Below, one piece after another: positions 1-64,000 of a stretch of 64,000 nucleotides of DNA. The DNA comes from Zoogloeaceae bacterium G21618-S1. Its GTDB lineage: Bacteria > Pseudomonadota > Gammaproteobacteria > Burkholderiales > Rhodocyclaceae. Positions within the stretch are counted from its first letter, which is position 1, and every line of letters begins with the position of its first letter. Where the stretch lies: the NCBI GenBank assembly GCA_027214125.1, contig JAPWHF010000002.1, positions 310,001-374,000 of the forward strand, given 5' to 3'. A program made the translations under genes and the position numbers. The notes beneath the pieces were generated by a model. It worked only from the letters and a program-made list of their open reading frames with translations. It ran no database searches and had not been told where the DNA came from.

Positions 1-163
1 CCGCCCAACCGCCCTGCGCAAATGCTTTCGCCGCAGCGACAACCGTCGGCACCGACAGACCCGTCGCCGCCGCCACCTCGGCCAGGGTTCGCCCCTGTCG
101 GCGCAGCTCAACCGCCCGACGCCGAGCCTGGTTCAGCGCATCGCCGGTCAATCGCGGCGGCAT
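1..163 (-). CDS. Helix-turn-helix protein, 5' part only (transposase- or regulator-like)
   Basis: The reading frame starts at an ATG at 163 and runs leftwards off the window, leaving 54 codons. The visible N-terminus is rich in Arg and Ala and carries a helix-turn-helix segment at about residues 27-42 (TLAEVAAATGLSVPTV), following a basic helix (RRRAVELRRQG). This layout resembles the N-terminal HTH of IS630-type transposases and of small winged-helix proteins common in betaproteobacteria. The catalytic or C-terminal part lies outside the window, so function cannot be decided. No clear Shine-Dalgarno precedes the ATG. It is divergent from cysQ. The 140 nt between them (164-303) is AT-rich in its middle, with a short palindromic TTAA-ATAA-TTAA at 224-235, and must hold promoters for one or both genes. 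Confidence 0.5.
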   Translation of the reverse strand, partial: MPPRLTGDALNQARRRAVELRRQGRTLAEVAAATGLSVPTVVAAAKAFAQGGWA

Positions 164-303
164 GAATCATTCAATCGAAGTGGCATGGTGATATATTAAA
201 CATTTATTTGCTCGAACTCAGTGTTAAATAATTAACTGCAGCGTCGCCAACAGGGCGCTTCTGCATTAATCTGCCCCATCAACCCCGCCCACGGAGTCCC
301 GGA

Positions 304-1071
304 ATGCTTGATCGCCTCGCCCTGCTCGACCGCCTGATACCCATCGTCCGGGATGCCGGCGAGCTGATCATGACGATCTACGGTTCGGATTTCTCGGTGC
401 GCGGCAAAACCGATCAATCACCGGTCACCGAAGCCGATGAACGCGCCGAAGCCTTGATTCTGCCCGCCCTCGCCACACTGTTGCCCGACACGCCCATCGT
501 GGCCGAAGAAGCGGCCGCCGCGGGCGAGATTCCGAACGTCGGCGCACGTTTCTGGCTGGTCGACCCGCTCGACGGCACCAAGGAATTCATCAGCCGCAAC
601 GGCGAGTTCACGGTCAACATCGCCTTGATTGAAGACGGCCAGCCGACCGTCGGTGTCGTCTTGGCGCCTGCGCTGGACCGCCTGTTTGCCGGCGCGGTCG
701 GCCACGGCGCCTTCGTTGAAGACGCCGACGGACGCCGGCCGATCGCCGTCCGCAGCGTGCCGGCCGAAGGCCTCACCGTCGTCGCCAGCCGCTCACACGG
801 CGACGCGACAGCGCTCGACGCATTCCTCGCCGGACGCAAGGTCGCCGAACTGCGCGGGGCGGGCTCCTCGCTCAAGATCTGCCTGGTCGCTGCCGGCGAG
901 GCCGATCTCTACCCGCGCCTGGGCCGCACCATGGAATGGGACATCGCCGCCGGCCATGCGGTGCTGTCAGCGGCTGGCGGACGACTCACCCGCACCGACG
1001 ACGCACAGCTGACTTACGGCAAGCCCGACTTCGCCAATCCGCATTTTGTCGCCGCGGGCGCGGCCAACTGA
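304..1071 (+). CDS. cysQ: 3'(2'),5'-bisphosphate nucleotidase CysQ
   Basis: This enzyme hydrolyses 3'-phosphoadenosine 5'-phosphate (PAP) to AMP and phosphate, removing the inhibitory by-product of PAPS-dependent sulfate assimilation. It acts in the cytoplasm. The 255-residue protein has the Mg/Li-sensitive inositol-monophosphatase superfamily signatures: VAEE at residues 66-69, DPLDGTKEF at 87-95 and WDIAAGHA at 212-219, which supply the metal ligands. Length is normal for CysQ (about 245-270). A GGAG precedes the ATG by 7 nt. The downstream permease begins 18 nt after the stop, so the two are probably cotranscribed, which fits a sulfur-anion theme. An inositol monophosphatase (SuhB) is the main alternative, but the length and the LVDPLDGTKEF context favour CysQ. 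Confidence 0.93.
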   Translation: MLDRLALLDRLIPIVRDAGELIMTIYGSDFSVRGKTDQSPVTEADERAEALILPALATLLPDTPIVAEEAAAAGEIPNVGARFWLVDPLDGTKEFISRNGEFTVNIALIEDGQPTVGVVLAPALDRLFAGAVGHGAFVEDADGRRPIAVRSVPAEGLTVVASRSHGDATALDAFLAGRKVAELRGAGSSLKICLVAAGEADLYPRLGRTMEWDIAAGHAVLSAAGGRLTRTDDAQLTYGKPDFANPHFVAAGAAN

Positions 1072-1089
1072 CCGGCGCAACGCCCTTTC

Positions 1090-2823
1090 ATGACCGCCAC
1101 CTGGGTTCTGCTCTCACTTGCCCTGCTGGTCGCGCTGCTGGTGCATGGCCGCCTGTCTCCCGCACTGCTATTTTGTGGCTGGGCCGGTGGCTACCATCTG
1201 CTGGGCTTGATCAGCGAGCGAGAACTCCTTGAGAGCTACGCCAACCCCGGGCTGGCCGTATTGTTGCTGTTGCTGCTGATATCCCTGGTGTTGGAGCGTG
1301 CGCCGCTCATTGAGCGCTTCTCGGACACGCTCCTCAAGGGCGGCGAACGCCTCGCCACCTTCCGGATGTGCCTGGTCACCGCGGCCTGCTCTGCATTCCT
1401 CAACAACACCGCCGTGGTCAGCACCTTGCTGGGCACCATCACGCGCCAGCGCCACCACCCCGCTTCCCGTTTGCTGCTGCCACTGTCTTACGCCGCCGTG
1501 CTGGGCGGCATCACTACTTTGGTAGGCACCTCCACCAACCTGGTCGTCAACTCCTTCGCCGAGCGCGCCGGCCTGCCATCGATTTCCATGTTCCAGATGA
1601 CCACGGTCGGCGTACCCGTGGCGCTGGCGTGCATTATCTGCCTGACGCTCGTCGCCCGCTGGTTGCCCGTGCGCACGGGCGACAACGGCGGCCCGCGCCA
1701 GGCCTACTTTCTGGAGGCCCGCCTGACAGCCGGCTCGCCACTCATCGATCGCAGCATCGAAGCAAACCGTCTGCGCAACCTTGACGGTCTGTTTCTGGTT
1801 GAAATCGTACGCGGCGGACGACTCATCTCCCCGGTATCGCCCGAAGAAATCCTGCATGCGGACGATGTGCTGATTTTCACCGGCGAAGTCGAGAAAATGC
1901 AGGTCATCGACCGCTTTCCCGGCTTGCAGGTGTTCGGCACGCGCGCCGACGATCTGCTGCGCTCCAACCTGGTCGAAGTGGTGATTTCCAGCGACTCGGA
2001 GCTCGCCAACCGCACCTTGCGCGAGGTGGACTTCCGCACCATGTTCGACGCGGGCGTGGTCGGCATCCGCCGCGGCGACAAACGCCTGACCGGACAGCTG
2101 GGCCGGATACCGCTCCGGGTCGGAGACGCCTTGCTATTGGCAGCTGGCGCCGATTTTGCCCAGCACCGCAATCTGGCACGCAACTTTCACCGTGTGGGCG
2201 GCGCCCCGCTACACCCCAAACTCACTCAGCCTCAAACCCGTTGGGTGGTCGGCGGATTCGCCAGCGTCATCATCGCCGCCGCGACCAACGTACTACCCCT
2301 GTTTGCCGGGCTGCTGCTCTTGCTTGCTGCGTTTCTGACCAGCGGCCTGCTCTCGATGGCCGAAATTCGCCGGCGCTTCCCGTTTGAGCTGATTCTGGTC
2401 ATCGGCGCCGCCCTGGCCATCGCGCGCGTGCTCGAATCCTCCGGCGGCGCGGCGATCATCTCGGACTTTGTCGCCCATCTCTTTGGCGATCTGGGCGTGT
2501 GGGGCGCGTTCATTGGCATCTACCTGATGACCGTCGTCCTCACCGAAGTGGTCACCAACAACGCCGCCGCCGCGCTGGCCTTCCCCATTGCGCTGTCGAC
2601 CGCCCACGCCTTCGGTGCCGACCCCACCCCGTTTGTGATGCTGGTGGCCTATGGCGCCAGCGCCGGCTTCCTGATCCCCTTCGGCTATCAAACCCACCTC
2701 ATGGTGTATTCGCCAGGACGCTACCGGGTGATGGACTTCGTGCGCACCGGCACACCGGTCGCACTGGTCTATGCAACGGTTGTACTGCTGCTGGTGCCGC
2801 GGGTGTTTCCGTTCTTTCCATAG
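1090..2823 (+). CDS. SLC13-family anion permease with internal RCK_C (TrkA-C) domains
   Basis: A 577-residue integral inner-membrane protein. The N-terminal transmembrane half (about residues 1-195) contains SAFLNNTAVV (101-110) and GTSTNLVV (146-153), and the C-terminal half (about 385-577) contains a second TNNAAAALAFP-like repeat. Such paired Asn/Thr hairpins are the substrate/Na-binding elements of the divalent anion:sodium symporter (SLC13/ArsB-like) fold. Between the halves, about residues 205-370, lie two cytoplasmic RCK_C-type modules, a ligand-binding domain shared with K+ channels and with SLC13 sulfate transporters such as algal SAC1. It follows cysQ by 18 nt, so sulfate or another sulfur oxyanion is the preferred substrate guess. 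Dicarboxylate or arsenite transport cannot be excluded from sequence alone. Confidence 0.85.
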   Translation: MTATWVLLSLALLVALLVHGRLSPALLFCGWAGGYHLLGLISERELLESYANPGLAVLLLLLLISLVLERAPLIERFSDTLLKGGERLATFRMCLVTAACSAFLNNTAVVSTLLGTITRQRHHPASRLLLPLSYAAVLGGITTLVGTSTNLVVNSFAERAGLPSISMFQMTTVGVPVALACIICLTLVARWLPVRTGDNGGPRQAYFLEARLTAGSPLIDRSIEANRLRNLDGLFLVEIVRGGRLISPVSPEEILHADDVLIFTGEVEKMQVIDRFPGLQVFGTRADDLLRSNLVEVVISSDSELANRTLREVDFRTMFDAGVVGIRRGDKRLTGQLGRIPLRVGDALLLAAGADFAQHRNLARNFHRVGGAPLHPKLTQPQTRWVVGGFASVIIAAATNVLPLFAGLLLLLAAFLTSGLLSMAEIRRRFPFELILVIGAALAIARVLESSGGAAIISDFVAHLFGDLGVWGAFIGIYLMTVVLTEVVTNNAAAALAFPIALSTAHAFGADPTPFVMLVAYGASAGFLIPFGYQTHLMVYSPGRYRVMDFVRTGTPVALVYATVVLLLVPRVFPFFP

Positions 2824-2928
2824 TTCGCAGCTGACGAATAAAAGCCTCGGCAATCGGACATTTGTCGCAGCCCATAGAAAACACGTGGTATAGACTGCCA
2901 GCCAACACCAACGGACCAGAGGGTTTCA

Positions 2929-3708
2929 ATGAGCATACTGCTTCTCGCACTTACAAACATCGCGATGTTGGCCGCGCTGGCACTCATCTTCCACAAGGTG
3001 CGGCGGCTGCACATCGCCATGTTTGAAGCATCGGACAAGCTGAATGATATTCACCACGAGTCGCGCGAACTGTACGGTCAAATTCAAGCTTACGTGGATC
3101 TGGTTCGCCTGCTCCGGCTCGAAACACCCCTGCCTCGTCTGCGCGGCTGGGCAGCCTCACCCGACTTTCTGCTGCTGGTTGCAAAACACGCACTGCGTTC
3201 GAAGCCAAGCACAATCTTTGAGTGCAGCTCCGGAGCATCGACGGTCGTCTTGGCGCGATGCGCCCAACTCAATGGGGTAGGCCATGTCTATAGCCTTGAA
3301 CACGACCCACGCTTTGCCGACATTACCCGGCAAAATTTGGCCGATGCCGGCGTCGCCGAATGGGCTACCGTGATTGATGCCCCCCTAACACCAGAGCCCA
3401 TATCGGGAGGCCAGCTTTGGTACGCCACATCGGCCATTCCCAACATAAATGATATCGACATGCTGGTGATCGACGGTCCGCCCGAATCCACCGCTCCGCT
3501 CGCACGCTTCCCGGCCTTGCCTGCGCTGGCCCCACGGTTCGCCGCGCGGTGCGACATCTTCGCCGATGATGCCGACCGCCCTGCAGAGCAAGCCATGATC
3601 GAACGCTGGAAAAAAGATGATGGCGAGACACTCGACATTGAGACCACGTTCATCCCGGCGGAGAAAGGATGCGCCCACTTGGTCGTCCGTCGGCGTGACA
3701 CGGCCTGA
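2929..3708 (+). CDS. Membrane-anchored class I SAM-dependent methyltransferase
   Basis: The 259-residue product has one N-terminal transmembrane helix (residues 2-21), a short polar helix, and a Rossmann methyltransferase domain. The glycine-rich SAM-binding motif I is FECSSGAST (97-105), the acidic residue ending strand 2 is in YSLEHD (121-126), and IDGPPE (181-186) is the strand-4/5 motif typical of the Methyltransf_24 group that often sits in polysaccharide clusters. The start is supported by GAGGG five bases before the ATG. It heads the plus-strand cassette and is followed 48 nt later by the flippase, so methylation of a glycan or lipid-linked precursor at the inner membrane is inferred. 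The acceptor is unknown. Confidence 0.75.
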   Translation: MSILLLALTNIAMLAALALIFHKVRRLHIAMFEASDKLNDIHHESRELYGQIQAYVDLVRLLRLETPLPRLRGWAASPDFLLLVAKHALRSKPSTIFECSSGASTVVLARCAQLNGVGHVYSLEHDPRFADITRQNLADAGVAEWATVIDAPLTPEPISGGQLWYATSAIPNINDIDMLVIDGPPESTAPLARFPALPALAPRFAARCDIFADDADRPAEQAMIERWKKDDGETLDIETTFIPAEKGCAHLVVRRRDTA

Positions 3709-3756
3709 TCCCGTGAAAACCGGCACCCACTCCCGGCCAACTCAAGCGCGCGCCAA

Positions 3757-5265
3757 ATGAGCGGCATCCGGATTTCACTGCTTATCTCACTTTCCGAGAG
3801 CTATCTGCTCGCGGCAATTGCGCTGGCATCGTCGATGCTAGTCGCACGTATCCTCACACCCGAGGAGATCGGCATCTATTCGGTCAGCGTCGCGGTGCTC
3901 GCTGTCGCCCAGGTCCTGCGCGACTTCGGTATCGGCAGCTTTATCGTGCAGGCCCGACAACTGACCGACGACATCATCCGCACCGCCTTCGGGCTATCGC
4001 TGGTGGTTGGCATCACGCTGTTCGCGCTCGTCTTCCTTGCCGCCCCGCACGCGGCAACCTTCTACGACGAACCCCGCCTGTATGGCACACTGGTCATCAG
4101 CGCGATCAACTTCCTCATCCTGCCGTTCTGCAGCATCTCGATGTCAATCCTGAAACGCGAGATGCAGTTCAAGCGGATTGCACTGATCAACGTCACCGCG
4201 GCCATCTGCACCGCATTGGTCGTCGTCGGGGCCGGAATGCTTGATGCCGGCCCGAAGAGCATGGCCATCGGCGCTGTCGCCAACTCGATCATCACCGCAC
4301 TGGGCACCTGGCTCGCACGCGCAGACCATCGCTTCCTCGCACCTGGGTTCAGCGAATGGCGCAGTCTGGTGCGCTTCGGCGGTCAAGCGGCAGCGGCGTC
4401 GACGATCACATCGATCGCGCTCAGCGCTAACGATTTGATCGTCGGCAAGGTGCTCGGCTTCGGTCCGGTCGCGCTCATCAGCCGCGCTCAAGGGTTGATG
4501 AACCTGTTTCATCGCGACCTGATGAACGCCATCCGCAATGTCGCCTATCCCGCATTCGCCCGGGCAAAACGCGACGGCGAAGCGGCGCAGCTCGAGGCGC
4601 GCTACAACTACAGCGTCACCAACCTCAGCGCATTTGCCTGGCCCTTTTATGGGCTGCTCGCCATTTTTCCACTCGAAATTCTTCGCCTGCTATTTGGTGC
4701 CCAGTGGGACGCAGCCGCTCCCATGGTAGCTATCTTCGCCGCAGCGGGCGCAATCAGCGCCACCATGAATCTGACCCAACCGCTCATGATTGCCATCGGC
4801 CGTATTGATCTCGTCACACGTGCCGAGTTCATCGTACAACCGGCGCGCATCGCCGCGATCGCCTTCGCCGCGATCTGGTTCAAGTCAGCCTTCGCCTGTG
4901 CCGTTGCCTACCTGCTCATCATTGCCTGTGCCGTACCGGTATTCTATCGAGCCAAAGAGCATGCACTGCCCACCAACTTCAGCCAGCTGCTGCGCGGCCT
5001 GTTGATCAGCGCAGCCGTCACGGCGATAGCCCTTTTGCCGGCACTGGCGGCAATCGCCTTGATGAGAACCGGCGCAGCAACCGCACTGCCCCTTTTCCCG
5101 TTCCTGGTCACGATTGGTCTGTGCGCGGTAGCTTGGCTCTGCGCCATACATCTGTTGTCGCATCCCATATCGCGCGATTCGGGATACGTCCAGATCCAGT
5201 CCGCGATATTCGGGCGTGTCGCATCGCGCTTGAAAACATCTGCCGTTGAAGAAAACCACCAATGA
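3757..5265 (+). CDS. Wzx-like polysaccharide flippase (lipopolysaccharide biosynthesis protein)
   Basis: A 502-residue, almost entirely hydrophobic protein with about 12-14 predicted transmembrane helices and the layout of the polysaccharide-synthesis/MATE-like (MOP) family. The N-terminal block carries GIGSFIVQ and a tyrosine/proline-rich loop (FYDEP), and GAQWDAAAP lies in the second half, as in many O-antigen and EPS translocases. It would flip undecaprenyl-linked oligosaccharide across the inner membrane. It overlaps the next glycosyltransferase by 4 nt (ATGA at 5262-5265), showing translational coupling. It is the only flippase candidate in the window, so it may serve the exosortase-associated polysaccharide encoded on the other strand. 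The assignment to MOP is firm; the substrate is not. Confidence 0.85.
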   Translation: MSGIRISLLISLSESYLLAAIALASSMLVARILTPEEIGIYSVSVAVLAVAQVLRDFGIGSFIVQARQLTDDIIRTAFGLSLVVGITLFALVFLAAPHAATFYDEPRLYGTLVISAINFLILPFCSISMSILKREMQFKRIALINVTAAICTALVVVGAGMLDAGPKSMAIGAVANSIITALGTWLARADHRFLAPGFSEWRSLVRFGGQAAAASTITSIALSANDLIVGKVLGFGPVALISRAQGLMNLFHRDLMNAIRNVAYPAFARAKRDGEAAQLEARYNYSVTNLSAFAWPFYGLLAIFPLEILRLLFGAQWDAAAPMVAIFAAAGAISATMNLTQPLMIAIGRIDLVTRAEFIVQPARIAAIAFAAIWFKSAFACAVAYLLIIACAVPVFYRAKEHALPTNFSQLLRGLLISAAVTAIALLPALAAIALMRTGAATALPLFPFLVTIGLCAVAWLCAIHLLSHPISRDSGYVQIQSAIFGRVASRLKTSAVEENHQ

Positions 5266-6371
5266 GAATCCTGTTCTGCACGACAAGAGGCTACTTGCCA
5301 CAATGTGTTGGCGGATCCGAGTGGTCGACCCATATGCTCTGCCAAGGTCTCTCGCGCAAGGGGCACCCGGTCGCCGTGTTGAGTGATCTGCACAACAACG
5401 GACTGCTAGCGCTCAGAAATCGGATCACGCGTAAACTAACCGGCAACCCCTTTCCCGTCGATCACGCTATGGGTTACCCAGTCTACCGCGGGTGGGGCTC
5501 GACTCTGGGCATCACAGCAATCGCAGATCGCTTCAGACCCGACGTAATCGTCGTCGTGGGTACCGCACCTGGCCCCGTTGACCTAGCACTTTCGGCCATC
5601 AAAACTGGCATCCCGGTCGCCTACCAGTTGCGTGACGTTGAGTTTCACCTGCACGGCGACCGATTCCTCGAGTTGCCCAACGTACGATTCATCGCCAATT
5701 CGGATTTCACTGCAAACCGCTTCCGGGAGTATTGCGACCTTCCGGCTGAAGTCGTTCTGCCACCGGTAGAGCCCGAAAAGTGCCGTGTCAACCAGCCCGG
5801 GAACAGCGTGCTCATGATCAACCCAGACCCCAAGAAGGGTGGGGAAATTGCGGTCACGCTAGCCGAGCACCGCCCCGACATTCCATTCATTTTTCAGGAG
5901 TCTTGGCAAGATAACGCCCGGTTGAACGCACTGAAGGCACGCGCCATGTCTTGCTCAAACATCAAGTGGCGCTCACCGGTCATGGACATTCGGCGCGCCT
6001 TCGCCGACACCCGGCTCCTGCTGGCGCCTTCGCAATGGGCAGAGGCTTGGGGGCGGGTCGCCACTGAAGCGCAGGTCAGCGGTATTCCCGTTCTTGCATC
6101 GGCCATCGGTGGGTTATCACAGGCGGTCGGGCCGGGCGGGATTCTTCTCGCACCAAATGCCGGCATTGAAGCGTGGCTCGCCGCCCTCGACAGTATTTGG
6201 TACGACGACGACCATTGGCACGCGCTGTCTACGCAAGCACGTGAGTATGCCGCGCGAGACGAGATTCAACCCGAGCGTCAAATCGACAAGATGATTTCGA
6301 TATTAGAGGACTGTATTCGATGCCGGATTGACCACCCGAAGCCCGAACACCTTCGCTCTCGGCAATCTTAA
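5262..6371 (+). CDS. Glycosyltransferase, GT4-like (GT-B fold)
   Basis: The 369-residue protein begins with a typical GT-B N-terminal strand followed by a glycine-rich loop (MRILFCTTRGYLPQCVGGSE) and ends with the GT4 donor-binding region. There APSQWAEAWGRVATEAQ contains the conserved Glu-x7-Glu-like spacing (here EAWGRVATE), followed by a glycine turn (ASAIGGLSQAVG). It probably transfers a nucleotide-activated sugar to a lipid-linked acceptor on the cytoplasmic face. It starts inside the stop codon of the flippase gene and ends 8 nt before the GT2, so it is part of the same cassette. Base composition looks less GC-rich than the flanking housekeeping genes, as is common in strain-variable glycan loci. 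Donor and linkage are unknown. Confidence 0.85.
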   Translation: MRILFCTTRGYLPQCVGGSEWSTHMLCQGLSRKGHPVAVLSDLHNNGLLALRNRITRKLTGNPFPVDHAMGYPVYRGWGSTLGITAIADRFRPDVIVVVGTAPGPVDLALSAIKTGIPVAYQLRDVEFHLHGDRFLELPNVRFIANSDFTANRFREYCDLPAEVVLPPVEPEKCRVNQPGNSVLMINPDPKKGGEIAVTLAEHRPDIPFIFQESWQDNARLNALKARAMSCSNIKWRSPVMDIRRAFADTRLLLAPSQWAEAWGRVATEAQVSGIPVLASAIGGLSQAVGPGGILLAPNAGIEAWLAALDSIWYDDDHWHALSTQAREYAARDEIQPERQIDKMISILEDCIRCRIDHPKPEHLRSRQS

Positions 6372-6379
6372 AGCCAACC

Positions 6380-7333
6380 GTGACTCGCTTTTCCGTCGCC
6401 ATCCCAAGCTACAACAGTGCCGATTTCCTCGGCGAAACACTGGAAAGCATCCTGAGCCAGACCGTCGTGCCGGCCGAGGTCGTCGTCGTCGATGACGGCT
6501 CGACCGACGGCACCGCTGCCGTGCTGGCCAGCTTTGCCTCACGCGTCACATCGATCCGCATAGATAACAGCGGCCCCGGTTTTGCGCGCAAAGCAGCGAT
6601 CGAGCGTTGCACCTCGGAGTGGATCGCCCTGTGCGACAGCGACGATGTATGGCTTGCGAATCACCTCGAACGTAAGGCCCGGATCATCCATAACGCCCCC
6701 GAGATCGAACTGGTTTTTTCTAACTTCGACAGTTTCGGCCCCGGCGCACTCGACTCACATACGCTGGTGGATGAGGCACCGTCGGGGTGGCTCGATGCAT
6801 ACTGCGTGCCCAACGGCCCGGACGCGTGCTATCGGCTTGAAGACGCCTTTCGGGGCCTGCTGTATTTCAATATTGCCTATACGAGCGGAATGGTCTTCAA
6901 TCGGCAGCTTTATACGCGCTCGGGCGGTATTCGCGCTCACGTCAGTCGCTGGCAGGCCGAAGATGCTGAGTTCACCCGGCGACTTGCGCTGGCCGCTGGC
7001 GAGCACGGCGCCTTCGACACCACCATTACCTGGCGATACCGTCGGCACGACAAGAATTATTCGACACAACACGAATACAGCAACATCGAAGCGGGTACTC
7101 GCATTCTGGAATACCTGCTTGGTAACGATGATATTCCTCGACATTACGGCGCTGAAGTACTGCGCGAAATCATCGCCCGACGCCGCAACAGTTTCATGAG
7201 TGCGTACTGGGCGGGCGCCGATCGCGATGCGCTGGCGATATTCCGGCGGCTACCACTCCGACAACAGTCGGTTGGCCTGATACTGCGCGCATGTCACAGC
7301 CTGCTGCGCCGAACTTTAGACCATACGTCCTGA
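6380..7333 (+). CDS. Family 2 glycosyltransferase (GTG start)
   Basis: A 317-residue GT-A enzyme. The N-terminal nucleotide-sugar binding segment reads VAIPSYN (6-12), the DDGSTDGT motif is at 38-45 and the metal-binding CDSDD at 85-89. The C-terminal half is variable, as expected for acceptor binding. The start is a GTG at 6380, 8 nt after the preceding stop; no in-frame ATG fits the conserved beginning. It is the last gene of the plus-strand cassette. Its TGA stop (7331-7333) directly abuts the TAA stop of the convergent deacetylase, with no spacer. Sugar specificity cannot be read from sequence. Confidence 0.88.
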   Translation: MTRFSVAIPSYNSADFLGETLESILSQTVVPAEVVVVDDGSTDGTAAVLASFASRVTSIRIDNSGPGFARKAAIERCTSEWIALCDSDDVWLANHLERKARIIHNAPEIELVFSNFDSFGPGALDSHTLVDEAPSGWLDAYCVPNGPDACYRLEDAFRGLLYFNIAYTSGMVFNRQLYTRSGGIRAHVSRWQAEDAEFTRRLALAAGEHGAFDTTITWRYRRHDKNYSTQHEYSNIEAGTRILEYLLGNDDIPRHYGAEVLREIIARRRNSFMSAYWAGADRDALAIFRRLPLRQQSVGLILRACHSLLRRTLDHTS

Positions 7334-8284
7334 TTATTGCTTTGAAATATAGTTTGAAAGCAACCTAGCAGAATACCGTAAACGGGTCCGATCCCACGGC
7401 GTGAATCGCCGCAATTCGTAGACACTGCTGGAATACCTGTTTGCACCCCAAGCGGTAGACAGCGCTCCATCAAACCCAAGTGACTCTACCATTTCGACAT
7501 GTTCAGGCAGGTAGTCAATTCCTGGCTTACCGTTTGGATATGCAAATAGTCCGACGCGCTCTCCAAGAATCTCTTCTAGCGTGTCACGACCATCAGCAAT
7601 TTCGCTTCTTGCGCTATTGAGCTGCAAGTTCGCAAGAATTGGATGACTCACCGTATGGGCACCTACGCCCATGTCAGCGCTACGAAGCTGACGCACTTGG
7701 GTAGTACTCAGCATAAGGTCTAGCGGAAGCCGTACACCGCACGCAGATGTAACTCTCTCGACAGCGTCTTCCCGCTCCGGCGCAGGAAGATGCTTGATAG
7801 CAGATATCAACACAGCCAGTGCAGAACGCTTTTCAGGAACAGTTGCAACAGGGATCGGTTTCTTACATCCTAGCCACGAGCAATCCAGCTCGCTTGAGTT
7901 CGTTTGCCGGATTGATTCAATGATTCTGTCGTTCCACATCACCCCTCCATCGAGAAACCCCGTGGCGATGAAGAATGTCGCGGAAACGTCATGTTTTTTC
8001 AGAATTGGAACCGCGTTCGTAAGGTTATCTGCATACCCGTCATCAAAAGTAATGCAAGCCGCTCGCGGTGGTAACACACCGGATTTCAAGCCCGCAATGG
8101 CCTTTTCCAAGGGAATCACTTCAAACCAGGAAGCGATCCACTCTACTATTTGGTCAAAGCGAGCGCAGTCGACCTCATCCGGGAAGAGAGGATCAGGCTC
8201 TGACAGAACACGGTGGAATATCAAGATGGTCAGGCGAGGCCCATATACCGCACTGACCATCCGTAGTGCGCCACGCATCAGCAT
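7334..8284 (-). CDS. Polysaccharide deacetylase family protein (NodB-like)
   Basis: A 316-residue carbohydrate esterase-4 type protein. The NodB homology domain shows TFDDGYADN at residues 79-87 (catalytic base and first metal-binding Asp) and GAHTVSHP at about 207-214 (metal-binding His-x3-His). Such enzymes remove N-acetyl groups from GlcNAc-containing polymers. No export signal is obvious, although the N-terminus is mildly hydrophobic. It differs from the XrtA-type deacetylase at 20394-21227, which has a different N-terminus and C-terminal extension. It is the last gene of the minus-strand EPS locus, 30 nt after the O-ligase-like gene. By eye its base composition is closer to balanced than its neighbours, suggesting separate acquisition. 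Confidence 0.87.
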   Translation of the reverse strand: MLMRGALRMVSAVYGPRLTILIFHRVLSEPDPLFPDEVDCARFDQIVEWIASWFEVIPLEKAIAGLKSGVLPPRAACITFDDGYADNLTNAVPILKKHDVSATFFIATGFLDGGVMWNDRIIESIRQTNSSELDCSWLGCKKPIPVATVPEKRSALAVLISAIKHLPAPEREDAVERVTSACGVRLPLDLMLSTTQVRQLRSADMGVGAHTVSHPILANLQLNSARSEIADGRDTLEEILGERVGLFAYPNGKPGIDYLPEHVEMVESLGFDGALSTAWGANRYSSSVYELRRFTPWDRTRLRYSARLLSNYISKQ

Positions 8285-8314
8285 TGTCTTTCCTGTGAAC
8301 GTACGGCGCGAAAC

Positions 8315-9640
8315 CTATGCCGCAAATGAATCATGTCGTCTCGTGCAGATCTCGGACTCTTTGCTGCTATCGAGTGCTTGTTGTTTGGCATATCGCTCGC
8401 TGGCGACCAGAATGACCATGATGTAGTAAGGCATATCCCAATACGCCAGGCTCAAGAAAGCACCGCCGACCGCAAAACCAACCATGCTCACTTTAGCCAT
8501 ACTCCCCAACTCGACCAACCAAGCAAAGGCGGGACCACGATCGGTCATGGCGGCCAGTCGACCCGCCACGCGATAGGTCAGAATCCAGAACAGCAGATAG
8601 AGCCCCAGTCCGATGTAGCCATGATCCCCGAGCACCTGAAAATAGATGCTGTGTGCAACCAACACCCAATCGGGATTTGGCGCATAGGTGTTGAATACGA
8701 TCGGTGATGCCGTGACAAAGCCCGCACCAAATATCCGGTCGTTGGCAATGTTAATCGCCATGTGCCAGGCATTGATGCGCCCCAATGCCGACAAGTCCTG
8801 ATTGAAGGTTTCGATGGTCTCCATGCGAGTAAACCATTCGGTTGGCATCAGCATCAGGATAGCTGGCGTTAGCACGAGGAGCAGCACCCCCATCGATACC
8901 TTGGCGCGACTACGCCACCACATCATCACACTCATCGCGACAATCGCCAGTAGCGCGCCGCGTGAGTGGCTGCCAATAGCCGCAACGGCACACAACACAA
9001 TGGAAACCATCAATCCACGTCTCAGCCACTTCTCGGAGACCCATCTCACCAGTACGAATTCGCGAGCGACGGAAGCATGCTTCGAAAGAAAGTAGAGGAA
9101 CGGTATGCTGATAATCAACGCCAGCGCCAGCTCATTATTCCCCTCGACCTGGCTGGATGGTGGCCCCCAGACGCGAAATGCCCCGCCGGTTAGAAGGGTA
9201 AATACCCCTCCTTTGACACCGAAAAATGCAATCGAACCAACCACCACCCAAACCAAGCCAATAATCTGCTCACGGTTTGCTACCAACGCGCCAACAACCA
9301 ATGCCATGCCCAGCACCTTAAGCACATCGACATACTTTGACCAACTGGGGTCCGACAGTATCGCGTTAGCCGACGTCAGTCCCATCCAGAGAATCATCAG
9401 TATCAACACGACAACTGGCGACGCCGTTTGCCAGCGCACCGCCCGCGCAGACAGAATCATTGCGATTCCGATAATCACGACCGACGCCATAGCAAACGGC
9501 AGATCATAAGCGAAGCCCCACCCAAGCCGGTGAGGGTTCATCAAGCCGATCCATACCCATAGCAACGCACCATAATACGGACGGCGTAGCGCGGCCACCG
9601 CACCGACAAAAAACAGCGCAGTGACGATCAGATCCCGCAC
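8315..9640 (-). CDS. O-antigen-ligase-like protein, exosortase A system-associated
   Basis: A polytopic inner-membrane protein of 441 residues with about ten to twelve hydrophobic helices and the large periplasmic loop of the Wzy_C/O-antigen ligase family. The N-terminal block, in which RPYYGALLWVWIGLMNPHR follows the first helix, is characteristic of the putative O-glycosylation ligase of exosortase A loci. It would polymerise repeat units or transfer finished glycan to an acceptor. The frame is open up to 9694, but an upstream start would overlap the preceding gene. A GTG at 9640 has AGGAG seven bases before it, so it was chosen. It follows the CapK-like gene by 28 nt in the same operon. 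Confidence 0.85.
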   Translation of the reverse strand: MRDLIVTALFFVGAVAALRRPYYGALLWVWIGLMNPHRLGWGFAYDLPFAMASVVIIGIAMILSARAVRWQTASPVVVLILMILWMGLTSANAILSDPSWSKYVDVLKVLGMALVVGALVANREQIIGLVWVVVGSIAFFGVKGGVFTLLTGGAFRVWGPPSSQVEGNNELALALIISIPFLYFLSKHASVAREFVLVRWVSEKWLRRGLMVSIVLCAVAAIGSHSRGALLAIVAMSVMMWWRSRAKVSMGVLLLVLTPAILMLMPTEWFTRMETIETFNQDLSALGRINAWHMAINIANDRIFGAGFVTASPIVFNTYAPNPDWVLVAHSIYFQVLGDHGYIGLGLYLLFWILTYRVAGRLAAMTDRGPAFAWLVELGSMAKVSMVGFAVGGAFLSLAYWDMPYYIMVILVASERYAKQQALDSSKESEICTRRHDSFAA

Positions 9641-9668
9641 GTTGCAACTCCTGTATTCATCACCGCAC

Positions 9669-11018
9669 CTATCCTGCGACCTTGCTGATGACATAGCGGA
9701 ACTTGCCAGAGCGCTCGGGCGCTACTTGCGCCACCTGTTCCACCTGAATGACTACAGAGGCGCCAAGACGCGCCTGCAGACCGGATTGAATCGCCGCAAC
9801 ATCCTTGTCCGAAAAACCTTCGCCCGGCTCTACCTGAACCCGCGTCAGGGTCAGCGTTTCCTGAATGATCTTGAACGCCCGCACGGCTGGAATATCGCGC
9901 AATACGTATATCAGTGACAGGCCATGCATCACGGTGCCGTCGAGCGCGATGACAAAATCCGTGCTCCGGCCCTGGATTTCTTTCAATACCGGCAAGCCTC
10001 GACCGCAAGCACAAGGCGTATCGTCAAGCACGCCGATATCCCCGGTGCGATAACGGATGAACGGAAAATCGCGCGTCGCCAGATGGGTCACGACAATTTC
10101 GCCGGACTGCCCTGGCGGCAACACCTGACCCGATGCGTCGACAATCTCGACGACAATATCTTCGGCCGTAATGTGCATGCTGCCCGACGGGCACTGATGC
10201 GCAATGAAGCCGGCGTCGCGACCGCCGTAGCCATTGGCCACCGGGCAGCCAAACAACCGCTCGATGCTTTCACGCTGGTCATCGTACAAACGCTCAGAGG
10301 TCACAAACACCACCCGAACGCCCAGATCATCCAGCCGGATACTCCGCTTTTCGGCATGTCGGGCAATGTGGCTGATCGCTGACGGATAGCCAAACAACAT
10401 GGCCGGACGACGCGCGCGAATACGGGCCACGAAACCGTCGAGCTTCGTCTCCGACATTTCAAACGCCGGCATCAGTTCGGTACGCATCAGCGCATCGCGG
10501 AACTGACGTACCCGGTCCTGCGCCCCAAGTTCAATCGGCGAGCCCCAAACGACAATCTCACGATCACCAATATCGACATCCCACCATCGTGTGGCGCGCC
10601 ATTTTGCGGCCACATCGTGGGTCACGCGCTCGTCACCGATAAAAAATATCAACGGCTCACCGCTGGAACCACCGGTATTGAACCGCGCCAGCCCACGTGC
10701 ATCGTCCGCGCGCAAGGCATCGGTGTTGGCTCGAATGACCGGTTTGGTCAGGAAGGGCAATCGCTGCAGGTCGGCCACACGGCTGATCGTGGCCGGATCG
10801 AATCCCGCCTCCGAGAAGACCTGTCGATAGTACGGAACATGCGCGCCAACGTTCGACAGAAACGCCCTCAGGCGATCGAGTTGAAAGGCTTCGAGTCGCG
10901 CCGCAGGCCACCATTGGGAGGCCTCCATCTCACGACGCACGCGCACGGTGTCGTGCTTCTTGAGGCGCTCCTGCAAAGGGAACACGGCCCGAGACACCAC
11001 TTGGGTATAGAGATTCAT
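9669..11018 (-). CDS. CapK/PaaK-like adenylate-forming enzyme (phenylacetate-CoA ligase family)
   Basis: The 449-residue protein belongs to the ANL (acyl-adenylate forming) superfamily. It has a phosphate-binding loop FNTGGSSGEPL, a mid-domain YGGRDAGF adenine-binding motif, RYRTGDIG as the hinge Asp region, and a Cys pair in TPCACGRG typical of the PaaK/CapK branch. It would activate a carboxylic acid as an acyl-adenylate, possibly passing it to CoA. Members sit in many capsule and EPS clusters, where the substrate is usually unknown. The ATG at 11018 overlaps the stop of the upstream glycosyltransferase (ATGA); longer starts would run into that gene. No dedicated carrier protein lies beside it. 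Confidence 0.85.
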   Translation of the reverse strand: MNLYTQVVSRAVFPLQERLKKHDTVRVRREMEASQWWPAARLEAFQLDRLRAFLSNVGAHVPYYRQVFSEAGFDPATISRVADLQRLPFLTKPVIRANTDALRADDARGLARFNTGGSSGEPLIFFIGDERVTHDVAAKWRATRWWDVDIGDREIVVWGSPIELGAQDRVRQFRDALMRTELMPAFEMSETKLDGFVARIRARRPAMLFGYPSAISHIARHAEKRSIRLDDLGVRVVFVTSERLYDDQRESIERLFGCPVANGYGGRDAGFIAHQCPSGSMHITAEDIVVEIVDASGQVLPPGQSGEIVVTHLATRDFPFIRYRTGDIGVLDDTPCACGRGLPVLKEIQGRSTDFVIALDGTVMHGLSLIYVLRDIPAVRAFKIIQETLTLTRVQVEPGEGFSDKDVAAIQSGLQARLGASVVIQVEQVAQVAPERSGKFRYVISKVAG

Positions 11019-12136
11019 GAGTGCGCCCCTTCCGCCGACGCGCCGGTTTCCGGCAGGCCGCCCAACGCCCGTTGATACACCGCCAACCACTGCGCACTGA
11101 CCGACGCCCACTGATAGCGAACGACATCAGCGAGCCCGGTCTTGACCAAACGTTGTCGCAAGGCTTCATCTTCCAGCAAACGGACCACCGCCTGCGCCAT
11201 CGGTTCCGGCGCGTCGGGCGGCACCAGCAGTGCAGTCTTTTCATGCTCGACGATATACGGCACGCCACCGACATCGGTCGACACCACAGCGACGCCACTG
11301 GCCAGCGCTTCGAGTACCGAGTTGGGCATGTTATCAACGCGGCTGGCATTGATCATGACATCCGCCGAGCGATAGAGATCGGCCATCTCATCCCGATCCA
11401 GCCGACCGGTAAATCGCACGGCGGAGGCAATGCCCAACGCCTCGGCCTGCGCCTGCAAACTGGCCAACTGCGGCCCGGATCCGGCCACCGACAGTGTCGC
11501 CGAGGGCACCGACTGGCGAATCTGCGCAAAGGCCTGAAGCGCCACGTCGATGCCGTAAATATCCTCGAGATTTCTCGCGACCACGATGTGAGGCGCAACG
11601 CCAACGACGGGCGCGCCAGACGGGTGAAAGCGCTCTAGATCGATGATGTTCGGCACGATCTCGCCGGCCATGCCGTAGCCTTGAAACACCGCCTGCAAAT
11701 AGCCTGACGGCAGGACCAGCGCGGCCACATGGCGCATGGCCCGGCGCACGACACCGGCCGCGCCGCTCAGAAAGCGTCCGGCTTCACCGCCCCGATAATT
11801 CACCACCACGGGCACCCCGCGGAATCGGGCCACGACAATGGCTGGCACGGCAAACAGATGCCAGGACCAGCCGGAATTCGCCATCAGGTGCATCAGCCGC
11901 CCCTTGCCGCAGGCACGCCACAAATCGACGAGATACGGCACCAGACGAAACCCCGCGCGCACACCGGGCAGCCGACCGGCCCACTGAGGACGATAGGCCG
12001 CGTTGGTCTGCACCACCGTGACCCGCGCGCCCTCGCTGCGCAACAACTCGGCCAGCTGACGGGTCTGATTGGCCATGCCACCGGCAGGCGGCGGCAAGGG
12101 CCCAACCACAACGAGACTCAAAGACTTAAAGCTCAT
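11015..12136 (-). CDS. Glycosyltransferase family 4 protein
   Basis: The 373-residue GT-B glycosyltransferase opens with the N-terminal strand-loop VVGPLPPPAGGMANQ, which positions the acceptor and donor phosphate. Its C-terminal half holds DVMINASRVDNMPNSVLEA, including the Glu of the GT4 donor site, and the glycine turn STDVGGVPYIV. A 4-nt ATGA overlap couples it to the CapK-like gene downstream, and another (12133-12136) links it to the glycosyltransferase upstream. It probably adds one sugar of the EPS repeat unit at the cytoplasmic membrane face. Donor unknown. Confidence 0.9.
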   Translation of the reverse strand: MSFKSLSLVVVGPLPPPAGGMANQTRQLAELLRSEGARVTVVQTNAAYRPQWAGRLPGVRAGFRLVPYLVDLWRACGKGRLMHLMANSGWSWHLFAVPAIVVARFRGVPVVVNYRGGEAGRFLSGAAGVVRRAMRHVAALVLPSGYLQAVFQGYGMAGEIVPNIIDLERFHPSGAPVVGVAPHIVVARNLEDIYGIDVALQAFAQIRQSVPSATLSVAGSGPQLASLQAQAEALGIASAVRFTGRLDRDEMADLYRSADVMINASRVDNMPNSVLEALASGVAVVSTDVGGVPYIVEHEKTALLVPPDAPEPMAQAVVRLLEDEALRQRLVKTGLADVVRYQWASVSAQWLAVYQRALGGLPETGASAEGAHS

Positions 12137-13338
12137 GCAACGTCAGCGCCAGCCAGACGACCGTATACCGGAATGTAATTCGCCACGCTGTTCTTCCAGT
12201 TGCGGATTTCTTCCACAAAGTGGCGACCCGCGACGCTCATCGCACTCCATTGATCACGGCGATCGAATAGCGCACAGATCGCATCGGACAGCGCATCCGC
12301 GTCGCCTGCCGGGAACAACACGCCGGTTTCACCGTCGCGAATCAGCTCGCGATGACCGCCGACATCTGACGCGACAAAGATTCTCCCCTGCGCCATGGCC
12401 TCCAAAGGCTTGAGCGGCGTCACCAGTTCGGTCAGGCGCATGGCGTGGCGCGGATAGGCCAGCACATCGATGAGATCGTAGTAGCGCTTGACCTCGCTAT
12501 GCGGCACCCGCCCCGGCATGATCACTTTGTCGGCAACACCCAGAACCGCCGCCTGCGCGCGCAAACGGGCCTCCTGCGAGCCACCGCCGACCAGCAACAA
12601 GCGCAGATTGGGACGCTGGACAAGCATCTGCGGAAACGCATCCAGCAACAGATCGAGGCCTTCGTAGGCATAGAAGGAACCGATAAACCCGACGACATCA
12701 CAGCCATCGAGTCCGAGCTCAGCCTTGAGCGCGGCATCGGGTACGCCACTGGGTTGAAACTGCGTGACATCAACGGCATTGGGAATCACGGTCACTTTGC
12801 CTGCCGGAATCCCCCGCCCGACAATGTCCTTGCGCAGACCTTCACAGATGGTGAACACATGATCGACATTGCGCAGTGCATAGGTTTCGAGCGCCCGGGT
12901 CAGCCGATAACGCACACTGCCCTCGTGGGTCGAGCCATGATCCACCGCCGCGTCTTCCCAGAAGGCGCGCACCTCATACACCACTGGAATGCCATGGCGA
13001 CGCCCCACGCGCAGCGCAGGCAGTACATTGAGCACTGGCGAGTGCGCGTGCAGAATATCCGGCCGGATGTCGGCGACGAGCGCATCGAGCCGCTGCTCGG
13101 TGGCCTTCATCAATGCCATTTCACCCACCACAGGCCACTGCATGGCGGGCACAGGCGTGCGATGAAACAGCAGGCCGTCCACTTCTTCGGACGCTGCGCT
13201 GCAAGCCCCCTGTTTGGGCGACGTCAGGTGATGGGTTTCCCAGCCAAGCACACGCTGCTCACGCAGCAAATTTGCTGTGCGGAAGGTGTAACCGCTGTGC
13301 AGGGGAATGGAGTGATCTAGGATGTGAAGCGTTTTCAT
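12133..13338 (-). CDS. Exosortase A-associated glycosyltransferase (GT4)
   Basis: This 401-residue GT4 enzyme starts with LHILDHSIPLHSGYTFRT, a hallmark of the PEP-CTERM/exosortase A-associated glycosyltransferase subfamily first noted in Dechloromonas. The N-terminal Rossmann half contains HAHSPVLN. The C-terminal donor half has YPRHAMRLTELVTPLKPLEAMAQG, where the terminal Glu lies at the donor-binding helix, then ASDVGGHREL. It begins a second block of the minus-strand EPS locus after a 146-nt gap containing a hairpin (13438-13462), so it may have its own promoter. It overlaps the next gene by 4 nt. The role is transfer of a sugar to the lipid-linked EPS intermediate. Confidence 0.88.
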   Translation of the reverse strand: MKTLHILDHSIPLHSGYTFRTANLLREQRVLGWETHHLTSPKQGACSAASEEVDGLLFHRTPVPAMQWPVVGEMALMKATEQRLDALVADIRPDILHAHSPVLNVLPALRVGRRHGIPVVYEVRAFWEDAAVDHGSTHEGSVRYRLTRALETYALRNVDHVFTICEGLRKDIVGRGIPAGKVTVIPNAVDVTQFQPSGVPDAALKAELGLDGCDVVGFIGSFYAYEGLDLLLDAFPQMLVQRPNLRLLLVGGGSQEARLRAQAAVLGVADKVIMPGRVPHSEVKRYYDLIDVLAYPRHAMRLTELVTPLKPLEAMAQGRIFVASDVGGHRELIRDGETGVLFPAGDADALSDAICALFDRRDQWSAMSVAGRHFVEEIRNWKNSVANYIPVYGRLAGADVA

Positions 13339-13437
13339 GCCCGGAAAACAATCGCTGCTATCGGGGAATCAGGGTAACGTACTTTTACGGCTCATCCGAA
13401 GCTAACGTCATGCGAGCGTTAAATTTTTCCACAGACA

Positions 13438-13462
13438 CCGAGCAACGCAATCCGTCGCTCGG
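13438..13462. repeat. Hairpin in the break of the EPS operon
   Basis: Two 10-base arms (13438-13447 and 13453-13462) pair with one mismatch around a 5-base loop. The hairpin lies just downstream of the amidotransferase stop on the minus strand. No uninterrupted U-tract follows, so it is at best an atypical terminator or an mRNA-end stabiliser. The whole 13339-13484 spacer holds no gene. It is the only long gap inside the minus-strand EPS block, so a promoter for the downstream glycosyltransferases may also be here, but no good -35/-10 pair was found. Confidence 0.4.
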
Positions 13463-13484
13463 AAACCACTGAAGCTCCCCGACA

Positions 13485-15389
13485 TTACGCACGGAGACCT
13501 GTTTCGTTTCCGCGCAGAAACGACTCAAACATCATCAAGGTCCATAGCGGCGCGCTGTAATCCCGGCGTCCGGATTGGTGATCGTCCACCATGCGCGTCA
13601 AAGCCGCCATGTCGAACACGCCGGAGTCAGCCATGACCGCACCCGTCAGACGCTCACGGACGCGGTCTTTGAGGGGACCACGGAACCAACGTGCCAGCGG
13701 CACGGCAAAGCCCATTTTCGGACGATAGAGCACGTCATTCGGCAAGACTGGCTCGAGGGACTTCTTGAACAGAAACTTGCCTTCCTGGCCGCGGATCTTC
13801 AGATCATTCGGCAAGCCGGCAAGCCACTCCACCAACGGGTGGTCCATAAGCGGTTCACGCACCTCTAGAGAGTGAGCCATGCTGGCGCGGTCGACCTTGG
13901 TGTTGATATCCCCTACCAGATAGGTTTTAAGGTCGAGATACTGGATCTGCGCCAATGGGTCATCCGTCTGGGCATTGCTGGCATGGCGTCGGAACACGTC
14001 CAGCGCGTTGTAACCGCCCAACTCGCGCTTGAAGCTATCGGAAAACACTTGGCTGCGCAGATCGTTGCGAAGGATTGAAACCGAGTGGAAATAGGCTTCG
14101 ACAGAATCGCGTGCCAGTGCCTGAAAGGTCGTCTTGGCGCGGAACATGCGCGGCGCCCAGTCGGCTTTAGGGTAGGCATAACCGAGCGCGCCAAACAAGG
14201 GCCGACGCAAGCCCAGCGGCATCGCGTCACGCATTCGCTGCTCCATCATGTGCAGACGGTAGCGACGGTAGCCGCCAAAGCTCTCGTCACCGCCATCGCC
14301 CGACAAGGCGACCGTGACATGCTTGCGCGCGAGTTCGCATACCCGATAGGTCGGGATGGCGGAACTGTCGGCATAGGGTTCGTCGTACAGCGCGGAGAGC
14401 TTGTCGATCAGGTCGAAATCGTCGGACATGACGGTTTCGGTGTGGTGATTGGTGTGGTAGCGATCGGCTACCATCTTGGCAAACTCGGATTCGTTGAATG
14501 CCGGGTCGTCAAAGCCGATCGAGCAGGTATTGACCGGCCCGGACGACAGATCCGCCATGGTCGCCACCACGGCGCTCGAATCCACCCCGCCGGAGAGAAA
14601 AGCGCCCAGCGGCACCTCGGAAATCATGCGCAAGCGAATCGATTCGTGCAGGCGCTCGTTGAGCTCCGACACCGCATCATCCAGGCTGATCGGGTTGTCG
14701 AGCGTAAAGCGAACATCCCAGTAGGGGCGACTCACCGGGATCGGCTGACCGCGCCGCAGGGTCAATGTGTGCCCGGGATCGAGCTTGGCTGCGCCCTTGA
14801 AAATCGTTCGTGGCTCAGCGGCATAGCCCAACGCAAAATACTCTTCGACCGCCAGCGGATCGATGCGTCGATCCAGCCCGGGGTGGGCCATCAGCACCTT
14901 GAGTTCGGAGCCAAAAGCAAAGCTGCCGTCTTTCATCACCCCGTAGAACAAGGGTTTGACGCCGAGTCGATCGCGGGCCAGAAACAAGGTTTGCCGATTG
15001 CGATCCCATAGTGCGAAGGCAAACATGCCGCGAAAACGCTCGACACAGGCTTCGCCCCACGCCTCCCACGCATGAACGATCACCTCAGTGTCACTGTGCG
15101 TGCGAAACACATGGCCCAGCGCCTCAAGCTCGGGAACCAGGGACTGATAGTTGTAGATTTCGCCATTGAAGACCACCGCCACGGTGTGGTCCTCATTGAA
15201 CAGAGGTTGCTGCCCCGTCGCCAGGTCGATAATCGACAAGCGGCGATGGGCCAGCGCGACGCCAGGCTCAAAGTGATAGCCACCTTCATCCGGCCCGCGG
15301 TGGTATTGCACGTCGCTCATGCGCGTGACCAAGTCCCGCGGGAAATCCCGACGTCCTTCCAGATCAAACAGACCGGCAATGCCGCACAT
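13485..15389 (-). CDS. XrtA system amidotransferase (asparagine synthase-like)
   Basis: A 634-residue class II glutamine amidotransferase fused to an asparagine-synthetase-type ATP-pyrophosphatase domain. After Met the N-terminal nucleophile Cys2 (MCGIAGLFDLEG) starts the Ntn glutaminase domain, which runs to about residue 210 and includes HRRLSIIDL and FNGEIYNY. The synthetase domain has the PP-loop LSGGVDSSA and ALSGDGGDESFGGY. Family members in exosortase A loci are thought to amidate or aminoacylate something in the EPS pathway rather than make free asparagine; the acceptor is not known. It lies 10 nt downstream of a glycosyltransferase in the same operon. Length and both active sites look intact. 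Confidence 0.92.
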   Translation of the reverse strand: MCGIAGLFDLEGRRDFPRDLVTRMSDVQYHRGPDEGGYHFEPGVALAHRRLSIIDLATGQQPLFNEDHTVAVVFNGEIYNYQSLVPELEALGHVFRTHSDTEVIVHAWEAWGEACVERFRGMFAFALWDRNRQTLFLARDRLGVKPLFYGVMKDGSFAFGSELKVLMAHPGLDRRIDPLAVEEYFALGYAAEPRTIFKGAAKLDPGHTLTLRRGQPIPVSRPYWDVRFTLDNPISLDDAVSELNERLHESIRLRMISEVPLGAFLSGGVDSSAVVATMADLSSGPVNTCSIGFDDPAFNESEFAKMVADRYHTNHHTETVMSDDFDLIDKLSALYDEPYADSSAIPTYRVCELARKHVTVALSGDGGDESFGGYRRYRLHMMEQRMRDAMPLGLRRPLFGALGYAYPKADWAPRMFRAKTTFQALARDSVEAYFHSVSILRNDLRSQVFSDSFKRELGGYNALDVFRRHASNAQTDDPLAQIQYLDLKTYLVGDINTKVDRASMAHSLEVREPLMDHPLVEWLAGLPNDLKIRGQEGKFLFKKSLEPVLPNDVLYRPKMGFAVPLARWFRGPLKDRVRERLTGAVMADSGVFDMAALTRMVDDHQSGRRDYSAPLWTLMMFESFLRGNETGLRA

Positions 15390-15399
15390 AGTTTGCTTC

Positions 15400-16593
15400 T
15401 CAGGTTCTTGAATTCATCTCGGACCCCACCACAACGGTTCGGGCCAGCGTTTGATCGTACAGGGCCAGGTAGCGATCTACCATCGCTTCAAGGCTAAACT
15501 GCGTCACGGCGCGTGCGCGCGCCGCATGAGACATCTGCTGACGTCGCGCCGGATCTTTCGCCATGCTGGACATGGCCTCGGCCAAAGCACGTGGATCGCC
15601 CGCCGGCACCAGCCATCCGGTTTCGCCGTCGACCACCAGCTCCTCATTTCCCCCAACTCGGGTCGCAATCACAGGCAAACCGCAAGCCATCGCCTCCAGC
15701 AAGGTGTTTGAAATGCCTTCCGCTTGCGATGGCAAAACGAAGCAGTCGAGCGCGGCCATGATCGCCGGAACATCATCCCGCGCACCAGCCAACCACACGA
15801 CATCCTTCAACCCGGCCGCGGCGATCTGCGCTTCAACTTCGGCACGGAGCGGACCATCACCCACCAGCACCAAGCGTGCCGCGAGTGCCTCAGCACTGCC
15901 CGCCGCGCGCCACACGGAGAACGCGCGCACCAGATTGAGCTGATCCTTGACCGGCTGGAGACGCCCGACCGTACCGAAAAGCAGGCCAGCGCCTTTCAAA
16001 AAATACGACGGTGCGTCCGGCAACTCAGCGCGCTCTGTCCGCACCAAAAAGCGCGTCACATCGACACCGTTACAAATCCGAGTCACCCGAGCAGCCGCAA
16101 CGCCAACACCTTGCGTCAAATATGACGAAAGCTGTGCTGACAAGGCGATGTACTGTGTCACGAATGGCGAATGAAGTCTCCGTAGAAGACGATATTTCCT
16201 CGACGCACCACCCGGATCTGACGTATCCCAACCATGCTCTCCATGGATGCGCACCGGCACCCGTGCAAGCCACGCCGGCAACGTCATTTCAAGCGCCGCC
16301 AGATTGCGTGTGTGCACAATGGCCGGATTGAGCTTTCGCAACAGCCGGTACATCGCCCCGAAAAGCTTGAAACCATGCCCTGGGGGTTTGTGAAGAGAAA
16401 TGAACTCCACATCGGGACGGGTCACTCGCTTGATGAAGTCGCTGTCACAGTCCGACAGCGCGATCACCACATGGCGATATCGACCAATCGGCATGCGATT
16501 GATGAGATTGACGACACCGTTCTCCAGGCCACCGATACGAAAGCTGTAGAGCACATGCGCCACAAGCGGCGGAGCAGCCACCCCCGTCATCAA
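15400..16593 (-). CDS. PEP-CTERM/XrtA system-associated sugar transferase (stp2-type GT4)
   Basis: The 397-residue glycosyltransferase opens with HVLYSFRIGGLENGVVNLINRM, matching the exosortase (EpsH1)-associated sugar transferase family usually encoded beside xrtA. The donor-binding region has LPSQAEGISNTLLEAMACGLP, with the conserved Glu pair, and ATRVGGNEELV. Its ATG overlaps the xrtA stop by 4 nt, giving strong translational coupling, and the amidotransferase follows after 10 nt. It probably elongates the lipid-linked repeat unit. Sugar specificity unknown. (The opening segment is residues 14-35; only its pattern is cited here.). Confidence 0.9.
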   Translation of the reverse strand: MMTGVAAPPLVAHVLYSFRIGGLENGVVNLINRMPIGRYRHVVIALSDCDSDFIKRVTRPDVEFISLHKPPGHGFKLFGAMYRLLRKLNPAIVHTRNLAALEMTLPAWLARVPVRIHGEHGWDTSDPGGASRKYRLLRRLHSPFVTQYIALSAQLSSYLTQGVGVAAARVTRICNGVDVTRFLVRTERAELPDAPSYFLKGAGLLFGTVGRLQPVKDQLNLVRAFSVWRAAGSAEALAARLVLVGDGPLRAEVEAQIAAAGLKDVVWLAGARDDVPAIMAALDCFVLPSQAEGISNTLLEAMACGLPVIATRVGGNEELVVDGETGWLVPAGDPRALAEAMSSMAKDPARRQQMSHAARARAVTQFSLEAMVDRYLALYDQTLARTVVVGSEMNSRT

Positions 16594-18128
16594 TCCTTTG
16601 CCTCAAAAGCGGCGTCAATCGCGTGCCCGATCTGCCGGTGGTTCTCCTCAAGAAACGCCACCGCAAGCTTGCGAGCTTCAGCCTTGTCATCCCCGGGAAC
16701 AGCAATGACGAGATGCGCACCATCATCCCGACCCAGACTCAATCGACGCAAGGCAATACGGAAGGTGGCGAGATAATCGTTACCTTCAACATGCTCACCA
16801 ATCCGATACCAATGCCAGATATTGACCGGACCGGACGGGCCAATCAGCCGCGCATAGTTTGTTGGTCCGATCGGCATGCCATCGTCACCCTCTTCGACAA
16901 TCCGCCAGGTCTTTCTCTCGGGCCGAAGCTGATTCGACCAGGCCACCATCTCGTGTCCCGGCGCCTGATCCGCATACAGCGCAACGTACAGGCTCACGAC
17001 ATCACTGTCTCGACGATAGACCGTGCCAGACTCCCCGCGAGCGCCGTGGTAGTCGGGGCGAAATACCTGAGCATCAGGATCGACGCGCCAGCCTGTGGCG
17101 AGTTCCGGTGCGCTCATGCTGAGTTGAACGTTGCTATTGGTGGGGCGAACCATGGTGCCAGCCCAAGCGGTCGTGGCAAGCAGCAGAGCGACCACGACCA
17201 CGCCCGGCACAACAGCCGTTCGTGGGGCCCCGGCCTCACCCTTCCAGGTTTGAAGTTGCTGAACCTCATCCGGATCGACCCAACGATTGCCAATCCAGAA
17301 CATGAGCACGATCACAACACCAAAAAACACCCAGCCGTAAATCAGGTGATCAACCCCCACAGCAAGTTCGTTATTGCTGAGATACCCGATCAACACAATC
17401 ATGTAGGCGCGAAACCAATTGGCGATAACCGGCACGAGCAGCGCAACCACGATAAACATGGCTCGCTTGATCAAACTGCGATAGCTAAGGTAAGCGTAGA
17501 GCGTGCCGACCATGAACGACGCAATCAGATAACGAATGCCGCTGCAGGCCTCTACGACCGACCAACGGCCGTTTGGCACAACAAAATAGTGTCCTTCCTG
17601 GAACACAGGCACGCCCGTCAGACGCAATGCGCGAACGGTAAATTCGGCCGTGTAATCCATCATTGTCGGCACCAGGAAATCCCCCGCCGGCGCCATGAAA
17701 AACAGGAACAGCATGGGGAATGCGATTACACAAAAAAACCGGTGCCCAACGCACAGCCAGACCAGCAGCACAAGAACAGCAGTGGCTGCCAAATGCTCAA
17801 CACTTGCAATACTGAATGCGACCCCGGCACACCAAATCACAATGGCCACAACCAGCGGCAACAGCATCGACCAGGCGGGCTGCGGTGCGACAGCGTTCAA
17901 TGGCCCCCGACGCGTCCAGATCAGGTACGCCGAAATCGGCAACACCACCATGCCATGTGCAAAGGTGCCCGACCGCATCCACAGTTCCGCCATATCGCGA
18001 AAGCTCGGCCAGAACGCGACCACCCACCCCAGCAGCAGGGCCAATAGCATTCCAAGGTTGTGCGCAAGCATCCCGCGCCCACTCGGTTCTTTCTCGTTTG
18101 CTTCGATACGAATGGAATCGGTCGTCAT
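16590..18128 (-). CDS. xrtA: Exosortase A fused to an EpsI domain
   Basis: A 512-residue inner-membrane transpeptidase-like protease that recognises C-terminal PEP-CTERM sorting signals, cleaves them and is thought to attach the protein to a surface carrier. About eight hydrophobic helices carry the proposed catalytic residues Cys195 (in VVEACSGIRY), Arg240 (NWFRAYM) and His261 (VDHLIYG). The last roughly 190 residues, after a further helix, form the periplasmic EpsI-type domain, which in many genomes is a separate gene. The ATG at 18128 was preferred because it lies 8 nt after the upstream stop; a start at 18182 would overlap that gene by 46 nt. Its 3' end overlaps the stp2-type glycosyltransferase. 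No PEP-CTERM substrate gene was seen in the window. Confidence 0.95.
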   Translation of the reverse strand: MTTDSIRIEANEKEPSGRGMLAHNLGMLLALLLGWVVAFWPSFRDMAELWMRSGTFAHGMVVLPISAYLIWTRRGPLNAVAPQPAWSMLLPLVVAIVIWCAGVAFSIASVEHLAATAVLVLLVWLCVGHRFFCVIAFPMLFLFFMAPAGDFLVPTMMDYTAEFTVRALRLTGVPVFQEGHYFVVPNGRWSVVEACSGIRYLIASFMVGTLYAYLSYRSLIKRAMFIVVALLVPVIANWFRAYMIVLIGYLSNNELAVGVDHLIYGWVFFGVVIVLMFWIGNRWVDPDEVQQLQTWKGEAGAPRTAVVPGVVVVALLLATTAWAGTMVRPTNSNVQLSMSAPELATGWRVDPDAQVFRPDYHGARGESGTVYRRDSDVVSLYVALYADQAPGHEMVAWSNQLRPERKTWRIVEEGDDGMPIGPTNYARLIGPSGPVNIWHWYRIGEHVEGNDYLATFRIALRRLSLGRDDGAHLVIAVPGDDKAEARKLAVAFLEENHRQIGHAIDAAFEAKD

Positions 18129-18136
18129 TGTTTTCG

Positions 18137-19333
18137 TCAAGCGGTCAAACACTGGGAGACGGCGGATAGATGGGCTGGCCATGCATACGCACTCAAGATC
18201 AAATCACGTGCTCGCAGCCCCATGTCGCTGGCCTTTGGCTCAAGACAGCGCTCAATGGCCACCACATAGTCGTCCGGCGTTTCGGCCTCCTCATGCGTCT
18301 GGCCGACCATTCCGCGCAAGCCAGTAGCGGACGCATTGGAGACAACAACCGGCCGGGCCATCGCCATGGCCTCCAGCACCTTGTTCTGAATGCCTCTGGC
18401 CACACGCAGCGGAGCCACGACCACATCGGCATGATGCACATAGGGCCTGACATCTGGCACGGTGCCGGTGACATGAACATTTTCGAGCGCTTCGAGCGCT
18501 CTCACCGACGGTGCCGGGTTCATCCCGACAATGTGAAAGTGTGCGAGGGGATGGCGCACTCGAACGAGCGGCAGCACTTCGTTGGCAAACCAGCAAGCCG
18601 CGTCAATATTGGGCCAGTAGTCCATGGCGCCAGCGAACACCAGATGAGGGCCCGCTTCTTCATATGGAGAAGCCCCCCCATTTACCGGGGAAAAGAACTC
18701 CGCATCCACACCGTTCTCAACCACCATTGTTTTAGCGCCCAGCTGCGGAACACCTTGCAAGAAGAGATCCGTTTCCGCGCGAGTGACAAAACTGACGTGA
18801 TCTGCCCGCGCGGCCCAGCGCTGCTCAAAACGCTCGAGCAAACGCCCTTCCCTGCGGTACAACCATGACATCGGCCACCGGCGAGACGCGCTGTATTGGG
18901 TCCATTTGGCCGAATCAACATCACAAAAATCGATGAAGCTGCAGTCGAGACGAACACCTTCCAGATACTGCGCCATGGCACCGCTGAAGACCACGGCCTG
19001 CTGAATACCCCGGGTCTTCACCGTATCGCGCACCCAGCTCGACAACGCACGATCACGATAATAAGGAATGGTGAGCGCTTCACCGCTGAGCAAGCCAGTC
19101 AAGCTCTTGACGCGCCCGAGCAGCGGATTGAGCCGCCCCACATGCGCCGAGGCACACCACTGATCCAGCGCCGGCACATGCTGCCAGTCATCAGCATGAT
19201 CAACAAATGTCCCAAGGTGCACCTCGAAATGCTCTGCGAGATGCTTGAGCAGGTGAAACGACCGCAACTTGTCGCCCTTGTTGGGCGGATACGGAATGCG
19301 ATGGACCAGATAGAGCAGCGGCGGCTTGTCCAT
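18137..19333 (-). CDS. PEP-CTERM/XrtA system-associated glycosyltransferase (stp1-type)
   Basis: A 398-residue GT-B enzyme. Its beginning, LLYLVHRIPYPPNKGDKLRS, is the signature of the exosortase-associated stp1 glycosyltransferases. The C-terminal half includes VENGVDAEFFSP, FAGAMDYWPNIDA and VAPLRVARGIQNKVLEAMAM, with the conserved Glu of the donor site. The ATG at 19333 sits 2 nt after the FemAB stop; extending to 19402 would overlap that gene. xrtA begins 8 nt downstream. The product likely adds a sugar to the EPS intermediate. Confidence 0.9.
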   Translation of the reverse strand: MDKPPLLYLVHRIPYPPNKGDKLRSFHLLKHLAEHFEVHLGTFVDHADDWQHVPALDQWCASAHVGRLNPLLGRVKSLTGLLSGEALTIPYYRDRALSSWVRDTVKTRGIQQAVVFSGAMAQYLEGVRLDCSFIDFCDVDSAKWTQYSASRRWPMSWLYRREGRLLERFEQRWAARADHVSFVTRAETDLFLQGVPQLGAKTMVVENGVDAEFFSPVNGGASPYEEAGPHLVFAGAMDYWPNIDAACWFANEVLPLVRVRHPLAHFHIVGMNPAPSVRALEALENVHVTGTVPDVRPYVHHADVVVAPLRVARGIQNKVLEAMAMARPVVVSNASATGLRGMVGQTHEEAETPDDYVVAIERCLEPKASDMGLRARDLILSAYAWPAHLSAVSQCLTA

Positions 19334-19335
19334 GC

Positions 19336-20373
19336 TCAGCCCAGGTTCCGCACGATGTACGGGCCAAGCGCATTGGCCACTGGCAGTGGCAGGCGCTTCC
19401 ACATTGCAATGAACGCGCGGTACTTGGGATTCATGGGATTGTTTTGCGGAATCGCGTCGCGTTTGTACAACCGATACTCGTAGGACAAAGGCTGCGGCTC
19501 AAACCCCCAGTTCTTCTTGAAACTGTAGGGGCCAGTGCCGATCTTGCTACGCCCGTAATCAAAAAGACGCGCGCCGCGACCACAGGCTTGCTGCATCAGT
19601 GCCCAGTATTTGAAATCGTTGGCCGCCAATCCCCGCGCGGCAAGGTCGTCACCAGCGTAATACGGCAGGACTTCGTCCCGAAAATAGAAGCTCAGTACGC
19701 TCGACAGCGTCTTGCCCTCCGGGCTCGTCACCGTGAGAACTTCGCAATGTTCGCCGAAGCACTCTTGCAGTGAGGCAAAAAAGCGCTTGGGCAATGCCGG
19801 CGTACCATGGCGCCGAACATTGTCGGCATACAGTGCGAAAAAGCGATCTACATCCGGGTCGATGTGACTGACCAAGCCGTTCTTGATGCCCTTGCGCACC
19901 ATTGCCCGCTGTTTGCGCGGCACGGCGGCCAGGTTCGCCTCGACGTCCGGGTCAAGCGCCTTACGGAAGGTGACATACAGATCCTGCCGCGGCCAGTCGG
20001 TGTGGCGGGCAACAAGATTTCGGTATTCGAGATGCTGAACACCCCGCGCCAGAGCAATGCGCTCGGCCTCGGCTTCCAGCAAAGGCACCGCAGCCGCCTC
20101 GCCAACGACGCCGCCGTAGACGCAAAACGGCAGCGATGTCAGTGAATGGCCAAACAAGCGACTCTGGACTTCGGCCAGCGGCAAAACAGCCACCACTTCG
20201 CCATTACGGCGCGCATACAGAAAATGCGTGCGATGGCCGAAGACGTCCTCCATCAGCCCCTGCCAGGCGGCCTGATGGAAAAACGTGGCTTCGGGGCACT
20301 TGAATACGAAGGCGTCCCACGCGGCGTGGTCGCTTTCGGTCAATTGATGAATCGTTAGATCGGGGTGTGACAT
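19336..20373 (-). CDS. FemAB-family XrtA/PEP-CTERM system-associated protein
   Basis: A 345-residue protein of the GNAT-like FemAB fold. Enzymes of this fold transfer amino acids from aminoacyl-tRNA (Fem factors) or acyl groups from CoA. Diagnostic segments are ATFFHQAAWQGL near residue 30, the acceptor-domain PFCVYGGVVGE, and LARGVQHLEYRNL. The C-terminal GNAT half ends in FKYWALMQQACGRGARLFDYGRSK, a motif typical of the exosortase-associated subgroup. It probably aminoacylates or acylates an EPS precursor or a carrier; the substrate is unknown. The gene lies 20 nt after the deacetylase and 2 nt before the stp1 glycosyltransferase. Confidence 0.88.
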   Translation of the reverse strand: MSHPDLTIHQLTESDHAAWDAFVFKCPEATFFHQAAWQGLMEDVFGHRTHFLYARRNGEVVAVLPLAEVQSRLFGHSLTSLPFCVYGGVVGEAAAVPLLEAEAERIALARGVQHLEYRNLVARHTDWPRQDLYVTFRKALDPDVEANLAAVPRKQRAMVRKGIKNGLVSHIDPDVDRFFALYADNVRRHGTPALPKRFFASLQECFGEHCEVLTVTSPEGKTLSSVLSFYFRDEVLPYYAGDDLAARGLAANDFKYWALMQQACGRGARLFDYGRSKIGTGPYSFKKNWGFEPQPLSYEYRLYKRDAIPQNNPMNPKYRAFIAMWKRLPLPVANALGPYIVRNLG

Positions 20374-20393
20374 GACATTCCGTGATCGAGGGT

Positions 20394-21227
20394 TTACGCC
20401 GCGTCGAGGAAGACCTCGTCCATGCGTCCCCAGGAAAAATCGGACATCAACTGGCGCAGTCTGCCCTCGGTACGTGACAAATTGACATAGTGGCGAAAGC
20501 GGGTCTTCAAGGTCGTTCCCGGCACCACCGGCTGGCCAGGATCGACCTCCCAGGGATGAAAGTAAAACATCGCGGAACGCCGCTCTTCCTCATTGACCCG
20601 ACGGATCAACCAGCGCGAAGCCGAATAAGGCAAGAGCCGAAAATAGCCACCACCACCAGCCGGCAGATTGCGGCCAAGGTAGCGCACAGTGGTGATCGGC
20701 ATTTCGATCAGACCGCTCTCGAGCCGGTACGGAAAACGCGGTGCATTCGGCACGCCGTAATGATCGTGCTTGACCGGGTAGACGCTGGAGCTATAGAGAT
20801 AGCCAGCCTCGGCGATACGGTCATGCGCCCAGGGATTGCTCTCCCCGATCGAGAAACTCGGTGCGCGATAGCCTTTGACTTCGGTGCCGGCAATGTCCTC
20901 AAGCACCGATTTGGCAAGGCGAATATCCGCGCCGAAAGCCTCCGGCGTTTGATCGCTCGCCCGCTGATGGGCATAGCCATGACTGGCCACTTCGTGCCCT
21001 TCCATAGCGATCAGACGCACCAGATGCGGATAACGCTCGGCGATCCAGCCCAAGGTGAAAAAGGTGCCTTTGGCGCCGTATTCGTGCAGCAAGGAAAGGA
21101 TTAGATCCACATTGCGCTCAACACGACACGGGACGGTATCCCACTGCCTGCGCGGGAAATGCGGCGCGAGGGCCGACACCTGGAAGTAGTCTTCCACGTC
21201 GATGGTCAGCGCGTTGACGATACTCAT
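20394..21227 (-). CDS. XrtA system polysaccharide deacetylase
   Basis: A 277-residue NodB-type deacetylase with the DUF3473-like C-terminal extension found in exosortase A loci. The first metal-binding motif is LTIDVEDYFQV (residues 7-17), the second is HEVASHGYAHQ, and YRAPSFSIG follows. The C-terminal block contains FYFHPWEVDPGQP. It is predicted to N-deacetylate the amino sugar of the EPS, fitting the adjacent UDP-GlcNAc 2-epimerase. The ATG at 21227 overlaps the epimerase stop by 4 nt and gives the conserved N-terminus; longer starts enter the epimerase gene. Confidence 0.92.
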   Translation of the reverse strand: MSIVNALTIDVEDYFQVSALAPHFPRRQWDTVPCRVERNVDLILSLLHEYGAKGTFFTLGWIAERYPHLVRLIAMEGHEVASHGYAHQRASDQTPEAFGADIRLAKSVLEDIAGTEVKGYRAPSFSIGESNPWAHDRIAEAGYLYSSSVYPVKHDHYGVPNAPRFPYRLESGLIEMPITTVRYLGRNLPAGGGGYFRLLPYSASRWLIRRVNEEERRSAMFYFHPWEVDPGQPVVPGTTLKTRFRHYVNLSRTEGRLRQLMSDFSWGRMDEVFLDAA

Positions 21228-22387
21228 GCGGGCAACCCGGCCACCGCCTGCGCTTCGCGCTCGGTCAACCAAGCGGACAAATGCGCCGCAATACGCTCTG
21301 CCGCGCATCCGTCCCAACCTTCAGGAATCCGGCCGCCCTTCCCGCCACCGGCGAGAATGGCATCAACGCCATCGATGATCGCGTTTGCGTCACCTGCGAC
21401 GATGGTATTGGTACCTTCGGTGACCGTAATCGGACGTTCGGTGCTTTCCCGCATGGTCAGACACGGCACGCCGAGCGCGGTTGTTTCTTCCTGAATTCCA
21501 CCAGAGTCCGTCAAGACAAGGCGCGCGCTGGCCATCAGGCCCAGCATTTCGAGATAGCCCTGCGGCGGCAGCACGAGAAACCCGGGCGCCTCCAGCAGTG
21601 AAGCCAAACCATGCGCCTCGATGTTCTTGCGGGTTCGGGGGTGCAGCGCGAACACCAGCGGCAGCTTCTGACTGACCACATGCAGGGTTTCAATCAGGCG
21701 GCGCAACATCGCCGGATCGTCCACATTGGACGGCCGGTGCAAGGTCACCACAGCAAACCCGGCGCTGATGCGCTGCGGATCCAGCCCGGCCTGCGCCAAC
21801 AAGGCCTCGGGCGCAACGGCCTTCTTCTGATTGGCCATCAAGGTGTCGATCATGACATTACCGACGAACACGGCCCGTGCAGGATCAATCCCCTCGCGTG
21901 CCAGGTTGTCATGCGCTGAACGCTCGGTGGTGTAGAGAATGTCGGAAATCTGGTCGGTCAAGACACGGTTGACCTCTTCGGGCATGCGACGATCGCCACT
22001 GCGCAACCCGGCCTCGACATGGATCACCGGCACATGCCGCTTGGCGGCTACGAGTGCGCAGGCAAGCGTCGAATTTACATCGCCCACCACCAGCACGGCG
22101 CGCGCACCGTGGGCCTCGATCACCGGCTCGAATCGCTTCATCACCTCAGCGGTTTGCACCGCATGCGAGGCCGAGCCAACTTCCAGGTTGATGTCCGCGC
22201 GGGGCAGCTCCAGATCGGTGAACAATCGATCATTCATCGCGGCATCGTAGTGTTGACCGGTATGCACCAATAACGTCGGAATTGCCGGTGAATGCGCAGC
22301 AAAGGCGCGCATGATTGGCGCCATTTTCATGTAATTGGGGCGAGCGCCAACGATGCAGATCACGGGAGCGACAACAGACTGGGTCAT
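21224..22387 (-). CDS. wecB: UDP-N-acetylglucosamine 2-epimerase (non-hydrolysing)
   Basis: A 387-residue cytoplasmic enzyme interconverting UDP-GlcNAc and UDP-ManNAc. Motifs include GARPNYMKMAP at the N-terminus, VVGDVNSTLA, HVEAGLRSGDRRMPEE and the C-terminal LTDSGGIQEE, all typical of WecB/MnaA. It probably supplies ManNAc-type donor sugar for the EPS. The gene overlaps its neighbours on both sides by 4 nt (22384-22387 and 21224-21227), so it is translated as part of the operon. No WecC-type dehydrogenase is adjacent, so the product may be used directly as ManNAc or processed by enzymes encoded elsewhere. Confidence 0.94.
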   Translation of the reverse strand: MTQSVVAPVICIVGARPNYMKMAPIMRAFAAHSPAIPTLLVHTGQHYDAAMNDRLFTDLELPRADINLEVGSASHAVQTAEVMKRFEPVIEAHGARAVLVVGDVNSTLACALVAAKRHVPVIHVEAGLRSGDRRMPEEVNRVLTDQISDILYTTERSAHDNLAREGIDPARAVFVGNVMIDTLMANQKKAVAPEALLAQAGLDPQRISAGFAVVTLHRPSNVDDPAMLRRLIETLHVVSQKLPLVFALHPRTRKNIEAHGLASLLEAPGFLVLPPQGYLEMLGLMASARLVLTDSGGIQEETTALGVPCLTMRESTERPITVTEGTNTIVAGDANAIIDGVDAILAGGGKGGRIPEGWDGCAAERIAAHLSAWLTEREAQAVAGLPA

Positions 22388-23463
22388 TTGGCGGCTTCGT
22401 CCTTGTCATTGTGCTCAGTCGAGGCCGAGACGATCTGGCTCATCAGCGCCAGCGTAGTGGACATCGTCCGCTCCAGTTGCGCCAGACGCGCCTCGATTCG
22501 TGCGGCATCAAACCCGGCCGCCAGTTGGGCGAACTGCTGGGCGACCGCCGGATCGACGTTCAGCTTGTCCATATCAAACGAAGGCAGCGCAGCCGGTGCG
22601 GCAACGCTGGACAGCGGCGCGAGTCGCGCCGTGCCGCTGCCCCGGCCACTGCGCTGCTCTTCTTTCATTTCAGCCAGGACTTCGTCCACCTCGGACTCAC
22701 CCAGCGAGCGTTTCTCGAGCAGGAAACCCGCCAGCATCAGCCGGTCGCACAAGGTATTGATTCGGCGGGGCACGCCGCCCGATGCCCGAAAAATCGAGGG
22801 AAAAATCGCATCATCGAAATGCGGGTCGTCTTTCCAGCCGACATGCTTCAAGCGGTGCTCGACATACGCCCGGGTTTCTTCCATGTCCAGCGGACCGAGA
22901 TGGTAGGACGCAATCACCCGCTGGCGAAGCTGCTGCATCTCCGGACTCTGCATGATGTCGCGAAATTCCGGCTGCCCCACCAGAAAGCTCTGAAGCAGCG
23001 CATGCTCTTCGAGCTGAAAATTGGACAGCATGCGAAGCTCTTCGACCGCACGCGGCGTCAGGTTCTGCGCCTCATCAACAATCAACAGTGCCCGCTTGCC
23101 AGCCGCCGTCACTGACACAAGGAAAGTCTCGATCGCGAGCAGCAAGCCAGCCTTGTCGAGGCCCTTGCTTGGCACCCCAAAAGCGGCCGCCACCAATTGC
23201 AGAATGTCGTTCGCGTCGATTTGCGTGCTGACCAACTGCGCCGCCACCACTTTGTTCGAATCGAGCTTTTGCAGCAGGCTGCGCACCAAGGTGGTCTTGC
23301 CAGCACCGATCTCGCCGGTGATAACGATAAAGCCTTCGTTCTGATGCAGACCATATTCCAGATAGGCCATGGCGCGGCGGTGGCCGCGGCTGCCGTAAAA
23401 GAAGGCGGGGTCAGGATTGAGCTGAAACGGTTTCCCGCTCAGCCGGTAGAAATTCTCATACAT
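22384..23463 (-). CDS. XrtA-associated secretion ATPase (AAA/ExeA-like)
   Basis: A 359-residue cytoplasmic ATPase of the ExeA/GspA-like group found in PEP-CTERM loci. The N-terminal FYRLSGKPFQLNPDP is diagnostic; the Walker A loop is GEIGAGKTTLV (50-60), the Walker B LLIVDEAQNL lies near residue 130, and a C-terminal helical lid follows. The last roughly 80 residues are predicted to be coiled and of low complexity. It is thought to energise or regulate export at the inner membrane, and it lies 3 nt after the outer-membrane beta-barrel gene. Its stop overlaps the wecB ATG. Confidence 0.92.
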   Translation of the reverse strand: MYENFYRLSGKPFQLNPDPAFFYGSRGHRRAMAYLEYGLHQNEGFIVITGEIGAGKTTLVRSLLQKLDSNKVVAAQLVSTQIDANDILQLVAAAFGVPSKGLDKAGLLLAIETFLVSVTAAGKRALLIVDEAQNLTPRAVEELRMLSNFQLEEHALLQSFLVGQPEFRDIMQSPEMQQLRQRVIASYHLGPLDMEETRAYVEHRLKHVGWKDDPHFDDAIFPSIFRASGGVPRRINTLCDRLMLAGFLLEKRSLGESEVDEVLAEMKEEQRSGRGSGTARLAPLSSVAAPAALPSFDMDKLNVDPAVAQQFAQLAAGFDAARIEARLAQLERTMSTTLALMSQIVSASTEHNDKDEAAK

Positions 23464-23466
23464 GAT

Positions 23467-24978
23467 TTAGAACCGTACGCCCAGCGTCGCTGTCAGCGCG
23501 TTTTCGGTGTAAGAAGTACTACCGTCAGACTTCTGATGACGATAGATCAGCCCCCCGGTCGATTTTGGACCGAGTTTGCTGGACACACCAAGGTTGAATG
23601 TCGTTCGCTTGCTGTCTTGCGTGGTCGCTTGCACGTTGTTGCGCCCCACCGACGCAGTAAGCGTCGAAAACGCCGACAACTTGTGATTCAGTGACACGAT
23701 CACGCCGCTGTCGCGAATCTGGTCGTTGTTGAAGAAATCATCCGTCGACGAAACAACGAGGTTCTGGGCGACCCGGCTGCGCTCGGTGCGGAAAACCGAG
23801 AACGTCAGCGAATTGCGCACGCCCGACAAGGTGAAATCCCCCCGAAGATTGCGGCTGACATACTGCGCATTGGTGATAAAGCCCAACTGCAAACCGGAAC
23901 CCGTAATACCCGACTGAGCCAACAGCGCACGAGTCGCCGCATCACGCTGGACCGGATTCGGGAACTGAGTCGCCAGGCTGTCGTAAATCAGGCGGTAGTA
24001 GTAGTCCTCAAGCGACTCCGACACCAATTCTTCAGCCGAAGTGTAGTCGCGCACATAGCTCAATCGCCAACTACTGCGGGGACCACGATGCGACACTTTG
24101 ACATCGTATCCGCGTCCGAACAGCCGCTTCTCTGTAAAGGCCGTAACCGAGGTCCGGGTGGTCGGGTACCAGTCAAAGCCAACGCCGTGCGTGCTGCCCT
24201 CTTCGGTACGGCCGGCATTGTAGTTGTTTGACTCGCGGCCGACCGACGCGCGGAGAATGAACTGAGGCGTAACGGTATAGCTCAAACCCACCCGGCCGTT
24301 CTGACGAGACGCTTCGGTATCCCCTTCGCTATAGTGCGTATCGACCTTGTCGTAGGACGCCGACCAGCCGAGCGGACCAAACGCTTCGCCATCCTGCAGT
24401 GCTCCTGAAAAGGTATCGGTTCGACGGTTGCTCACCGTACCGCTACCACCGCTGAGCCAATGGCTTTTATAGCCCAATCGCCCTTTGGCGGAATTTCCGA
24501 ATGCGAATTCGAGACGTGGCCCCAGATTGAAGGAACGCACCTCGTTGTCCTCGCTGGTATTCAAGGGGTCGTCGCCGGAACGCCCGCTGAAGAGCGACTG
24601 GTTTGTCCGGCTGACAGAAGCACCGACGTCGACAAACAGCAACTGCTCGATAGCTTCGATCTCTCCCCGGCCACGCAAGGCCAGAAAGGTCGAGTTGCGA
24701 TCATCTGAGTTGGCGTAGAGCACGTTACGCAAGGACGCATCCAGATTGCCGTTGATCCGGCCGGAGGCCCGCCGCACGCTGATGGCCGGCGACACCTCGA
24801 ACAGGAAATCACTCTTCCCGTCGGCCGACGCGTCGACATTGTCAGTGAACGTCGCCCGCGTGTTCACACTCGGCGTGATTTGTACCACCGACTGCGCCCA
24901 CGCGCCCCCCGCCAGCGTACACGCCAGCAGCGTAACGATTCGTTTCGCCACGCAGCGACAATCAGGCTGCTTTGTCAT
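23467..24978 (-). CDS. PEP-CTERM system-associated outer membrane beta-barrel protein
   Basis: From the ATG at 24978 the product has 503 residues with a Sec signal peptide (about residues 1-28, cleavage after AWA). Alternating hydrophobic/polar strands rich in Gly, Tyr, Arg and Asn run through the rest, ending in ATLGVRF with a terminal Phe, as expected for a BAM substrate. It matches the outer-membrane proteins found between the autokinase and ATPase genes in exosortase A loci, and is proposed to be the EPS export barrel or its partner. Two further in-frame ATGs at 24996 and 25008 exist. All overlap the end of the upstream kinase gene, and none has a strong Shine-Dalgarno, so the exact start is uncertain. 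Confidence 0.85.
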   Translation of the reverse strand: MTKQPDCRCVAKRIVTLLACTLAGGAWAQSVVQITPSVNTRATFTDNVDASADGKSDFLFEVSPAISVRRASGRINGNLDASLRNVLYANSDDRNSTFLALRGRGEIEAIEQLLFVDVGASVSRTNQSLFSGRSGDDPLNTSEDNEVRSFNLGPRLEFAFGNSAKGRLGYKSHWLSGGSGTVSNRRTDTFSGALQDGEAFGPLGWSASYDKVDTHYSEGDTEASRQNGRVGLSYTVTPQFILRASVGRESNNYNAGRTEEGSTHGVGFDWYPTTRTSVTAFTEKRLFGRGYDVKVSHRGPRSSWRLSYVRDYTSAEELVSESLEDYYYRLIYDSLATQFPNPVQRDAATRALLAQSGITGSGLQLGFITNAQYVSRNLRGDFTLSGVRNSLTFSVFRTERSRVAQNLVVSSTDDFFNNDQIRDSGVIVSLNHKLSAFSTLTASVGRNNVQATTQDSKRTTFNLGVSSKLGPKSTGGLIYRHQKSDGSTSYTENALTATLGVRF

Positions 24979-25891
24979 CTTCCGGTTCTTGCCCATATCC
25001 GTAGCCATATCCGTAATAGCCCCCCGGCCCTTGGACGGTCGATTTATTCAACAGCATCATTTTGATCGGACACGCCTCAATCGTCGCCAAGGCCTGTTTC
25101 AGCGCTGCATGCGTCGTACGCTCAGCCTCGACAACCACCACGATCTGCCCCATGTGCGTCGCCAGCACGCGCGACTCGGTGGTCACCAGCAAAGGCGGCG
25201 AATCAAAAACGATGATCCGGTCGGGATAACGGCTGGCCATCTCGTCCAGCAAACGATTCATCCCTTCGCTGGCAAGCAGTTCAGTGGCCCGCTGCGTGGC
25301 CGTGCCCGCCGGCAGAATGCGAAGCTTCTCGATGTTGGTCCGCAGAATGACGTCCGGCAGATCAAGCGTGCCATCCACCAGCACATCCATCAAGCCGCGC
25401 TCTGGCGGCAATCCCATCTGCTTGAGAATCGAGGGTTTCGAGACATCCGCATCCACCAACAACACCGAGTGATCGAGTTCCATCGCCATACTCATGGCCA
25501 GGTTCAACGCGGTAAAACTCTTGCCCTCGCCCGGCAACGCGCTGGTCACCATGATGAGGTTCCCCTGTGCCACACGACTGGTGCCTCGCATTGAGGACGC
25601 ATTGCGGAGCAAAGGACGCTTGATCACCCGATATTCTTCTGAGATCGATGTGCGCTGCTGATCCGGCGTTACAAAACCCATGTGGGCAAGCCGCTCGAGA
25701 TCAATATGCACAGCCCGACTGACCGGCTCCGCCTCCGGGGCATGAATTTCCACCCGCGAGCGCTCTATCGGTGCAACCGCATCAACAACTGCAGCTTGTG
25801 CGGGAGCGGGAGCCGGTGTAATCACTGGCGCATCTTGCCCTGCTTGCTTCAACTGCCCGAGCCGTTCGACGGCTTTTTCAATAAGACTCAT
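24962..25891 (-). CDS. XrtA-associated tyrosine autokinase (BY-kinase, CpsD/Wzc C-domain-like)
   Basis: A 309-residue cytoplasmic bacterial tyrosine kinase. The Walker A motif is SALPGEGKS (117-125), Walker A' is LLVDADVSKP near 143-152, and Walker B is IIVFDSPPLLVT. The C-terminal tail carries five tyrosines at 292, 293, 295, 297 and 299, the usual autophosphorylation cluster. It works with the separate membrane chain-length determinant encoded 10 nt upstream to control polymer length and export. The first 100 residues are a Pro/Ala-rich linker starting with SLIEKAVERL, conserved in this subgroup. Its end overlaps the start of the outer-membrane protein gene. Confidence 0.94.
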   Translation of the reverse strand: MSLIEKAVERLGQLKQAGQDAPVITPAPAPAQAAVVDAVAPIERSRVEIHAPEAEPVSRAVHIDLERLAHMGFVTPDQQRTSISEEYRVIKRPLLRNASSMRGTSRVAQGNLIMVTSALPGEGKSFTALNLAMSMAMELDHSVLLVDADVSKPSILKQMGLPPERGLMDVLVDGTLDLPDVILRTNIEKLRILPAGTATQRATELLASEGMNRLLDEMASRYPDRIIVFDSPPLLVTTESRVLATHMGQIVVVVEAERTTHAALKQALATIEACPIKMMLLNKSTVQGPGGYYGYGYGYGQEPEDDKAA

Positions 25892-25901
25892 GTCACGACC
25901 T

Positions 25902-27443
25902 TCACGAAAGTTTCAGCATGGCGATTGCCGCCGTCAGCACGCCAAACGCACCGACATAGCCCCCAACACCGCCCAAAAAGGCCAGATTGAGGCGCTGCCG
26001 CCGCCGCTTGCGCACCGGATCGGCCGTCGCGCTGACCGTGCCGAGCAAAGGCAATCCGGTGACTTCGCGCAAATTCCGCCCATCCAGGAATGTCGGCCGC
26101 ATCTGACTGAGGATGAACGTGAATGCCAGGCCAAACAGCAGCGCGGCGCCCCCACCCAGTGGCATCAACAGAATGCGGTTGGGCGCAGACGGCTTGAGCG
26201 GTACGCTCGGCGGATCGATCAGGCGGAACTCCGCCATACCCGACGACGACTCCATCTCCACTGACATGTTGGCCGACTCGCGGCGACTCACCAGCGTTTC
26301 ATAGTTTTTCTTGTTGATCTCGTAATCCCGGTTCAACTGGGCCAATTCAGCCTCAATCTGCGGTAGCAGCTTGGCTGATTCCTGCAAGCGCGCCTGGCGG
26401 CCTTCAAACTCGGCCACCCGCGCTCTGAGCGACGCGACATTGGCGGCAGCATCGGCCAGCGCGAGCTTCATTTGCTGATAGACCGGGTTGGAGTTCACGT
26501 CCCCATAACCGCCACCTTCGTTGCGGCGAGCAGCCACTTCCACCTTTTTCTGCTCTTTCAGTTGCTCAATGATCCGGCGAGTCCCCACCACGTCCGGATG
26601 TGCCTCGGTGTACCGCTGGAGCAAACCGTCCAGATTCTTCTCCAACGCATCAATACGACCATCTATCTCGGGAATCGACACCTTGCGCTCGACGGTGTTT
26701 TCCGGCAGAAGGACCGGCTCCTCGCCAGTGAGCTGGCGCTGCAGCGCATCTCGAGAATTCTCGGCTTCTCGCAACGCAAGACGCGCCGCCGCCAACTGGC
26801 CAGCAACCTCCCCCACCTGGGTGAGGTAATCCTTGCCGCTGCCCATCAAATGCATGTTCTTGATCTTGAAATCCTTGAGCCGGTTTTCAGCTTCGTCCAA
26901 CCGTTGCTCATAGGTCTTGATCTGTTCCTCGATGAATCGGCGGGCCGAATCCGTGTCCTTGCGCTTGTCCCCGAGGCCCGATTCCACAAATATCGAGACC
27001 AGGGACTGAACAACACGCTTGGCGCGCTCGGGCTGCGTATCTTCATACGACAGCGTGAAGAGGTTGTCCCGCCCGGTGCCCTTGATTTGAAGTGTCTTGT
27101 TCAGCTCGACGATCAATTCTTCGCGCTGCTTGTTGGTCTTGACCGTCAAGTCGAGATCCGCCATCCGGATCAGCTTCTCGATGTTTGGGCGACTGATCAA
27201 GGTCCGCGAGAGAATGGTGATCTGCTGATCCACGTTCGGCTGAACCGCCAAGCCCGACATCAGGGGCTTCAGCACCGACTGCGTATCAACGAAGATCCGT
27301 GCCGAGGATTCATAGCGATCAGGCAGCATATAGATGGCACCGGCGGCAATGGCGCCGACCAGCCAGGCCGCAGCCAGACCCCACCAGCGATATAGCCACA
27401 TGGCGCGCAGATACGCGACGAGTTGTCGAAGGACGTCTTCCAT
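25902..27443 (-). CDS. XrtA system polysaccharide chain length determinant (Wzz/PCP family)
   Basis: A 513-residue inner-membrane polysaccharide co-polymerase. One transmembrane helix lies near residues 15-35 and another near 425-445, with a final hydrophobic segment at the C-terminus. The periplasmic part contains the Wzz domain (LPDRYESSARIFVDT) and long coiled coils from about 160 to 375 with the GNVR-type region (YEINKKNYETLVSRRESA). In this family the tyrosine kinase is a separate protein, encoded next. It sets EPS chain length and contacts the outer-membrane export protein encoded 65 nt upstream. Confidence 0.93.
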   Translation of the reverse strand: MEDVLRQLVAYLRAMWLYRWWGLAAAWLVGAIAAGAIYMLPDRYESSARIFVDTQSVLKPLMSGLAVQPNVDQQITILSRTLISRPNIEKLIRMADLDLTVKTNKQREELIVELNKTLQIKGTGRDNLFTLSYEDTQPERAKRVVQSLVSIFVESGLGDKRKDTDSARRFIEEQIKTYEQRLDEAENRLKDFKIKNMHLMGSGKDYLTQVGEVAGQLAAARLALREAENSRDALQRQLTGEEPVLLPENTVERKVSIPEIDGRIDALEKNLDGLLQRYTEAHPDVVGTRRIIEQLKEQKKVEVAARRNEGGGYGDVNSNPVYQQMKLALADAAANVASLRARVAEFEGRQARLQESAKLLPQIEAELAQLNRDYEINKKNYETLVSRRESANMSVEMESSSGMAEFRLIDPPSVPLKPSAPNRILLMPLGGGAALLFGLAFTFILSQMRPTFLDGRNLREVTGLPLLGTVSATADPVRKRRRQRLNLAFLGGVGGYVGAFGVLTAAIAMLKLS

Positions 27444-27508
27444 AGATTCAATTCTGCTTCTGTGTACGCCGGCCGCCGTGGTGGCAGCCGGTCAGTTCGG
27501 GACGGGGA

Positions 27509-28129
27509 TCAGAACCAGCTTTGCGGAATGATCAGAACATCGCCGGGACGCATCTCGACATTGGCCGAGACATCACCGCGCTTGAGCAAATCCGACAAGC
27601 GGACGCTGTACTGCTTGTTTCCCTCGCCAGTGCGCAGGATCGACGCCTTGTTGCCATCAGCAAACTCGGTCATGCCGCCCACTGCAATCATCACGTCCAG
27701 TGCGGTCATTTTCTGACGATACGGCAAAACCATCGGCTTGGCGGCTTCGCCAACCACGCGAATCTGCTCGCTATACGGGCCGACAAAACTGGTCACGATG
27801 ACCGTCACGACCGGCTCGCGGATGTACTTCTCCAGCGCCTTCTCGATATCCCGCCCGAGCGTGCTGGCATCTTTTCCCATCGCCTGCAGGTCTTCAACCA
27901 GCGGCGTGGTGATTTTTCCGTCCGGACGCACCGGGACGGACATCGACAATTCCGGATTGCGCCACACCACGATATTGACCGTATCACCCGGTCCGATCAC
28001 ATAGCTGTATTCCGAATCAGCCGCCACAGCGGGCGCTGGCGGAAAACTGTTGCTGGCACACCCCGACAGCATTACAAGCGAAGCGAGAGCAACACTGACC
28101 AGCCCCAGCACGGTTCGCATGAGCTTCAT
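27509..28129 (-). CDS. XrtA system exopolysaccharide export lipoprotein (Wza-like)
   Basis: A 206-residue polysaccharide export (PES) protein. The signal peptide ends in a lipobox LSGC with the lipidated Cys at 24, so it is an outer-membrane lipoprotein. The Poly_export domain (about 38-120) begins YVIGPGDTVNIVVWRNPELS, and one SLBB-type soluble ligand-binding domain follows (about 125-205). It is shorter than Wza (about 380 residues), as usual for the exosortase-associated form that pairs with a separate beta-barrel. GGAGG lies about 8 bases upstream of the ATG. It is the first gene of the minus-strand operon, so the promoter must lie in 28130-28375. Confidence 0.93.
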   Translation of the reverse strand: MKLMRTVLGLVSVALASLVMLSGCASNSFPPAPAVAADSEYSYVIGPGDTVNIVVWRNPELSMSVPVRPDGKITTPLVEDLQAMGKDASTLGRDIEKALEKYIREPVVTVIVTSFVGPYSEQIRVVGEAAKPMVLPYRQKMTALDVMIAVGGMTEFADGNKASILRTGEGNKQYSVRLSDLLKRGDVSANVEMRPGDVLIIPQSWF

Positions 28130-28375
28130 TTCCTACCCCTCCAATGTCATTGTGTCGGCAGTGGCTTCCGACATTCCATCGGAATCCTAGCGACGCCGGG
28201 CACGGTCCAAAAGGAACAATTACACAAACGCTTACAGCCTTCCCCCGCAAGAATGACTAAAGTACGATGCAATACACGCAGTGCAGCGCAGTCCATTGGC
28301 ATTATTTGACCGAGCGCACTGCGACCTGGCATGACACATTCCGCTGCAACTGATCGGTCATCAGAGGGTCACCAA
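28130..28375. promoter_or_regulatory. Divergent control region between the EPS operon and the FeeM-like gene
   Basis: This 246-nt spacer should contain promoters for both the minus-strand EPS operon and the plus-strand acyltransferase. The untranslated leader of the EPS mRNA contains two potential hairpins: arms 28153-28158/28168-28173 and arms 28173-28177/28181-28185. They share one base and so may be alternatives. No RfaH ops element and no convincing sigma-54 -24/-12 pair was found by eye. Confidence 0.45.
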
Positions 28376-29185
28376 GTGAGTACATTCGAAGCAAGTCAGT
28401 CCAACAACCCGAGGTTGCAAGGAGCTTATCACGCTATTCCTCGAAGAGACGTGACAAACGATTCAGGCGCTCTCCATTCGCTTGGCATCCCCTCAACCGA
28501 CGATCGGGACAGCCGCGAGTTCGTCCTGTCGCGCAGTGATTTTCAGATCAGGCTGGGCAATGGCGCCGATGGGCAACGCAGTAATGTCAGCATGCTGATT
28601 CAGCGAATGTACGCATGGCGCGGCCTGCTCACGCATGCCCCATCGCGCATTGACGATCAGCCAAATCAATTGACGCTGATCGCCTCGCGCGGCACCACCA
28701 TGTTTGGCACCCTGACCTTGAAGCTCGATTCCGACGAAGGCCTGCTCGCAGATGAGTTGTACTCAAAAGAAATCAGCGCCGCGCGACAGGACGGCGCCAA
28801 GGTGTGCGAGCTGACGCGACTCGCCATTGACCCAGCCTTCAACTCAAAAGAAGTCCTCGCCTCGATTTTTCATCTGGCCTACCTTTTCGGCCGTTTGATC
28901 CACAACAAGACTGACTTGTTCATCGAGGTCAATCCTCGGCACGTAGCGTTCTATCGACGCATGCTCGGCTTCCGGATCGCCGGAGAAGAGCGCATCTGCC
29001 CCCGCGTCAACGCGCCGGCGGTACTCCTGCACCTTCCGCTCAGCTACGTCGATGAACAAGTCGGGCGCTGCGCCGGACGCCCCGACACCGGCGCCCGAAG
29101 CCTCTACTCCTATTTTTTCAACGAGAACGAGCAACGCGGCCTGCTCAAGCGCTTGCAGGCCGATCCTTCGCTGGTTGCCCTTTAG
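28376..29185 (+). CDS. FeeM-type N-acyl amino acid synthase-like acyltransferase
   Basis: The protein has a GNAT/autoinducer-synthase-like fold. Recognisable parts are a core with IASRGTTMFGTLTLKLDS, the conserved VCELTRLAID strand, a helix with FHLAYLFGRLIHNKTDLFIEVNPRH, and FYRRMLGFR at the acyl-CoA/ACP-binding end. FeeM-type enzymes join long-chain fatty acyl groups from acyl carrier protein to an amino acid such as tyrosine, and relatives are known to occur beside exosortase/PEP-CTERM loci. The chosen GTG at 28376 has GAGGG seven bases upstream, giving 269 residues; an ATG at 28331 would add 15 residues but lacks a ribosome-binding site. It is divergent from the EPS operon. Substrate identity is inferred, not shown. 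Confidence 0.8.
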   Translation: MSTFEASQSNNPRLQGAYHAIPRRDVTNDSGALHSLGIPSTDDRDSREFVLSRSDFQIRLGNGADGQRSNVSMLIQRMYAWRGLLTHAPSRIDDQPNQLTLIASRGTTMFGTLTLKLDSDEGLLADELYSKEISAARQDGAKVCELTRLAIDPAFNSKEVLASIFHLAYLFGRLIHNKTDLFIEVNPRHVAFYRRMLGFRIAGEERICPRVNAPAVLLHLPLSYVDEQVGRCAGRPDTGARSLYSYFFNENEQRGLLKRLQADPSLVAL

Positions 29186-29191
29186 CACAAC

Positions 29192-30490
29192 TCAGAACGC
29201 CCGCCGCACCTCGACATACGCACGGTCACTGCGGTCGAATCGACCGAATACCCCCAGCTCCGGACCACCAAACACGTCGAGTCCCGCCGTACCGCGCCAG
29301 TTGGCATCCATCTGCCACACGACTTTTGGTCGCAGCATATAGCCGCCACCATTCAGACTCGACACGAGCAGCACCTCAGCCTCCAAATCGTCACCAAACT
29401 GACGATTCACCAGAAGCGTCGCGCCCTCCTCGCTCTTGTCCCATACCAAACCTTCGCGATGGTTCAAATAACGTCGCGCGTAGTATTGGGTGTTCACACG
29501 CCACACCTGCCCGATCGGCACATCCACCCCGACAACATAATCCAGCGTATCGGATGCCACCAGGCCATTCGGCGCCGTAAAGTCGGTCGTATTGAACTGG
29601 CGCCCGGCGGTGTGAACAGCCTCACCCTTGAGCACGAAACGCCCCATATCCTTGGAAAACGTAGCACCGATCTGATTGATACGGTCGTGGCGCGCTTCGA
29701 AAGTCAACGGTGCGACCGACGTCCGATAAAACGTCGGCGCGGTATCCGTGCTCCGATAAAAAAAGCCAGAGACATCCCAACCACTGATCAATGCCGACAA
29801 ACGAGTACCCCAGTTCATGTTGCCTAGCCGCTGATCAGGTCGATCTTCGCCCTCGAAACGGGCACCATCAGCGGCAAACGGGTAAAACTCGCCACCCGGC
29901 TTTCCGATGTTGTCGACACTGGCGACCGGTATCCACAGCAACTCACCATGCCAGCCATCACCGAAGTACTCGGCGCGCGCAGCCCACTGCGGAATCCGCA
30001 TCTGATCGAATTCGGGCAGAAAAAACTCGCGGGTATCACGCGCAGACACGACGTCGGCAAAGAACAGACCGACCATCTCACCCCAAACAATATGCTGCCG
30101 CCCTAGCCGATAGTCCCAGTTGCCCGCTGATATATCGAGATACGCCTCTCGAATCGTCGCTTCGCTGCGCCGATCCCGACGCACATCAGACGAATAGACA
30201 TCCGACTCGATATCCGGTGCAGCATCCGCATCAAATCGCCCGGAGAGCTTCCACTTCACCTTCTCGCTCAAGCGACCACTGCTCTCAAGGTTCAAGCGCC
30301 CACGCAACTTGGACCAATACGACGGCGAGTTGTACGCCCGAGCGGCCGAGAACTCGGCAAACCCGTGCAAACCGACACCGCTGTCAGCCGGCTTGGCCAC
30401 ATCCAGCAAATCATCCAGATCGCCCGCAGCAAGCACACAGCCAGTCATCGCCACCAGGCCAAGGCCAACCCCCAAACGCCATCGATTCAT
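29192..30490 (-). CDS. Outer membrane beta-barrel protein (DUF1302-like) of an ABC/LolA-type cluster
   Basis: A 432-residue protein with a Sec signal peptide (residues 1-23, cleavage near VLA-AGD). The barrel is rich in Arg/Asp/Tyr/Trp, with repeated WRVNTQYYARRYL-type strands and a C-terminal Phe (VEVRRAF). Segments such as YRLGRQHIVWGE and ADVVSARDTREF are typical of the DUF1302/alginate-export-like families. The start at 30490 was chosen because GGGAG lies 6 nt upstream; an ATG at 30496 immediately follows it. It lies 10 nt after the ABC ATPase gene and probably works with it. It ends 6 nt from the convergent FeeM-like gene. Cargo unknown. Confidence 0.72.
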   Translation of the reverse strand: MNRWRLGVGLGLVAMTGCVLAAGDLDDLLDVAKPADSGVGLHGFAEFSAARAYNSPSYWSKLRGRLNLESSGRLSEKVKWKLSGRFDADAAPDIESDVYSSDVRRDRRSEATIREAYLDISAGNWDYRLGRQHIVWGEMVGLFFADVVSARDTREFFLPEFDQMRIPQWAARAEYFGDGWHGELLWIPVASVDNIGKPGGEFYPFAADGARFEGEDRPDQRLGNMNWGTRLSALISGWDVSGFFYRSTDTAPTFYRTSVAPLTFEARHDRINQIGATFSKDMGRFVLKGEAVHTAGRQFNTTDFTAPNGLVASDTLDYVVGVDVPIGQVWRVNTQYYARRYLNHREGLVWDKSEEGATLLVNRQFGDDLEAEVLLVSSLNGGGYMLRPKVVWQMDANWRGTAGLDVFGGPELGVFGRFDRSDRAYVEVRRAF

Positions 30491-30500
30491 CAACATCTCC

Positions 30501-31250
30501 CTAGATTTCCGGATCTTCTTCATCTTGCGCCCGGCGGTCCTGGACAAACATCCATCCATCGGACTGTCGCATCCCCAGCGCCTTGATTTCACCATCTTCA
30601 ATACGAACCAAGCGGTCCGCCATGTTCATCACGCGTCGATCGTGGGTCGAAAACACGAACGTGGTTCCAGACTCCCTGTTGATCTGCTTCATCAACTTCA
30701 GAATGCTCTCGCCCGTTTTTCGATCCAGGTTCGCGGTCGGCTCGTCGGCCAAGACAATCTTCGAATGCGTCGCCAACGCCCGCGCAATGGCCACGCGCTG
30801 TCGCTGCCCACCAGAGAGCTGGTTCGGCCGATGAGGCGCATACTTGCGCAAGCCCACCATGGACAGGTAATGCTTTACCCGCTCCTGCCGCTCAGCCTTG
30901 GAGAGTTCGGGAAACTGCAGCAGCGGGTATTCCACATTCTCTTCCGCCGACAGCACGGGCATCAAATTGAAGGTCTGGAAAATGAAACCGATCGTGCGCG
31001 CACGCAGATCCGCCAGATCATCGGGGCTCTTGCCGGACACATCCTGACCATTGATCAGCACCCGACCACTCGAAGGGGTGTCGATGCAACCGATAATATT
31101 CAGTACTGTCGACTTGCCGCTTCCAGACGGCCCGGCGATGGCCAGAAAAACGCCAGGCTCAATGGACAAGGTCACGTCGCGAAGCGCCGTCACCGTTTGA
31201 TCGCCCAAGCGATAACGCTTGGAGACATTTTCGACCTGAACTATCGCCAT
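30501..31250 (-). CDS. ABC transporter ATP-binding protein (LolD/MacB type)
   Basis: A 249-residue ATPase with all catalytic motifs: Walker A GPSGSGKST (40-48), Q-loop FIFQTFNLMP, signature LSGGQRQRVA, Walker B IVLADEPTANLD and switch His in FSTHD. This is the o228/LolD-MacB subclass, which works with FtsX-type permeases in mechanotransmission and lipoprotein or lipid extraction. The ATG at 31250 gives the canonical beginning MAIVQVENVSKRY; extension to 31292 would nearly touch the divergent gene. No permease gene lies next to it, which is unusual. The outer-membrane protein gene follows after 10 nt. Confidence 0.93.
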   Translation of the reverse strand: MAIVQVENVSKRYRLGDQTVTALRDVTLSIEPGVFLAIAGPSGSGKSTVLNIIGCIDTPSSGRVLINGQDVSGKSPDDLADLRARTIGFIFQTFNLMPVLSAEENVEYPLLQFPELSKAERQERVKHYLSMVGLRKYAPHRPNQLSGGQRQRVAIARALATHSKIVLADEPTANLDRKTGESILKLMKQINRESGTTFVFSTHDRRVMNMADRLVRIEDGEIKALGMRQSDGWMFVQDRRAQDEEDPEI

Positions 31251-31294
31251 TTCGTTGCCGTAATAGAAGTGACACTGCCACAAGGATAGCACTC

Positions 31295-32065
31295 ATGACA
31301 CAGCCATTTCGACTTCGTCGCACGGTCCTGCGCATCGCCGTTTTATCGGCGCTCTTGCCCCTCAGTGGATTGACGCCGGCCGCCGATACGCCCGATGCCA
31401 GCGCGCTGCTCGCCAGCACCGACGCCATCCGCTTTCCACAGGAAAGCTTCCAGGTCGACATTGACATCGAAAGCCGACAAAACGAAGGCGAGCCGGCCGA
31501 CCATCACCGCTACCGCGTACTCTCAAAAGGGCGCGAAGATACGGTCGTCCTGACGATGGAACCGTCCAGCGAGCGCGGACAGATCCTGCTCATGAAACAT
31601 CGGGATTTGTGGATTTTCATGCCGTCCGTCTCCCAGCCCGTCCGCCTGTCCCTGGCGCAACGCCTCACCGGCCAGGTCGCCAACGGCGATCTCGCGCGCG
31701 CCAACTTTACCGGGGACTACACCGCAAAATACTTGAGAGAAGAAGCCATCGACGGGAAACCAGCCCACGTGCTGGAACTGACCGCCGTGGACGAGGGAGT
31801 AACCTACGCCAAAGTTGAGTACTGGATTGACACCGCCACGACACGCCCGATCAAAGCCGCGTTCTACGCCATTTCCGGCCGATTGCTGAAAACTTGTGAG
31901 TACATGGACTACAAGGAAATGGCCGGCGCTGTTCGCCCCACTCGCCTCGTCATGACCGACGCGCTCAAGGCGGGCAACGTATCCACCATGAGTTACAGCG
32001 CCATGAACCCACGCCCGCTACCGGACAAGCTGTTCACCAAGGAGTATTTGAAGAAACTGAACTGA
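31295..32065 (+). CDS. LolA-like outer membrane lipoprotein-sorting protein
   Basis: A 256-residue periplasmic protein with a signal peptide (about 1-30, cleavage near TPAADT). Its beta-rich fold resembles the LolA/LolB-like outer membrane lipoprotein-sorting protein family: EDTVVLTMEPSSERGQILL, WIFMPSVSQPVRLS, and KVEYWIDTATTRPIKAAFY near the end. Such proteins are thought to bind lipid or lipoprotein for passage across the periplasm. It is divergent from the ABC ATPase, with 44 nt between the chosen starts. An AAGGATAG Shine-Dalgarno lies 6 nt before the ATG. Together with the ATPase and barrel gene it suggests an envelope lipid or lipoprotein trafficking set. Confidence 0.85.
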   Translation: MTQPFRLRRTVLRIAVLSALLPLSGLTPAADTPDASALLASTDAIRFPQESFQVDIDIESRQNEGEPADHHRYRVLSKGREDTVVLTMEPSSERGQILLMKHRDLWIFMPSVSQPVRLSLAQRLTGQVANGDLARANFTGDYTAKYLREEAIDGKPAHVLELTAVDEGVTYAKVEYWIDTATTRPIKAAFYAISGRLLKTCEYMDYKEMAGAVRPTRLVMTDALKAGNVSTMSYSAMNPRPLPDKLFTKEYLKKLN

Positions 32066-32078
32066 AAGCACCAAAACA

Positions 32079-32101
32079 AAGCGCCGCATAGCGCGGCGCT
32101 T
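32079..32101. terminator. GC-rich hairpin after the LolA-like gene
   Basis: A 9-bp stem (32079-32087 with 32093-32101) and a 5-base loop lie 14 nt after the stop codon. No strong U-tract follows, so it may act jointly with the hairpin at 32108-32133. Confidence 0.55.
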
Positions 32102-32107
32102 GTAAAG

Positions 32108-32133
32108 AAAAAGGCACCCGAAGGTGCCTTTTT
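32108..32133. terminator. Bidirectional rho-independent terminator
   Basis: An 11-bp stem (32108-32118 with 32123-32133) closes on a CGAA tetraloop, with A-tracts on one side and T-tracts on the other. It can therefore end transcription from both the LolA-like gene (plus) and the porin gene (minus), which stops 24 nt away. Confidence 0.88.
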
Positions 32134-32156
32134 CAACTTTCAGATCGACGAATCGA

Positions 32157-33179
32157 TTAGAAAGCGTGACGGATGCCAAGGCCCAGAGCGTTGGAGCTCT
32201 TGCCATCTTGCTTGGCCAGCGCGCCCAGACCGACGTTGTCGTCGTTCGTGGTGCGGTTCACACCGACGTAAGCGATGGTGCGCTTCGACAGGTTGTGGGT
32301 GTAGGCCACGGTGAACGAACGGCTGTCCGAATCCTGCGCATCTTCGTTGCGGGCACCGTAAGCAACGTGGATGTTGCCCATGCCGACCGGAACGATACCG
32401 CCGATCTGATACACCTTCACGTCGCTGTCATTCGCATCGACGCTAGCGGTCTGGTAGGAACCGACCAGCTTGAAGCCGCCGAAGTCGTAAGCAGCACCGA
32501 GGTAGTGCTCTTTGTGGTCGTCGCCAAGGGTCGAATCGCCAGCGTTGATGTAGATGTAATCAACGTTCAGCGGGCCGTTGGCGTAGTTCAGGCCCAGACC
32601 GACTTTGTCATCGGTGTTGCGGTTCGGGTTCTTTGCCTTGTCGTCAGCTTCGGTCGAACCGAAGCTATAGATCACCTGGCCGCTGAAACCACCGAATTTC
32701 TTCGACTGGTAGTTGACCGAGTTGTCCCAGCGAGCGTCCGAACCGGCGTCGACCTGAAGACCACCGCCCGTCAGAATGGCTGCGGGATCCAGGGCACCAG
32801 CGGCGACGGCGTCATTGCGGAAAGCATAGTAACCCGGCGAGTACTGACGACCCAGACCGATGAAACCGAAGCCGCCTTCCAGACCAACCCAAGCTTGACG
32901 GTGGAATTCTTTGGAGGAAGCCGGGGAAGCGTCGTCGGAGTTGAAGCCCTGCTCCAGCACGAACTTGGCCTTCAGGCCGTTACCCAGGTCTTCTTCGCCC
33001 TTGAAGCCGATGCGCGGGCCGTTCAGCACGCCGTTAGCAACGCCCGAGAACTTGGCGTCACCAGCTTTACCAACACCAACGAAGGTGTCGATGATGCCGT
33101 AAACGGTAACGTTGGACTGAGCGAAGGCCGGAGCGGCGATCATGCCGGCGATGGCCAGGGCGATCAGTTTCTTCTGCAT
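32157..33179 (-). CDS. Gram-negative trimeric porin (Burkholderia/Neisseria type)
   Basis: A 340-residue general porin with a clean signal peptide (MQKKLIALAIAGMIAAPAFA, residues 1-20), then SNVTVYGIIDTFVG, the classic first strand of betaproteobacterial porins. Sixteen amphipathic strands follow, with a PGYYAFRNDAV-like loop region, ending in LGIRHAF with the terminal Phe needed for BAM recognition. AGGAG lies 6 nt before the ATG (CTTAGGAGAAATCC), giving strong translation. Codon use looks highly biased, as expected for an abundant protein. It is monocistronic, with a bidirectional terminator just downstream and its own leader of about 200 nt. Confidence 0.95.
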   Translation of the reverse strand: MQKKLIALAIAGMIAAPAFAQSNVTVYGIIDTFVGVGKAGDAKFSGVANGVLNGPRIGFKGEEDLGNGLKAKFVLEQGFNSDDASPASSKEFHRQAWVGLEGGFGFIGLGRQYSPGYYAFRNDAVAAGALDPAAILTGGGLQVDAGSDARWDNSVNYQSKKFGGFSGQVIYSFGSTEADDKAKNPNRNTDDKVGLGLNYANGPLNVDYIYINAGDSTLGDDHKEHYLGAAYDFGGFKLVGSYQTASVDANDSDVKVYQIGGIVPVGMGNIHVAYGARNEDAQDSDSRSFTVAYTHNLSKRTIAYVGVNRTTNDDNVGLGALAKQDGKSSNALGLGIRHAF

Positions 33180-33378
33180 GGATTTCTCCTAAGATTGTGT
33201 AGTTGAATCCCGGGGGTGGCCCGGGCCCGACTGACCTCTCAAGCCGAGAAGTTGTGGCAATTTTGCAAACCTTCGCGTCTTGCCGCAAGCACCCTGACTA
33301 AATACCGCCCGATCTCAGCGATGTTTGTTGCTTTTGCGCAACATCACCACACAATCCATGTTTCGGCACCCCTTGCGC
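33180..33378 (-). promoter_or_regulatory. Porin leader and promoter region
   Basis: This 199-nt spacer between tamA and the porin holds the porin promoter. A weak pair, TTGCGG (-35) and CAAAAT (-10) with 17-nt spacing, can be read on the minus strand around 33257-33286. An 11-nt palindrome (33279-33289) covers that -35, and a separate 6-bp hairpin lies at 33326-33343. No regulator can be named. Confidence 0.3.
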
Positions 33379-35115
33379 TCAGAACGCCACGGCAATCGCA
33401 AAATGCAGACGCACCGTCCGGTCGTCATGCCCATAGGCCAGATCGACGGCCAGCGGCCCCGCCGGGCTGCGCCAGCGTGCGCCAAGGCCATAGCCGGTCT
33501 TGAAGCGAAACGTCGGTCGCTCATCGGTCGCATTGCCCGCATCCACAAAGCCCGCGATACCCCACGCGTTGTCCAGCCAATGGACGTATTCGGCGCTCAC
33601 CGCTGCCATATAGCGCCCACCCACCGTGGCACTCCCCTCGGCCACACCCAGGCTTTGATAGGCATAGCCCCGCACACTCTGGGCTCCGCCGGTACGAAAC
33701 AGGAAGTCCTGCGGAATACCTTCGCGACTTGGCGCCAGCGTCATGCCACCATCGGCCCGCAGGATGAACACGTCCCGCTCACCCACCGGTTGATAGCGCA
33801 CAAGCCTGCCCGCCAGGCGGAGAAAATTCTGGTCAGACAAGGCGGCCTTGGCACCGCCGCCGATCTGTCCACTCACGACAAAACCTTCGCGCGGATCGAG
33901 CAGGTTGTCGACTTTGCGCCAGGTCCATGTCCAGTTGAGTGACAGCGCCTTGCGGTTCGACTCCTCAACGCCTTCGGGCGCATAGGTTTCACGCTGGAGC
34001 TTGAGCGCGAGATGGGTTTCGATGTCGTCGCGCTGGTGTTTGCGCGCAATGCCGATGGCGCTGTTGGTGATTTTCAGGCCCTGGGTATCGCTACGCTCTG
34101 ACAAGGCGCCGAAGCTGTCCTGGCGCCCGCCCCGCTCGGGCGGGAGAAACACATCGGCGTAGGCCAGCTGGTGACGTTGTTGCAGGCGTACACCCGTGGT
34201 CAGAATCCATCCCCGGCCGAGGAGGTTCGCATTGCGATAGGACGCCTCCGTACGGTAACCATTGTTACTACTGAAGCCGACACCCAAGCCAACCCGTTTG
34301 GGCGGCGCCTCGACAACACCGACATGGATCGGCACCTGATCGGGCGCTACATCTCGCGTGGCGACATTGACGACTACCGACGAGAAATAGGCGGTTGACT
34401 GCAGCACGCGCTGAAATTCGAGCAGGCGATCCAGATCATAGGGGTCGCCCGGCTCGATCAGGTTGTAGCGAGACACCAGATCGGCGGGATAGTCCTGAAG
34501 CCCCTCGATATTGAGCTGCCCCATGGTAAAGGCCGGGCCCGAATCGATCGTCACCGCCAGTCGTACCCGCGCCGTCTCTGGATCCACCTCGGCGCGCGTC
34601 TTCACCAGACGGGCGGCGGCAAAGTCGCGATACGCGACCGCATCCAGCAAATGCCCTTTGGCGCCATCCCAGTCCGCCTGCCGAAACGCGGCCCCGACCG
34701 GCAACTGCCACGATTGTTTGAGTTGATCTCGTCGATCGGCATGACGTGGATCAGCAAGCGTTCCCGAAAAAATGATATCCACCGCCGCGATTTCAGCGCG
34801 CGCTCCAAGCGTCACCTTAACTTCCATCGGCGAGCGGCCGTCGCCCACACGCGATACGGTCGGGGTGAAATAGCCCTCGGTGGCCAGCAAGGCGTCAATC
34901 TCTTTGCGGGTACGGCGAATCAGCGCTTGCCGCTCGCGGTCATCAGCAGCATCCGGCAAGGCATCTTCGCGCAGCGTGCTCAAATGGGTCATTAACAGGT
35001 CACGGACGGCCTCCGGCGCATCCAGCGCAATGGGCGCGGCAGCGTAGCTGGCGGTGGCGAAACACCCGCAAAGCCCAACCACCCAGCGACACGCGGATCG
35101 AAAAATTGTGTTCAT
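33379..35115 (-). CDS. tamA: Autotransporter assembly complex protein TamA (Omp85 family)
   Basis: A 578-residue outer-membrane Omp85 protein. The signal peptide spans about residues 1-26 (cleavage after SYA). Three POTRA-like domains follow to about residue 260, for example EIDALLATEGYFTPTVS, then the surface-antigen barrel, with the conserved LFRTGGAQSVRGYAYQSLG lid-loop motif and a C-terminal strand LHFAIAVAF. Size matches TamA (about 570-600) rather than BamA (about 770-800). The ATG at 35115 gives a proper signal peptide, whereas the open frame extends to 35160. TamA normally works with TamB, but no tamB gene follows here: the next gene is the porin. Confidence 0.9.
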   Translation of the reverse strand: MNTIFRSACRWVVGLCGCFATASYAAAPIALDAPEAVRDLLMTHLSTLREDALPDAADDRERQALIRRTRKEIDALLATEGYFTPTVSRVGDGRSPMEVKVTLGARAEIAAVDIIFSGTLADPRHADRRDQLKQSWQLPVGAAFRQADWDGAKGHLLDAVAYRDFAAARLVKTRAEVDPETARVRLAVTIDSGPAFTMGQLNIEGLQDYPADLVSRYNLIEPGDPYDLDRLLEFQRVLQSTAYFSSVVVNVATRDVAPDQVPIHVGVVEAPPKRVGLGVGFSSNNGYRTEASYRNANLLGRGWILTTGVRLQQRHQLAYADVFLPPERGGRQDSFGALSERSDTQGLKITNSAIGIARKHQRDDIETHLALKLQRETYAPEGVEESNRKALSLNWTWTWRKVDNLLDPREGFVVSGQIGGGAKAALSDQNFLRLAGRLVRYQPVGERDVFILRADGGMTLAPSREGIPQDFLFRTGGAQSVRGYAYQSLGVAEGSATVGGRYMAAVSAEYVHWLDNAWGIAGFVDAGNATDERPTFRFKTGYGLGARWRSPAGPLAVDLAYGHDDRTVRLHFAIAVAF

Positions 35116-35158
35116 GGCGCCATTGTAGAGCGTCGCCTCAATTGCAACGGACTGACGC

Positions 35159-35180
35159 AAAAAAGCGGCCCGAAGGCCGC
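35159..35180 (-). terminator. Rho-independent terminator of the livK-type gene
   Basis: On the minus strand a 6-bp GC stem (35165-35170 with 35175-35180) with a TTCG tetraloop is followed by six T residues (35159-35164). It lies 25 nt after the stop of the binding-protein gene. Confidence 0.85.
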
Positions 35181-35205
35181 CTCTTTACAGGGAGCAGTCC
35201 CGGTC

Positions 35206-36396
35206 TTACTGCACCGTTTCCATCACCGTCCATTCACCGCCTTTCACCTGATACAGCGTGATACCGCCAGACTTGAGGTCGCCCTTTTCGTCGTACGCAA
35301 TATTGCTGGAGGTGATACCCGTAAACTGAATCGCCGCCAGCTTCGGCAGATAGGCACTCGGCTCGGCCGATCCGGCCTGCTTCATGGCCTCAACCATGGC
35401 GCGGGTCGCGTCATAGGCGTAGGGAGAATAAATTTCCACATCCGAATTGAACTTGGCCTTGTAACGCGCGGCGTAGTCGGTGCCACCCGGCATTTGCTCA
35501 AGCGGCACACCGGCCAGCGAGGCAATGGCGCCTTCGGCAGCATCACCACCAAGGCTCACGAAGGTCGGCGATTTGACCATCTCGCCGCCCATGAACTTGG
35601 CGTCGATACCCAGCTGCTTGATCTGCTTGACCATCGGGCCGGCCTGCGCGTCCGCACCGCCGTAGTAAATGAGGTCGGGCGCAGTGCCTTTGATGTTGGT
35701 CAGGATAGCAGTGAAGTCCGTTGCCTTATCGTTGGTGAATTCGCGTTTGACGATCTCACCACCGGCGGCCTTGACAGCTTTTTCGAACTCGTCGGCCAGA
35801 CCCTGACCATAGGCGGTACGGTCATCGATGATGGCGACTTTCTTGGCCTGCAGCTTTTCAACCGCAAACTTGCCAGCCACCGAGCCCTGCTGGGTATCGG
35901 AGGTCATGGCGCGGAAGGTGGTCTTGTAGCCCTGAGCGGTATACACCGGCGAGGTCGCCATGGCGATCTGCGGGATGCCTGCGTCTGAATAGACCTTGGA
36001 TGCGGGGATCGAGGTGCCCGAGTTGAAGTGACCGATCATGCCGTTGATGCCTTCGTCGACCAGCTTCTGAGCCACGGAGGTGCCGGTTTTCGGGTCGGCC
36101 ATGTCGTCTTCGGACATCAGCTCAAAACGCACCGGCTTGTCGCCGAACATGGGTTTGCTCGCGTTGGCCTCGTCCACCGCCAGCACCACGCCGTTCTGCA
36201 TCTCCTTGCCGTAGTGCGCTTGCGGGCCGGTCAGCGGTGCAGCAAAGCCGAGCTTCACGACCATCTCAGCGACCGGGGCCGGTGCGGCCGGCGCTGCAGC
36301 AGTGGCCGGCGCCTTGGCCTCTTCCTTGCCGCAGGCACTGACCAGGGCTGCTGCAACTGCCAGCGCCGACAGTTTGATCATCATTCTACGTTCCAC
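35206..36396 (-). CDS. Branched-chain amino acid-type ABC transporter substrate-binding lipoprotein (LivK-like)
   Basis: A 396-residue type I periplasmic binding protein. It has a lipoprotein signal with lipobox VSAC (Cys about residue 22), an Ala/Pro-rich linker, and then VVKLGFAAPLTGPQAHYGKE, the standard opening of LivJ/LivK-like receptors. The ligand-binding halves include SGTSIPASKVYSDAGIPQIA and AYDATRAMVEAM. The GTG at 36396 is preferred: AGGAG lies 8 nt upstream, while ATGs at 36384 and 36381 are too distant from it. No livHMGF genes are adjacent, so it is an orphan receptor in this window. The ligand could be Leu/Ile/Val or another compound, since the family is broad. A terminator follows. 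Confidence 0.9.
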   Translation of the reverse strand: MERRMMIKLSALAVAAALVSACGKEEAKAPATAAAPAAPAPVAEMVVKLGFAAPLTGPQAHYGKEMQNGVVLAVDEANASKPMFGDKPVRFELMSEDDMADPKTGTSVAQKLVDEGINGMIGHFNSGTSIPASKVYSDAGIPQIAMATSPVYTAQGYKTTFRAMTSDTQQGSVAGKFAVEKLQAKKVAIIDDRTAYGQGLADEFEKAVKAAGGEIVKREFTNDKATDFTAILTNIKGTAPDLIYYGGADAQAGPMVKQIKQLGIDAKFMGGEMVKSPTFVSLGGDAAEGAIASLAGVPLEQMPGGTDYAARYKAKFNSDVEIYSPYAYDATRAMVEAMKQAGSAEPSAYLPKLAAIQFTGITSSNIAYDEKGDLKSGGITLYQVKGGEWTVMETVQ

Positions 36397-36554
36397 GGGG
36401 TCGTCTCCTTGTTTTGTCGTGGTTCAGTACAAACGGCCAGTGGCGCCGTGTTGGCGCCCTTCCGTCTCATCATGGATGCTTGGGCCATGCCCCAGTTCCG
36501 GGCCATGACAGCCCGTGCATTCGCGCGCAACAGTCAGCATATCGCTGACGCATA

Positions 36555-39500
36555 TCAATTGGAAATTGCCATCAAGCTGGCATTGCCGCCCGCGGCGGCG
36601 GTGTTGATGCTTACGGTACGCTCAATCACCAACCGGGTCAGATCGTAGGCAATCGACGGGCACAGCAACGACACGATGGGACCCGGCCGATCCGCCAACT
36701 GACGACGCAGGTCGTCGGCGGGCGCCGCGTCGCCATCGAACAGCAGCACCTCGAAAGGCGCGGCCATGACATCGGCCACCACACTCACCCGCTCGCGCAC
36801 CGGCGCGGGCAAAGCGTTGACCATCGTCTCCAGCCCCGGCCGCGCGGCCAGCGCAATCCGGCTGCCCGTGGCCAGCGTGGCGGCAATCTGATGCAGCCAG
36901 GCGGCGTTGGTCTCGGCCACGCCGGCCAGTTGCGTGCGCGGCAGGAAACGCATCCGGTTGTCTTCGCCGGTCGGGCCGGTCATCACCAGCTCGCGCCCGG
37001 CCATGCTGGCTTGACGGTAAGCGTCGAAATGGTCGAGAAGCAGAACCACCTCATCGCCGCTGACGAACGCCCGCGCCGGGCCGTCCAGCCACTCGGCAAA
37101 CGCCGTCAGCACCGGATCGGCGACAGGCGCCAGCACGGCGGCATCGTGCGGCGCAGCGGCACCGCGCACCAGCCGATGCAGATACAAGGGCCCGCCCGCC
37201 TTCGGACCGGTGCCCGACAGCCCCTCGCCGCCGAAGGGCTGCACGCCAACCACCGCGCCGATGATGTTGCGGTTGATATAGATGTTGCCGACATGTGCCC
37301 GACCGGCGACAAAGGCGATCGTCTCGTCAATGCGGGAGTGCACCCCCAGCGTCAGGCCATAACCAGTGTCGTTGATCGCATCGACCAGCACACCGAGATC
37401 CTGCGCGCGATAGCGCAGCACATGCAGCACCGGACCAAACACCTCGCGCTTGAGACTGGCCAGCGAGGTGATCTCGATGAGCGTTGGCGCCATGAAGGTG
37501 CCGGTGGCGCAGGCCTCAGGCAAGGGCATGGCCGAGCATTCGTAACGATCACGCATCGACGCCACATGGGCTTCGAGCTGGTCGCGCGCTGCGGCGTCGA
37601 TGACCGGGCCAACGTCATTGCGCACATCCTCCGGCGAGCCGATGCGCAGTTCGGCCACCGCCCCCTTGAGCATGCTCAGGGTGCGATCATAGATTTCATC
37701 TTGCAGGCACAGCACACGCAGCGCCGAGCAGCGCTGCCCGGCGGAATCGTAGCTTGAGGCGATCACGTCGGCCACGACCTGCTCCGGCAAGGCGGTTGAA
37801 TCGACGATCAAGGCGTTCTGACCGCCGGTCTCGGCGATGAGTGGAATGTCGCCGCCACGCTGGGCCAGTGTGCGTTGAATCAGACGCGCGACCTCGGTCG
37901 AGCCGGTGAACATCACGCCGCTGGTGCGTGAATCAGCCACCAGGCCAGCACCAACCACTTCGCCGGTGCCCGGCAAAAACTGCAAGGCCGCCAACGGGAC
38001 GCCAGCGGCGTGCAACAATGCCACCGCCTGCGCCGCAATCAAAGGGGTTTGCTCAGCCGGTTTGGCCAACACCGGGTTGCCGGCGGCCAAGGCCGCGGCC
38101 ACCTGACCGGTGAAGATAGCCAGCGGAAAATTCCATGGGCTGATGCACACCACCGGGCCGAGCGGCGGATGCGCCACTGGATCGAAATGGTCGGCCGCCT
38201 GGCGAGCGTAGTAGCGGCAAAAGTCGACCGCCTCGCGAATTTCGGAGATCGCGTTGGCGTAGGTCTTGCCCGCCTCACGAACGATCAGTGCGATCAGTTC
38301 AGGGGCGCCGGCCTCCATGGCATCGGCGGCAGCAAACAGCATAGCGGCACGCTGTGGGGCCGGGATGGCGGCCCATTCGGGCGCGACTTCGGCAGCAGCA
38401 GCCAGCGCGGCCTGGACCGTGACGGCATCTGCTTCAATGACCGTGCCGACCACGTCATCGCGGCGCGCCGGGTTGGTGACATCCAGCGAGGGGCCACCCG
38501 CTGTCGCACCGACCACCATGGGCTGCACATGCACGGGCGTGGCACGCGACACCTCTAGCGCCACGGCCAGGCGCGCGCGAACCGACTCGCTGGAGAGGTC
38601 GAACCCCATCGAATTCGCACGCGCGGCGCCATACAGGTCACGCGGCAGCGCAATCGCCGGATGCGGCGCGCCGGCCAAACGCGCGGCAACCTCGATCGGG
38701 TCGGCGATCAACTCGTCGACCGGCACGTTCTCATCCACGATTCGGTTCACAAAGCTGGAGTTGGCGCCGTTCTCAAGCAGACGTCGCACCAGGTAGGCGA
38801 GCAGCGTTTCATGGCTGCCGACCGGCGCGTAAATGCGCACCAAGCGGCCCATTTTGCCAGCACCAACTACCTGGTCATACAGGGTCTCGCCCATGCCGTG
38901 CAGGCACTGGAACTCGTAGTCGCCAACGTGGTAGTTGCCTTCGGCCATGTGATACACCGCCGCCAGCGTGTGCGCATTGTGGGTGGCAAATTGCGGATAC
39001 ACCGCATCTCGCGCCGCCAGCAGCTTGCGGGAACACGCCAGGTAAGACACATCGGTGTAAGCCTTGCGGGTATACACCGGGTAACCTGGCAGCCCATCAA
39101 TCTGTGCACGCTTGATCTCGCTATCCCAATAGGCGCCTTTGACCAGACGGATCATCAAGCGGTGACCACTGCGGCGGGCCAGATCAATGATGAAGTCGAG
39201 CACGGCGGGCGCGCGCTTCTGGTAGGCCTGCACCACAAACCCGATCCCGTCCCAGCCGGCCAGATCGGGGTCGAGCGCGAGGGCTTCGAGCAGATCGAGC
39301 GAGGCGTCGAGGCGGTCGGCCTCTTCGGCGTCGATATTGAGACCGATGTTGTAGCCCTTGGCCAGCAGGCACAGGGCTTTCAGGCGCGGCAACAGTTCGC
39401 GCATGAAGCGATCACGCTGGGACCACACATAGCGCGGGTGCAAGGCCGAGAGCTTGACCGAAATACCATTGCCGTCCACCACCCCACGCTGACCGGCGTC

Positions 39501-40220
39501 CTGGCCGATCGCGTGGATGGCGTTCTCATAATCACGGGTGTATCGCTCTGCGTCGGCGGCGGTCGTGGCCGCTTCGCCCAGCATGTCGAAGGAGTAGCGA
39601 TAGCCACGCTTCTCGCAGGCCTTGGCGCGGGTGATCGCTTCGTCGATATCCTGCCCGGTCACAAACTGCTCGCCGAGCATGCGCATCGCCAGATCCATGC
39701 CCTTGCGAATCAACGGCTCACCGCCGCGGGCAACGATCCGATTCAGCGCCGCGCCGAGCCGCTTGTCGCTATTTGTGGACACCAAGCGCCCGGTTACCAG
39801 GAGCCCCCAGGTGGCGGCATTGACGAACAGGGACGGGCTTTGGCCAATGTGTGCACGCCAGTCGCCACGGGCGATCTTGTCGCGAATCAGCTTGTCGGCG
39901 GTGGCGCGATCGGGCACGCGCAGCAATGCTTCGGCCAGACACATCAAGGCCACGCCCTCCTGACTGGAGAGCGAGAACTCCTTCATCAGCGCATCCACGC
40001 CGCTGGAGCGGGTGCGCTTCTCGCGCAGGCCGACAACTAACTTGCGAGCCAGCGTATGAATCTGCGCACCCAATTTGGCGTCTGTCCGGGCCGCCGCCAC
40101 CAACACCGGCACACAATCCGGCTCAGGCGTCCGGTAAGCCGCATCAATTGCCAGACGCAGGTCGCCGCGATCTTCCGGCGTCAGCGCCGCCGCTTCGCGG
40201 CTTTGGGGTGACAGGGCCAT
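36555..40220 (-). CDS. putA: Bifunctional proline dehydrogenase / L-glutamate-gamma-semialdehyde dehydrogenase
   Basis: The 1221-residue enzyme oxidises proline to glutamate in two channelled steps at the membrane surface. The FAD-dependent proline dehydrogenase barrel spans about residues 170-480 (including GFVVQAYQKRA and RLVKGAYWDSEIKRAQ). The NAD-dependent aldehyde dehydrogenase spans about 540-1010, with ISPWNFPLAIF, ETGGQNALI and catalytic Cys831 in AGQRCSALR. A C-terminal ALDH-like domain completes it. Unlike E. coli PutA it has no N-terminal ribbon-helix-helix DNA-binding domain, so it is bifunctional and does not repress itself. AAGGAG lies 6 nt before the ATG at 40220. It is transcribed alone; a hairpin at 40312-40327 lies in its upstream region. 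Confidence 0.96.
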   Translation of the reverse strand: MALSPQSREAAALTPEDRGDLRLAIDAAYRTPEPDCVPVLVAAARTDAKLGAQIHTLARKLVVGLREKRTRSSGVDALMKEFSLSSQEGVALMCLAEALLRVPDRATADKLIRDKIARGDWRAHIGQSPSLFVNAATWGLLVTGRLVSTNSDKRLGAALNRIVARGGEPLIRKGMDLAMRMLGEQFVTGQDIDEAITRAKACEKRGYRYSFDMLGEAATTAADAERYTRDYENAIHAIGQDAGQRGVVDGNGISVKLSALHPRYVWSQRDRFMRELLPRLKALCLLAKGYNIGLNIDAEEADRLDASLDLLEALALDPDLAGWDGIGFVVQAYQKRAPAVLDFIIDLARRSGHRLMIRLVKGAYWDSEIKRAQIDGLPGYPVYTRKAYTDVSYLACSRKLLAARDAVYPQFATHNAHTLAAVYHMAEGNYHVGDYEFQCLHGMGETLYDQVVGAGKMGRLVRIYAPVGSHETLLAYLVRRLLENGANSSFVNRIVDENVPVDELIADPIEVAARLAGAPHPAIALPRDLYGAARANSMGFDLSSESVRARLAVALEVSRATPVHVQPMVVGATAGGPSLDVTNPARRDDVVGTVIEADAVTVQAALAAAAEVAPEWAAIPAPQRAAMLFAAADAMEAGAPELIALIVREAGKTYANAISEIREAVDFCRYYARQAADHFDPVAHPPLGPVVCISPWNFPLAIFTGQVAAALAAGNPVLAKPAEQTPLIAAQAVALLHAAGVPLAALQFLPGTGEVVGAGLVADSRTSGVMFTGSTEVARLIQRTLAQRGGDIPLIAETGGQNALIVDSTALPEQVVADVIASSYDSAGQRCSALRVLCLQDEIYDRTLSMLKGAVAELRIGSPEDVRNDVGPVIDAAARDQLEAHVASMRDRYECSAMPLPEACATGTFMAPTLIEITSLASLKREVFGPVLHVLRYRAQDLGVLVDAINDTGYGLTLGVHSRIDETIAFVAGRAHVGNIYINRNIIGAVVGVQPFGGEGLSGTGPKAGGPLYLHRLVRGAAAPHDAAVLAPVADPVLTAFAEWLDGPARAFVSGDEVVLLLDHFDAYRQASMAGRELVMTGPTGEDNRMRFLPRTQLAGVAETNAAWLHQIAATLATGSRIALAARPGLETMVNALPAPVRERVSVVADVMAAPFEVLLFDGDAAPADDLRRQLADRPGPIVSLLCPSIAYDLTRLVIERTVSINTAAAGGNASLMAISN

Positions 40221-40444
40221 GCAAGACTCCTTTGGACCGGCTTCGTCATTGCGATGCCTGGCGTGACACGGATTGGTGCAAACAGACGGCGGCACACGGC
40301 CATCAAACCTAGGAGTCTAAGGACTCCCAGCCCGCAGGTAAATCAACTCAGGGGCTCATTTGAGTGTCTTGGCAACCCTGTTTCACCGGCGCATCAAGAA
40401 AGGAAAATTCGCCCTCAGTGACACCACCTCACGCAAGGTCGCGC

Positions 40445-40475
40445 AAAAAAAAACCGCGGCCAAATCGGGCCGCGG
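40445..40475 (-). terminator. Rho-independent terminator after fbp
   Basis: A GC-rich 8-bp stem (40454-40461 with 40468-40475) is followed on the minus strand by nine T residues (40445-40453). It lies 25 nt after the fbp stop. The remaining part of the 40221-40499 spacer holds the putA promoter region and no gene. Confidence 0.9.
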
Positions 40476-40499
40476 TGCTTGGTCGCCAAGCGTGTGAAA

Positions 40500-41501
40500 T
40501 CACGCTTCTGCGTGGTAGCGGGAGACCCGCTCGACCTCGTTTCTCGAGCCCAGAATCACCGGAACACGCTGGTGCAGCTTGTGCGGCTGAATATCCATAA
40601 TGCGCTCGTGGCCCGTGGTCGCCGCGCCACCGGCCTGCTCGACGAGCATCGCCATCGGATTGGCCTCGTACATCAGACGAAGCTTGCCTCCCTGGGCACG
40701 ACATTTGTCGTCCACCGGGTACATGAACACACCACCACGGGTGAGGATGCGATGCACGTCGGCCACCATCGAAGCTACCCATCGCATATTGAAGTCGCGT
40801 CCGCGCGGACCGTTCTTGCCTTCCTGCATTTCGCCGACGTAACGCTTGATCGGTGCCTCCCAGAAGCGCGCATTGGACGCATTGATCGCGAACTCCTGAG
40901 TATCCACCGGCACCGTCATGAACGGATGGGTGTAAATGAAGCTCCCCATCTCGCGATCAAGTGTAAAGCCGTGAACGCCATCACCGACCGTGAGAATCAG
41001 CTGCGTGGATGGGCCGTAAAGTGCATAGCCTGCCGCCACCTGATCGCGCCCCGCTTGCAGAAAATCGGCTTCAGCCGGCTCAACGCAACCTTCGGGGCAA
41101 CGCAGCACCGAAAAGATGGTGCCGACCGAAATATTCACATCGATATTGGACGAGCCGTCGAGCGGATCGAACAGCAGCAGGTAGCCGCCCTTGGGGAACT
41201 CGCGCGGGATCGGCCGCACGTCCTCGACCTCTTCCGAGGCCATGCCGGCCAGGTGGCCACCCCACTCGTTGGCCTGGATCAGAATTTCGTTCGCAATCAC
41301 ATCGAGTTTCTTCTGCGCCTCGCCCTGCACGTTATCCGAGCCCGCTTCGCCCAACACGCCGGCCAGTGCGCCTTTCGAAACATTGACGCTGATCGCCTTG
41401 ACCGCCCGTGCCACCACTTCAATCAACAGGCGCAAATCGGCGGTGGTGCGCCCGGCGCGCTGTTGTTCGATGAGGAACTGGGTGAGCGAAATTCGTTGCA
41501 T
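40500..41501 (-). CDS. fbp: Class 1 fructose-1,6-bisphosphatase
   Basis: The 333-residue Mg-dependent enzyme hydrolyses fructose-1,6-bisphosphate to fructose-6-phosphate in gluconeogenesis. The active-site signature is [22 protein letters not shown] (near residue 110-131); [10 protein letters not shown] and [12 protein letters not shown] near the C-terminus bind the sugar phosphate. Length matches the class (about 330-340). GGAG sits 8 nt before the ATG. It is monocistronic, ending in a strong terminator, and is divergent from dadA with a 146-nt spacer. The neighbouring putA and dadA also feed carbon from amino acids, which fits gluconeogenic growth. Confidence 0.96.
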
Positions 41502-41647
41502 GGAACTGACTCCAAGGGGGGTTCATGTGTCGTGACTGGCGAATTATCCCGTTTTCGGCGCTTCACTGCACGTTGGCGGTATCATTCCGGCTCGCTCCCG
41601 ACGCCAGCGTCGGTGCCAACTCTCCAAAAGCGCACACGATTCCCCGA

Positions 41648-42913
41648 ATGCACGTCATGGTTCTGGGCGCCGGCCTGGCCGGCGTCACCTCCGCCTGGTA
41701 TCTGAACAAAGCCGGCTACGACGTGACCGTTGTCGAGCGCCAGAGCGCGCCGGCCATGGAGACCAGCTTCGCCAACGGTGGGCAGATTTCGGTCAGCCAT
41801 CCCGAACCCTGGGCCAATCCGTCGGCACCGATGACCGTGCTGCGCTGGCTGGGAGATGACGCCGCGCCGCTGCGCTTCCGGCCGAGGGCCGACTGGCGTC
41901 AGTGGCTGTGGAGCGCCGCGTTTTTGCGCGAATGCCTGCCTTGGCGCACCGATCGCAACACGGCCGCCATCGCGGCCCTCGCCCGCTACAGCCGTGCGCA
42001 ACTGCACGCCTTGCGCGATGAAAGCGGCATCGACTATCGCCACCAGCAAAAGGGCATTCTCCACCTGTTTTTTGGTGCAAATGAAGCCGGCGTCCCGGCA
42101 AACCGAGCCAAGGCATTGGCCCAGCTTGGCATCATCACAGAAGCCTGCGACCTGGCCCGCTGCCTGGCCATCGAGCCCGCCCTCGGCCAACTGCCGGTCA
42201 CACCCAGCGGTGCGCTCTACGCGCCCGACGACGAATCTGGCGACGCCCATGGCTTCACCGTGGCGCTCACACAGGCTTTGCTGGCCAAAGGGGTGACATT
42301 TCGCTACGACACCCCCATTGAACGCCTTCATCACGAAGGCGGACGCGTCACCGGCATTGAAGTCGCCACGGCCGACGGGCGAACCGAACGCCTCGACGCC
42401 AACGCCTACGTCGTCTGCCTGGGGAGCTACAGCCCGTTGGTGGTGGCCCCGCTGGGGGAGTACCTGCCGGTGTATCCGGTCAAAGGGTATTCGGTGACAC
42501 TGCCAGTGATCGACCCGACCCTTTGCCCCGAAGTAAGCCTGACCGACGAAGCACGACGAATCGTCTGCTCACGCTTTGACAACCAGCTTCGGGTGGCGGG
42601 TACGGCTGAGTTGAACGGCTACGATCTGACGATCGACGCAGCCCGTTGCCGCAATCTGCTCGATTGGGTCAGCCAGAACTTCCCGGGCGCAACCGACTTG
42701 TCAGCTTCGGAACCCTGGTGTGGCCTGCGCCCCTCGACACCCAGCAACCGCCCGCTCATCGGCAAGGGCAAGATGATCAACCTGTATTACAACACCGGCC
42801 ACGGATCGCTGGGCTGGACGCTGGCCTGCGGCTCGGCAGCAGCGTTGGCCGACCTGATGTCGGGCACTCCGCCAGAACCGGCCTTCCCCTTTCTCGCGGC
42901 ACGCTTCGACTAG
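41648..42913 (+). CDS. dadA: D-amino acid dehydrogenase (small subunit type, FAD-dependent)
   Basis: A 421-residue flavoprotein of the DAO family that oxidatively deaminates D-amino acids (typically D-Ala) and passes electrons to the quinone pool at the inner membrane. The N-terminal dinucleotide-binding loop is VLGAGLAGVTSAWYL with the acidic end in VVERQSAPAMETSFANGG. VYPVKGYSVTLP and the C-terminal NTGHGSLGWTLACGSA are characteristic of DadA. The ATG at 41648 gives the conserved start; extension to 41525 adds an unconserved tail. No alanine racemase (dadX) is adjacent. It converges on the hemerythrin gene, with only 3 nt between stops. Confidence 0.93.
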   Translation: MHVMVLGAGLAGVTSAWYLNKAGYDVTVVERQSAPAMETSFANGGQISVSHPEPWANPSAPMTVLRWLGDDAAPLRFRPRADWRQWLWSAAFLRECLPWRTDRNTAAIAALARYSRAQLHALRDESGIDYRHQQKGILHLFFGANEAGVPANRAKALAQLGIITEACDLARCLAIEPALGQLPVTPSGALYAPDDESGDAHGFTVALTQALLAKGVTFRYDTPIERLHHEGGRVTGIEVATADGRTERLDANAYVVCLGSYSPLVVAPLGEYLPVYPVKGYSVTLPVIDPTLCPEVSLTDEARRIVCSRFDNQLRVAGTAELNGYDLTIDAARCRNLLDWVSQNFPGATDLSASEPWCGLRPSTPSNRPLIGKGKMINLYYNTGHGSLGWTLACGSAAALADLMSGTPPEPAFPFLAARFD

Positions 42914-42916
42914 GAT

Positions 42917-43381
42917 CTACGCCGCTTGCTCGGGACTTGCCGTACTGCAACTGACATCTGCCAGCGCTGCCGGATTGCCGACCTCTCCGGTCTCAAAATT
43001 GAAGCCCAATGTCTGCAAATGAAACGCCAGGGCCGCGTCCATCCCGGTCGCATGCGTTTCAAACCAGGCCGGCAGCTCCTCCGCCAAACGGCGCCCCAGT
43101 GCAAGATCCCCGCTGGCGACACGCTTGCGTACATCATTGACGACGGCCAGCACGCGATCATGCTCCGCGCGGTGGCAGCCCGGAAAATTCACCTTCTCCA
43201 TCCAGGCATTTTCCTGGTCGAAGTGGGCAACGGTGTGCGCGGCAAACGCATCCAGTCGATCGAGAAAATCGGCGTCGCCGGCCTGAACCATCGCGTTGTA
43301 GCAATCGACAAATTCACGATGGGTGTCGTCCATCGGGCCGAGCCCAAGCTCCAGATTATCGGTCCATTCCATGATTGCCAT
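42917..43381 (-). CDS. Bacteriohemerythrin
   Basis: A 154-residue diiron O2-binding protein with a four-helix bundle. Ligand residues are recognisable: His21 (DDTHREF), His53 and Glu57 (HFDQE), His70 and His74 (HRAEH), His110 and Asp115 (THATGMD). All ligands of the canonical set appear present. Such proteins bind O2 and may deliver it to respiratory or methane/alkane oxidases or act as sensors or scavengers. GGAGAG lies just upstream of the ATG. The C-terminal tail of about 20 residues is non-conserved. It lies beside respiratory genes further right, but no operon link is visible. Confidence 0.92.
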   Translation of the reverse strand: MAIMEWTDNLELGLGPMDDTHREFVDCYNAMVQAGDADFLDRLDAFAAHTVAHFDQENAWMEKVNFPGCHRAEHDRVLAVVNDVRKRVASGDLALGRRLAEELPAWFETHATGMDAALAFHLQTLGFNFETGEVGNPAALADVSCSTASPEQAA

Positions 43382-43499
43382 AACGCTCTCCGGGGTAAGT
43401 CGTAACCTTGTTTATAGCGAAGGCACGACAACAAAGGGGTGACGCCCGTCCATCTCCCACGGTTGCCCAACGAGCGAACACGAGGGCAAGCGTGCGAAT

Positions 43500-43922
43500 C
43501 TATTTGATGACCTTGAGGTGGCTGCGACCGGCGGAGGGCTTGTCACCCCCGCTTGGCGGCTCGGGCTCGTCGGCTGCGTCCTCCACGCCGGCGTCCGACA
43601 CCCCGGCATAGACTTCGGCCTCGAAACCCATGCCATGGCCATTTTCCTGCGCGTAAACGGCAACAACATTGCTGACGGGAATGCGCACCCATTGCGCCAC
43701 GCCACCAAAGCGGGCCTGGAACTGGATGATGTCATTGCCCATGTCGAGTTGATGCGTCGCGTCGGTGCTCACATCAAGCACGATCTGTCCGTCCTGCGCC
43801 GTTCCGGGCGGAATCCGGACGTTTTCATCGACAACCGCCGCGATATGCGGCGTCAGTCCCTGATCCGTGCACCAAGCGTGGATCGCTCGAATCAAATAGG
43901 GTTTTGTAGAAACTTCTGGCAT
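43500..43922 (-). CDS. sspB: ClpXP protease specificity-enhancing factor SspB
   Basis: A 140-residue adaptor that binds ssrA-tagged proteins and delivers them to ClpXP. The N-terminal substrate-binding domain (residues 1-105) contains PYLIRAIHAWCTDQGLTPH and RFGGVAQWVRIPVSNV. A flexible linker rich in Gly/Asp/Pro follows, and the C-terminal ClpX-docking (XB) motif is SHLKVIK. AGGAAG precedes the ATG closely. It lies 61 nt after sspA in the usual sspA-sspB order downstream of the cytochrome bc1 genes. Confidence 0.95.
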   Translation of the reverse strand: MPEVSTKPYLIRAIHAWCTDQGLTPHIAAVVDENVRIPPGTAQDGQIVLDVSTDATHQLDMGNDIIQFQARFGGVAQWVRIPVSNVVAVYAQENGHGMGFEAEVYAGVSDAGVEDAADEPEPPSGGDKPSAGRSHLKVIK

Positions 43923-43983
43923 TGCACTTCCTGCAGCACGGCTGCGGGGTTGGTGAAAACATCCCCATCCCCGCAGGTTCGAA

Positions 43984-44580
43984 TCAACGGCGCATGACCT
44001 TTTCGGACGGGGTCAGCGAATCGATAAAGCCCTGACGGCTAAACACACGCTCGGAATACTTCATGAGTGGTGCAGCAGCCTTCGGCAGATCGATGCCGTA
44101 GTGCTCCAGACGCCACAACAGCGGTGCGACGGCCACGTCGAGCATCGAGAAGTCATCACCGAGCATGAACTTCTGATTGGCAAACATCGGTGCCAGCTGA
44201 GTGAGTTGCTCACGCACCTGCGTCCGAACTTTGTCAGCACCTTTCTGATTTTTTTCCAACAGGTCGATACCGGCAAACAACTCCTGCTCGAACGTATGCA
44301 GGAACTGACGTGCACGGGCGCGCATGATCGGGTCAGGCGGCATCAACTGCGGATGCGGAAAGCGCTCATCAATATACTCATTGATGATGTTGGCTTCATG
44401 CAAAACGAGATCGCGATCGACCAGCACGGGCACACGGTTGTACGGGTTGATCACGGCAATATCTTCAGGCTTGTGATCGAGATCCACATCGATAACCTGA
44501 AAATCCATGCCTTTTTCAAAGAGCACAATCCGGCAACGGTGGCTAAAAGGGTCCGTCGTTCCGGAATACAAATTCATCAT
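43984..44580 (-). CDS. sspA: Stringent starvation protein A (GST-fold, RNA polymerase-associated)
   Basis: A 198-residue glutathione-S-transferase-fold protein without a catalytic Cys/Ser role, known to bind RNA polymerase and to affect acid and starvation responses and phage gene expression. The thioredoxin-like N-domain begins MMNLYSGTTDPFSHRCRIVL, followed by the cis-Pro region NRVPVLVDRDLVLHEANIINEY; the C-domain is all-helical. Starts at 44580 or 44577 are equally possible; the open frame beyond lacks conservation. It lies 93 nt after petC and before sspB. Confidence 0.95.
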   Translation of the reverse strand: MMNLYSGTTDPFSHRCRIVLFEKGMDFQVIDVDLDHKPEDIAVINPYNRVPVLVDRDLVLHEANIINEYIDERFPHPQLMPPDPIMRARARQFLHTFEQELFAGIDLLEKNQKGADKVRTQVREQLTQLAPMFANQKFMLGDDFSMLDVAVAPLLWRLEHYGIDLPKAAAPLMKYSERVFSRQGFIDSLTPSEKVMRR

Positions 44581-44673
44581 GACAGTAACAGCTCCATGAA
44601 TGCTCAACGCCGCATGCCCAAAGGCATACGGCGCCAATGATCACCGGTGACCGCCAAAATGGCGGCCAGCCGA

Positions 44674-45441
44674 TCAGTGAATATCTTTCCAGAAGTTCTT
44701 CTTGAGCAGATAACTCAGGACGAACAAACCAGCCAGAAATATAAGAACGAAGGTGCCGATATTCTTGCGGCTTTCGGCCATCGGCTCACCCATCCAGACG
44801 AGGAAGGAAACGAGGTCGGCAACGGTCTTGTCGTACTCGGCGGCCGATTGCACGCCCGGCTTTTTCAGCTCAAGCGAGACTTCCTTGTGCTTGCCGCCGT
44901 GACCGTCGTCCTTTTCCTCGACGTTCGCCACCTGATCGCCCTGCAGCTCCCACAAAACATGGGGCATACCGACGTTTTCAAAGACCTTGTTGTTCCAGCC
45001 AGTGGGACGGCTCGGGTCGCGGTAGAACTGACGCAGGTAAGTGTACAGCCAATCAGCGCCGCTACCGAACTCGGACGAACGTGCACGGGCAACCAGCGTC
45101 AGATCCGGCGGTGCCGCACCAAACCAGGCTTTGCCATTCGCCCGCGTCATGCCAATCTTCATCTGCTCACCGATCTTGTCGGCGGTAAACAGCAGATTGT
45201 CCTTGATCAGATCTTCGGACAGGCCGATATCCTTCAAGCGGTTGTAACGCACAAAGCTCGCGCTATGGCAGTTCAGGCAGTAATTGATAAACACCTTGGC
45301 GCCATTCTGCAAGGCCGCCGGGTCAGTGCTGACCGGCGCCTTGTCTAGATGCAGCGCGGCGCCCGCAGCCATGGCCACGACCGGCGCAAACAGAGCAGCG
45401 GCAAGCAGGCGCTTTACGAATTTCATTGCACGCGTTTTCAT
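44674..45441 (-). CDS. petC: Cytochrome c1 of the bc1 complex
   Basis: A 255-residue periplasmic heme protein. A signal peptide (cleaved near AMA-AG) precedes the CxxCH heme site CLNCH (about residue 54-58). Met ligand candidates lie in KIGMTRANG and MPHV, and one C-terminal transmembrane helix (FVLIFLAGLFVLSYLL) anchors it, ending FWKDIH. It passes electrons from the Rieske centre to soluble cytochromes. Its ATG overlaps the petB stop by one base (TGATG at 45439-45443), so the two are translationally coupled; the longer frame to 45474 would lie inside petB. Confidence 0.96.
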   Translation of the reverse strand: MKTRAMKFVKRLLAAALFAPVVAMAAGAALHLDKAPVSTDPAALQNGAKVFINYCLNCHSASFVRYNRLKDIGLSEDLIKDNLLFTADKIGEQMKIGMTRANGKAWFGAAPPDLTLVARARSSEFGSGADWLYTYLRQFYRDPSRPTGWNNKVFENVGMPHVLWELQGDQVANVEEKDDGHGGKHKEVSLELKKPGVQSAAEYDKTVADLVSFLVWMGEPMAESRKNIGTFVLIFLAGLFVLSYLLKKNFWKDIH

Positions 45442-46712
45442 CAGGAAGTCACCCTTTCCGGTTCGGCTTTGCATTTATCCATCTTGCTGTAGAAGGGCAT
45501 CAGCAGGAAGAACGCGAAGTACAGCACCGAGCAGATCTGCGTCGTACGGTCCTTGATGCCACCGTTGTCAGGCGGCTGAACGCCCAGGTAGCCAAGAATG
45601 AAGAAGACGATCACGAAGAGCACCAGCGCAGTCTTGAAGATCGGACCTTTGTAGCGGATCGACTTGACCGGGCTGCGATCGAGCCACGGCAGGAACGCGA
45701 AGATCACCACCCCGGCACCCATTGCGATCACACCCCAGAATTTCGCATCCAGACCGAACAGCGGGTAGGTCACGGCGCGCAGCAATGAGTAGAACGGCGT
45801 GAAGTACCACACTGGCGCAATGTGCGGCGGCGTCACCAGCGGATCGGCCGGCAGGAAGTTGTTGTATTCCAGGAAGTAGCCGCCGCCCTCAGGCGCAAAG
45901 AACAGCACTGCCGAGAACACGAACAGGAAGCCGACCACACCGACGATGTCCTTCACCGTGTAGTACGGGTGGAAGGGGATACCGTCGAGCGGGATACCGT
46001 TGGCGTCTTTCTTCTTCTTGATTTCCACACCGTCCGGGTTGTTGGAACCGACTTCGTGCAGCGCCACGATATGGGCGAGCACCAAGCCAATCAGCACCAG
46101 CGGCACGGCAATCACGTGGAAGGAGAAGAAGCGGTTCAGGGTGGCGTCCGAGACGACGAAGTCGCCACGAATGACCAGCGCCAGATCCGGCCCAATGAGC
46201 GGAATCGCTGAGAACAGGTTCACGATCACCTGTGCGCCCCAGAACGACATCTGCCCCCAAGGCAACAGATAGCCCATGAAGGCTTCAGCCATCAGCGCCA
46301 GGAAAATACCCACGCCGAACAGCCAGATCAATTCCCGCGGCTTCCGGTAGGAGCCGTACAGCATCCCGCGGAACATGTGCATATACACCACGACGAAAAA
46401 CGCGGACGCGCCCGTCGAGTGCATGTAGCGAATCAGCCAGCCACCCGGCACATCACGCATGATGTACTCGACCGCGGCAAACGCGACCGGCACCCCGGAG
46501 GCATTGAGCGAGGCATCTGGCTTGTAGTGCATGACCAGGAAAATACCGGTCACGATCTGGATCACCAGCACCATCAGCGCCAGCGAACCAAAGAAGTACC
46601 AGAAGTTGAAGTTCTTCGGTGCGTAGTACTCGGACAAATGCGCCTTCCAGGTCGACGTCAGCGGGAAACGCTCGTCAACCCAGTTCAGCAGAGCTTGAGA
46701 TTTCGTCGTCAT
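45441..46712 (-). CDS. petB: Cytochrome b of the bc1 complex
   Basis: A 423-residue inner-membrane protein with eight to nine transmembrane helices binding hemes bL and bH. Conserved features are RYMHSTGASAFFVVVYMHMFRG (heme His), GYLLPWGQMSFWGA (the Qo-site loop), FFSFHVIAVPLVLIGLVLAHI (second heme His pair) and the quinol motif FAPEGGG, a variant of PEWY-region context. It oxidises ubiquinol in the electron-transfer chain. The start is 3 nt after petA. Length is normal for the proteobacterial cytochrome b. (Motif residues are given as short excerpts.). Confidence 0.96.
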   Translation of the reverse strand: MTTKSQALLNWVDERFPLTSTWKAHLSEYYAPKNFNFWYFFGSLALMVLVIQIVTGIFLVMHYKPDASLNASGVPVAFAAVEYIMRDVPGGWLIRYMHSTGASAFFVVVYMHMFRGMLYGSYRKPRELIWLFGVGIFLALMAEAFMGYLLPWGQMSFWGAQVIVNLFSAIPLIGPDLALVIRGDFVVSDATLNRFFSFHVIAVPLVLIGLVLAHIVALHEVGSNNPDGVEIKKKKDANGIPLDGIPFHPYYTVKDIVGVVGFLFVFSAVLFFAPEGGGYFLEYNNFLPADPLVTPPHIAPVWYFTPFYSLLRAVTYPLFGLDAKFWGVIAMGAGVVIFAFLPWLDRSPVKSIRYKGPIFKTALVLFVIVFFILGYLGVQPPDNGGIKDRTTQICSVLYFAFFLLMPFYSKMDKCKAEPERVTS

Positions 46713-46715
46713 GAG

Positions 46716-47309
46716 TTATGCCGTCCCATCGTCGCCAATCAGGATCTTGGTATCCGCCAAGTACTTGTGCGGCGGAATTTCCAGGTTCGTCGGGGCCGGC
46801 TTGCCGGCATACACCCGAGCTGCCAGGTCGAAGGTCGAACCGTGGCAGGGGCACAAAAAACCACCCGGCCAGGCATCGCCCAGACCACTTTCCGCGCCGA
46901 TCTTGAACTTCTGGGACGGAGAACAGCCCAGGTGCGTACAGATGCCGATGGTGACCAGGAACTCCGGCTTGATCGAACGCGCCTCATTTTTGGCGTACTC
47001 GGGCTGAATCGATTTCTCGGACGCCGGATCGGCCAACTGGTCGTCCAGGGGCTTCAAAGTCGCCAGCATCTCTTCGGTACGACGCAGAATCCAGACCGGC
47101 TTGCCTTGCCATTCGACCGTCATCATCTCGCCCGGCGCAAGCTTGCTGACGTCGGCTTCGACCGGCGCACCCGCCGCCTTGGCGCGCTCCGACGGTGTCA
47201 GGCTTGCCACAAACGGAACGGCTGTTGCCGCCGCCGCCGCGCCACCCGCGACCGACGTGGCCAGCAACAACTGCCGACGGCCACTGTCCATCTTTTCCTC
47301 AACGCTCAT
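46716..47309 (-). CDS. petA: Ubiquinol-cytochrome c reductase Rieske iron-sulfur subunit
   Basis: The 197-residue protein carries the 2Fe-2S cluster of complex III. The N-terminus has a twin-arginine-like motif (SGRRQLLL) and an uncleaved hydrophobic helix (VAGGAAAAATAVPFVASL). Cluster ligands are in CTHLGC and CPCHG, with two Cys and two His plus the disulfide Cys pair. It is the first gene of petABC, and a TATACT -10 element lies 54 nt upstream of its ATG. GGGG lies 9 nt before the ATG. Confidence 0.96.
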   Translation of the reverse strand: MSVEEKMDSGRRQLLLATSVAGGAAAAATAVPFVASLTPSERAKAAGAPVEADVSKLAPGEMMTVEWQGKPVWILRRTEEMLATLKPLDDQLADPASEKSIQPEYAKNEARSIKPEFLVTIGICTHLGCSPSQKFKIGAESGLGDAWPGGFLCPCHGSTFDLAARVYAGKPAPTNLEIPPHKYLADTKILIGDDGTA

Positions 47310-47362
47310 GAGCCAATTCCCCGCAAAAAGGAAGCAAAAATGCTAGATACAAAAACCGCGAG

Positions 47363-47391
47363 AGTATAACGAATATGGCCGTACGAAAAAA
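47363..47391 (-). promoter_or_regulatory. Probable petABC promoter
   Basis: On the minus strand a -10 TATACT (47363-47368) is preceded after 17 nt by an all-T hexamer as a poor -35. It sits in the AT-rich 230-nt spacer (47310-47539) and points toward petA. The rest of the spacer has no gene. Confidence 0.42.
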
Positions 47392-47539
47392 CCCCGATCT
47401 TTCAAAATTGTTTTTAATCAACCACTTGCAAATAACATCGAAAGAGATTTTTGATACAAATCAGGCCAAACTCGTCAAAAATGCTGCACAACAACATCAT
47501 CGCTTGCTAATTTTCCATCCGACAGGCCGTCTCACCCGC

Positions 47540-48763
47540 TCAAACAACCCCTTTCTGGCGGAGCAGGCGGATAGCCGCCTCGTCCAGGCCCAAACCCTTC
47601 AATACACTATCGGTATGCGCCCCCAGCGGCGGGCCAATCCACTCGGTTGCCCCGGGCGTTGCCGTCAATTTCGGCATCACGCTGGGGATCGCCAGCGATT
47701 CGCCGCCGGGCAAACGCACCCGTTCGATCATGTGCCGCGCCAGATACTGCGGGTCCGCAAACATGTCGGCAACCGAGTAGATGTTTGATACCGGCACATC
47801 GGCTGCCTTGAGCGTATCGAGGACGACTTGCCCGTCATGCCGACCGACCCAGTCATCGATCACACCGTAGATTTCCGCCGCGCGCGCATCACGCCCGGCA
47901 TTGTCCGCCAGCGCCACATCGTCTGCCAGATCCGGACGGTCGATGGCGCGCATCAGGCGCTTGAAAATGGCGTCGCCATTGCCACCGACAATGATGTGCT
48001 TGCCGTCTCGGGCGGTGTGGGTGTTGGACGGCGTAATCCCCGGCATCACATTGCCGGTGCGCTCGCGGATGAATCCGTAGTGATCGAACTCCGGCACCAT
48101 GCTCTCCATCATGGCGAACACGGCTTCATACAGGGCAACGTCCACCACCTGTCCTTGCCCGCCCGTGACCTCGCAATGACGCAGGGCCATCAAAGCACCC
48201 AGCGCAGCCCACAGTGCCGCGATCGAATCCCCGATCGAGATGCCGGTCTTGACGGGCGGCAGATCCGGGTCGCCGGTGATATAACGCAGCCCGCCCATGG
48301 ATTCGCCGATGGCGCCAAAACCCGGTTGATCGCGATACGGCCCGGTCTGGCCAAAGCCCGACAGGCGCACCATGACCAGCCCCGGATTCCCGGCGCTGAG
48401 CACATCCCAGCCCAAGCCCAGTTTTTCCATCACGCCAGGGCGGAAATTTTCGACGACGATATCGGCATTGGCCACCAGTTGCCGTGCGATGTCGACACCT
48501 TCGGGTGACTTCAGATTGAGCGTCACTGACTGTTTATTGCGTGCCTGCACGTACCACCACAGCGAGGTATCGCCATGCAGCTTGCGCCATTTTCGCAAGG
48601 GATCGCCCGTACCCGGCGTCTCGACCTTGATCACCTCAGCGCCAAATTCGGCCAGGATACGGGTACAAAACGGGCCGGCAATCAAGGTGCCGAACTCGAT
48701 CACCCGCACGCCTTTCAGCGGCTTGTCGCTCACGGCCGCCTCGGCACTGAACTCATCGGACAT
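47540..48763 (-). CDS. CaiB/BaiF family (class III) CoA-transferase
   Basis: A 407-residue family III CoA transferase. Conserved parts are GVRVIEFGTLIAGPFCTRILAEFGAEVIKVE at the N-terminus (shown by position only: residues 18-48), NKQSVTLNLKSPEG, the DIVVENFRPGVMEKLGLG helix with the catalytic Asp expected just downstream, and SGFGQTGPYRDQPGF. These enzymes move CoA between carboxylic acids (carnitine, formate/oxalate, aromatic acids) without hydrolysis. Substrate cannot be inferred here because the neighbours are housekeeping genes. recR follows after 12 nt, so it may share that operon. Confidence 0.92.
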   Translation of the reverse strand: MSDEFSAEAAVSDKPLKGVRVIEFGTLIAGPFCTRILAEFGAEVIKVETPGTGDPLRKWRKLHGDTSLWWYVQARNKQSVTLNLKSPEGVDIARQLVANADIVVENFRPGVMEKLGLGWDVLSAGNPGLVMVRLSGFGQTGPYRDQPGFGAIGESMGGLRYITGDPDLPPVKTGISIGDSIAALWAALGALMALRHCEVTGGQGQVVDVALYEAVFAMMESMVPEFDHYGFIRERTGNVMPGITPSNTHTARDGKHIIVGGNGDAIFKRLMRAIDRPDLADDVALADNAGRDARAAEIYGVIDDWVGRHDGQVVLDTLKAADVPVSNIYSVADMFADPQYLARHMIERVRLPGGESLAIPSVMPKLTATPGATEWIGPPLGAHTDSVLKGLGLDEAAIRLLRQKGVV

Positions 48764-48775
48764 ACCCAGACTGCC

Positions 48776-49369
48776 TCAGACCGAACGCCGTTCGATCAGC
48801 GCCTGGGCGATGGTGCCGATGTCGGTGTGTTCCAGCTCGCCGCCCACCGGCACGCCGCGTGCGATGCGGCTCACCTTCAGCCCGCGGGCGCGCATCAGCT
48901 CGCCCACCGTATGCGCCGTCACTTCACCCTCGTTGGTGAAGTTGGTGGCCAGAATCACTTCTTCGACCTGACCATCGGTGGCCCGCTCGACCAGTTTTTC
49001 AAGCTTGAGCTCGCGCGGGCCGATGCCATCGAGCGGCGACATTCGCCCCATCAGCACGTAATACATGCCCTTGAAGGCATGCGTCTGTTCCATCATCGAC
49101 AGATCGGACGGCATCTCGACCACGCACAGCAAACGCGGGTCACGCTGCGGGTTGGCGCAACGCTGACAAACTTCGTCTTCGGTAAACGTATTGCAACGCG
49201 CGCAGTGACGCAGCACCTCGAGCGCCCTGCTCAAGGCGCCCGCCAGCCGCGCCGCGCCGCGCTGGTCGCGCTGCAGCATGTGGTAGGCCATGCGCTGGGC
49301 CGACTTCGGCCCGACACCGGGCAGGCAGCGCAAGGCTTCGATGAGAGCGTCAAGCGTAGAAGGGGTCAT
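48776..49369 (-). CDS. recR: Recombination mediator protein RecR
   Basis: A 197-residue RecFOR component that helps load RecA at gaps. An N-terminal helix-hairpin-helix ([17 protein letters not shown]) is followed by a C4 zinc finger ([16 protein letters not shown], residues 56-71), a Toprim domain ([17 protein letters not shown] and [15 protein letters not shown]), and a C-terminal Walker-like end. It lies downstream of ybaB and dnaX, the common dnaX-ybaB-recR arrangement, separated from ybaB by 82 nt that contain an inverted repeat. Confidence 0.97.
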
Positions 49370-49374
49370 GGGAA

Positions 49375-49439
49375 GTGACGGGTCATTCGCAATAGGTCAT
49401 TGGTGGAGGCACGAGCCCCCTTTGCCAATCACCCGTCAC
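49375..49439. repeat. Imperfect inverted repeat between ybaB and recR
   Basis: Arms at 49375-49387 and 49427-49439 are complementary over 13 bases with one mismatch. The 39-base centre contains a further TTGG/CCAA pair and a second copy of GGTCATT. It could form a long hairpin in the dnaX-ybaB-recR mRNA. It looks like a REP-type intergenic element, but no other copy was recognised in the window. Confidence 0.5.
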
Positions 49440-49451
49440 GAATCAGCCGCA

Positions 49452-49775
49452 TCAGAACGGCATCTTGAAACCGGGGGGCAGATTCAGCCCGGCCGAGAAG
49501 CCCGCCATCTTCTCCTGGCTGGTGGCGTCGACACGGCGCACCGCATCATTGACGGCCGCGGCCAACAGATCTTCGAGCATCTCGCGGTCATCCATCACCG
49601 AGTCATCGATCTGCACCCGACGCACATCGTGCTTGCACGTCATGGTCACTTTGACCATGCCGGCACCGGCCTGGCCCTCGACCTCGATCGACGCCAGCTC
49701 TTCCTGCGCCTTCTGCATGTTTTCCTGCATCTTCTGGGCCTGCTTCATCAGGCCTGCAATACCGCCCTTCATCAT
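49452..49775 (-). CDS. ybaB: YbaB/EbfC family nucleoid-associated protein
   Basis: A 107-residue DNA-binding protein that forms dimers with tweezer-like helices. The sequence has an N-terminal coiled helix ([19 protein letters not shown]), a central sheet ([18 protein letters not shown]) and a C-terminal FKMPF. The ATG at 49775 has GGAG eight nt upstream; the open frame to 49844 extends into dnaX and was rejected. It lies 28 nt after dnaX, the usual arrangement. Confidence 0.96.
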
Positions 49776-49803
49776 GGTGCTTTCTCCAGTGCAATCCGGT
49801 GTG

Positions 49804-51663
49804 TCACAACGGGCGTACCGACGCTTGGTGCAAAGTCGCGTCAAAACGCTCGATCATTTCCTGTACAAAAGGATCCTGTTCCAGCGAGGCAATCGCCTGC
49901 GCCTGCCGGGCCTCACGCGTCGCCGCGTCGCGCTGCGCCGGGGTTTCGCCCTCGATGCCGCCGATCTCGATGTTCAGCTTCACGGGGCGATCAAAATGGC
50001 GATCAATCTCGGCCTGCAAGCGCTCCAGATTGCCGCGATTCATGGCAATCAGATGGCGATGCGCTTCGCTCAGGCGCAGTCGGATACCCCCCTCCGCCAT
50101 GCCAAGCCACTCGCAGTGCTGAGCCAGCTCACGCACCAAACCCTTCAAGCCGATCTCGACGATCAGGCCGTGCCAATCGACGTCGCCGGAAGACACTTCG
50201 ACCGCGGTCCGCTGCGCGACCGGCTGCGGCACTGCCGCCTGCGGTGCGGCCTCGACGGCTTCGTGCTCCGGCGATTCGGTGGCACTGTCGCTATCGCCCG
50301 ACGGCGCATGCGCTTCTTCGGGCAAATCTTCCCACGGCGGGACATCGCCGCTCGACACCGGCTTCGGTGGCGCTGCGATTGCCGCAGGCATCGGCTGAAG
50401 CTCGGGCTTCGCAACCGCGGCAACCGGCACAGGTTTATTGACCACCGGCGCGGCAGTAACAATCGGCGCCTGGGTCGGCGCCGTGCTGGGCGTTGAATCA
50501 ATCACTGCCACGACCGGGCGGGTTGGCGTCCGTGCGGCGAGCGCCGGCACGCTACCGCCCCCGCCCGCCAATGGCGCCGCCTGCACGGGCCGGAAGGCGT
50601 GCAGGCGCAGCAACGTCATGACAAAACCAGCGGGCTCGTCCGGCGCCAAGGGCAGCTCGTCGCGGCCGTGAATGGCAATCTGATAGGCCAGTTGCAGAAA
50701 TTCGGGGTCGAAGGCATCAACATACGGTTGCAGGCGGGCGCGCTCTACTTCGTCGGCAATCGCACTCGGTGCGAACTGAAATACGGCAATGCGCTGCAGC
50801 AGCGAGGCCAGCGCCTGCAGCGCGGCATCGAACGACAGGCTGCGCGCGTCCATCGCTTCGGCCACGGCCAGCATGGCGGACACGTCGTTATTGATCAGCC
50901 CGTCGAGAATCTCGAACAGGTGGTCTTCGCCCACCGAGCCGAGCATGGCCTGCACGCCGGCCTCTTCGACCTTACCCGCGCCATGGGCGATGGCCTGATC
51001 GAGCAGCGACAAGGCATCGCGCATCGACCCACTGGCGCCTTTGGCAATGTGCCGCAGCGCGGGCGGATCAAAGGGCACCGCCTCGGTCTCGAGAATGCGC
51101 GACAGGTGCTCGACGATATGCCCCGGCGGCATCTGCTTGAGATTGAACTGCAGGCAGCGCGACAGCACCGTGACCGGAATCTTCTGCGGATCGGTGGTGG
51201 CGAGGATGAACTTGATGTGCTCGGGCGGCTCTTCCAGCGTCTTCAACATGGCATTGAAGGCCGAGTTGGAGAGCATGTGCACTTCGTCGATCACGTACAC
51301 CTTGAAACGGCCCCGCGTCGGCGCGTATACCGCGTTTTCGAGCAACTGCCGCATCTCGTCGACACGAGTATTGGTGGCCGCGTCGACCTCCAGCAAATCC
51401 ACAAACCGCCCGGCGTCGATCTCCTGGCAGGACGAGCACACACCACAGGGCGTGGACGTCACGCCGGTCTCGCAGTTGAGCGCCTTGGCCAGAATTCGGG
51501 CGATGGTGGTTTTGCCCACGCCGCGCGTCCCGGTAAACAGGTAGGCGTGATGCAAACGCCCGGTGTCGAGCGCGTGCGTCAGCGCCCGAACCACATGCTC
51601 CTGCCCCACCAGGGTGTCAAAACCCTTGGGACGCCATTTACGCGCGAGGACCTGATAACTCAT
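49804..51663 (-). CDS. dnaX: DNA polymerase III subunits gamma and tau
   Basis: A 619-residue clamp-loader ATPase. The AAA domain has [20 protein letters not shown] (Walker A, near residue 45-64), a C4 zinc module (CETG..CGVCSSC), Walker [12 protein letters not shown] and the sensor SRCLQF. A Pro/Ala-rich linker (about 370-490) precedes the C-terminal tau domain that contacts DnaB and Pol III alpha. No conspicuous A-rich frameshift slip site was seen, so a separate gamma product is not evident. It is first in the dnaX-ybaB-recR string. Confidence 0.96.
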
Positions 51664-51974
51664 GGCGGGATTCTAGCAGAGGCAGCGGTTTCGACGGCGG
51701 TGTCGCAAGGCATTCACGATAGCCACGAGCTACGAAAGCAGCTCTATTGATCATTTTTTTGCGCATCTCCGGATGAGTTCTTGCGACTGCACGCCACCTG
51801 CAACGACGTTACGCGGCATCGCTCAATTTGAGGCATGCCTGACGGTGGCACCGATAGCCATCCAGCAGCTCGATGCAGTTAAATAAAACTATGACTGAAT
51901 TAGCTATTTATCGCTGGAGGCTATTCAGCAACTTTGAGACACTGAGGCATCGAGACCATCTACCGGAGTACGCC
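51664..51974. other. 311-nt spacer between dnaX and the ZIP transporter
   Basis: The two flanking genes are divergent, so both promoters lie here. The centre-right part (about 51877-51915) is AT-rich and could be the ZIP-gene promoter. No metal-regulator operator (Zur, Fur or MntR) with clear dyad symmetry and no RNA gene was recognised. GGAG six bases before 51975 serves the transporter. Confidence 0.35.
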
Positions 51975-52889
51975 ATGAGCACCCGCGAGCTTCGCCTCCT
52001 GTCCCACACCTTGATGCCCCACGCCCTGCCCCGCCATCTGGTCGGTGCGGCATTCGTCCTTGTCGGCATCGCTATCTACGGCAGCGATCTCTATCAGATC
52101 GGCTCGGCCATGGTCGCTGATCCGATTGTCGGACGCGCCCTGTCCGGCGGCATGCTGGCCGCAATGGCCACCGCACTGGGTACGCTGCCGGTGCTGTTCG
52201 CCCGCCCTTTGTCCGCCCGTACGCAGGCCGCCATGCTTGGCTTCGGCGCTGGCGTGATGCTGGCCGCCACAGCATTCTCGCTGGTGCTCCCCGGGCTGGA
52301 TGCGGCGCGCGAGATCTGGCACGACCCGTGGATTGCCGGCGGCGTGATGGCGGTCGGCATTCTCGCCGGCGGCGGCGTGCTGTTGTGGCTTGACGGGCGC
52401 TTGCCCCACGAACATTTCCTGAACCGCACTGAAGGCGTCGACACCGAGGCGCTGGCCCGCGTCTGGCTGTTCGTGTTTGCCATTGCCCTGCACAACTTGC
52501 CCGAAGGTCTGGCCATCGGTGTGGCCGCGGCCAAAGACGGCGCTGGCTCGGCCGCGCTGGCCATGGGCATCGCGATTCAGGACATACCTGAGGGGCTGGT
52601 GGTGGCGCTGGCCTTGCGCGGGGCAGGCTACCGGGCCGGGACAGCGGCGCTGGTCGGTGCTGCCTCGGGCCTGGTCGAGCCGGTGGCCGCAGTGCTCGGC
52701 GCCAGCCTGATCCAGGTCTCGGCCGTCGCCCTGCCCTGGGGCCTGGCCCTGGCGGCCGGCGCGATGCTGCTGGTGGTCAGCCACGAGATCATTCCCGAGT
52801 CGCACCGCAGCGGCCATGAGGGCGCGGCATCAAAGGGCCTGCTGATCGGCTTTTGCGTGATGATGTTGCTCGACACCGCGCTCGCCTGA
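51975..52889 (+). CDS. ZIP family metal transporter
   Basis: A 304-residue inner-membrane protein with eight predicted helices. The metal-binding helices hold ALHNLPEGLAIGV (HNxPEG in helix 4) and IQDIPEGLVVALAL (the matching helix-5 motif, with His replaced by Gln). A His-containing loop and helix 7/8 with VSHEIIPESH follow. ZIP proteins import Zn, Fe or Mn. The start was set to 51975 because of its Shine-Dalgarno; an ATG further upstream at 51873 gives a hydrophilic extension atypical of the family. Metal specificity is unknown. A bidirectional terminator follows. Confidence 0.9.
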   Translation: MSTRELRLLSHTLMPHALPRHLVGAAFVLVGIAIYGSDLYQIGSAMVADPIVGRALSGGMLAAMATALGTLPVLFARPLSARTQAAMLGFGAGVMLAATAFSLVLPGLDAAREIWHDPWIAGGVMAVGILAGGGVLLWLDGRLPHEHFLNRTEGVDTEALARVWLFVFAIALHNLPEGLAIGVAAAKDGAGSAALAMGIAIQDIPEGLVVALALRGAGYRAGTAALVGAASGLVEPVAAVLGASLIQVSAVALPWGLALAAGAMLLVVSHEIIPESHRSGHEGAASKGLLIGFCVMMLLDTALA

Positions 52890-52905
52890 ACGCGACGGCA
52901 CAAAG

Positions 52906-52938
52906 AAAAACGCTGACCCTCATGGATCGGCGTTTTTT
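52906..52938. terminator. Bidirectional rho-independent terminator
   Basis: An 11-bp stem (52906-52916 with 52927-52937) contains one G-U pair and is flanked by A and T runs. It lies between the ZIP transporter (plus) and the SRP RNA (minus) and can serve both. Confidence 0.85.
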
Positions 52939-52945
52939 ATTCAGG

Positions 52946-53045
<100 letters not shown>

Positions 53046-53121
53046 GGCGGCATTGTATCAGCTTCTCCCAACAGTGGGCGCGGCGTCTATCGCACTGCGT
53101 CAATTGCCGGGAGCGTTGCCC

Positions 53122-54798
53122 TTACTTGAGGTCGGGGAAGTCGTCCTCGAAGAACTCCATCGCCCCTTTGTCCCCGCGCGCTTCTTCCTGCTTGCGCAAT
53201 TCGACGCGCCGAATCTTGCCCGAAATGGTCTTCGGCAAATCGGCAAACTCCAGGCGGCGGATGCGCTTGTAGGGCGCCAGATTCTCGCGTGTGAAGGCAA
53301 AGATGTCGCGCGCCAGTTCAGCGCTCGGGCTCTGCCCCTCGACCAGAATCACAAAGGCCTTGGGCACGGCCAGGCGCACCGGATCGGGGCTGGGCACCAC
53401 CGCCGCTTCGGCCACGGCCGGGTGCTCGATGAGCACGCTTTCGAGTTCAAATGGGCTGATCCGGTAGTCGGAGGCCTTGAACACATCATCGGCACGACCG
53501 ACGTAGGTGATATAGCCCTCGTCATCGATCTGCGCCACGTCCCCTGTGTGATAGAAGCCGTCGCGCATCACCTCGGCGGTTTTGGCTTCATCGCCGGCGT
53601 AGCAAAGCATCAAGCCCATCGGACGGACAGACAGGTCGAGGCAGACTTCACCCTCGTCGGCCGGCTTACCCTCGCTGTCGATGAGCGCGATCTTGTAACC
53701 GGGCAGCGGGCGTCCCATCGAACCGGGCTTGAGCCGCTGGCCCGGCGGGTTACCGATCTGGGCGGTGGTTTCGGTCTGGCCAAAGCCATCGCGAATGGTG
53801 ATGCCCCAGGCCTTTTCGACCTGCTCGATCACTTCCGGATTCAAGGGTTCGCCAGCGCCAATCAGCTCGCGCAGGGAAGTTTTGTAAGCGCCCAGATTCT
53901 GCTGGATGAGCATGCGCCAAACGGTCGGCGGCGCACACAGGGTGTTGATCTCGTACTTGACCAGCACATCGAGCAGCGCCTTGGCGTCGAAGCGGGTGTA
54001 GTTGTAGAGAAATACGGTCGCCCCGGCATTCCACGGCGCAAAGAAGCAGCTCCAGGCATGCTTGGCCCAGCCCGGCGAGCTGATGTTCATGTGACGGTCG
54101 CCCGGCTGCAGACCGATCCAGAACATGGTCGACAAGTGGCCAATCGGGTAGGACTGGTGGCTGTGCTGCACCAGCTTGGGCTTGGAAGTGGTGCCCGAGG
54201 TGAAATAGAGCAGCAGCGGATCAGTGACCTGGGTCACGCCATCGGCCACAAAGGTCTCGTCGGCGGCATAGGCGTTCTCGTACGACAACCAGCCCTCACA
54301 CGGTGCGCCGACTGCAATGCGGGTGAAGCCGGTCTTGCCGTCGAACTTGTCGACATGTGCATGCCCGATCACCGCATGCTTGACCTCGCCGCGCTCGATC
54401 CGGTCATCCAGATCGTCGGGCGTGAGCAGCGTGGTTGCGGGGATTACCACCGCACCCAGCTTGATGGCGGCCAGCATGGTTTCCCACAGCGGGACCTCGT
54501 TGCCGAGCATGATCAGAATATGATCGCCGCGCGACACACCCTGCGCGCGCAACCAGTTGGCCACCTGATTGGAGCGTGCCGACATCTGCGCAAAGCTGCG
54601 CTTCGACTCGCTGCCATCCTGCTCGACAAGCCACAGGGCCGGCCGTTCGTTGTTTTTGGCCATTGCGTCGAAGTAATCAATGGCCCAGTTGAACTCACTC
54701 AACTGCGGCCACTGAAACCCGGCATAGGCCGCGTCGTAGTCGGTGCGATTGGCCAGCAGAAAATCGCGGGCCTCAAGAAATTTGGCGACAGCGCTCAT
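53122..54798 (-). CDS. AMP-binding acyl-CoA synthetase (medium-chain/MACS type)
   Basis: The 558-residue ANL enzyme activates a carboxylic acid to its acyl-CoA. Motifs are LLYFTSGTTSKPKLVQHS (ATP P-loop), GFGQTETTAQIGNPPG (A5), YHTGDVAQIDDEGYITYVGR (A7/A8 hinge) and FADLPKTISGKIRR (catalytic Lys near the C-terminus). Overall layout resembles medium-chain and aryl/acetyl-CoA synthetases that lack the acetyl-CoA synthetase Trp. GGGAG lies 8 nt before the ATG. The gene stands alone, with a perfect 14-nt palindrome 86 nt upstream. Substrate is not predictable; fatty or branched-chain acids are plausible. Confidence 0.92.
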   Translation of the reverse strand: MSAVAKFLEARDFLLANRTDYDAAYAGFQWPQLSEFNWAIDYFDAMAKNNERPALWLVEQDGSESKRSFAQMSARSNQVANWLRAQGVSRGDHILIMLGNEVPLWETMLAAIKLGAVVIPATTLLTPDDLDDRIERGEVKHAVIGHAHVDKFDGKTGFTRIAVGAPCEGWLSYENAYAADETFVADGVTQVTDPLLLYFTSGTTSKPKLVQHSHQSYPIGHLSTMFWIGLQPGDRHMNISSPGWAKHAWSCFFAPWNAGATVFLYNYTRFDAKALLDVLVKYEINTLCAPPTVWRMLIQQNLGAYKTSLRELIGAGEPLNPEVIEQVEKAWGITIRDGFGQTETTAQIGNPPGQRLKPGSMGRPLPGYKIALIDSEGKPADEGEVCLDLSVRPMGLMLCYAGDEAKTAEVMRDGFYHTGDVAQIDDEGYITYVGRADDVFKASDYRISPFELESVLIEHPAVAEAAVVPSPDPVRLAVPKAFVILVEGQSPSAELARDIFAFTRENLAPYKRIRRLEFADLPKTISGKIRRVELRKQEEARGDKGAMEFFEDDFPDLK

Positions 54799-54883
54799 CT
54801 AGACGTCTCCCTCAACAGTGAATCCGTGGCTGAATCGCCTCACGGAACCCTACGGCGCCGCACAGGCAAGAGCGCATTGATAC

Positions 54884-54897
54884 CGTTGACGTCAACG
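54884..54897. promoter_or_regulatory. 14-nt palindromic operator-like site upstream of the acyl-CoA synthetase gene
   Basis: CGTTGACGTCAACG is a perfect inverted repeat with centre at 54890/54891, in the 144-nt spacer between the synthetase start (54798) and rlmB (stop 54943). Its TTGACGTCAACGTAA context resembles the dyads bound by MerR-type (LiuR-like) regulators of branched-chain and fatty acid catabolism in betaproteobacteria. The assignment is by similarity to remembered motifs only. Confidence 0.45.
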
Positions 54898-54942
54898 TAA
54901 TGCAAGCCGAAATCGGCATCCAAGCCGATCAGTTGATTCGCA

Positions 54943-55695
54943 TCAAGCGCGACGCTGTCTCGCGGCCTCGAACAAACAAATGCCGCTGGCCACCGACACA
55001 TTCAGGCTATCGACCGAGCCATGCATCGGGATGTGCGCCAGCACATCGCAAGTGTCGCGCGTCAAACGGCGCAAGCCATCACCTTCGGCCCCCAGCACCC
55101 AGGCAATCGGGCCGGTCTGGTCGACCGTGTAGAGGTCTTGCTCGGCCTCCCCCGCCGCACCGATGATCCACACACCGGCGTCCTGCATCTGGCGCAACGC
55201 GCGCGACAGATTGGTGACCGTCACATAGGGCACGGTATCGGCAGCACCGCTGGCCACCTTGATGGCCGTGGCATTGAGGCTGGCCGAGCGATCCTTGGGC
55301 GCGATCACGGCCTGTGCGCCGGCGGCGTCGGCCACACGCAGGCAGGCGCCCAGATTGTGCGGATCGGTCACGCCGTCGAGCACCAGCAGCAGCGCCGGGC
55401 CTTCGAGCGTATCGAGAATGTCATCGAGCTGCAGTACCTTGTGGCGCGCGTCGACCCGCGCCACAACGCCCTGATGCACCGCGCCACCGGCCATGCCGTC
55501 GAGGCGGCCGGTATCGGTCGGGATCACGCGTACATTCTGCGTCTCGGCCAGGGCGATCAGGTCGCGCGCGCGACCGTCATTGCGCTGCGCGGCGACGTGG
55601 ATCTCGACCACACCTTCCGGATCGTTGCGCAAGCGCGAGCGCACCGCATGAAAGCCAAAAATGAATCGGGTCTCGCGCCCGGAAGGATTAGCCAC
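54943..55695 (-). CDS. rlmB: 23S rRNA (guanosine(2251)-2'-O)-methyltransferase RlmB
   Basis: The 250-residue SPOUT methyltransferase makes Gm2251 in the ribosomal peptidyl site. The N-terminal substrate-binding domain (about 1-80) starts [13 protein letters not shown]. The SpoU knot motifs are [17 protein letters not shown] (motif 1), [16 protein letters not shown] (motif 2) and [18 protein letters not shown] (motif 3). The start is a GTG at 55695 with AAGG eight nt before it, overlapping the rnr stop by 8 nt. This is the standard rnr-rlmB pair. Confidence 0.96.
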
Positions 55696-57973
55696 GTCGT
55701 TTGCCTTTCTTTTGTTTGCTCGCGCCGGCGCCGGAAGAAGTCTCGGTCACCAGACGGAAATCGATCTTGATAGTTTCCATATCAACGCGCATCAATTGCA
55801 CGGTGATGCGGTCCGACAACCGGAAACGCTTGCCGCTGCGCTCACCGAGCAGTTCGTGACGCGATTCGTCGTAATGGAAATAGTCTTCGCCCAGCTCGGA
55901 GATGTGCACCAGACCTTCGATGAACACATTGTCCAGCGCCACGAAGAGGCCGAAGGGTACCACCGAGGACACGCTGCCGGTGAACACCTCGCCGACCCGA
56001 TCCTGCATATAAAAGCACTTCAGCCAGGACTCGACATCGCGCGAGGCTTCGTCGGCACGCCGCTCGGTTTGGGAGCAATGCATCCCGATCTGCTCCCAAT
56101 CCCCCGGACGATACTGCTGGCCGGTGAGCACCGCCTTGATCGCGCGGTGCACCAGCAGATCGGGATAGCGGCGGATCGGCGAGGTGAAGTGGGTGTAGGC
56201 CTCGTAGGCCAGGCCAAAGTGGCCGACGTTGTCGGGGCTGTAGATGGCCTGGCGCAGGGAGCGCAGCATCACCGTCTGCAACAGCGGCATGTCCGGCCGG
56301 TCCTTCACCTTGCTCAGCAAGGCCGCGTAGTCTTTCGCCGTGGGCTCATCCCCACCCCCGAGCTGCAGGCCAAACTCGCCAAGAAAACTGCGTAGCTGCT
56401 CGATCTTTTCGGGCTTGGGGCTCTCGTGCACCCGATACAAGGCCGGATGGTGGTTGGTCTGCAAGAAGTCGGACGCGCAGACGTTGGCCGCCAGCATGCA
56501 CTCTTCAATCACGCGATGCGCGTCATTGCGCACCTCGGGCACGATGCGGTCGATCTTGCCCTCGTCGTTGAAGATCATCCGGGTTTCGGTGGTTTCGAAG
56601 TCGATGGCGCCGCGCTTCGCACGCGCCTTGAGCAACACACGGAAGAGTTGATCGAGGTTTTCGAGCTGCGGCAGGCGCTCGGCCAGTGCCTCTCGGACCT
56701 CGGGGTCTTTTTCATAGAGCGCCGCGGCGACCTGGTTATAGGTCAGCCGGGCGTGCGAAAACATCACCGCCGGGTAGAAGCGGAACTGCTTGACCGCCCC
56801 GGTCGGCGAGATGTTCATGTCGCACACCATGCACAAACGGTCGACTTGCGGGTTGAGCGAGCACAGGCCGTTGGAGAGATTCTCCGGCAACATCGGGATC
56901 ACGCGACGCGGAAAATACACCGAATTGCCGCGGTCGAAGGCGTCCGAATCCAGTGCTGAGCCCGGCTCGACGTAGTGCGACACATCGGCAATCGCCACCA
57001 ACAAGCGGAAACCCCGCCCAACACGCTCGCAATACACCGCGTCGTCAAAGTCCTTGGCAGTCTCACCGTCAATGGTGACCAGCGGCAAATGGCGAATATC
57101 CTCCCGCCCGACCAGGTCTTTCTTGCGCACGCCCTTGGGCAGGGCGCGGGCCTGTGCCTTCGACTCCGCCGAGAATTCGAACGGCAGCTCATGCTTGCGC
57201 AACGCCACTTCAACTTCCATGCCCGGGTCAGCGTAACGCCCCAGCGTCTCGACCAGGCGGCCCACTGGCGGCGCATGCTTGCTGGGCTGCTCGACCAACT
57301 CAACCACCACCACCTCGCCAGCCTCGACCTTTTTCTTGCGGCCGCCCGGCGCGAGCAGGATGTCACGTGCGATGCGCCGGTTCTCCGGCACCACGACGAG
57401 CACGCCGTGCTCGCTGACCACACGACCGACGACACGCGTGTTGGCGCGTTCGAGCACTTCAACGATCTGACCTTCCGGCCGGCCTCGGCGATCCATGCCG
57501 GAGACCCGCACAATCGCGCGGTCACCATGCAACACTTCGCGCATCTGACGCGGCCCGAGGAACACGTCACCCGACCCATCGTCGGGTATGAGAAAACCGA
57601 AGCCATCGGGATGGCCTTCGACCCGGCCACGAATCAGCGCGGCCTTGTCGGGGATGAGATAAGCATCACGCCGGTTACGCACCAGCTCACCTTCGCGCTC
57701 CATGGCACGGACCCGACGCTCGAAAAACGGCATTTCGTCAGCACGGATATCCAGCGCTTCGGCCAGTTGTGGCAACTGCATCGGATGGCCTGCCTCAACC
57801 AGAATCTGGAGCACATACTCCCGGCTCGGCAAGGGATATTCGTAACGCTCGGTCTCGCGCGCAAAGAACGGATCGGCGCGGCGAATGGCGCTGAGTTTGC
57901 GTTTTGACTTGCGCACCGGCGCGGCTTCAGCCTGGCTGACCTGGGGTTTTGTTTTTTTTGTGGGTCGATTCAT
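55688..57973 (-). CDS. rnr: Ribonuclease R
   Basis: A 761-residue processive 3'-5' exoribonuclease. Order: N-terminal helix-turn-helix and two cold-shock-like domains (about 40-250), the RNB catalytic domain (about 260-580), where [19 protein letters not shown] carries the Mg-binding Asp residues, an S1 domain (about 630-715; [20 protein letters not shown]), and a Lys-rich C-terminal tail (KQKKGKRRG). Structured RNA such as rRNA, tmRNA-linked mRNA and REP sequences is degraded. The ATG at 57973 has AAAAAAGG six nt upstream; the two codons before it are not needed. It is divergent from the tRNA-Leu gene, whose -35 shares its first base with this start codon. Confidence 0.96.
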
Positions 57974-58000
57974 TGACAACCTTTTTTGAACAGATATAAT
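57973..58000 (+). promoter_or_regulatory. Promoter of tRNA-Leu copy 1
   Basis: A consensus -35 TTGACA (57973-57978), a 16-nt spacer and a consensus -10 TATAAT (57995-58000) stand 9 nt before the mature tRNA. This is a near-perfect sigma-70 promoter. Confidence 0.9.
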
Positions 58001-58009
58001 GCGCGGCTC

Positions 58010-58096
58010 GCCCAGATGGCGGAATTGGTAGACGCGCTAGCTTCAGGTGCTAGTATCCTTACGGATGTGGAGGTTCGAGTCCTCTTCTGGGCACCA
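58010..58096 (+). tRNA. tRNA-Leu (anticodon CAG), copy 1
   Basis: 87 nt including encoded CCA. The acceptor stem pairs GCCCAGA with TCTGGGC; the D-arm carries GGCGGAATTGGTAGACGC; the anticodon loop is TTCAGGT with anticodon CAG; a long class II variable arm (TATCCTTACGGATG region) and GGTTCGAGTCC T-arm follow. It reads the common CUG leucine codon. Confidence 0.98.
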
Positions 58097-58104
58097 AATC
58101 CGGG

Positions 58105-58134
58105 AAAGCCAGTCAGATTTCTGACTGGCTTTTT
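58105..58134 (+). terminator. Rho-independent terminator after tRNA-Leu copy 1
   Basis: A 12-bp stem (58105-58116 with 58121-58132), loop ATTT, then a T-rich tract. It begins 8 nt after the tRNA 3' end. Confidence 0.92.
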
Positions 58135-58194
58135 CTTTTTCCGGACCGGGTAAAGAGTGACCGCTCGCCAGCCCCGGTTTTCTTGAAATAACAA

Positions 58195-58222
58195 TTGCAC
58201 TTTTTTTTCCTGAAGCTATAAT
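58195..58222 (+). promoter_or_regulatory. Promoter of tRNA-Leu copy 2
   Basis: A -35 TTGCAC (58195-58200), 16-nt T-rich spacer and consensus -10 TATAAT (58217-58222) stand 10 nt before the tRNA. The -35 is weaker than that of copy 1. Confidence 0.75.
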
Positions 58223-58232
58223 TTCCGCTCTT

Positions 58233-58319
58233 GCCCAGATGGCGGAATTGGTAGACGCGCTAGCTTCAGGTGCTAGTATTCTTACGGATGTGGAGGTTCG
58301 AGTCCTCTTCTGGGCACCA
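58233..58319 (+). tRNA. tRNA-Leu (anticodon CAG), copy 2
   Basis: 87 nt including CCA, identical to copy 1 except for a C to T change in the variable arm (TATTC instead of TATCC), which turns a G-C pair into G-U. It has its own promoter and terminator, so the two genes are transcribed separately. Confidence 0.98.
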
Positions 58320-58325
58320 GTTTCA

Positions 58326-58355
58326 AAAAGAGCCGACCGAAAGGTCGGCTCTTTT
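58326..58355 (+). terminator. Rho-independent terminator after tRNA-Leu copy 2
   Basis: A 13-bp stem (58326-58338 with 58343-58355), loop GAAA, ending in TTTT. It could also stop purA transcription arriving from the right, because the opposite strand carries a T-run on its far side. Confidence 0.9.
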
Positions 58356-58428
58356 ACGTTAACTCGCTTCAAAGCCAGACTCAAGCATTGCGTAACGGCG
58401 AGTTCCCCCGCCGTGACGGCTCAGACAC

Positions 58429-60901
<2,473 letters not shown>

Positions 60902-60913
60902 CACGCGTGCCGT

Positions 60914-61102
60914 TTAGTCATTGAAAACAAGAAGAAGGATGAGCCCGATCAACATCGAGCTCAATCCGATAAAGCGAATCTGACCATCCTCCATGAGAAC
61001 GGCTTTTCGAAACACCTCACGCCAACGCGCCGGTGAAACGAACGGTAGCACGCCCTCAATCAACAACATGAGGGCGAAGGCCGTTATCAGAGAGGATTTC
61101 AT
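60914..61102 (-). CDS. DUF2065 family small membrane protein (YjeT-like)
   Basis: A 62-residue protein made of two hydrophobic helices (about 4-24 and 43-60) joined by a basic loop with PARWREVFRKA. The family occurs next to hflKC in many proteobacteria; its function is unknown. The ATG overlaps the hflC stop by 4 nt (ATGA), and hisZ follows after 12 nt. Its conservation at this position suggests a role linked to the HflKC membrane complex. Confidence 0.9.
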   Translation of the reverse strand: MKSSLITAFALMLLIEGVLPFVSPARWREVFRKAVLMEDGQIRFIGLSSMLIGLILLLVFND

Positions 61103-61989
61103 TCCGCCGGCGTTTTCCGAAGCGCTGCGCCGCTTTTCAGATACTTGAAGAAGTCGCTGCTCGGCTCAACCACCAGCACGTCGCCCTTATCCGCAAAACT
61201 TTGACGATAAGCCTGGAGGCTTCGGTAAAAGGCATAGAACTCGGGGTCGGCGCCAAAAGATTCAGCATAGATGGCCGTTGCCTTGGCGTCTCCATCACCT
61301 TTGACGCGCTGCGAATCACGATAGGCATTGGCGACGATGATTTCACGCTGGCGATCGGCATCGGCACGGATCTTTTCGGCCGCTGCCGCACCCTCGGAAC
61401 GCAGTTCGTTAGCCACTCGCTTGCGCTCGGCTTCCATCCGGCGATACACCGACTCGGACACCTCGGTCGGCAAATCAACCCGCTTCAGTCGCACGTCCAG
61501 AATCTGCACGCCGATCTTGCGGGAGTCCTGGTCGGCCTTGGCGCGCATCTGCTCCATGATGTCATCGCGCTGACCCGAGACCACTTCATGCACCGTCCGC
61601 TTACCGAACTCTTCGCGCAAGCCGGAGTTAACAGTCTGTTCGAGACGGGTAATCGCACGCCGCTCGTCACCACCCACGGATTCGAGGTAGAGCTGCGGAT
61701 CGGAGATGCGCCATTTCACGAACAGATCGACGAGAACGTTTTTCTTTTCGGAGGTAATGAAGCGCTCGGGCTCCGGCGTATCCATGGTCAGAATGCGCTT
61801 TTCGAAAAAAGTCACGTTCTGAACCAGTGGCACCTTGAAATTCAGGCCAGGCTCTTTGATCACCCGCTTGATCTCACCAAACTGCCGCACAATCGCGAAC
61901 TGACGCTTGTCGACGGTAAACATCGACATGGAGACAATGGCCAGGGCAAAGAGCACAGCTCCCAACAGGATCGGTGTACGCTCACGCAT
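61099..61989 (-). CDS. hflC: Protease modulator HflC (SPFH/Band 7)
   Basis: A 296-residue membrane protein with one N-terminal transmembrane helix (LLGAVLFALAIVSMSMFTV) followed by a periplasmic SPFH domain (about 25-190), a long helical coiled coil (about 190-250) and a C-terminal tail. With HflK it forms a cage around FtsH and modulates its proteolysis of membrane proteins. The start shares one base with the hflK stop (TGATG). Confidence 0.95.
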   Translation of the reverse strand: MRERTPILLGAVLFALAIVSMSMFTVDKRQFAIVRQFGEIKRVIKEPGLNFKVPLVQNVTFFEKRILTMDTPEPERFITSEKKNVLVDLFVKWRISDPQLYLESVGGDERRAITRLEQTVNSGLREEFGKRTVHEVVSGQRDDIMEQMRAKADQDSRKIGVQILDVRLKRVDLPTEVSESVYRRMEAERKRVANELRSEGAAAAEKIRADADRQREIIVANAYRDSQRVKGDGDAKATAIYAESFGADPEFYAFYRSLQAYRQSFADKGDVLVVEPSSDFFKYLKSGAALRKTPAE

Positions 61990-63227
61990 CAGCGACCTCC
62001 CAATTCACGACTGTTACGAAGGAAATCCCGGCTGCGCACATCGTCGCCGATCGCTGCAGATCGCGGGGTATCCGTCCCGGCCACGACGCTGGTCGCACTG
62101 CGGGCTTCGGCCCGCGCCGCTTCGCCTGCGCCCGACGACTGGATCAGTTTGTCGAGCGGCATCAGCATCAGGTTTCCACTGCCCTTCGTATCTACCATGA
62201 CCTTGGTGGTATTCGAGTACATGTCCTGCATGGTCTCGATGTACATGCGATCACGAGTCACCTTGGGCGCCTTGCGGTACTCCGTCAGCACCTGTGTGAA
62301 TCGGCTCGCTTCACCCTCGGCATTCGCCACCACTCTTGCGGCATAGCCCTCAGCCTCTTCGGCCAAGCGGGACGCCGTACCGCGCGCCTTCGGGATGACA
62401 TCGTTAGCGTAGGCTTGACCTTCGTTGGTCTGACGCACACGGTCCTGACCGGCCTTGACCGCATCATCAAACGCGGCCTGAACCTGCTCAGGCGGCTGGG
62501 CGTTGCGCATCGTGACCTGACTGATCTGTATACCCGTCTGATATCGGTCGACGATTTCCTGCATCAGGTCCTTGGCGCGCACGGCGATTTCTTCACGACC
62601 TTCGTACAACACAAAGTCCATCCGATTGCGACCAACGATCTGGCGCACTGCCGTCTCGGCGGCCTGTGCGACCGCCTCGTCCGGGTGACGGTTGTTGAAC
62701 AGATAATCTTCTGGGCTCTTCAGAATGTATTGAACCGCGAACTGAATGTTAATGATGTTCTCGTCATCAGTCAGCATCAGCGCTTCGCGCAGCACCTTGT
62801 TCCGCTCAGCGCCGCGGTACCCCACTTCGACCGTACGCACGCCAGTCACGTCGACCAGTTCATGGCTTTCGATCGGGAATGGTAGACGCAAATGCAAGCC
62901 GGGCTCAGTGGTCTCATTGTAATCTCCGAAACGCAGCACGACACCGCGCTGGTTGGCGTCAACAATATAGAAGCCACTGGCGCCCCAGACGAGCAGGACC
63001 AGCACGATGAGCGCGCCAAGTCCGCCGCCGAACTGCCGTGGACTCAAGGACGGCATGCCGCCCCCGCCACCGCCGTTGCCGCCACCACCGCCACGACGCC
63101 CGAAAAGGCCTCCGAGGCGACGATTGACGTCGCGCCACAATTCATCAAGGTCAGGGGGGCCGTCTTTAGGGCGGTCCCGCTCCTGATCGTTCCCCTGGTT
63201 TCCCCAGCGAGGATCATTCAGCGACAT
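61989..63227 (-). CDS. hflK: FtsH protease activity modulator HflK
   Basis: A 412-residue partner of HflC. The N-terminal cytoplasmic part contains a Gly-rich stretch (RRGGGGGNGGGGGG, about residues 43-56), then a transmembrane helix (ALIVLVLLVWGASGFYIV) and the SPFH domain with NQRGVVLRFGDYNE. Coiled-coil helices and a short tail follow. The ATG at 63227 gives the conserved MSLNDPRWG start; an in-frame ATG at 63239 overlaps the hflX stop (TAATG) and would add four residues. It forms an operon with hflX and hflC. Confidence 0.95.
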   Translation of the reverse strand: MSLNDPRWGNQGNDQERDRPKDGPPDLDELWRDVNRRLGGLFGRRGGGGGNGGGGGGMPSLSPRQFGGGLGALIVLVLLVWGASGFYIVDANQRGVVLRFGDYNETTEPGLHLRLPFPIESHELVDVTGVRTVEVGYRGAERNKVLREALMLTDDENIINIQFAVQYILKSPEDYLFNNRHPDEAVAQAAETAVRQIVGRNRMDFVLYEGREEIAVRAKDLMQEIVDRYQTGIQISQVTMRNAQPPEQVQAAFDDAVKAGQDRVRQTNEGQAYANDVIPKARGTASRLAEEAEGYAARVVANAEGEASRFTQVLTEYRKAPKVTRDRMYIETMQDMYSNTTKVMVDTKGSGNLMLMPLDKLIQSSGAGEAARAEARSATSVVAGTDTPRSAAIGDDVRSRDFLRNSRELGGR

Positions 63228-63238
63228 GAGTGTTTCCA

Positions 63239-64000
63239 TTAGGAATGGAGTGGATCGAAATGAGAAGACGGCTGACAATCTGAATCATCAGCCCTCAGGC
63301 CTGCGGCAAAGCGCTCCGCTTCCTCGGCAAGCGCCAGTCGTAGCAAATCAAGCCCCTCTCCTGTCTTGGCGCTCGCGAAAACGCGGCCGATTCTATCACA
63401 GCCATCCCGCTCAAACCGGGCTGGCGTCCCGCTGCCGTCAATCTTGTTCCAGACCAGAATCTGCGGAATATCTCCCGCGCCGATCTCGGTCAGAACGCCA
63501 TTCACCGCGGCGATTTGTGCATCGCGGTCATCGCTACCGGAGTCGACCACATGCACAAGCAGATCGGCATTGACCGTCTCTTCGAGCGTGGCGTGAAATG
63601 CCGCCACCAGACTATGCGGCAGGTCACGGATGAATCCGACCGTATCCGATAGCACAATGTTCCCCGCCTCCCCCAAAAACAGTCGACGAGAGGTTGTGTC
63701 CAGCGTGGCAAACAACTGGTTGGCAGCGTACGCGCCGGCCTTGGTCAAGGCGTTGAAAAGCGTCGACTTGCCTGCATTGGTATACCCGACGATCGACACC
63801 GACAAGACATCGCGACGCTCGCGCGCACGCCGGCGGACGCGCCGCTGGTTTTCCAGCTTTTCGAGTTTGCCACGCAAGGTCTTCACCCGCGCACCGATAA
63901 GCCGACGGTCAGTTTCCAGCTGCGTCTCGCCCGGACCGCGCAAGCCCACCCCGCCCTTTTGTCGTTCAAGGTGGGTCCAGCCGCGAATCAGGCGCGTCGC
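63239..64000 (-). CDS. hflX: GTPase HflX, C-terminal part
   Basis: The gene runs off the right edge; 253 codons are present. Visible are the end of the HflX N-terminal domain with GLRGPGETQLETDRRL and a coiled-coil linker (RGKLEKLENQRRVRRRARE). The GTPase domain follows, with G1 VGYTNAGKSTLFNAL, G3 DTVGFIRDLPH, G4 NKID and a helical C-terminus. HflX splits stalled 70S ribosomes under heat and antibiotic stress. It is the first of the visible hflX-hflK-hflC genes; an hfq gene is expected just outside. Confidence 0.96.
   Translation of the reverse strand, partial: ATRLIRGWTHLERQKGGVGLRGPGETQLETDRRLIGARVKTLRGKLEKLENQRRVRRRARERRDVLSVSIVGYTNAGKSTLFNALTKAGAYAANQLFATLDTTSRRLFLGEAGNIVLSDTVGFIRDLPHSLVAAFHATLEETVNADLLVHVVDSGSDDRDAQIAAVNGVLTEIGAGDIPQILVWNKIDGSGTPARFERDGCDRIGRVFASAKTGEGLDLLRLALAEEAERFAAGLRADDSDCQPSSHFDPLHS

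Follow-up and report, generated by a model that had tools for sequence, protein, structure and literature searches.

A FeeM-type N-acyl amino acid synthase gene between an exosortase A operon and Lol-like transport genes: a possible lipid export line in Zoogloeaceae bacterium G21618-S1

In the 64,000-nucleotide stretch of contig JAPWHF010000002.1 of Zoogloeaceae bacterium G21618-S1 that was analyzed here (positions 310,001 to 374,000, hereafter referred to as the window), a predicted N-acyl amino acid synthase (NAS) gene is located between biofilm polymer genes and a set of little-noticed lipid transport genes, an arrangement which suggests that the lipid made there is transported to the surface of the cell in the course of biofilm building. 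Two questions meet at this locus, namely, the role of NAS in the PEP-CTERM/exosortase system and the nature of the moiety which anchors exosortase-processed proteins. The link between NAS and PEP-CTERM/exosortase systems, which the first-pass annotation of this DNA had presented as reported, is indeed in print (Craig, Cherry and Brady 2011, as cited in the available portions of PMC7293339 and PMC4897644). While this association is known, the wider conserved gene set around the synthase seems to be undescribed. In the open-license PMC literature, no paper among the matches listed links a Lol-like transporter to NAS or to an exosortase, combines an exosortase with LolA, or mentions PEP-CTERM together with LolD, LolA, outer membrane lipoprotein sorting, or DUF1302, and none was found there for exosortase with lipoprotein-releasing. 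The source genome (4.39 Mb, 66 contigs) has Denitromonas species as the closest named relatives found (87 to 95% protein identity), and both questions become accessible to knockout and lipidomics experiments in this culturable genus. The features discussed below are collected in Table 1.

Table 1. Features of the window around the synthase gene, with the evidence for each assignment
Feature	Coordinates	Strand	Basis
Remainder of XrtA operon	12133-27443	-	NCBIfam and Pfam
Glycosyltransferase	12133-13338	-	NCBIfam/Pfam
Amidotransferase	13485-15389	-	NCBIfam/Pfam
Glycosyltransferase	15400-16593	-	NCBIfam/Pfam
Exosortase A	16590-18182	-	TIGR03109, 333 bits
Glycosyltransferase	18137-19402	-	NCBIfam/Pfam
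GNAT/FemAB-like	19336-20373	-	NCBIfam/Pfam
Deacetylase	20394-21317	-	NCBIfam/Pfam
WecB-like	21224-22387	-	NCBIfam/Pfam
ATPase of XrtA operon	22384-23463	-	NCBIfam/Pfam
Outer membrane protein	23467-25008	-	NCBIfam/Pfam
Tyrosine kinase	24962-25891	-	NCBIfam/Pfam
Chain length determinant	25902-27443	-	NCBIfam/Pfam
XrtA/PEP-CTERM system exopolysaccharide (EPS) export protein, EPS operon head	27509-28129	-	TIGR03027, 240 bits (cut-off, 180)
Divergent intergenic region, 246 nt	28130-28375		Gene coordinates
Conserved element AAGGAACAATTACACAAA	28211-28228	+	81 nt from export gene start
Predicted FeeM-type NAS, 269 aa	28376-29185	+	PF21926, 183 bits; FeeM 2g0b alignment; invariant Glu145
DUF1302 protein, probable signal peptide, convergent with NAS	29192-30490	-	PF06980, 46 bits; start inferred from alignment
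LolD-like ABC ATPase, no adjoining permease	30501-31250	-	ABC_tran, 120 bits
LolA-like periplasmic carrier, divergent from ATPase	31295-32065	+	PF17131 (LolA_like), 165.5 bits

The synthase gene and the predicted class of its product

The NAS open reading frame extends from a GTG codon at 28376, which is preceded at a distance of 7 bases by AGAGGG, to a stop codon ending at 29185; an in-frame ATG is also present upstream, at 28331, and the exact start is ambiguous. When residues 17 to 269 were compared with those of two related loci, L006 and L007, 28/16/104 and 31/13/107 differences, respectively, were found at codon positions 1/2/3, residues 1 to 16 being excluded from this judgment as too few. 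The concentration of the substitutions at third codon positions indicates a real and constrained gene, one which encodes a protein and is subject to selection.

The product is almost certainly a FeeM-type NAS. FeeM (PF21926) represented its sole Pfam match at an E value of 0.001 (183.3 bits compared to a cut-off of 27; residues 71 to 220), and at the same E value neither TIGR03694 nor the AHL autoinducer synthase model Autoind_synth (PF00765) produced a match. In a search of solved structures with a profile of 23 relatives, FeeM (2g0b) was retrieved with an E value of 1.5e-19, the next match being at 0.52. An AlphaFold2 model likewise placed FeeM 2g0b first (8.7e-11), ahead of an ordinary GNAT as the best other entry (1.6e-5); this model was built from 7 close sequences and has a mean pLDDT of 61.6, with residues 1 to 71 below 50 and thus unreliable. 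The predicted catalytic residue, Glu145, lies within the motif CELTRLAID, is invariant across the 23 aligned rows, and aligns with the glutamate in LAEVVQFAMD, the corresponding motif of FeeM (residue 96 as we count the deposited chain). According to the available portion of PMC4897644, the active-site glutamate is Glu95 in FeeM and Glu103 in Nas354, and its replacement by alanine in a metagenomic relative abolished the phenotype. The first-pass assignment of the gene to the FeeM-like synthases, rather than to the ordinary acetyltransferases, is thereby sustained by the Pfam score, the structural comparisons, and the aligned glutamate. The gene very probably makes fatty-acid-capped amino acids, from an acyl donor and an amino acid whose use by the enzyme we infer.

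The protein resembles FeeM and the environmental-DNA-derived synthases NasY, NasR, and Nas354 in its Pfam family, catalytic glutamate, and FeeM fold, although it is longer than FeeM (269 aa compared to a chain of 198 aa) and differs from all of these by its place in a defined XrtA/Lol-like locus. Its genomic context is similar to that of the TIGR03694 acyltransferases (PEP-CTERM/exosortase system-associated), whose model it does not match. Further FeeM family proteins are encoded in the source genome. A long one, of 431 aa, is located on contig C33, and contig C63 encodes a TIGR03694 protein; TIGR03694 matches were found on C63 and C8, that on C63 being over the cut-off and the C8 protein having a marginal PF21926 match (28.8 bits). 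A tree was built from 62 FeeM-type sequences after removal of duplicates (the single sequence shared by L005 and L043, and L007, which repeats L044). Of its 24 EPS-linked rows, 21 fell together in a group of 27 with loose support, the bootstrap remaining unsettled.

Longer forms of FeeM-type NAS are exemplified by L061:8427-9707 (+) and L101:9226-10518 (+). The former carries a C-terminal PilZ domain (26 bits), as does Nas354 in the portion of PMC4897644 available; among four long NAS proteins scanned, PilZ reached Pfam significance in that of L061 and not in the C33 copy, L118, or L120. The C33 copy, at 58% identity, has no Pfam PilZ match at an E value of 0.01. A further variant, L153:12191-13432 (+) of genome G240, located beside the transport module, is a NAS fused to a cyclic-nucleotide-binding domain (cNMP_binding, 83 bits; FeeM, 79 bits), which suggests second-messenger control of lipid synthesis.

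The divergent exosortase A operon and the intergenic control region

The synthase gene had been described in the first-pass annotation as divergent from the head of the EPS operon across a 246-nt gap, and this is the arrangement found, with a TIGR03027 export gene at the operon head and the exosortase A operon behind it (Table 1). The operon also contains a PaaK-like AMP-dependent ligase gene (window positions 9669 to 11111, - strand) which adjoins a putative O-glycosylation ligase. Of the 66 loci examined, 26 carry the divergent NAS/export pair, and 24 of these are distinct, L043 and L044 representing the same contigs as L005 and L007, respectively.

It had further been proposed that the two transcription units share control. 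In its full form, this proposal would have the 246-nt region unite NAS and the EPS operon in one regulon, with the lipid working together with the polymer and the genes downstream of the synthase being incidental, a reading that we regard as quite improbable. Retention of the divergent arrangement in 24 distinct loci argues for it, as does the distribution of a conserved element within the region (Table 1), whose motif, AAGGAAYAATTACACAAA, was matched at 14 or more of 18 positions in 22 of the 26 NAS-divergent locus rows (including two duplicates) compared to only one (L113) of 13 export gene upstream regions without a divergent NAS. The upstream region of L112, which also lacks a divergent NAS, has 12 of 18 matches at the same place, a value within chance. 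The motif was read off close relatives, so that their full scores are circular and the distant rows constitute the test; shuffled upstream regions scored about 11 on average, with occasional values of 14 to 16, and the window contains one occurrence with at most 3 mismatches where 0.01 was expected. Against the single-regulon reading, the element keeps its distance to the export gene, 80 to 100 nt from its start across the rows (starts being extrapolated where the alignment was partial), and is retained in L113 in the absence of a divergent NAS.

Furthermore, no promoter pair was recognized in the divergent region of the window, where a consensus scan detected no sigma-70 pair. PEP-CTERM genes of the PrsR/sigma-54 regulon are preceded by a -24 GG/-12 GC site and a TTTACA-type upstream motif (PMC1569441, in the portion available); neither was detected in the window region by consensus, as distinct from the published 17-nt logo, and scattered matches to 8 to 10 of 12 positions were present in 8 of the 26 other rows. 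The element appears to belong to the EPS promoter, and, since it is scarce where NAS is absent, it may have a role shared by NAS and the EPS genes. The notion of shared control is favored by the distribution of the element and weakened by its placement. A terminator-like site at 28231 to 28251 (- strand) was rejected as being within chance (1 found, 0.4 expected).

Lol-like genes on the other flank and their distribution

The LolA/ABC/DUF1302 flank, which was absent from the first-pass annotation, is more informative as to function than the control region. The ATPase scored 223.5 bits against the LolD model TIGR02211, below the cut-off of 307.75, and the DUF1302 protein is probably an outer membrane barrel, its AlphaFold2 model (mean pLDDT of 38) being too poor for use. 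Genes for a porin and a TamA-like Omp85 protein (32157 to 35160, - strand) flank the LolA-like gene, an order which recurs in Denitromonas and in L112/L113.

The distribution of these genes was assessed in 150 genomes of the same family, using an E value of ≤1e-90 for the ATPase and a threshold of our own (>70 bits) for a strong FeeM-type match. The ATPase was found in 55 of the 150 genomes, at 56 places, whereas XrtA and TIGR03694 exceeded their cut-offs in 65 and 54 genomes, respectively, and strong FeeM-type matches occurred in 49; XrtA was present in 51 of the 55 ATPase genomes. A NAS gene lies within 2.5 kb of 37 of the 56 ATPase places and within 10 kb of 39, compared to a rough chance figure of 0.25% per place, which assumes two NAS genes in 4 Mb. 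Two of the 56 places belong to genome G051, in which the ATPase and TIGR03694 occur twice on contig C53 (7286 to 9688 and 36803 to 39205) as mirror images with identical scores, reflecting either an inverted duplication or an assembly artifact. The synthases within 10 kb were exclusively strong FeeM-type at 15 places, exclusively TIGR03694 at 18, and of several kinds at 2; at the remaining 4, the match was only a weak FeeM-type one, three of these being shown to be of the long kind and the fourth being judged so by its open reading frame length. No NAS was present within 10 kb of the other 17 places, in part perhaps owing to contig ends. Adjacency combined with differing synthases thus places the same transport genes beside different kinds of NAS in different lineages. 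The fact that a strong FeeM-type NAS lies within 10 kb of only 17 of the 56 places, the synthase being elsewhere absent nearby or of another kind, also speaks against the single-regulon reading discussed above.

Matches to the permease described below (the first of the C63 pair being the query) were present in 71 of the 150 genomes at an E value of 1e-40 and in 53 at 337 bits or more, our own threshold for a strong place, with 51 of these 53 being among the 55 ATPase genomes. Within the XrtA genomes, the genome-level tie between ATPase and NAS was weak (Fisher P of 0.017 for all NAS and 0.23 for strong matches only, kinship being ignored), and the argument, therefore, rests on adjacency and on the exchange of NAS kinds.

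These data bear on the alternative of a NAS product which acts as a diffusible signal or as a surfactant and leaves the cell unaided, the Lol-like genes being present in the XrtA/EPS locus for other reasons, such as the handling of ordinary lipoproteins, and NAS being just one of a number of genes gathered there. We consider this possible, though on the unlikely side. Consistent with it, 10 of the 65 XrtA genomes possess NAS without the ATPase, 35 regions around other FeeM-type homologues contained neither the EPS operon nor LolA/DUF1302, and planctomycete N-acyl tyrosines alter the biofilms of other bacteria (PMC7293339, in the portion available). The recurrence of the same ATPase, LolA, and DUF1302 genes beside three kinds of NAS, including TIGR03694 proteins only distantly similar to the window NAS, argues against it.

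The survey was extended to 321 genomes of the class, with eight candidates scored per genome and an ATPase threshold of 1e-85. Aside from the source genome, 13 class genomes from seven families carry the ATPase, and in the corresponding 13 stretches the permease pair (13/13), a LolA-like gene (13/13), and DUF1302 (12/13) accompany it, with an XrtA-type export gene in 5. Permeases, ATPase, and carrier thus lie within 20 kb in 13 genomes of other families. All 13 genomes have a FeeM family match. In 7 of them (L142, L143, L145, L147, L148, L149, and L153), a NAS is located no more than 10 kb from the ATPase; among the other 6, NAS is 27 to 31 kb away in G396, while the remaining five have it on other contigs, the module being on contigs of <15 kb in two of these.

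In genome G005 (L103:8838-11299, - strand), two open reading frames downstream of DUF1302 had been taken, by position, for permeases and proved to encode a glycosyltransferase and a sugar epimerase; an epimerase of this type also adjoins the ATPase in G118, and a family search with one of the two open reading frames gave matches in 5 of 150 genomes. Such neighbors hint at a glycosylated cargo in the genus of G005.

The permease pair, tailoring genes, and a proposed export line

Because the window ATPase has no adjoining permease, the source genome was searched for FtsX proteins, and a tandem MacB_PCD/FtsX permease pair was located on C63, and hence on a different contig from the ATPase, directly upstream of the TIGR03694 NAS gene and on the same strand. 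A chance neighborhood would not readily produce this order, which adds to the case against a product that leaves the cell unaided. The two permeases scored 97.6 and 112 bits against the LolC/E model TIGR02212 (cut-off, 362.45), whereas a canonical LolC/E permease, followed by another ABC ATPase, is encoded on C7 (483 bits, over the cut-off); the pair is, therefore, considered a Lol-like paralogue, separate from the housekeeping Lol system.

On C63, the genes that diverge from the permease pair encode a ThiF-like adenylating enzyme, a nitroreductase, and a PEP-CTERM protein. A search of 99 rows detected ThiF in 22 further loci, which comprise 10 of the 13 class loci, 7 of the 20 family ATPase loci, 1 of the 35 control loci, and L060, L061, L077, and L084, and the nitroreductase gene in 14 (one weak), the control loci being regions around unlinked NAS homologues. 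The NCBIfam model PRK14852 (NF011425; 989 positions) unites NAS (85 to 225), ThiF (313 to 593), and nitroreductase (615 to 755) in one chain, while in the source genome these are separate genes at two loci, far below the whole-protein cut-off. PEP-CTERM open reading frames were detected in 18 of the 33 ATPase-fetched loci (10/20 family, 8/13 class) compared to 2 of 35 control loci; they also occur in 4 of 5 hand-added loci (L060, L061, L084, L087, and L100), which are counted apart as these were chosen after PEP-CTERM matches had been seen there. The layout of the window, with NAS, module, and export gene side by side, is shared by 16 loci (the L043 and L044 contigs being included once each); none of these had a match to ThiF or a PEP-CTERM open reading frame, so both go with the permease side, i.e., with the other locus of the source genome.

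Taken together, this conserved gene set combines a synthase with a complete Lol-like transporter and with enzymes which may tailor the product, and a PEP-CTERM protein is often part of it. We propose, with about even confidence, that the NAS product feeds a dedicated Lol-like export line which accompanies the exosortase A/EPS system and leads toward the outer membrane. NAS would make an N-acyl amino acid in the cytoplasm, the carboxyl end of which may first be activated and altered by the ThiF-like enzyme and the nitroreductase. The LolD-like ATPase would then power the MacB/FtsX permease pair, apparently one operon with the second NAS (TIGR03694), to lift the lipid, or a molecule bearing it, out of the inner membrane, after which the LolA-like protein would carry the cargo across the periplasm and the DUF1302 protein would deliver it at the outer membrane. 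The line would likely serve to provide a surface lipid which anchors or conditions the XrtA-made matrix, composed of polymer and of PEP-CTERM proteins. Of these steps, that of NAS is nearly established, and the joint action of the ATPase with the permeases, LolA, and DUF1302 is well supported by conservation, whereas the transport role of the line and the origin of its cargo from NAS are inferred.

The proposed line resembles LolCDE-LolA lipoprotein sorting in its LolD-like ATPase, its two LolC/E-like permeases, and its LolA-like carrier, although the ATPase and permeases fall below the curated Lol cut-offs. LolB acts at the outer membrane end of the classical Lol pathway, a position taken in the proposed line by DUF1302. 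If correct, the proposal would amount to a second Lol-type route in Gram-negative bacteria. A role in the matrix fits the genetics of Methylomonas LW13, in which disruption of an exosortase-linked NAS led to loss of the polysaccharide band and of gradient growth, while planktonic growth was retained (PMC11072679, in the portion available).

The cargo may instead be an exosortase product, i.e., PEP-CTERM proteins cut by XrtA and joined to the NAS-derived lipid, as opposed to the free lipid; we regard this as unlikely. The enrichment of PEP-CTERM open reading frames at ATPase loci and the co-occurrence with XrtA noted above would both be expected from it, although the lack of such open reading frames in all 16 window-layout loci and the occurrence of NAS without the line are at odds with it. 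A plain N-acyl amino acid, moreover, has no free amine to resolve the exosortase intermediate, for which N-acyl-lysine or -ornithine or a further modification is needed. Elaborated accordingly, NAS, the ThiF-like enzyme, and the nitroreductase would build an aminolipid, XrtA would join it to the cut C terminus of PEP-CTERM proteins, and the ATPase, permeases, LolA-like protein, and DUF1302 would transfer the resulting lipid-tailed proteins to the outer surface. The NAS lipid would then be the missing acceptor of the exosortase reaction and the line a second Lol pathway, serving proteins lipidated at the C terminus, a scheme which we hold to be distinctly doubtful and yet worth testing because exosortases may leave a new moiety of unknown nature on their products, the anchoring moiety being still unknown in the literature (PMC11980579, in the portion available).

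At L061 (20 kb, genome G075), the genes for DUF1302, TIGR03694, both permeases, ThiF, nitroreductase, a PEP-CTERM protein, a long NAS, and a FeeM-type NAS are consecutive and followed by the EPS operon, the ATPase being cut at the edge of the stretch. With three kinds of NAS, the permeases, ThiF, nitroreductase, PEP-CTERM gene, and XrtA operon in continuity, this locus represents a good one for experimental work.
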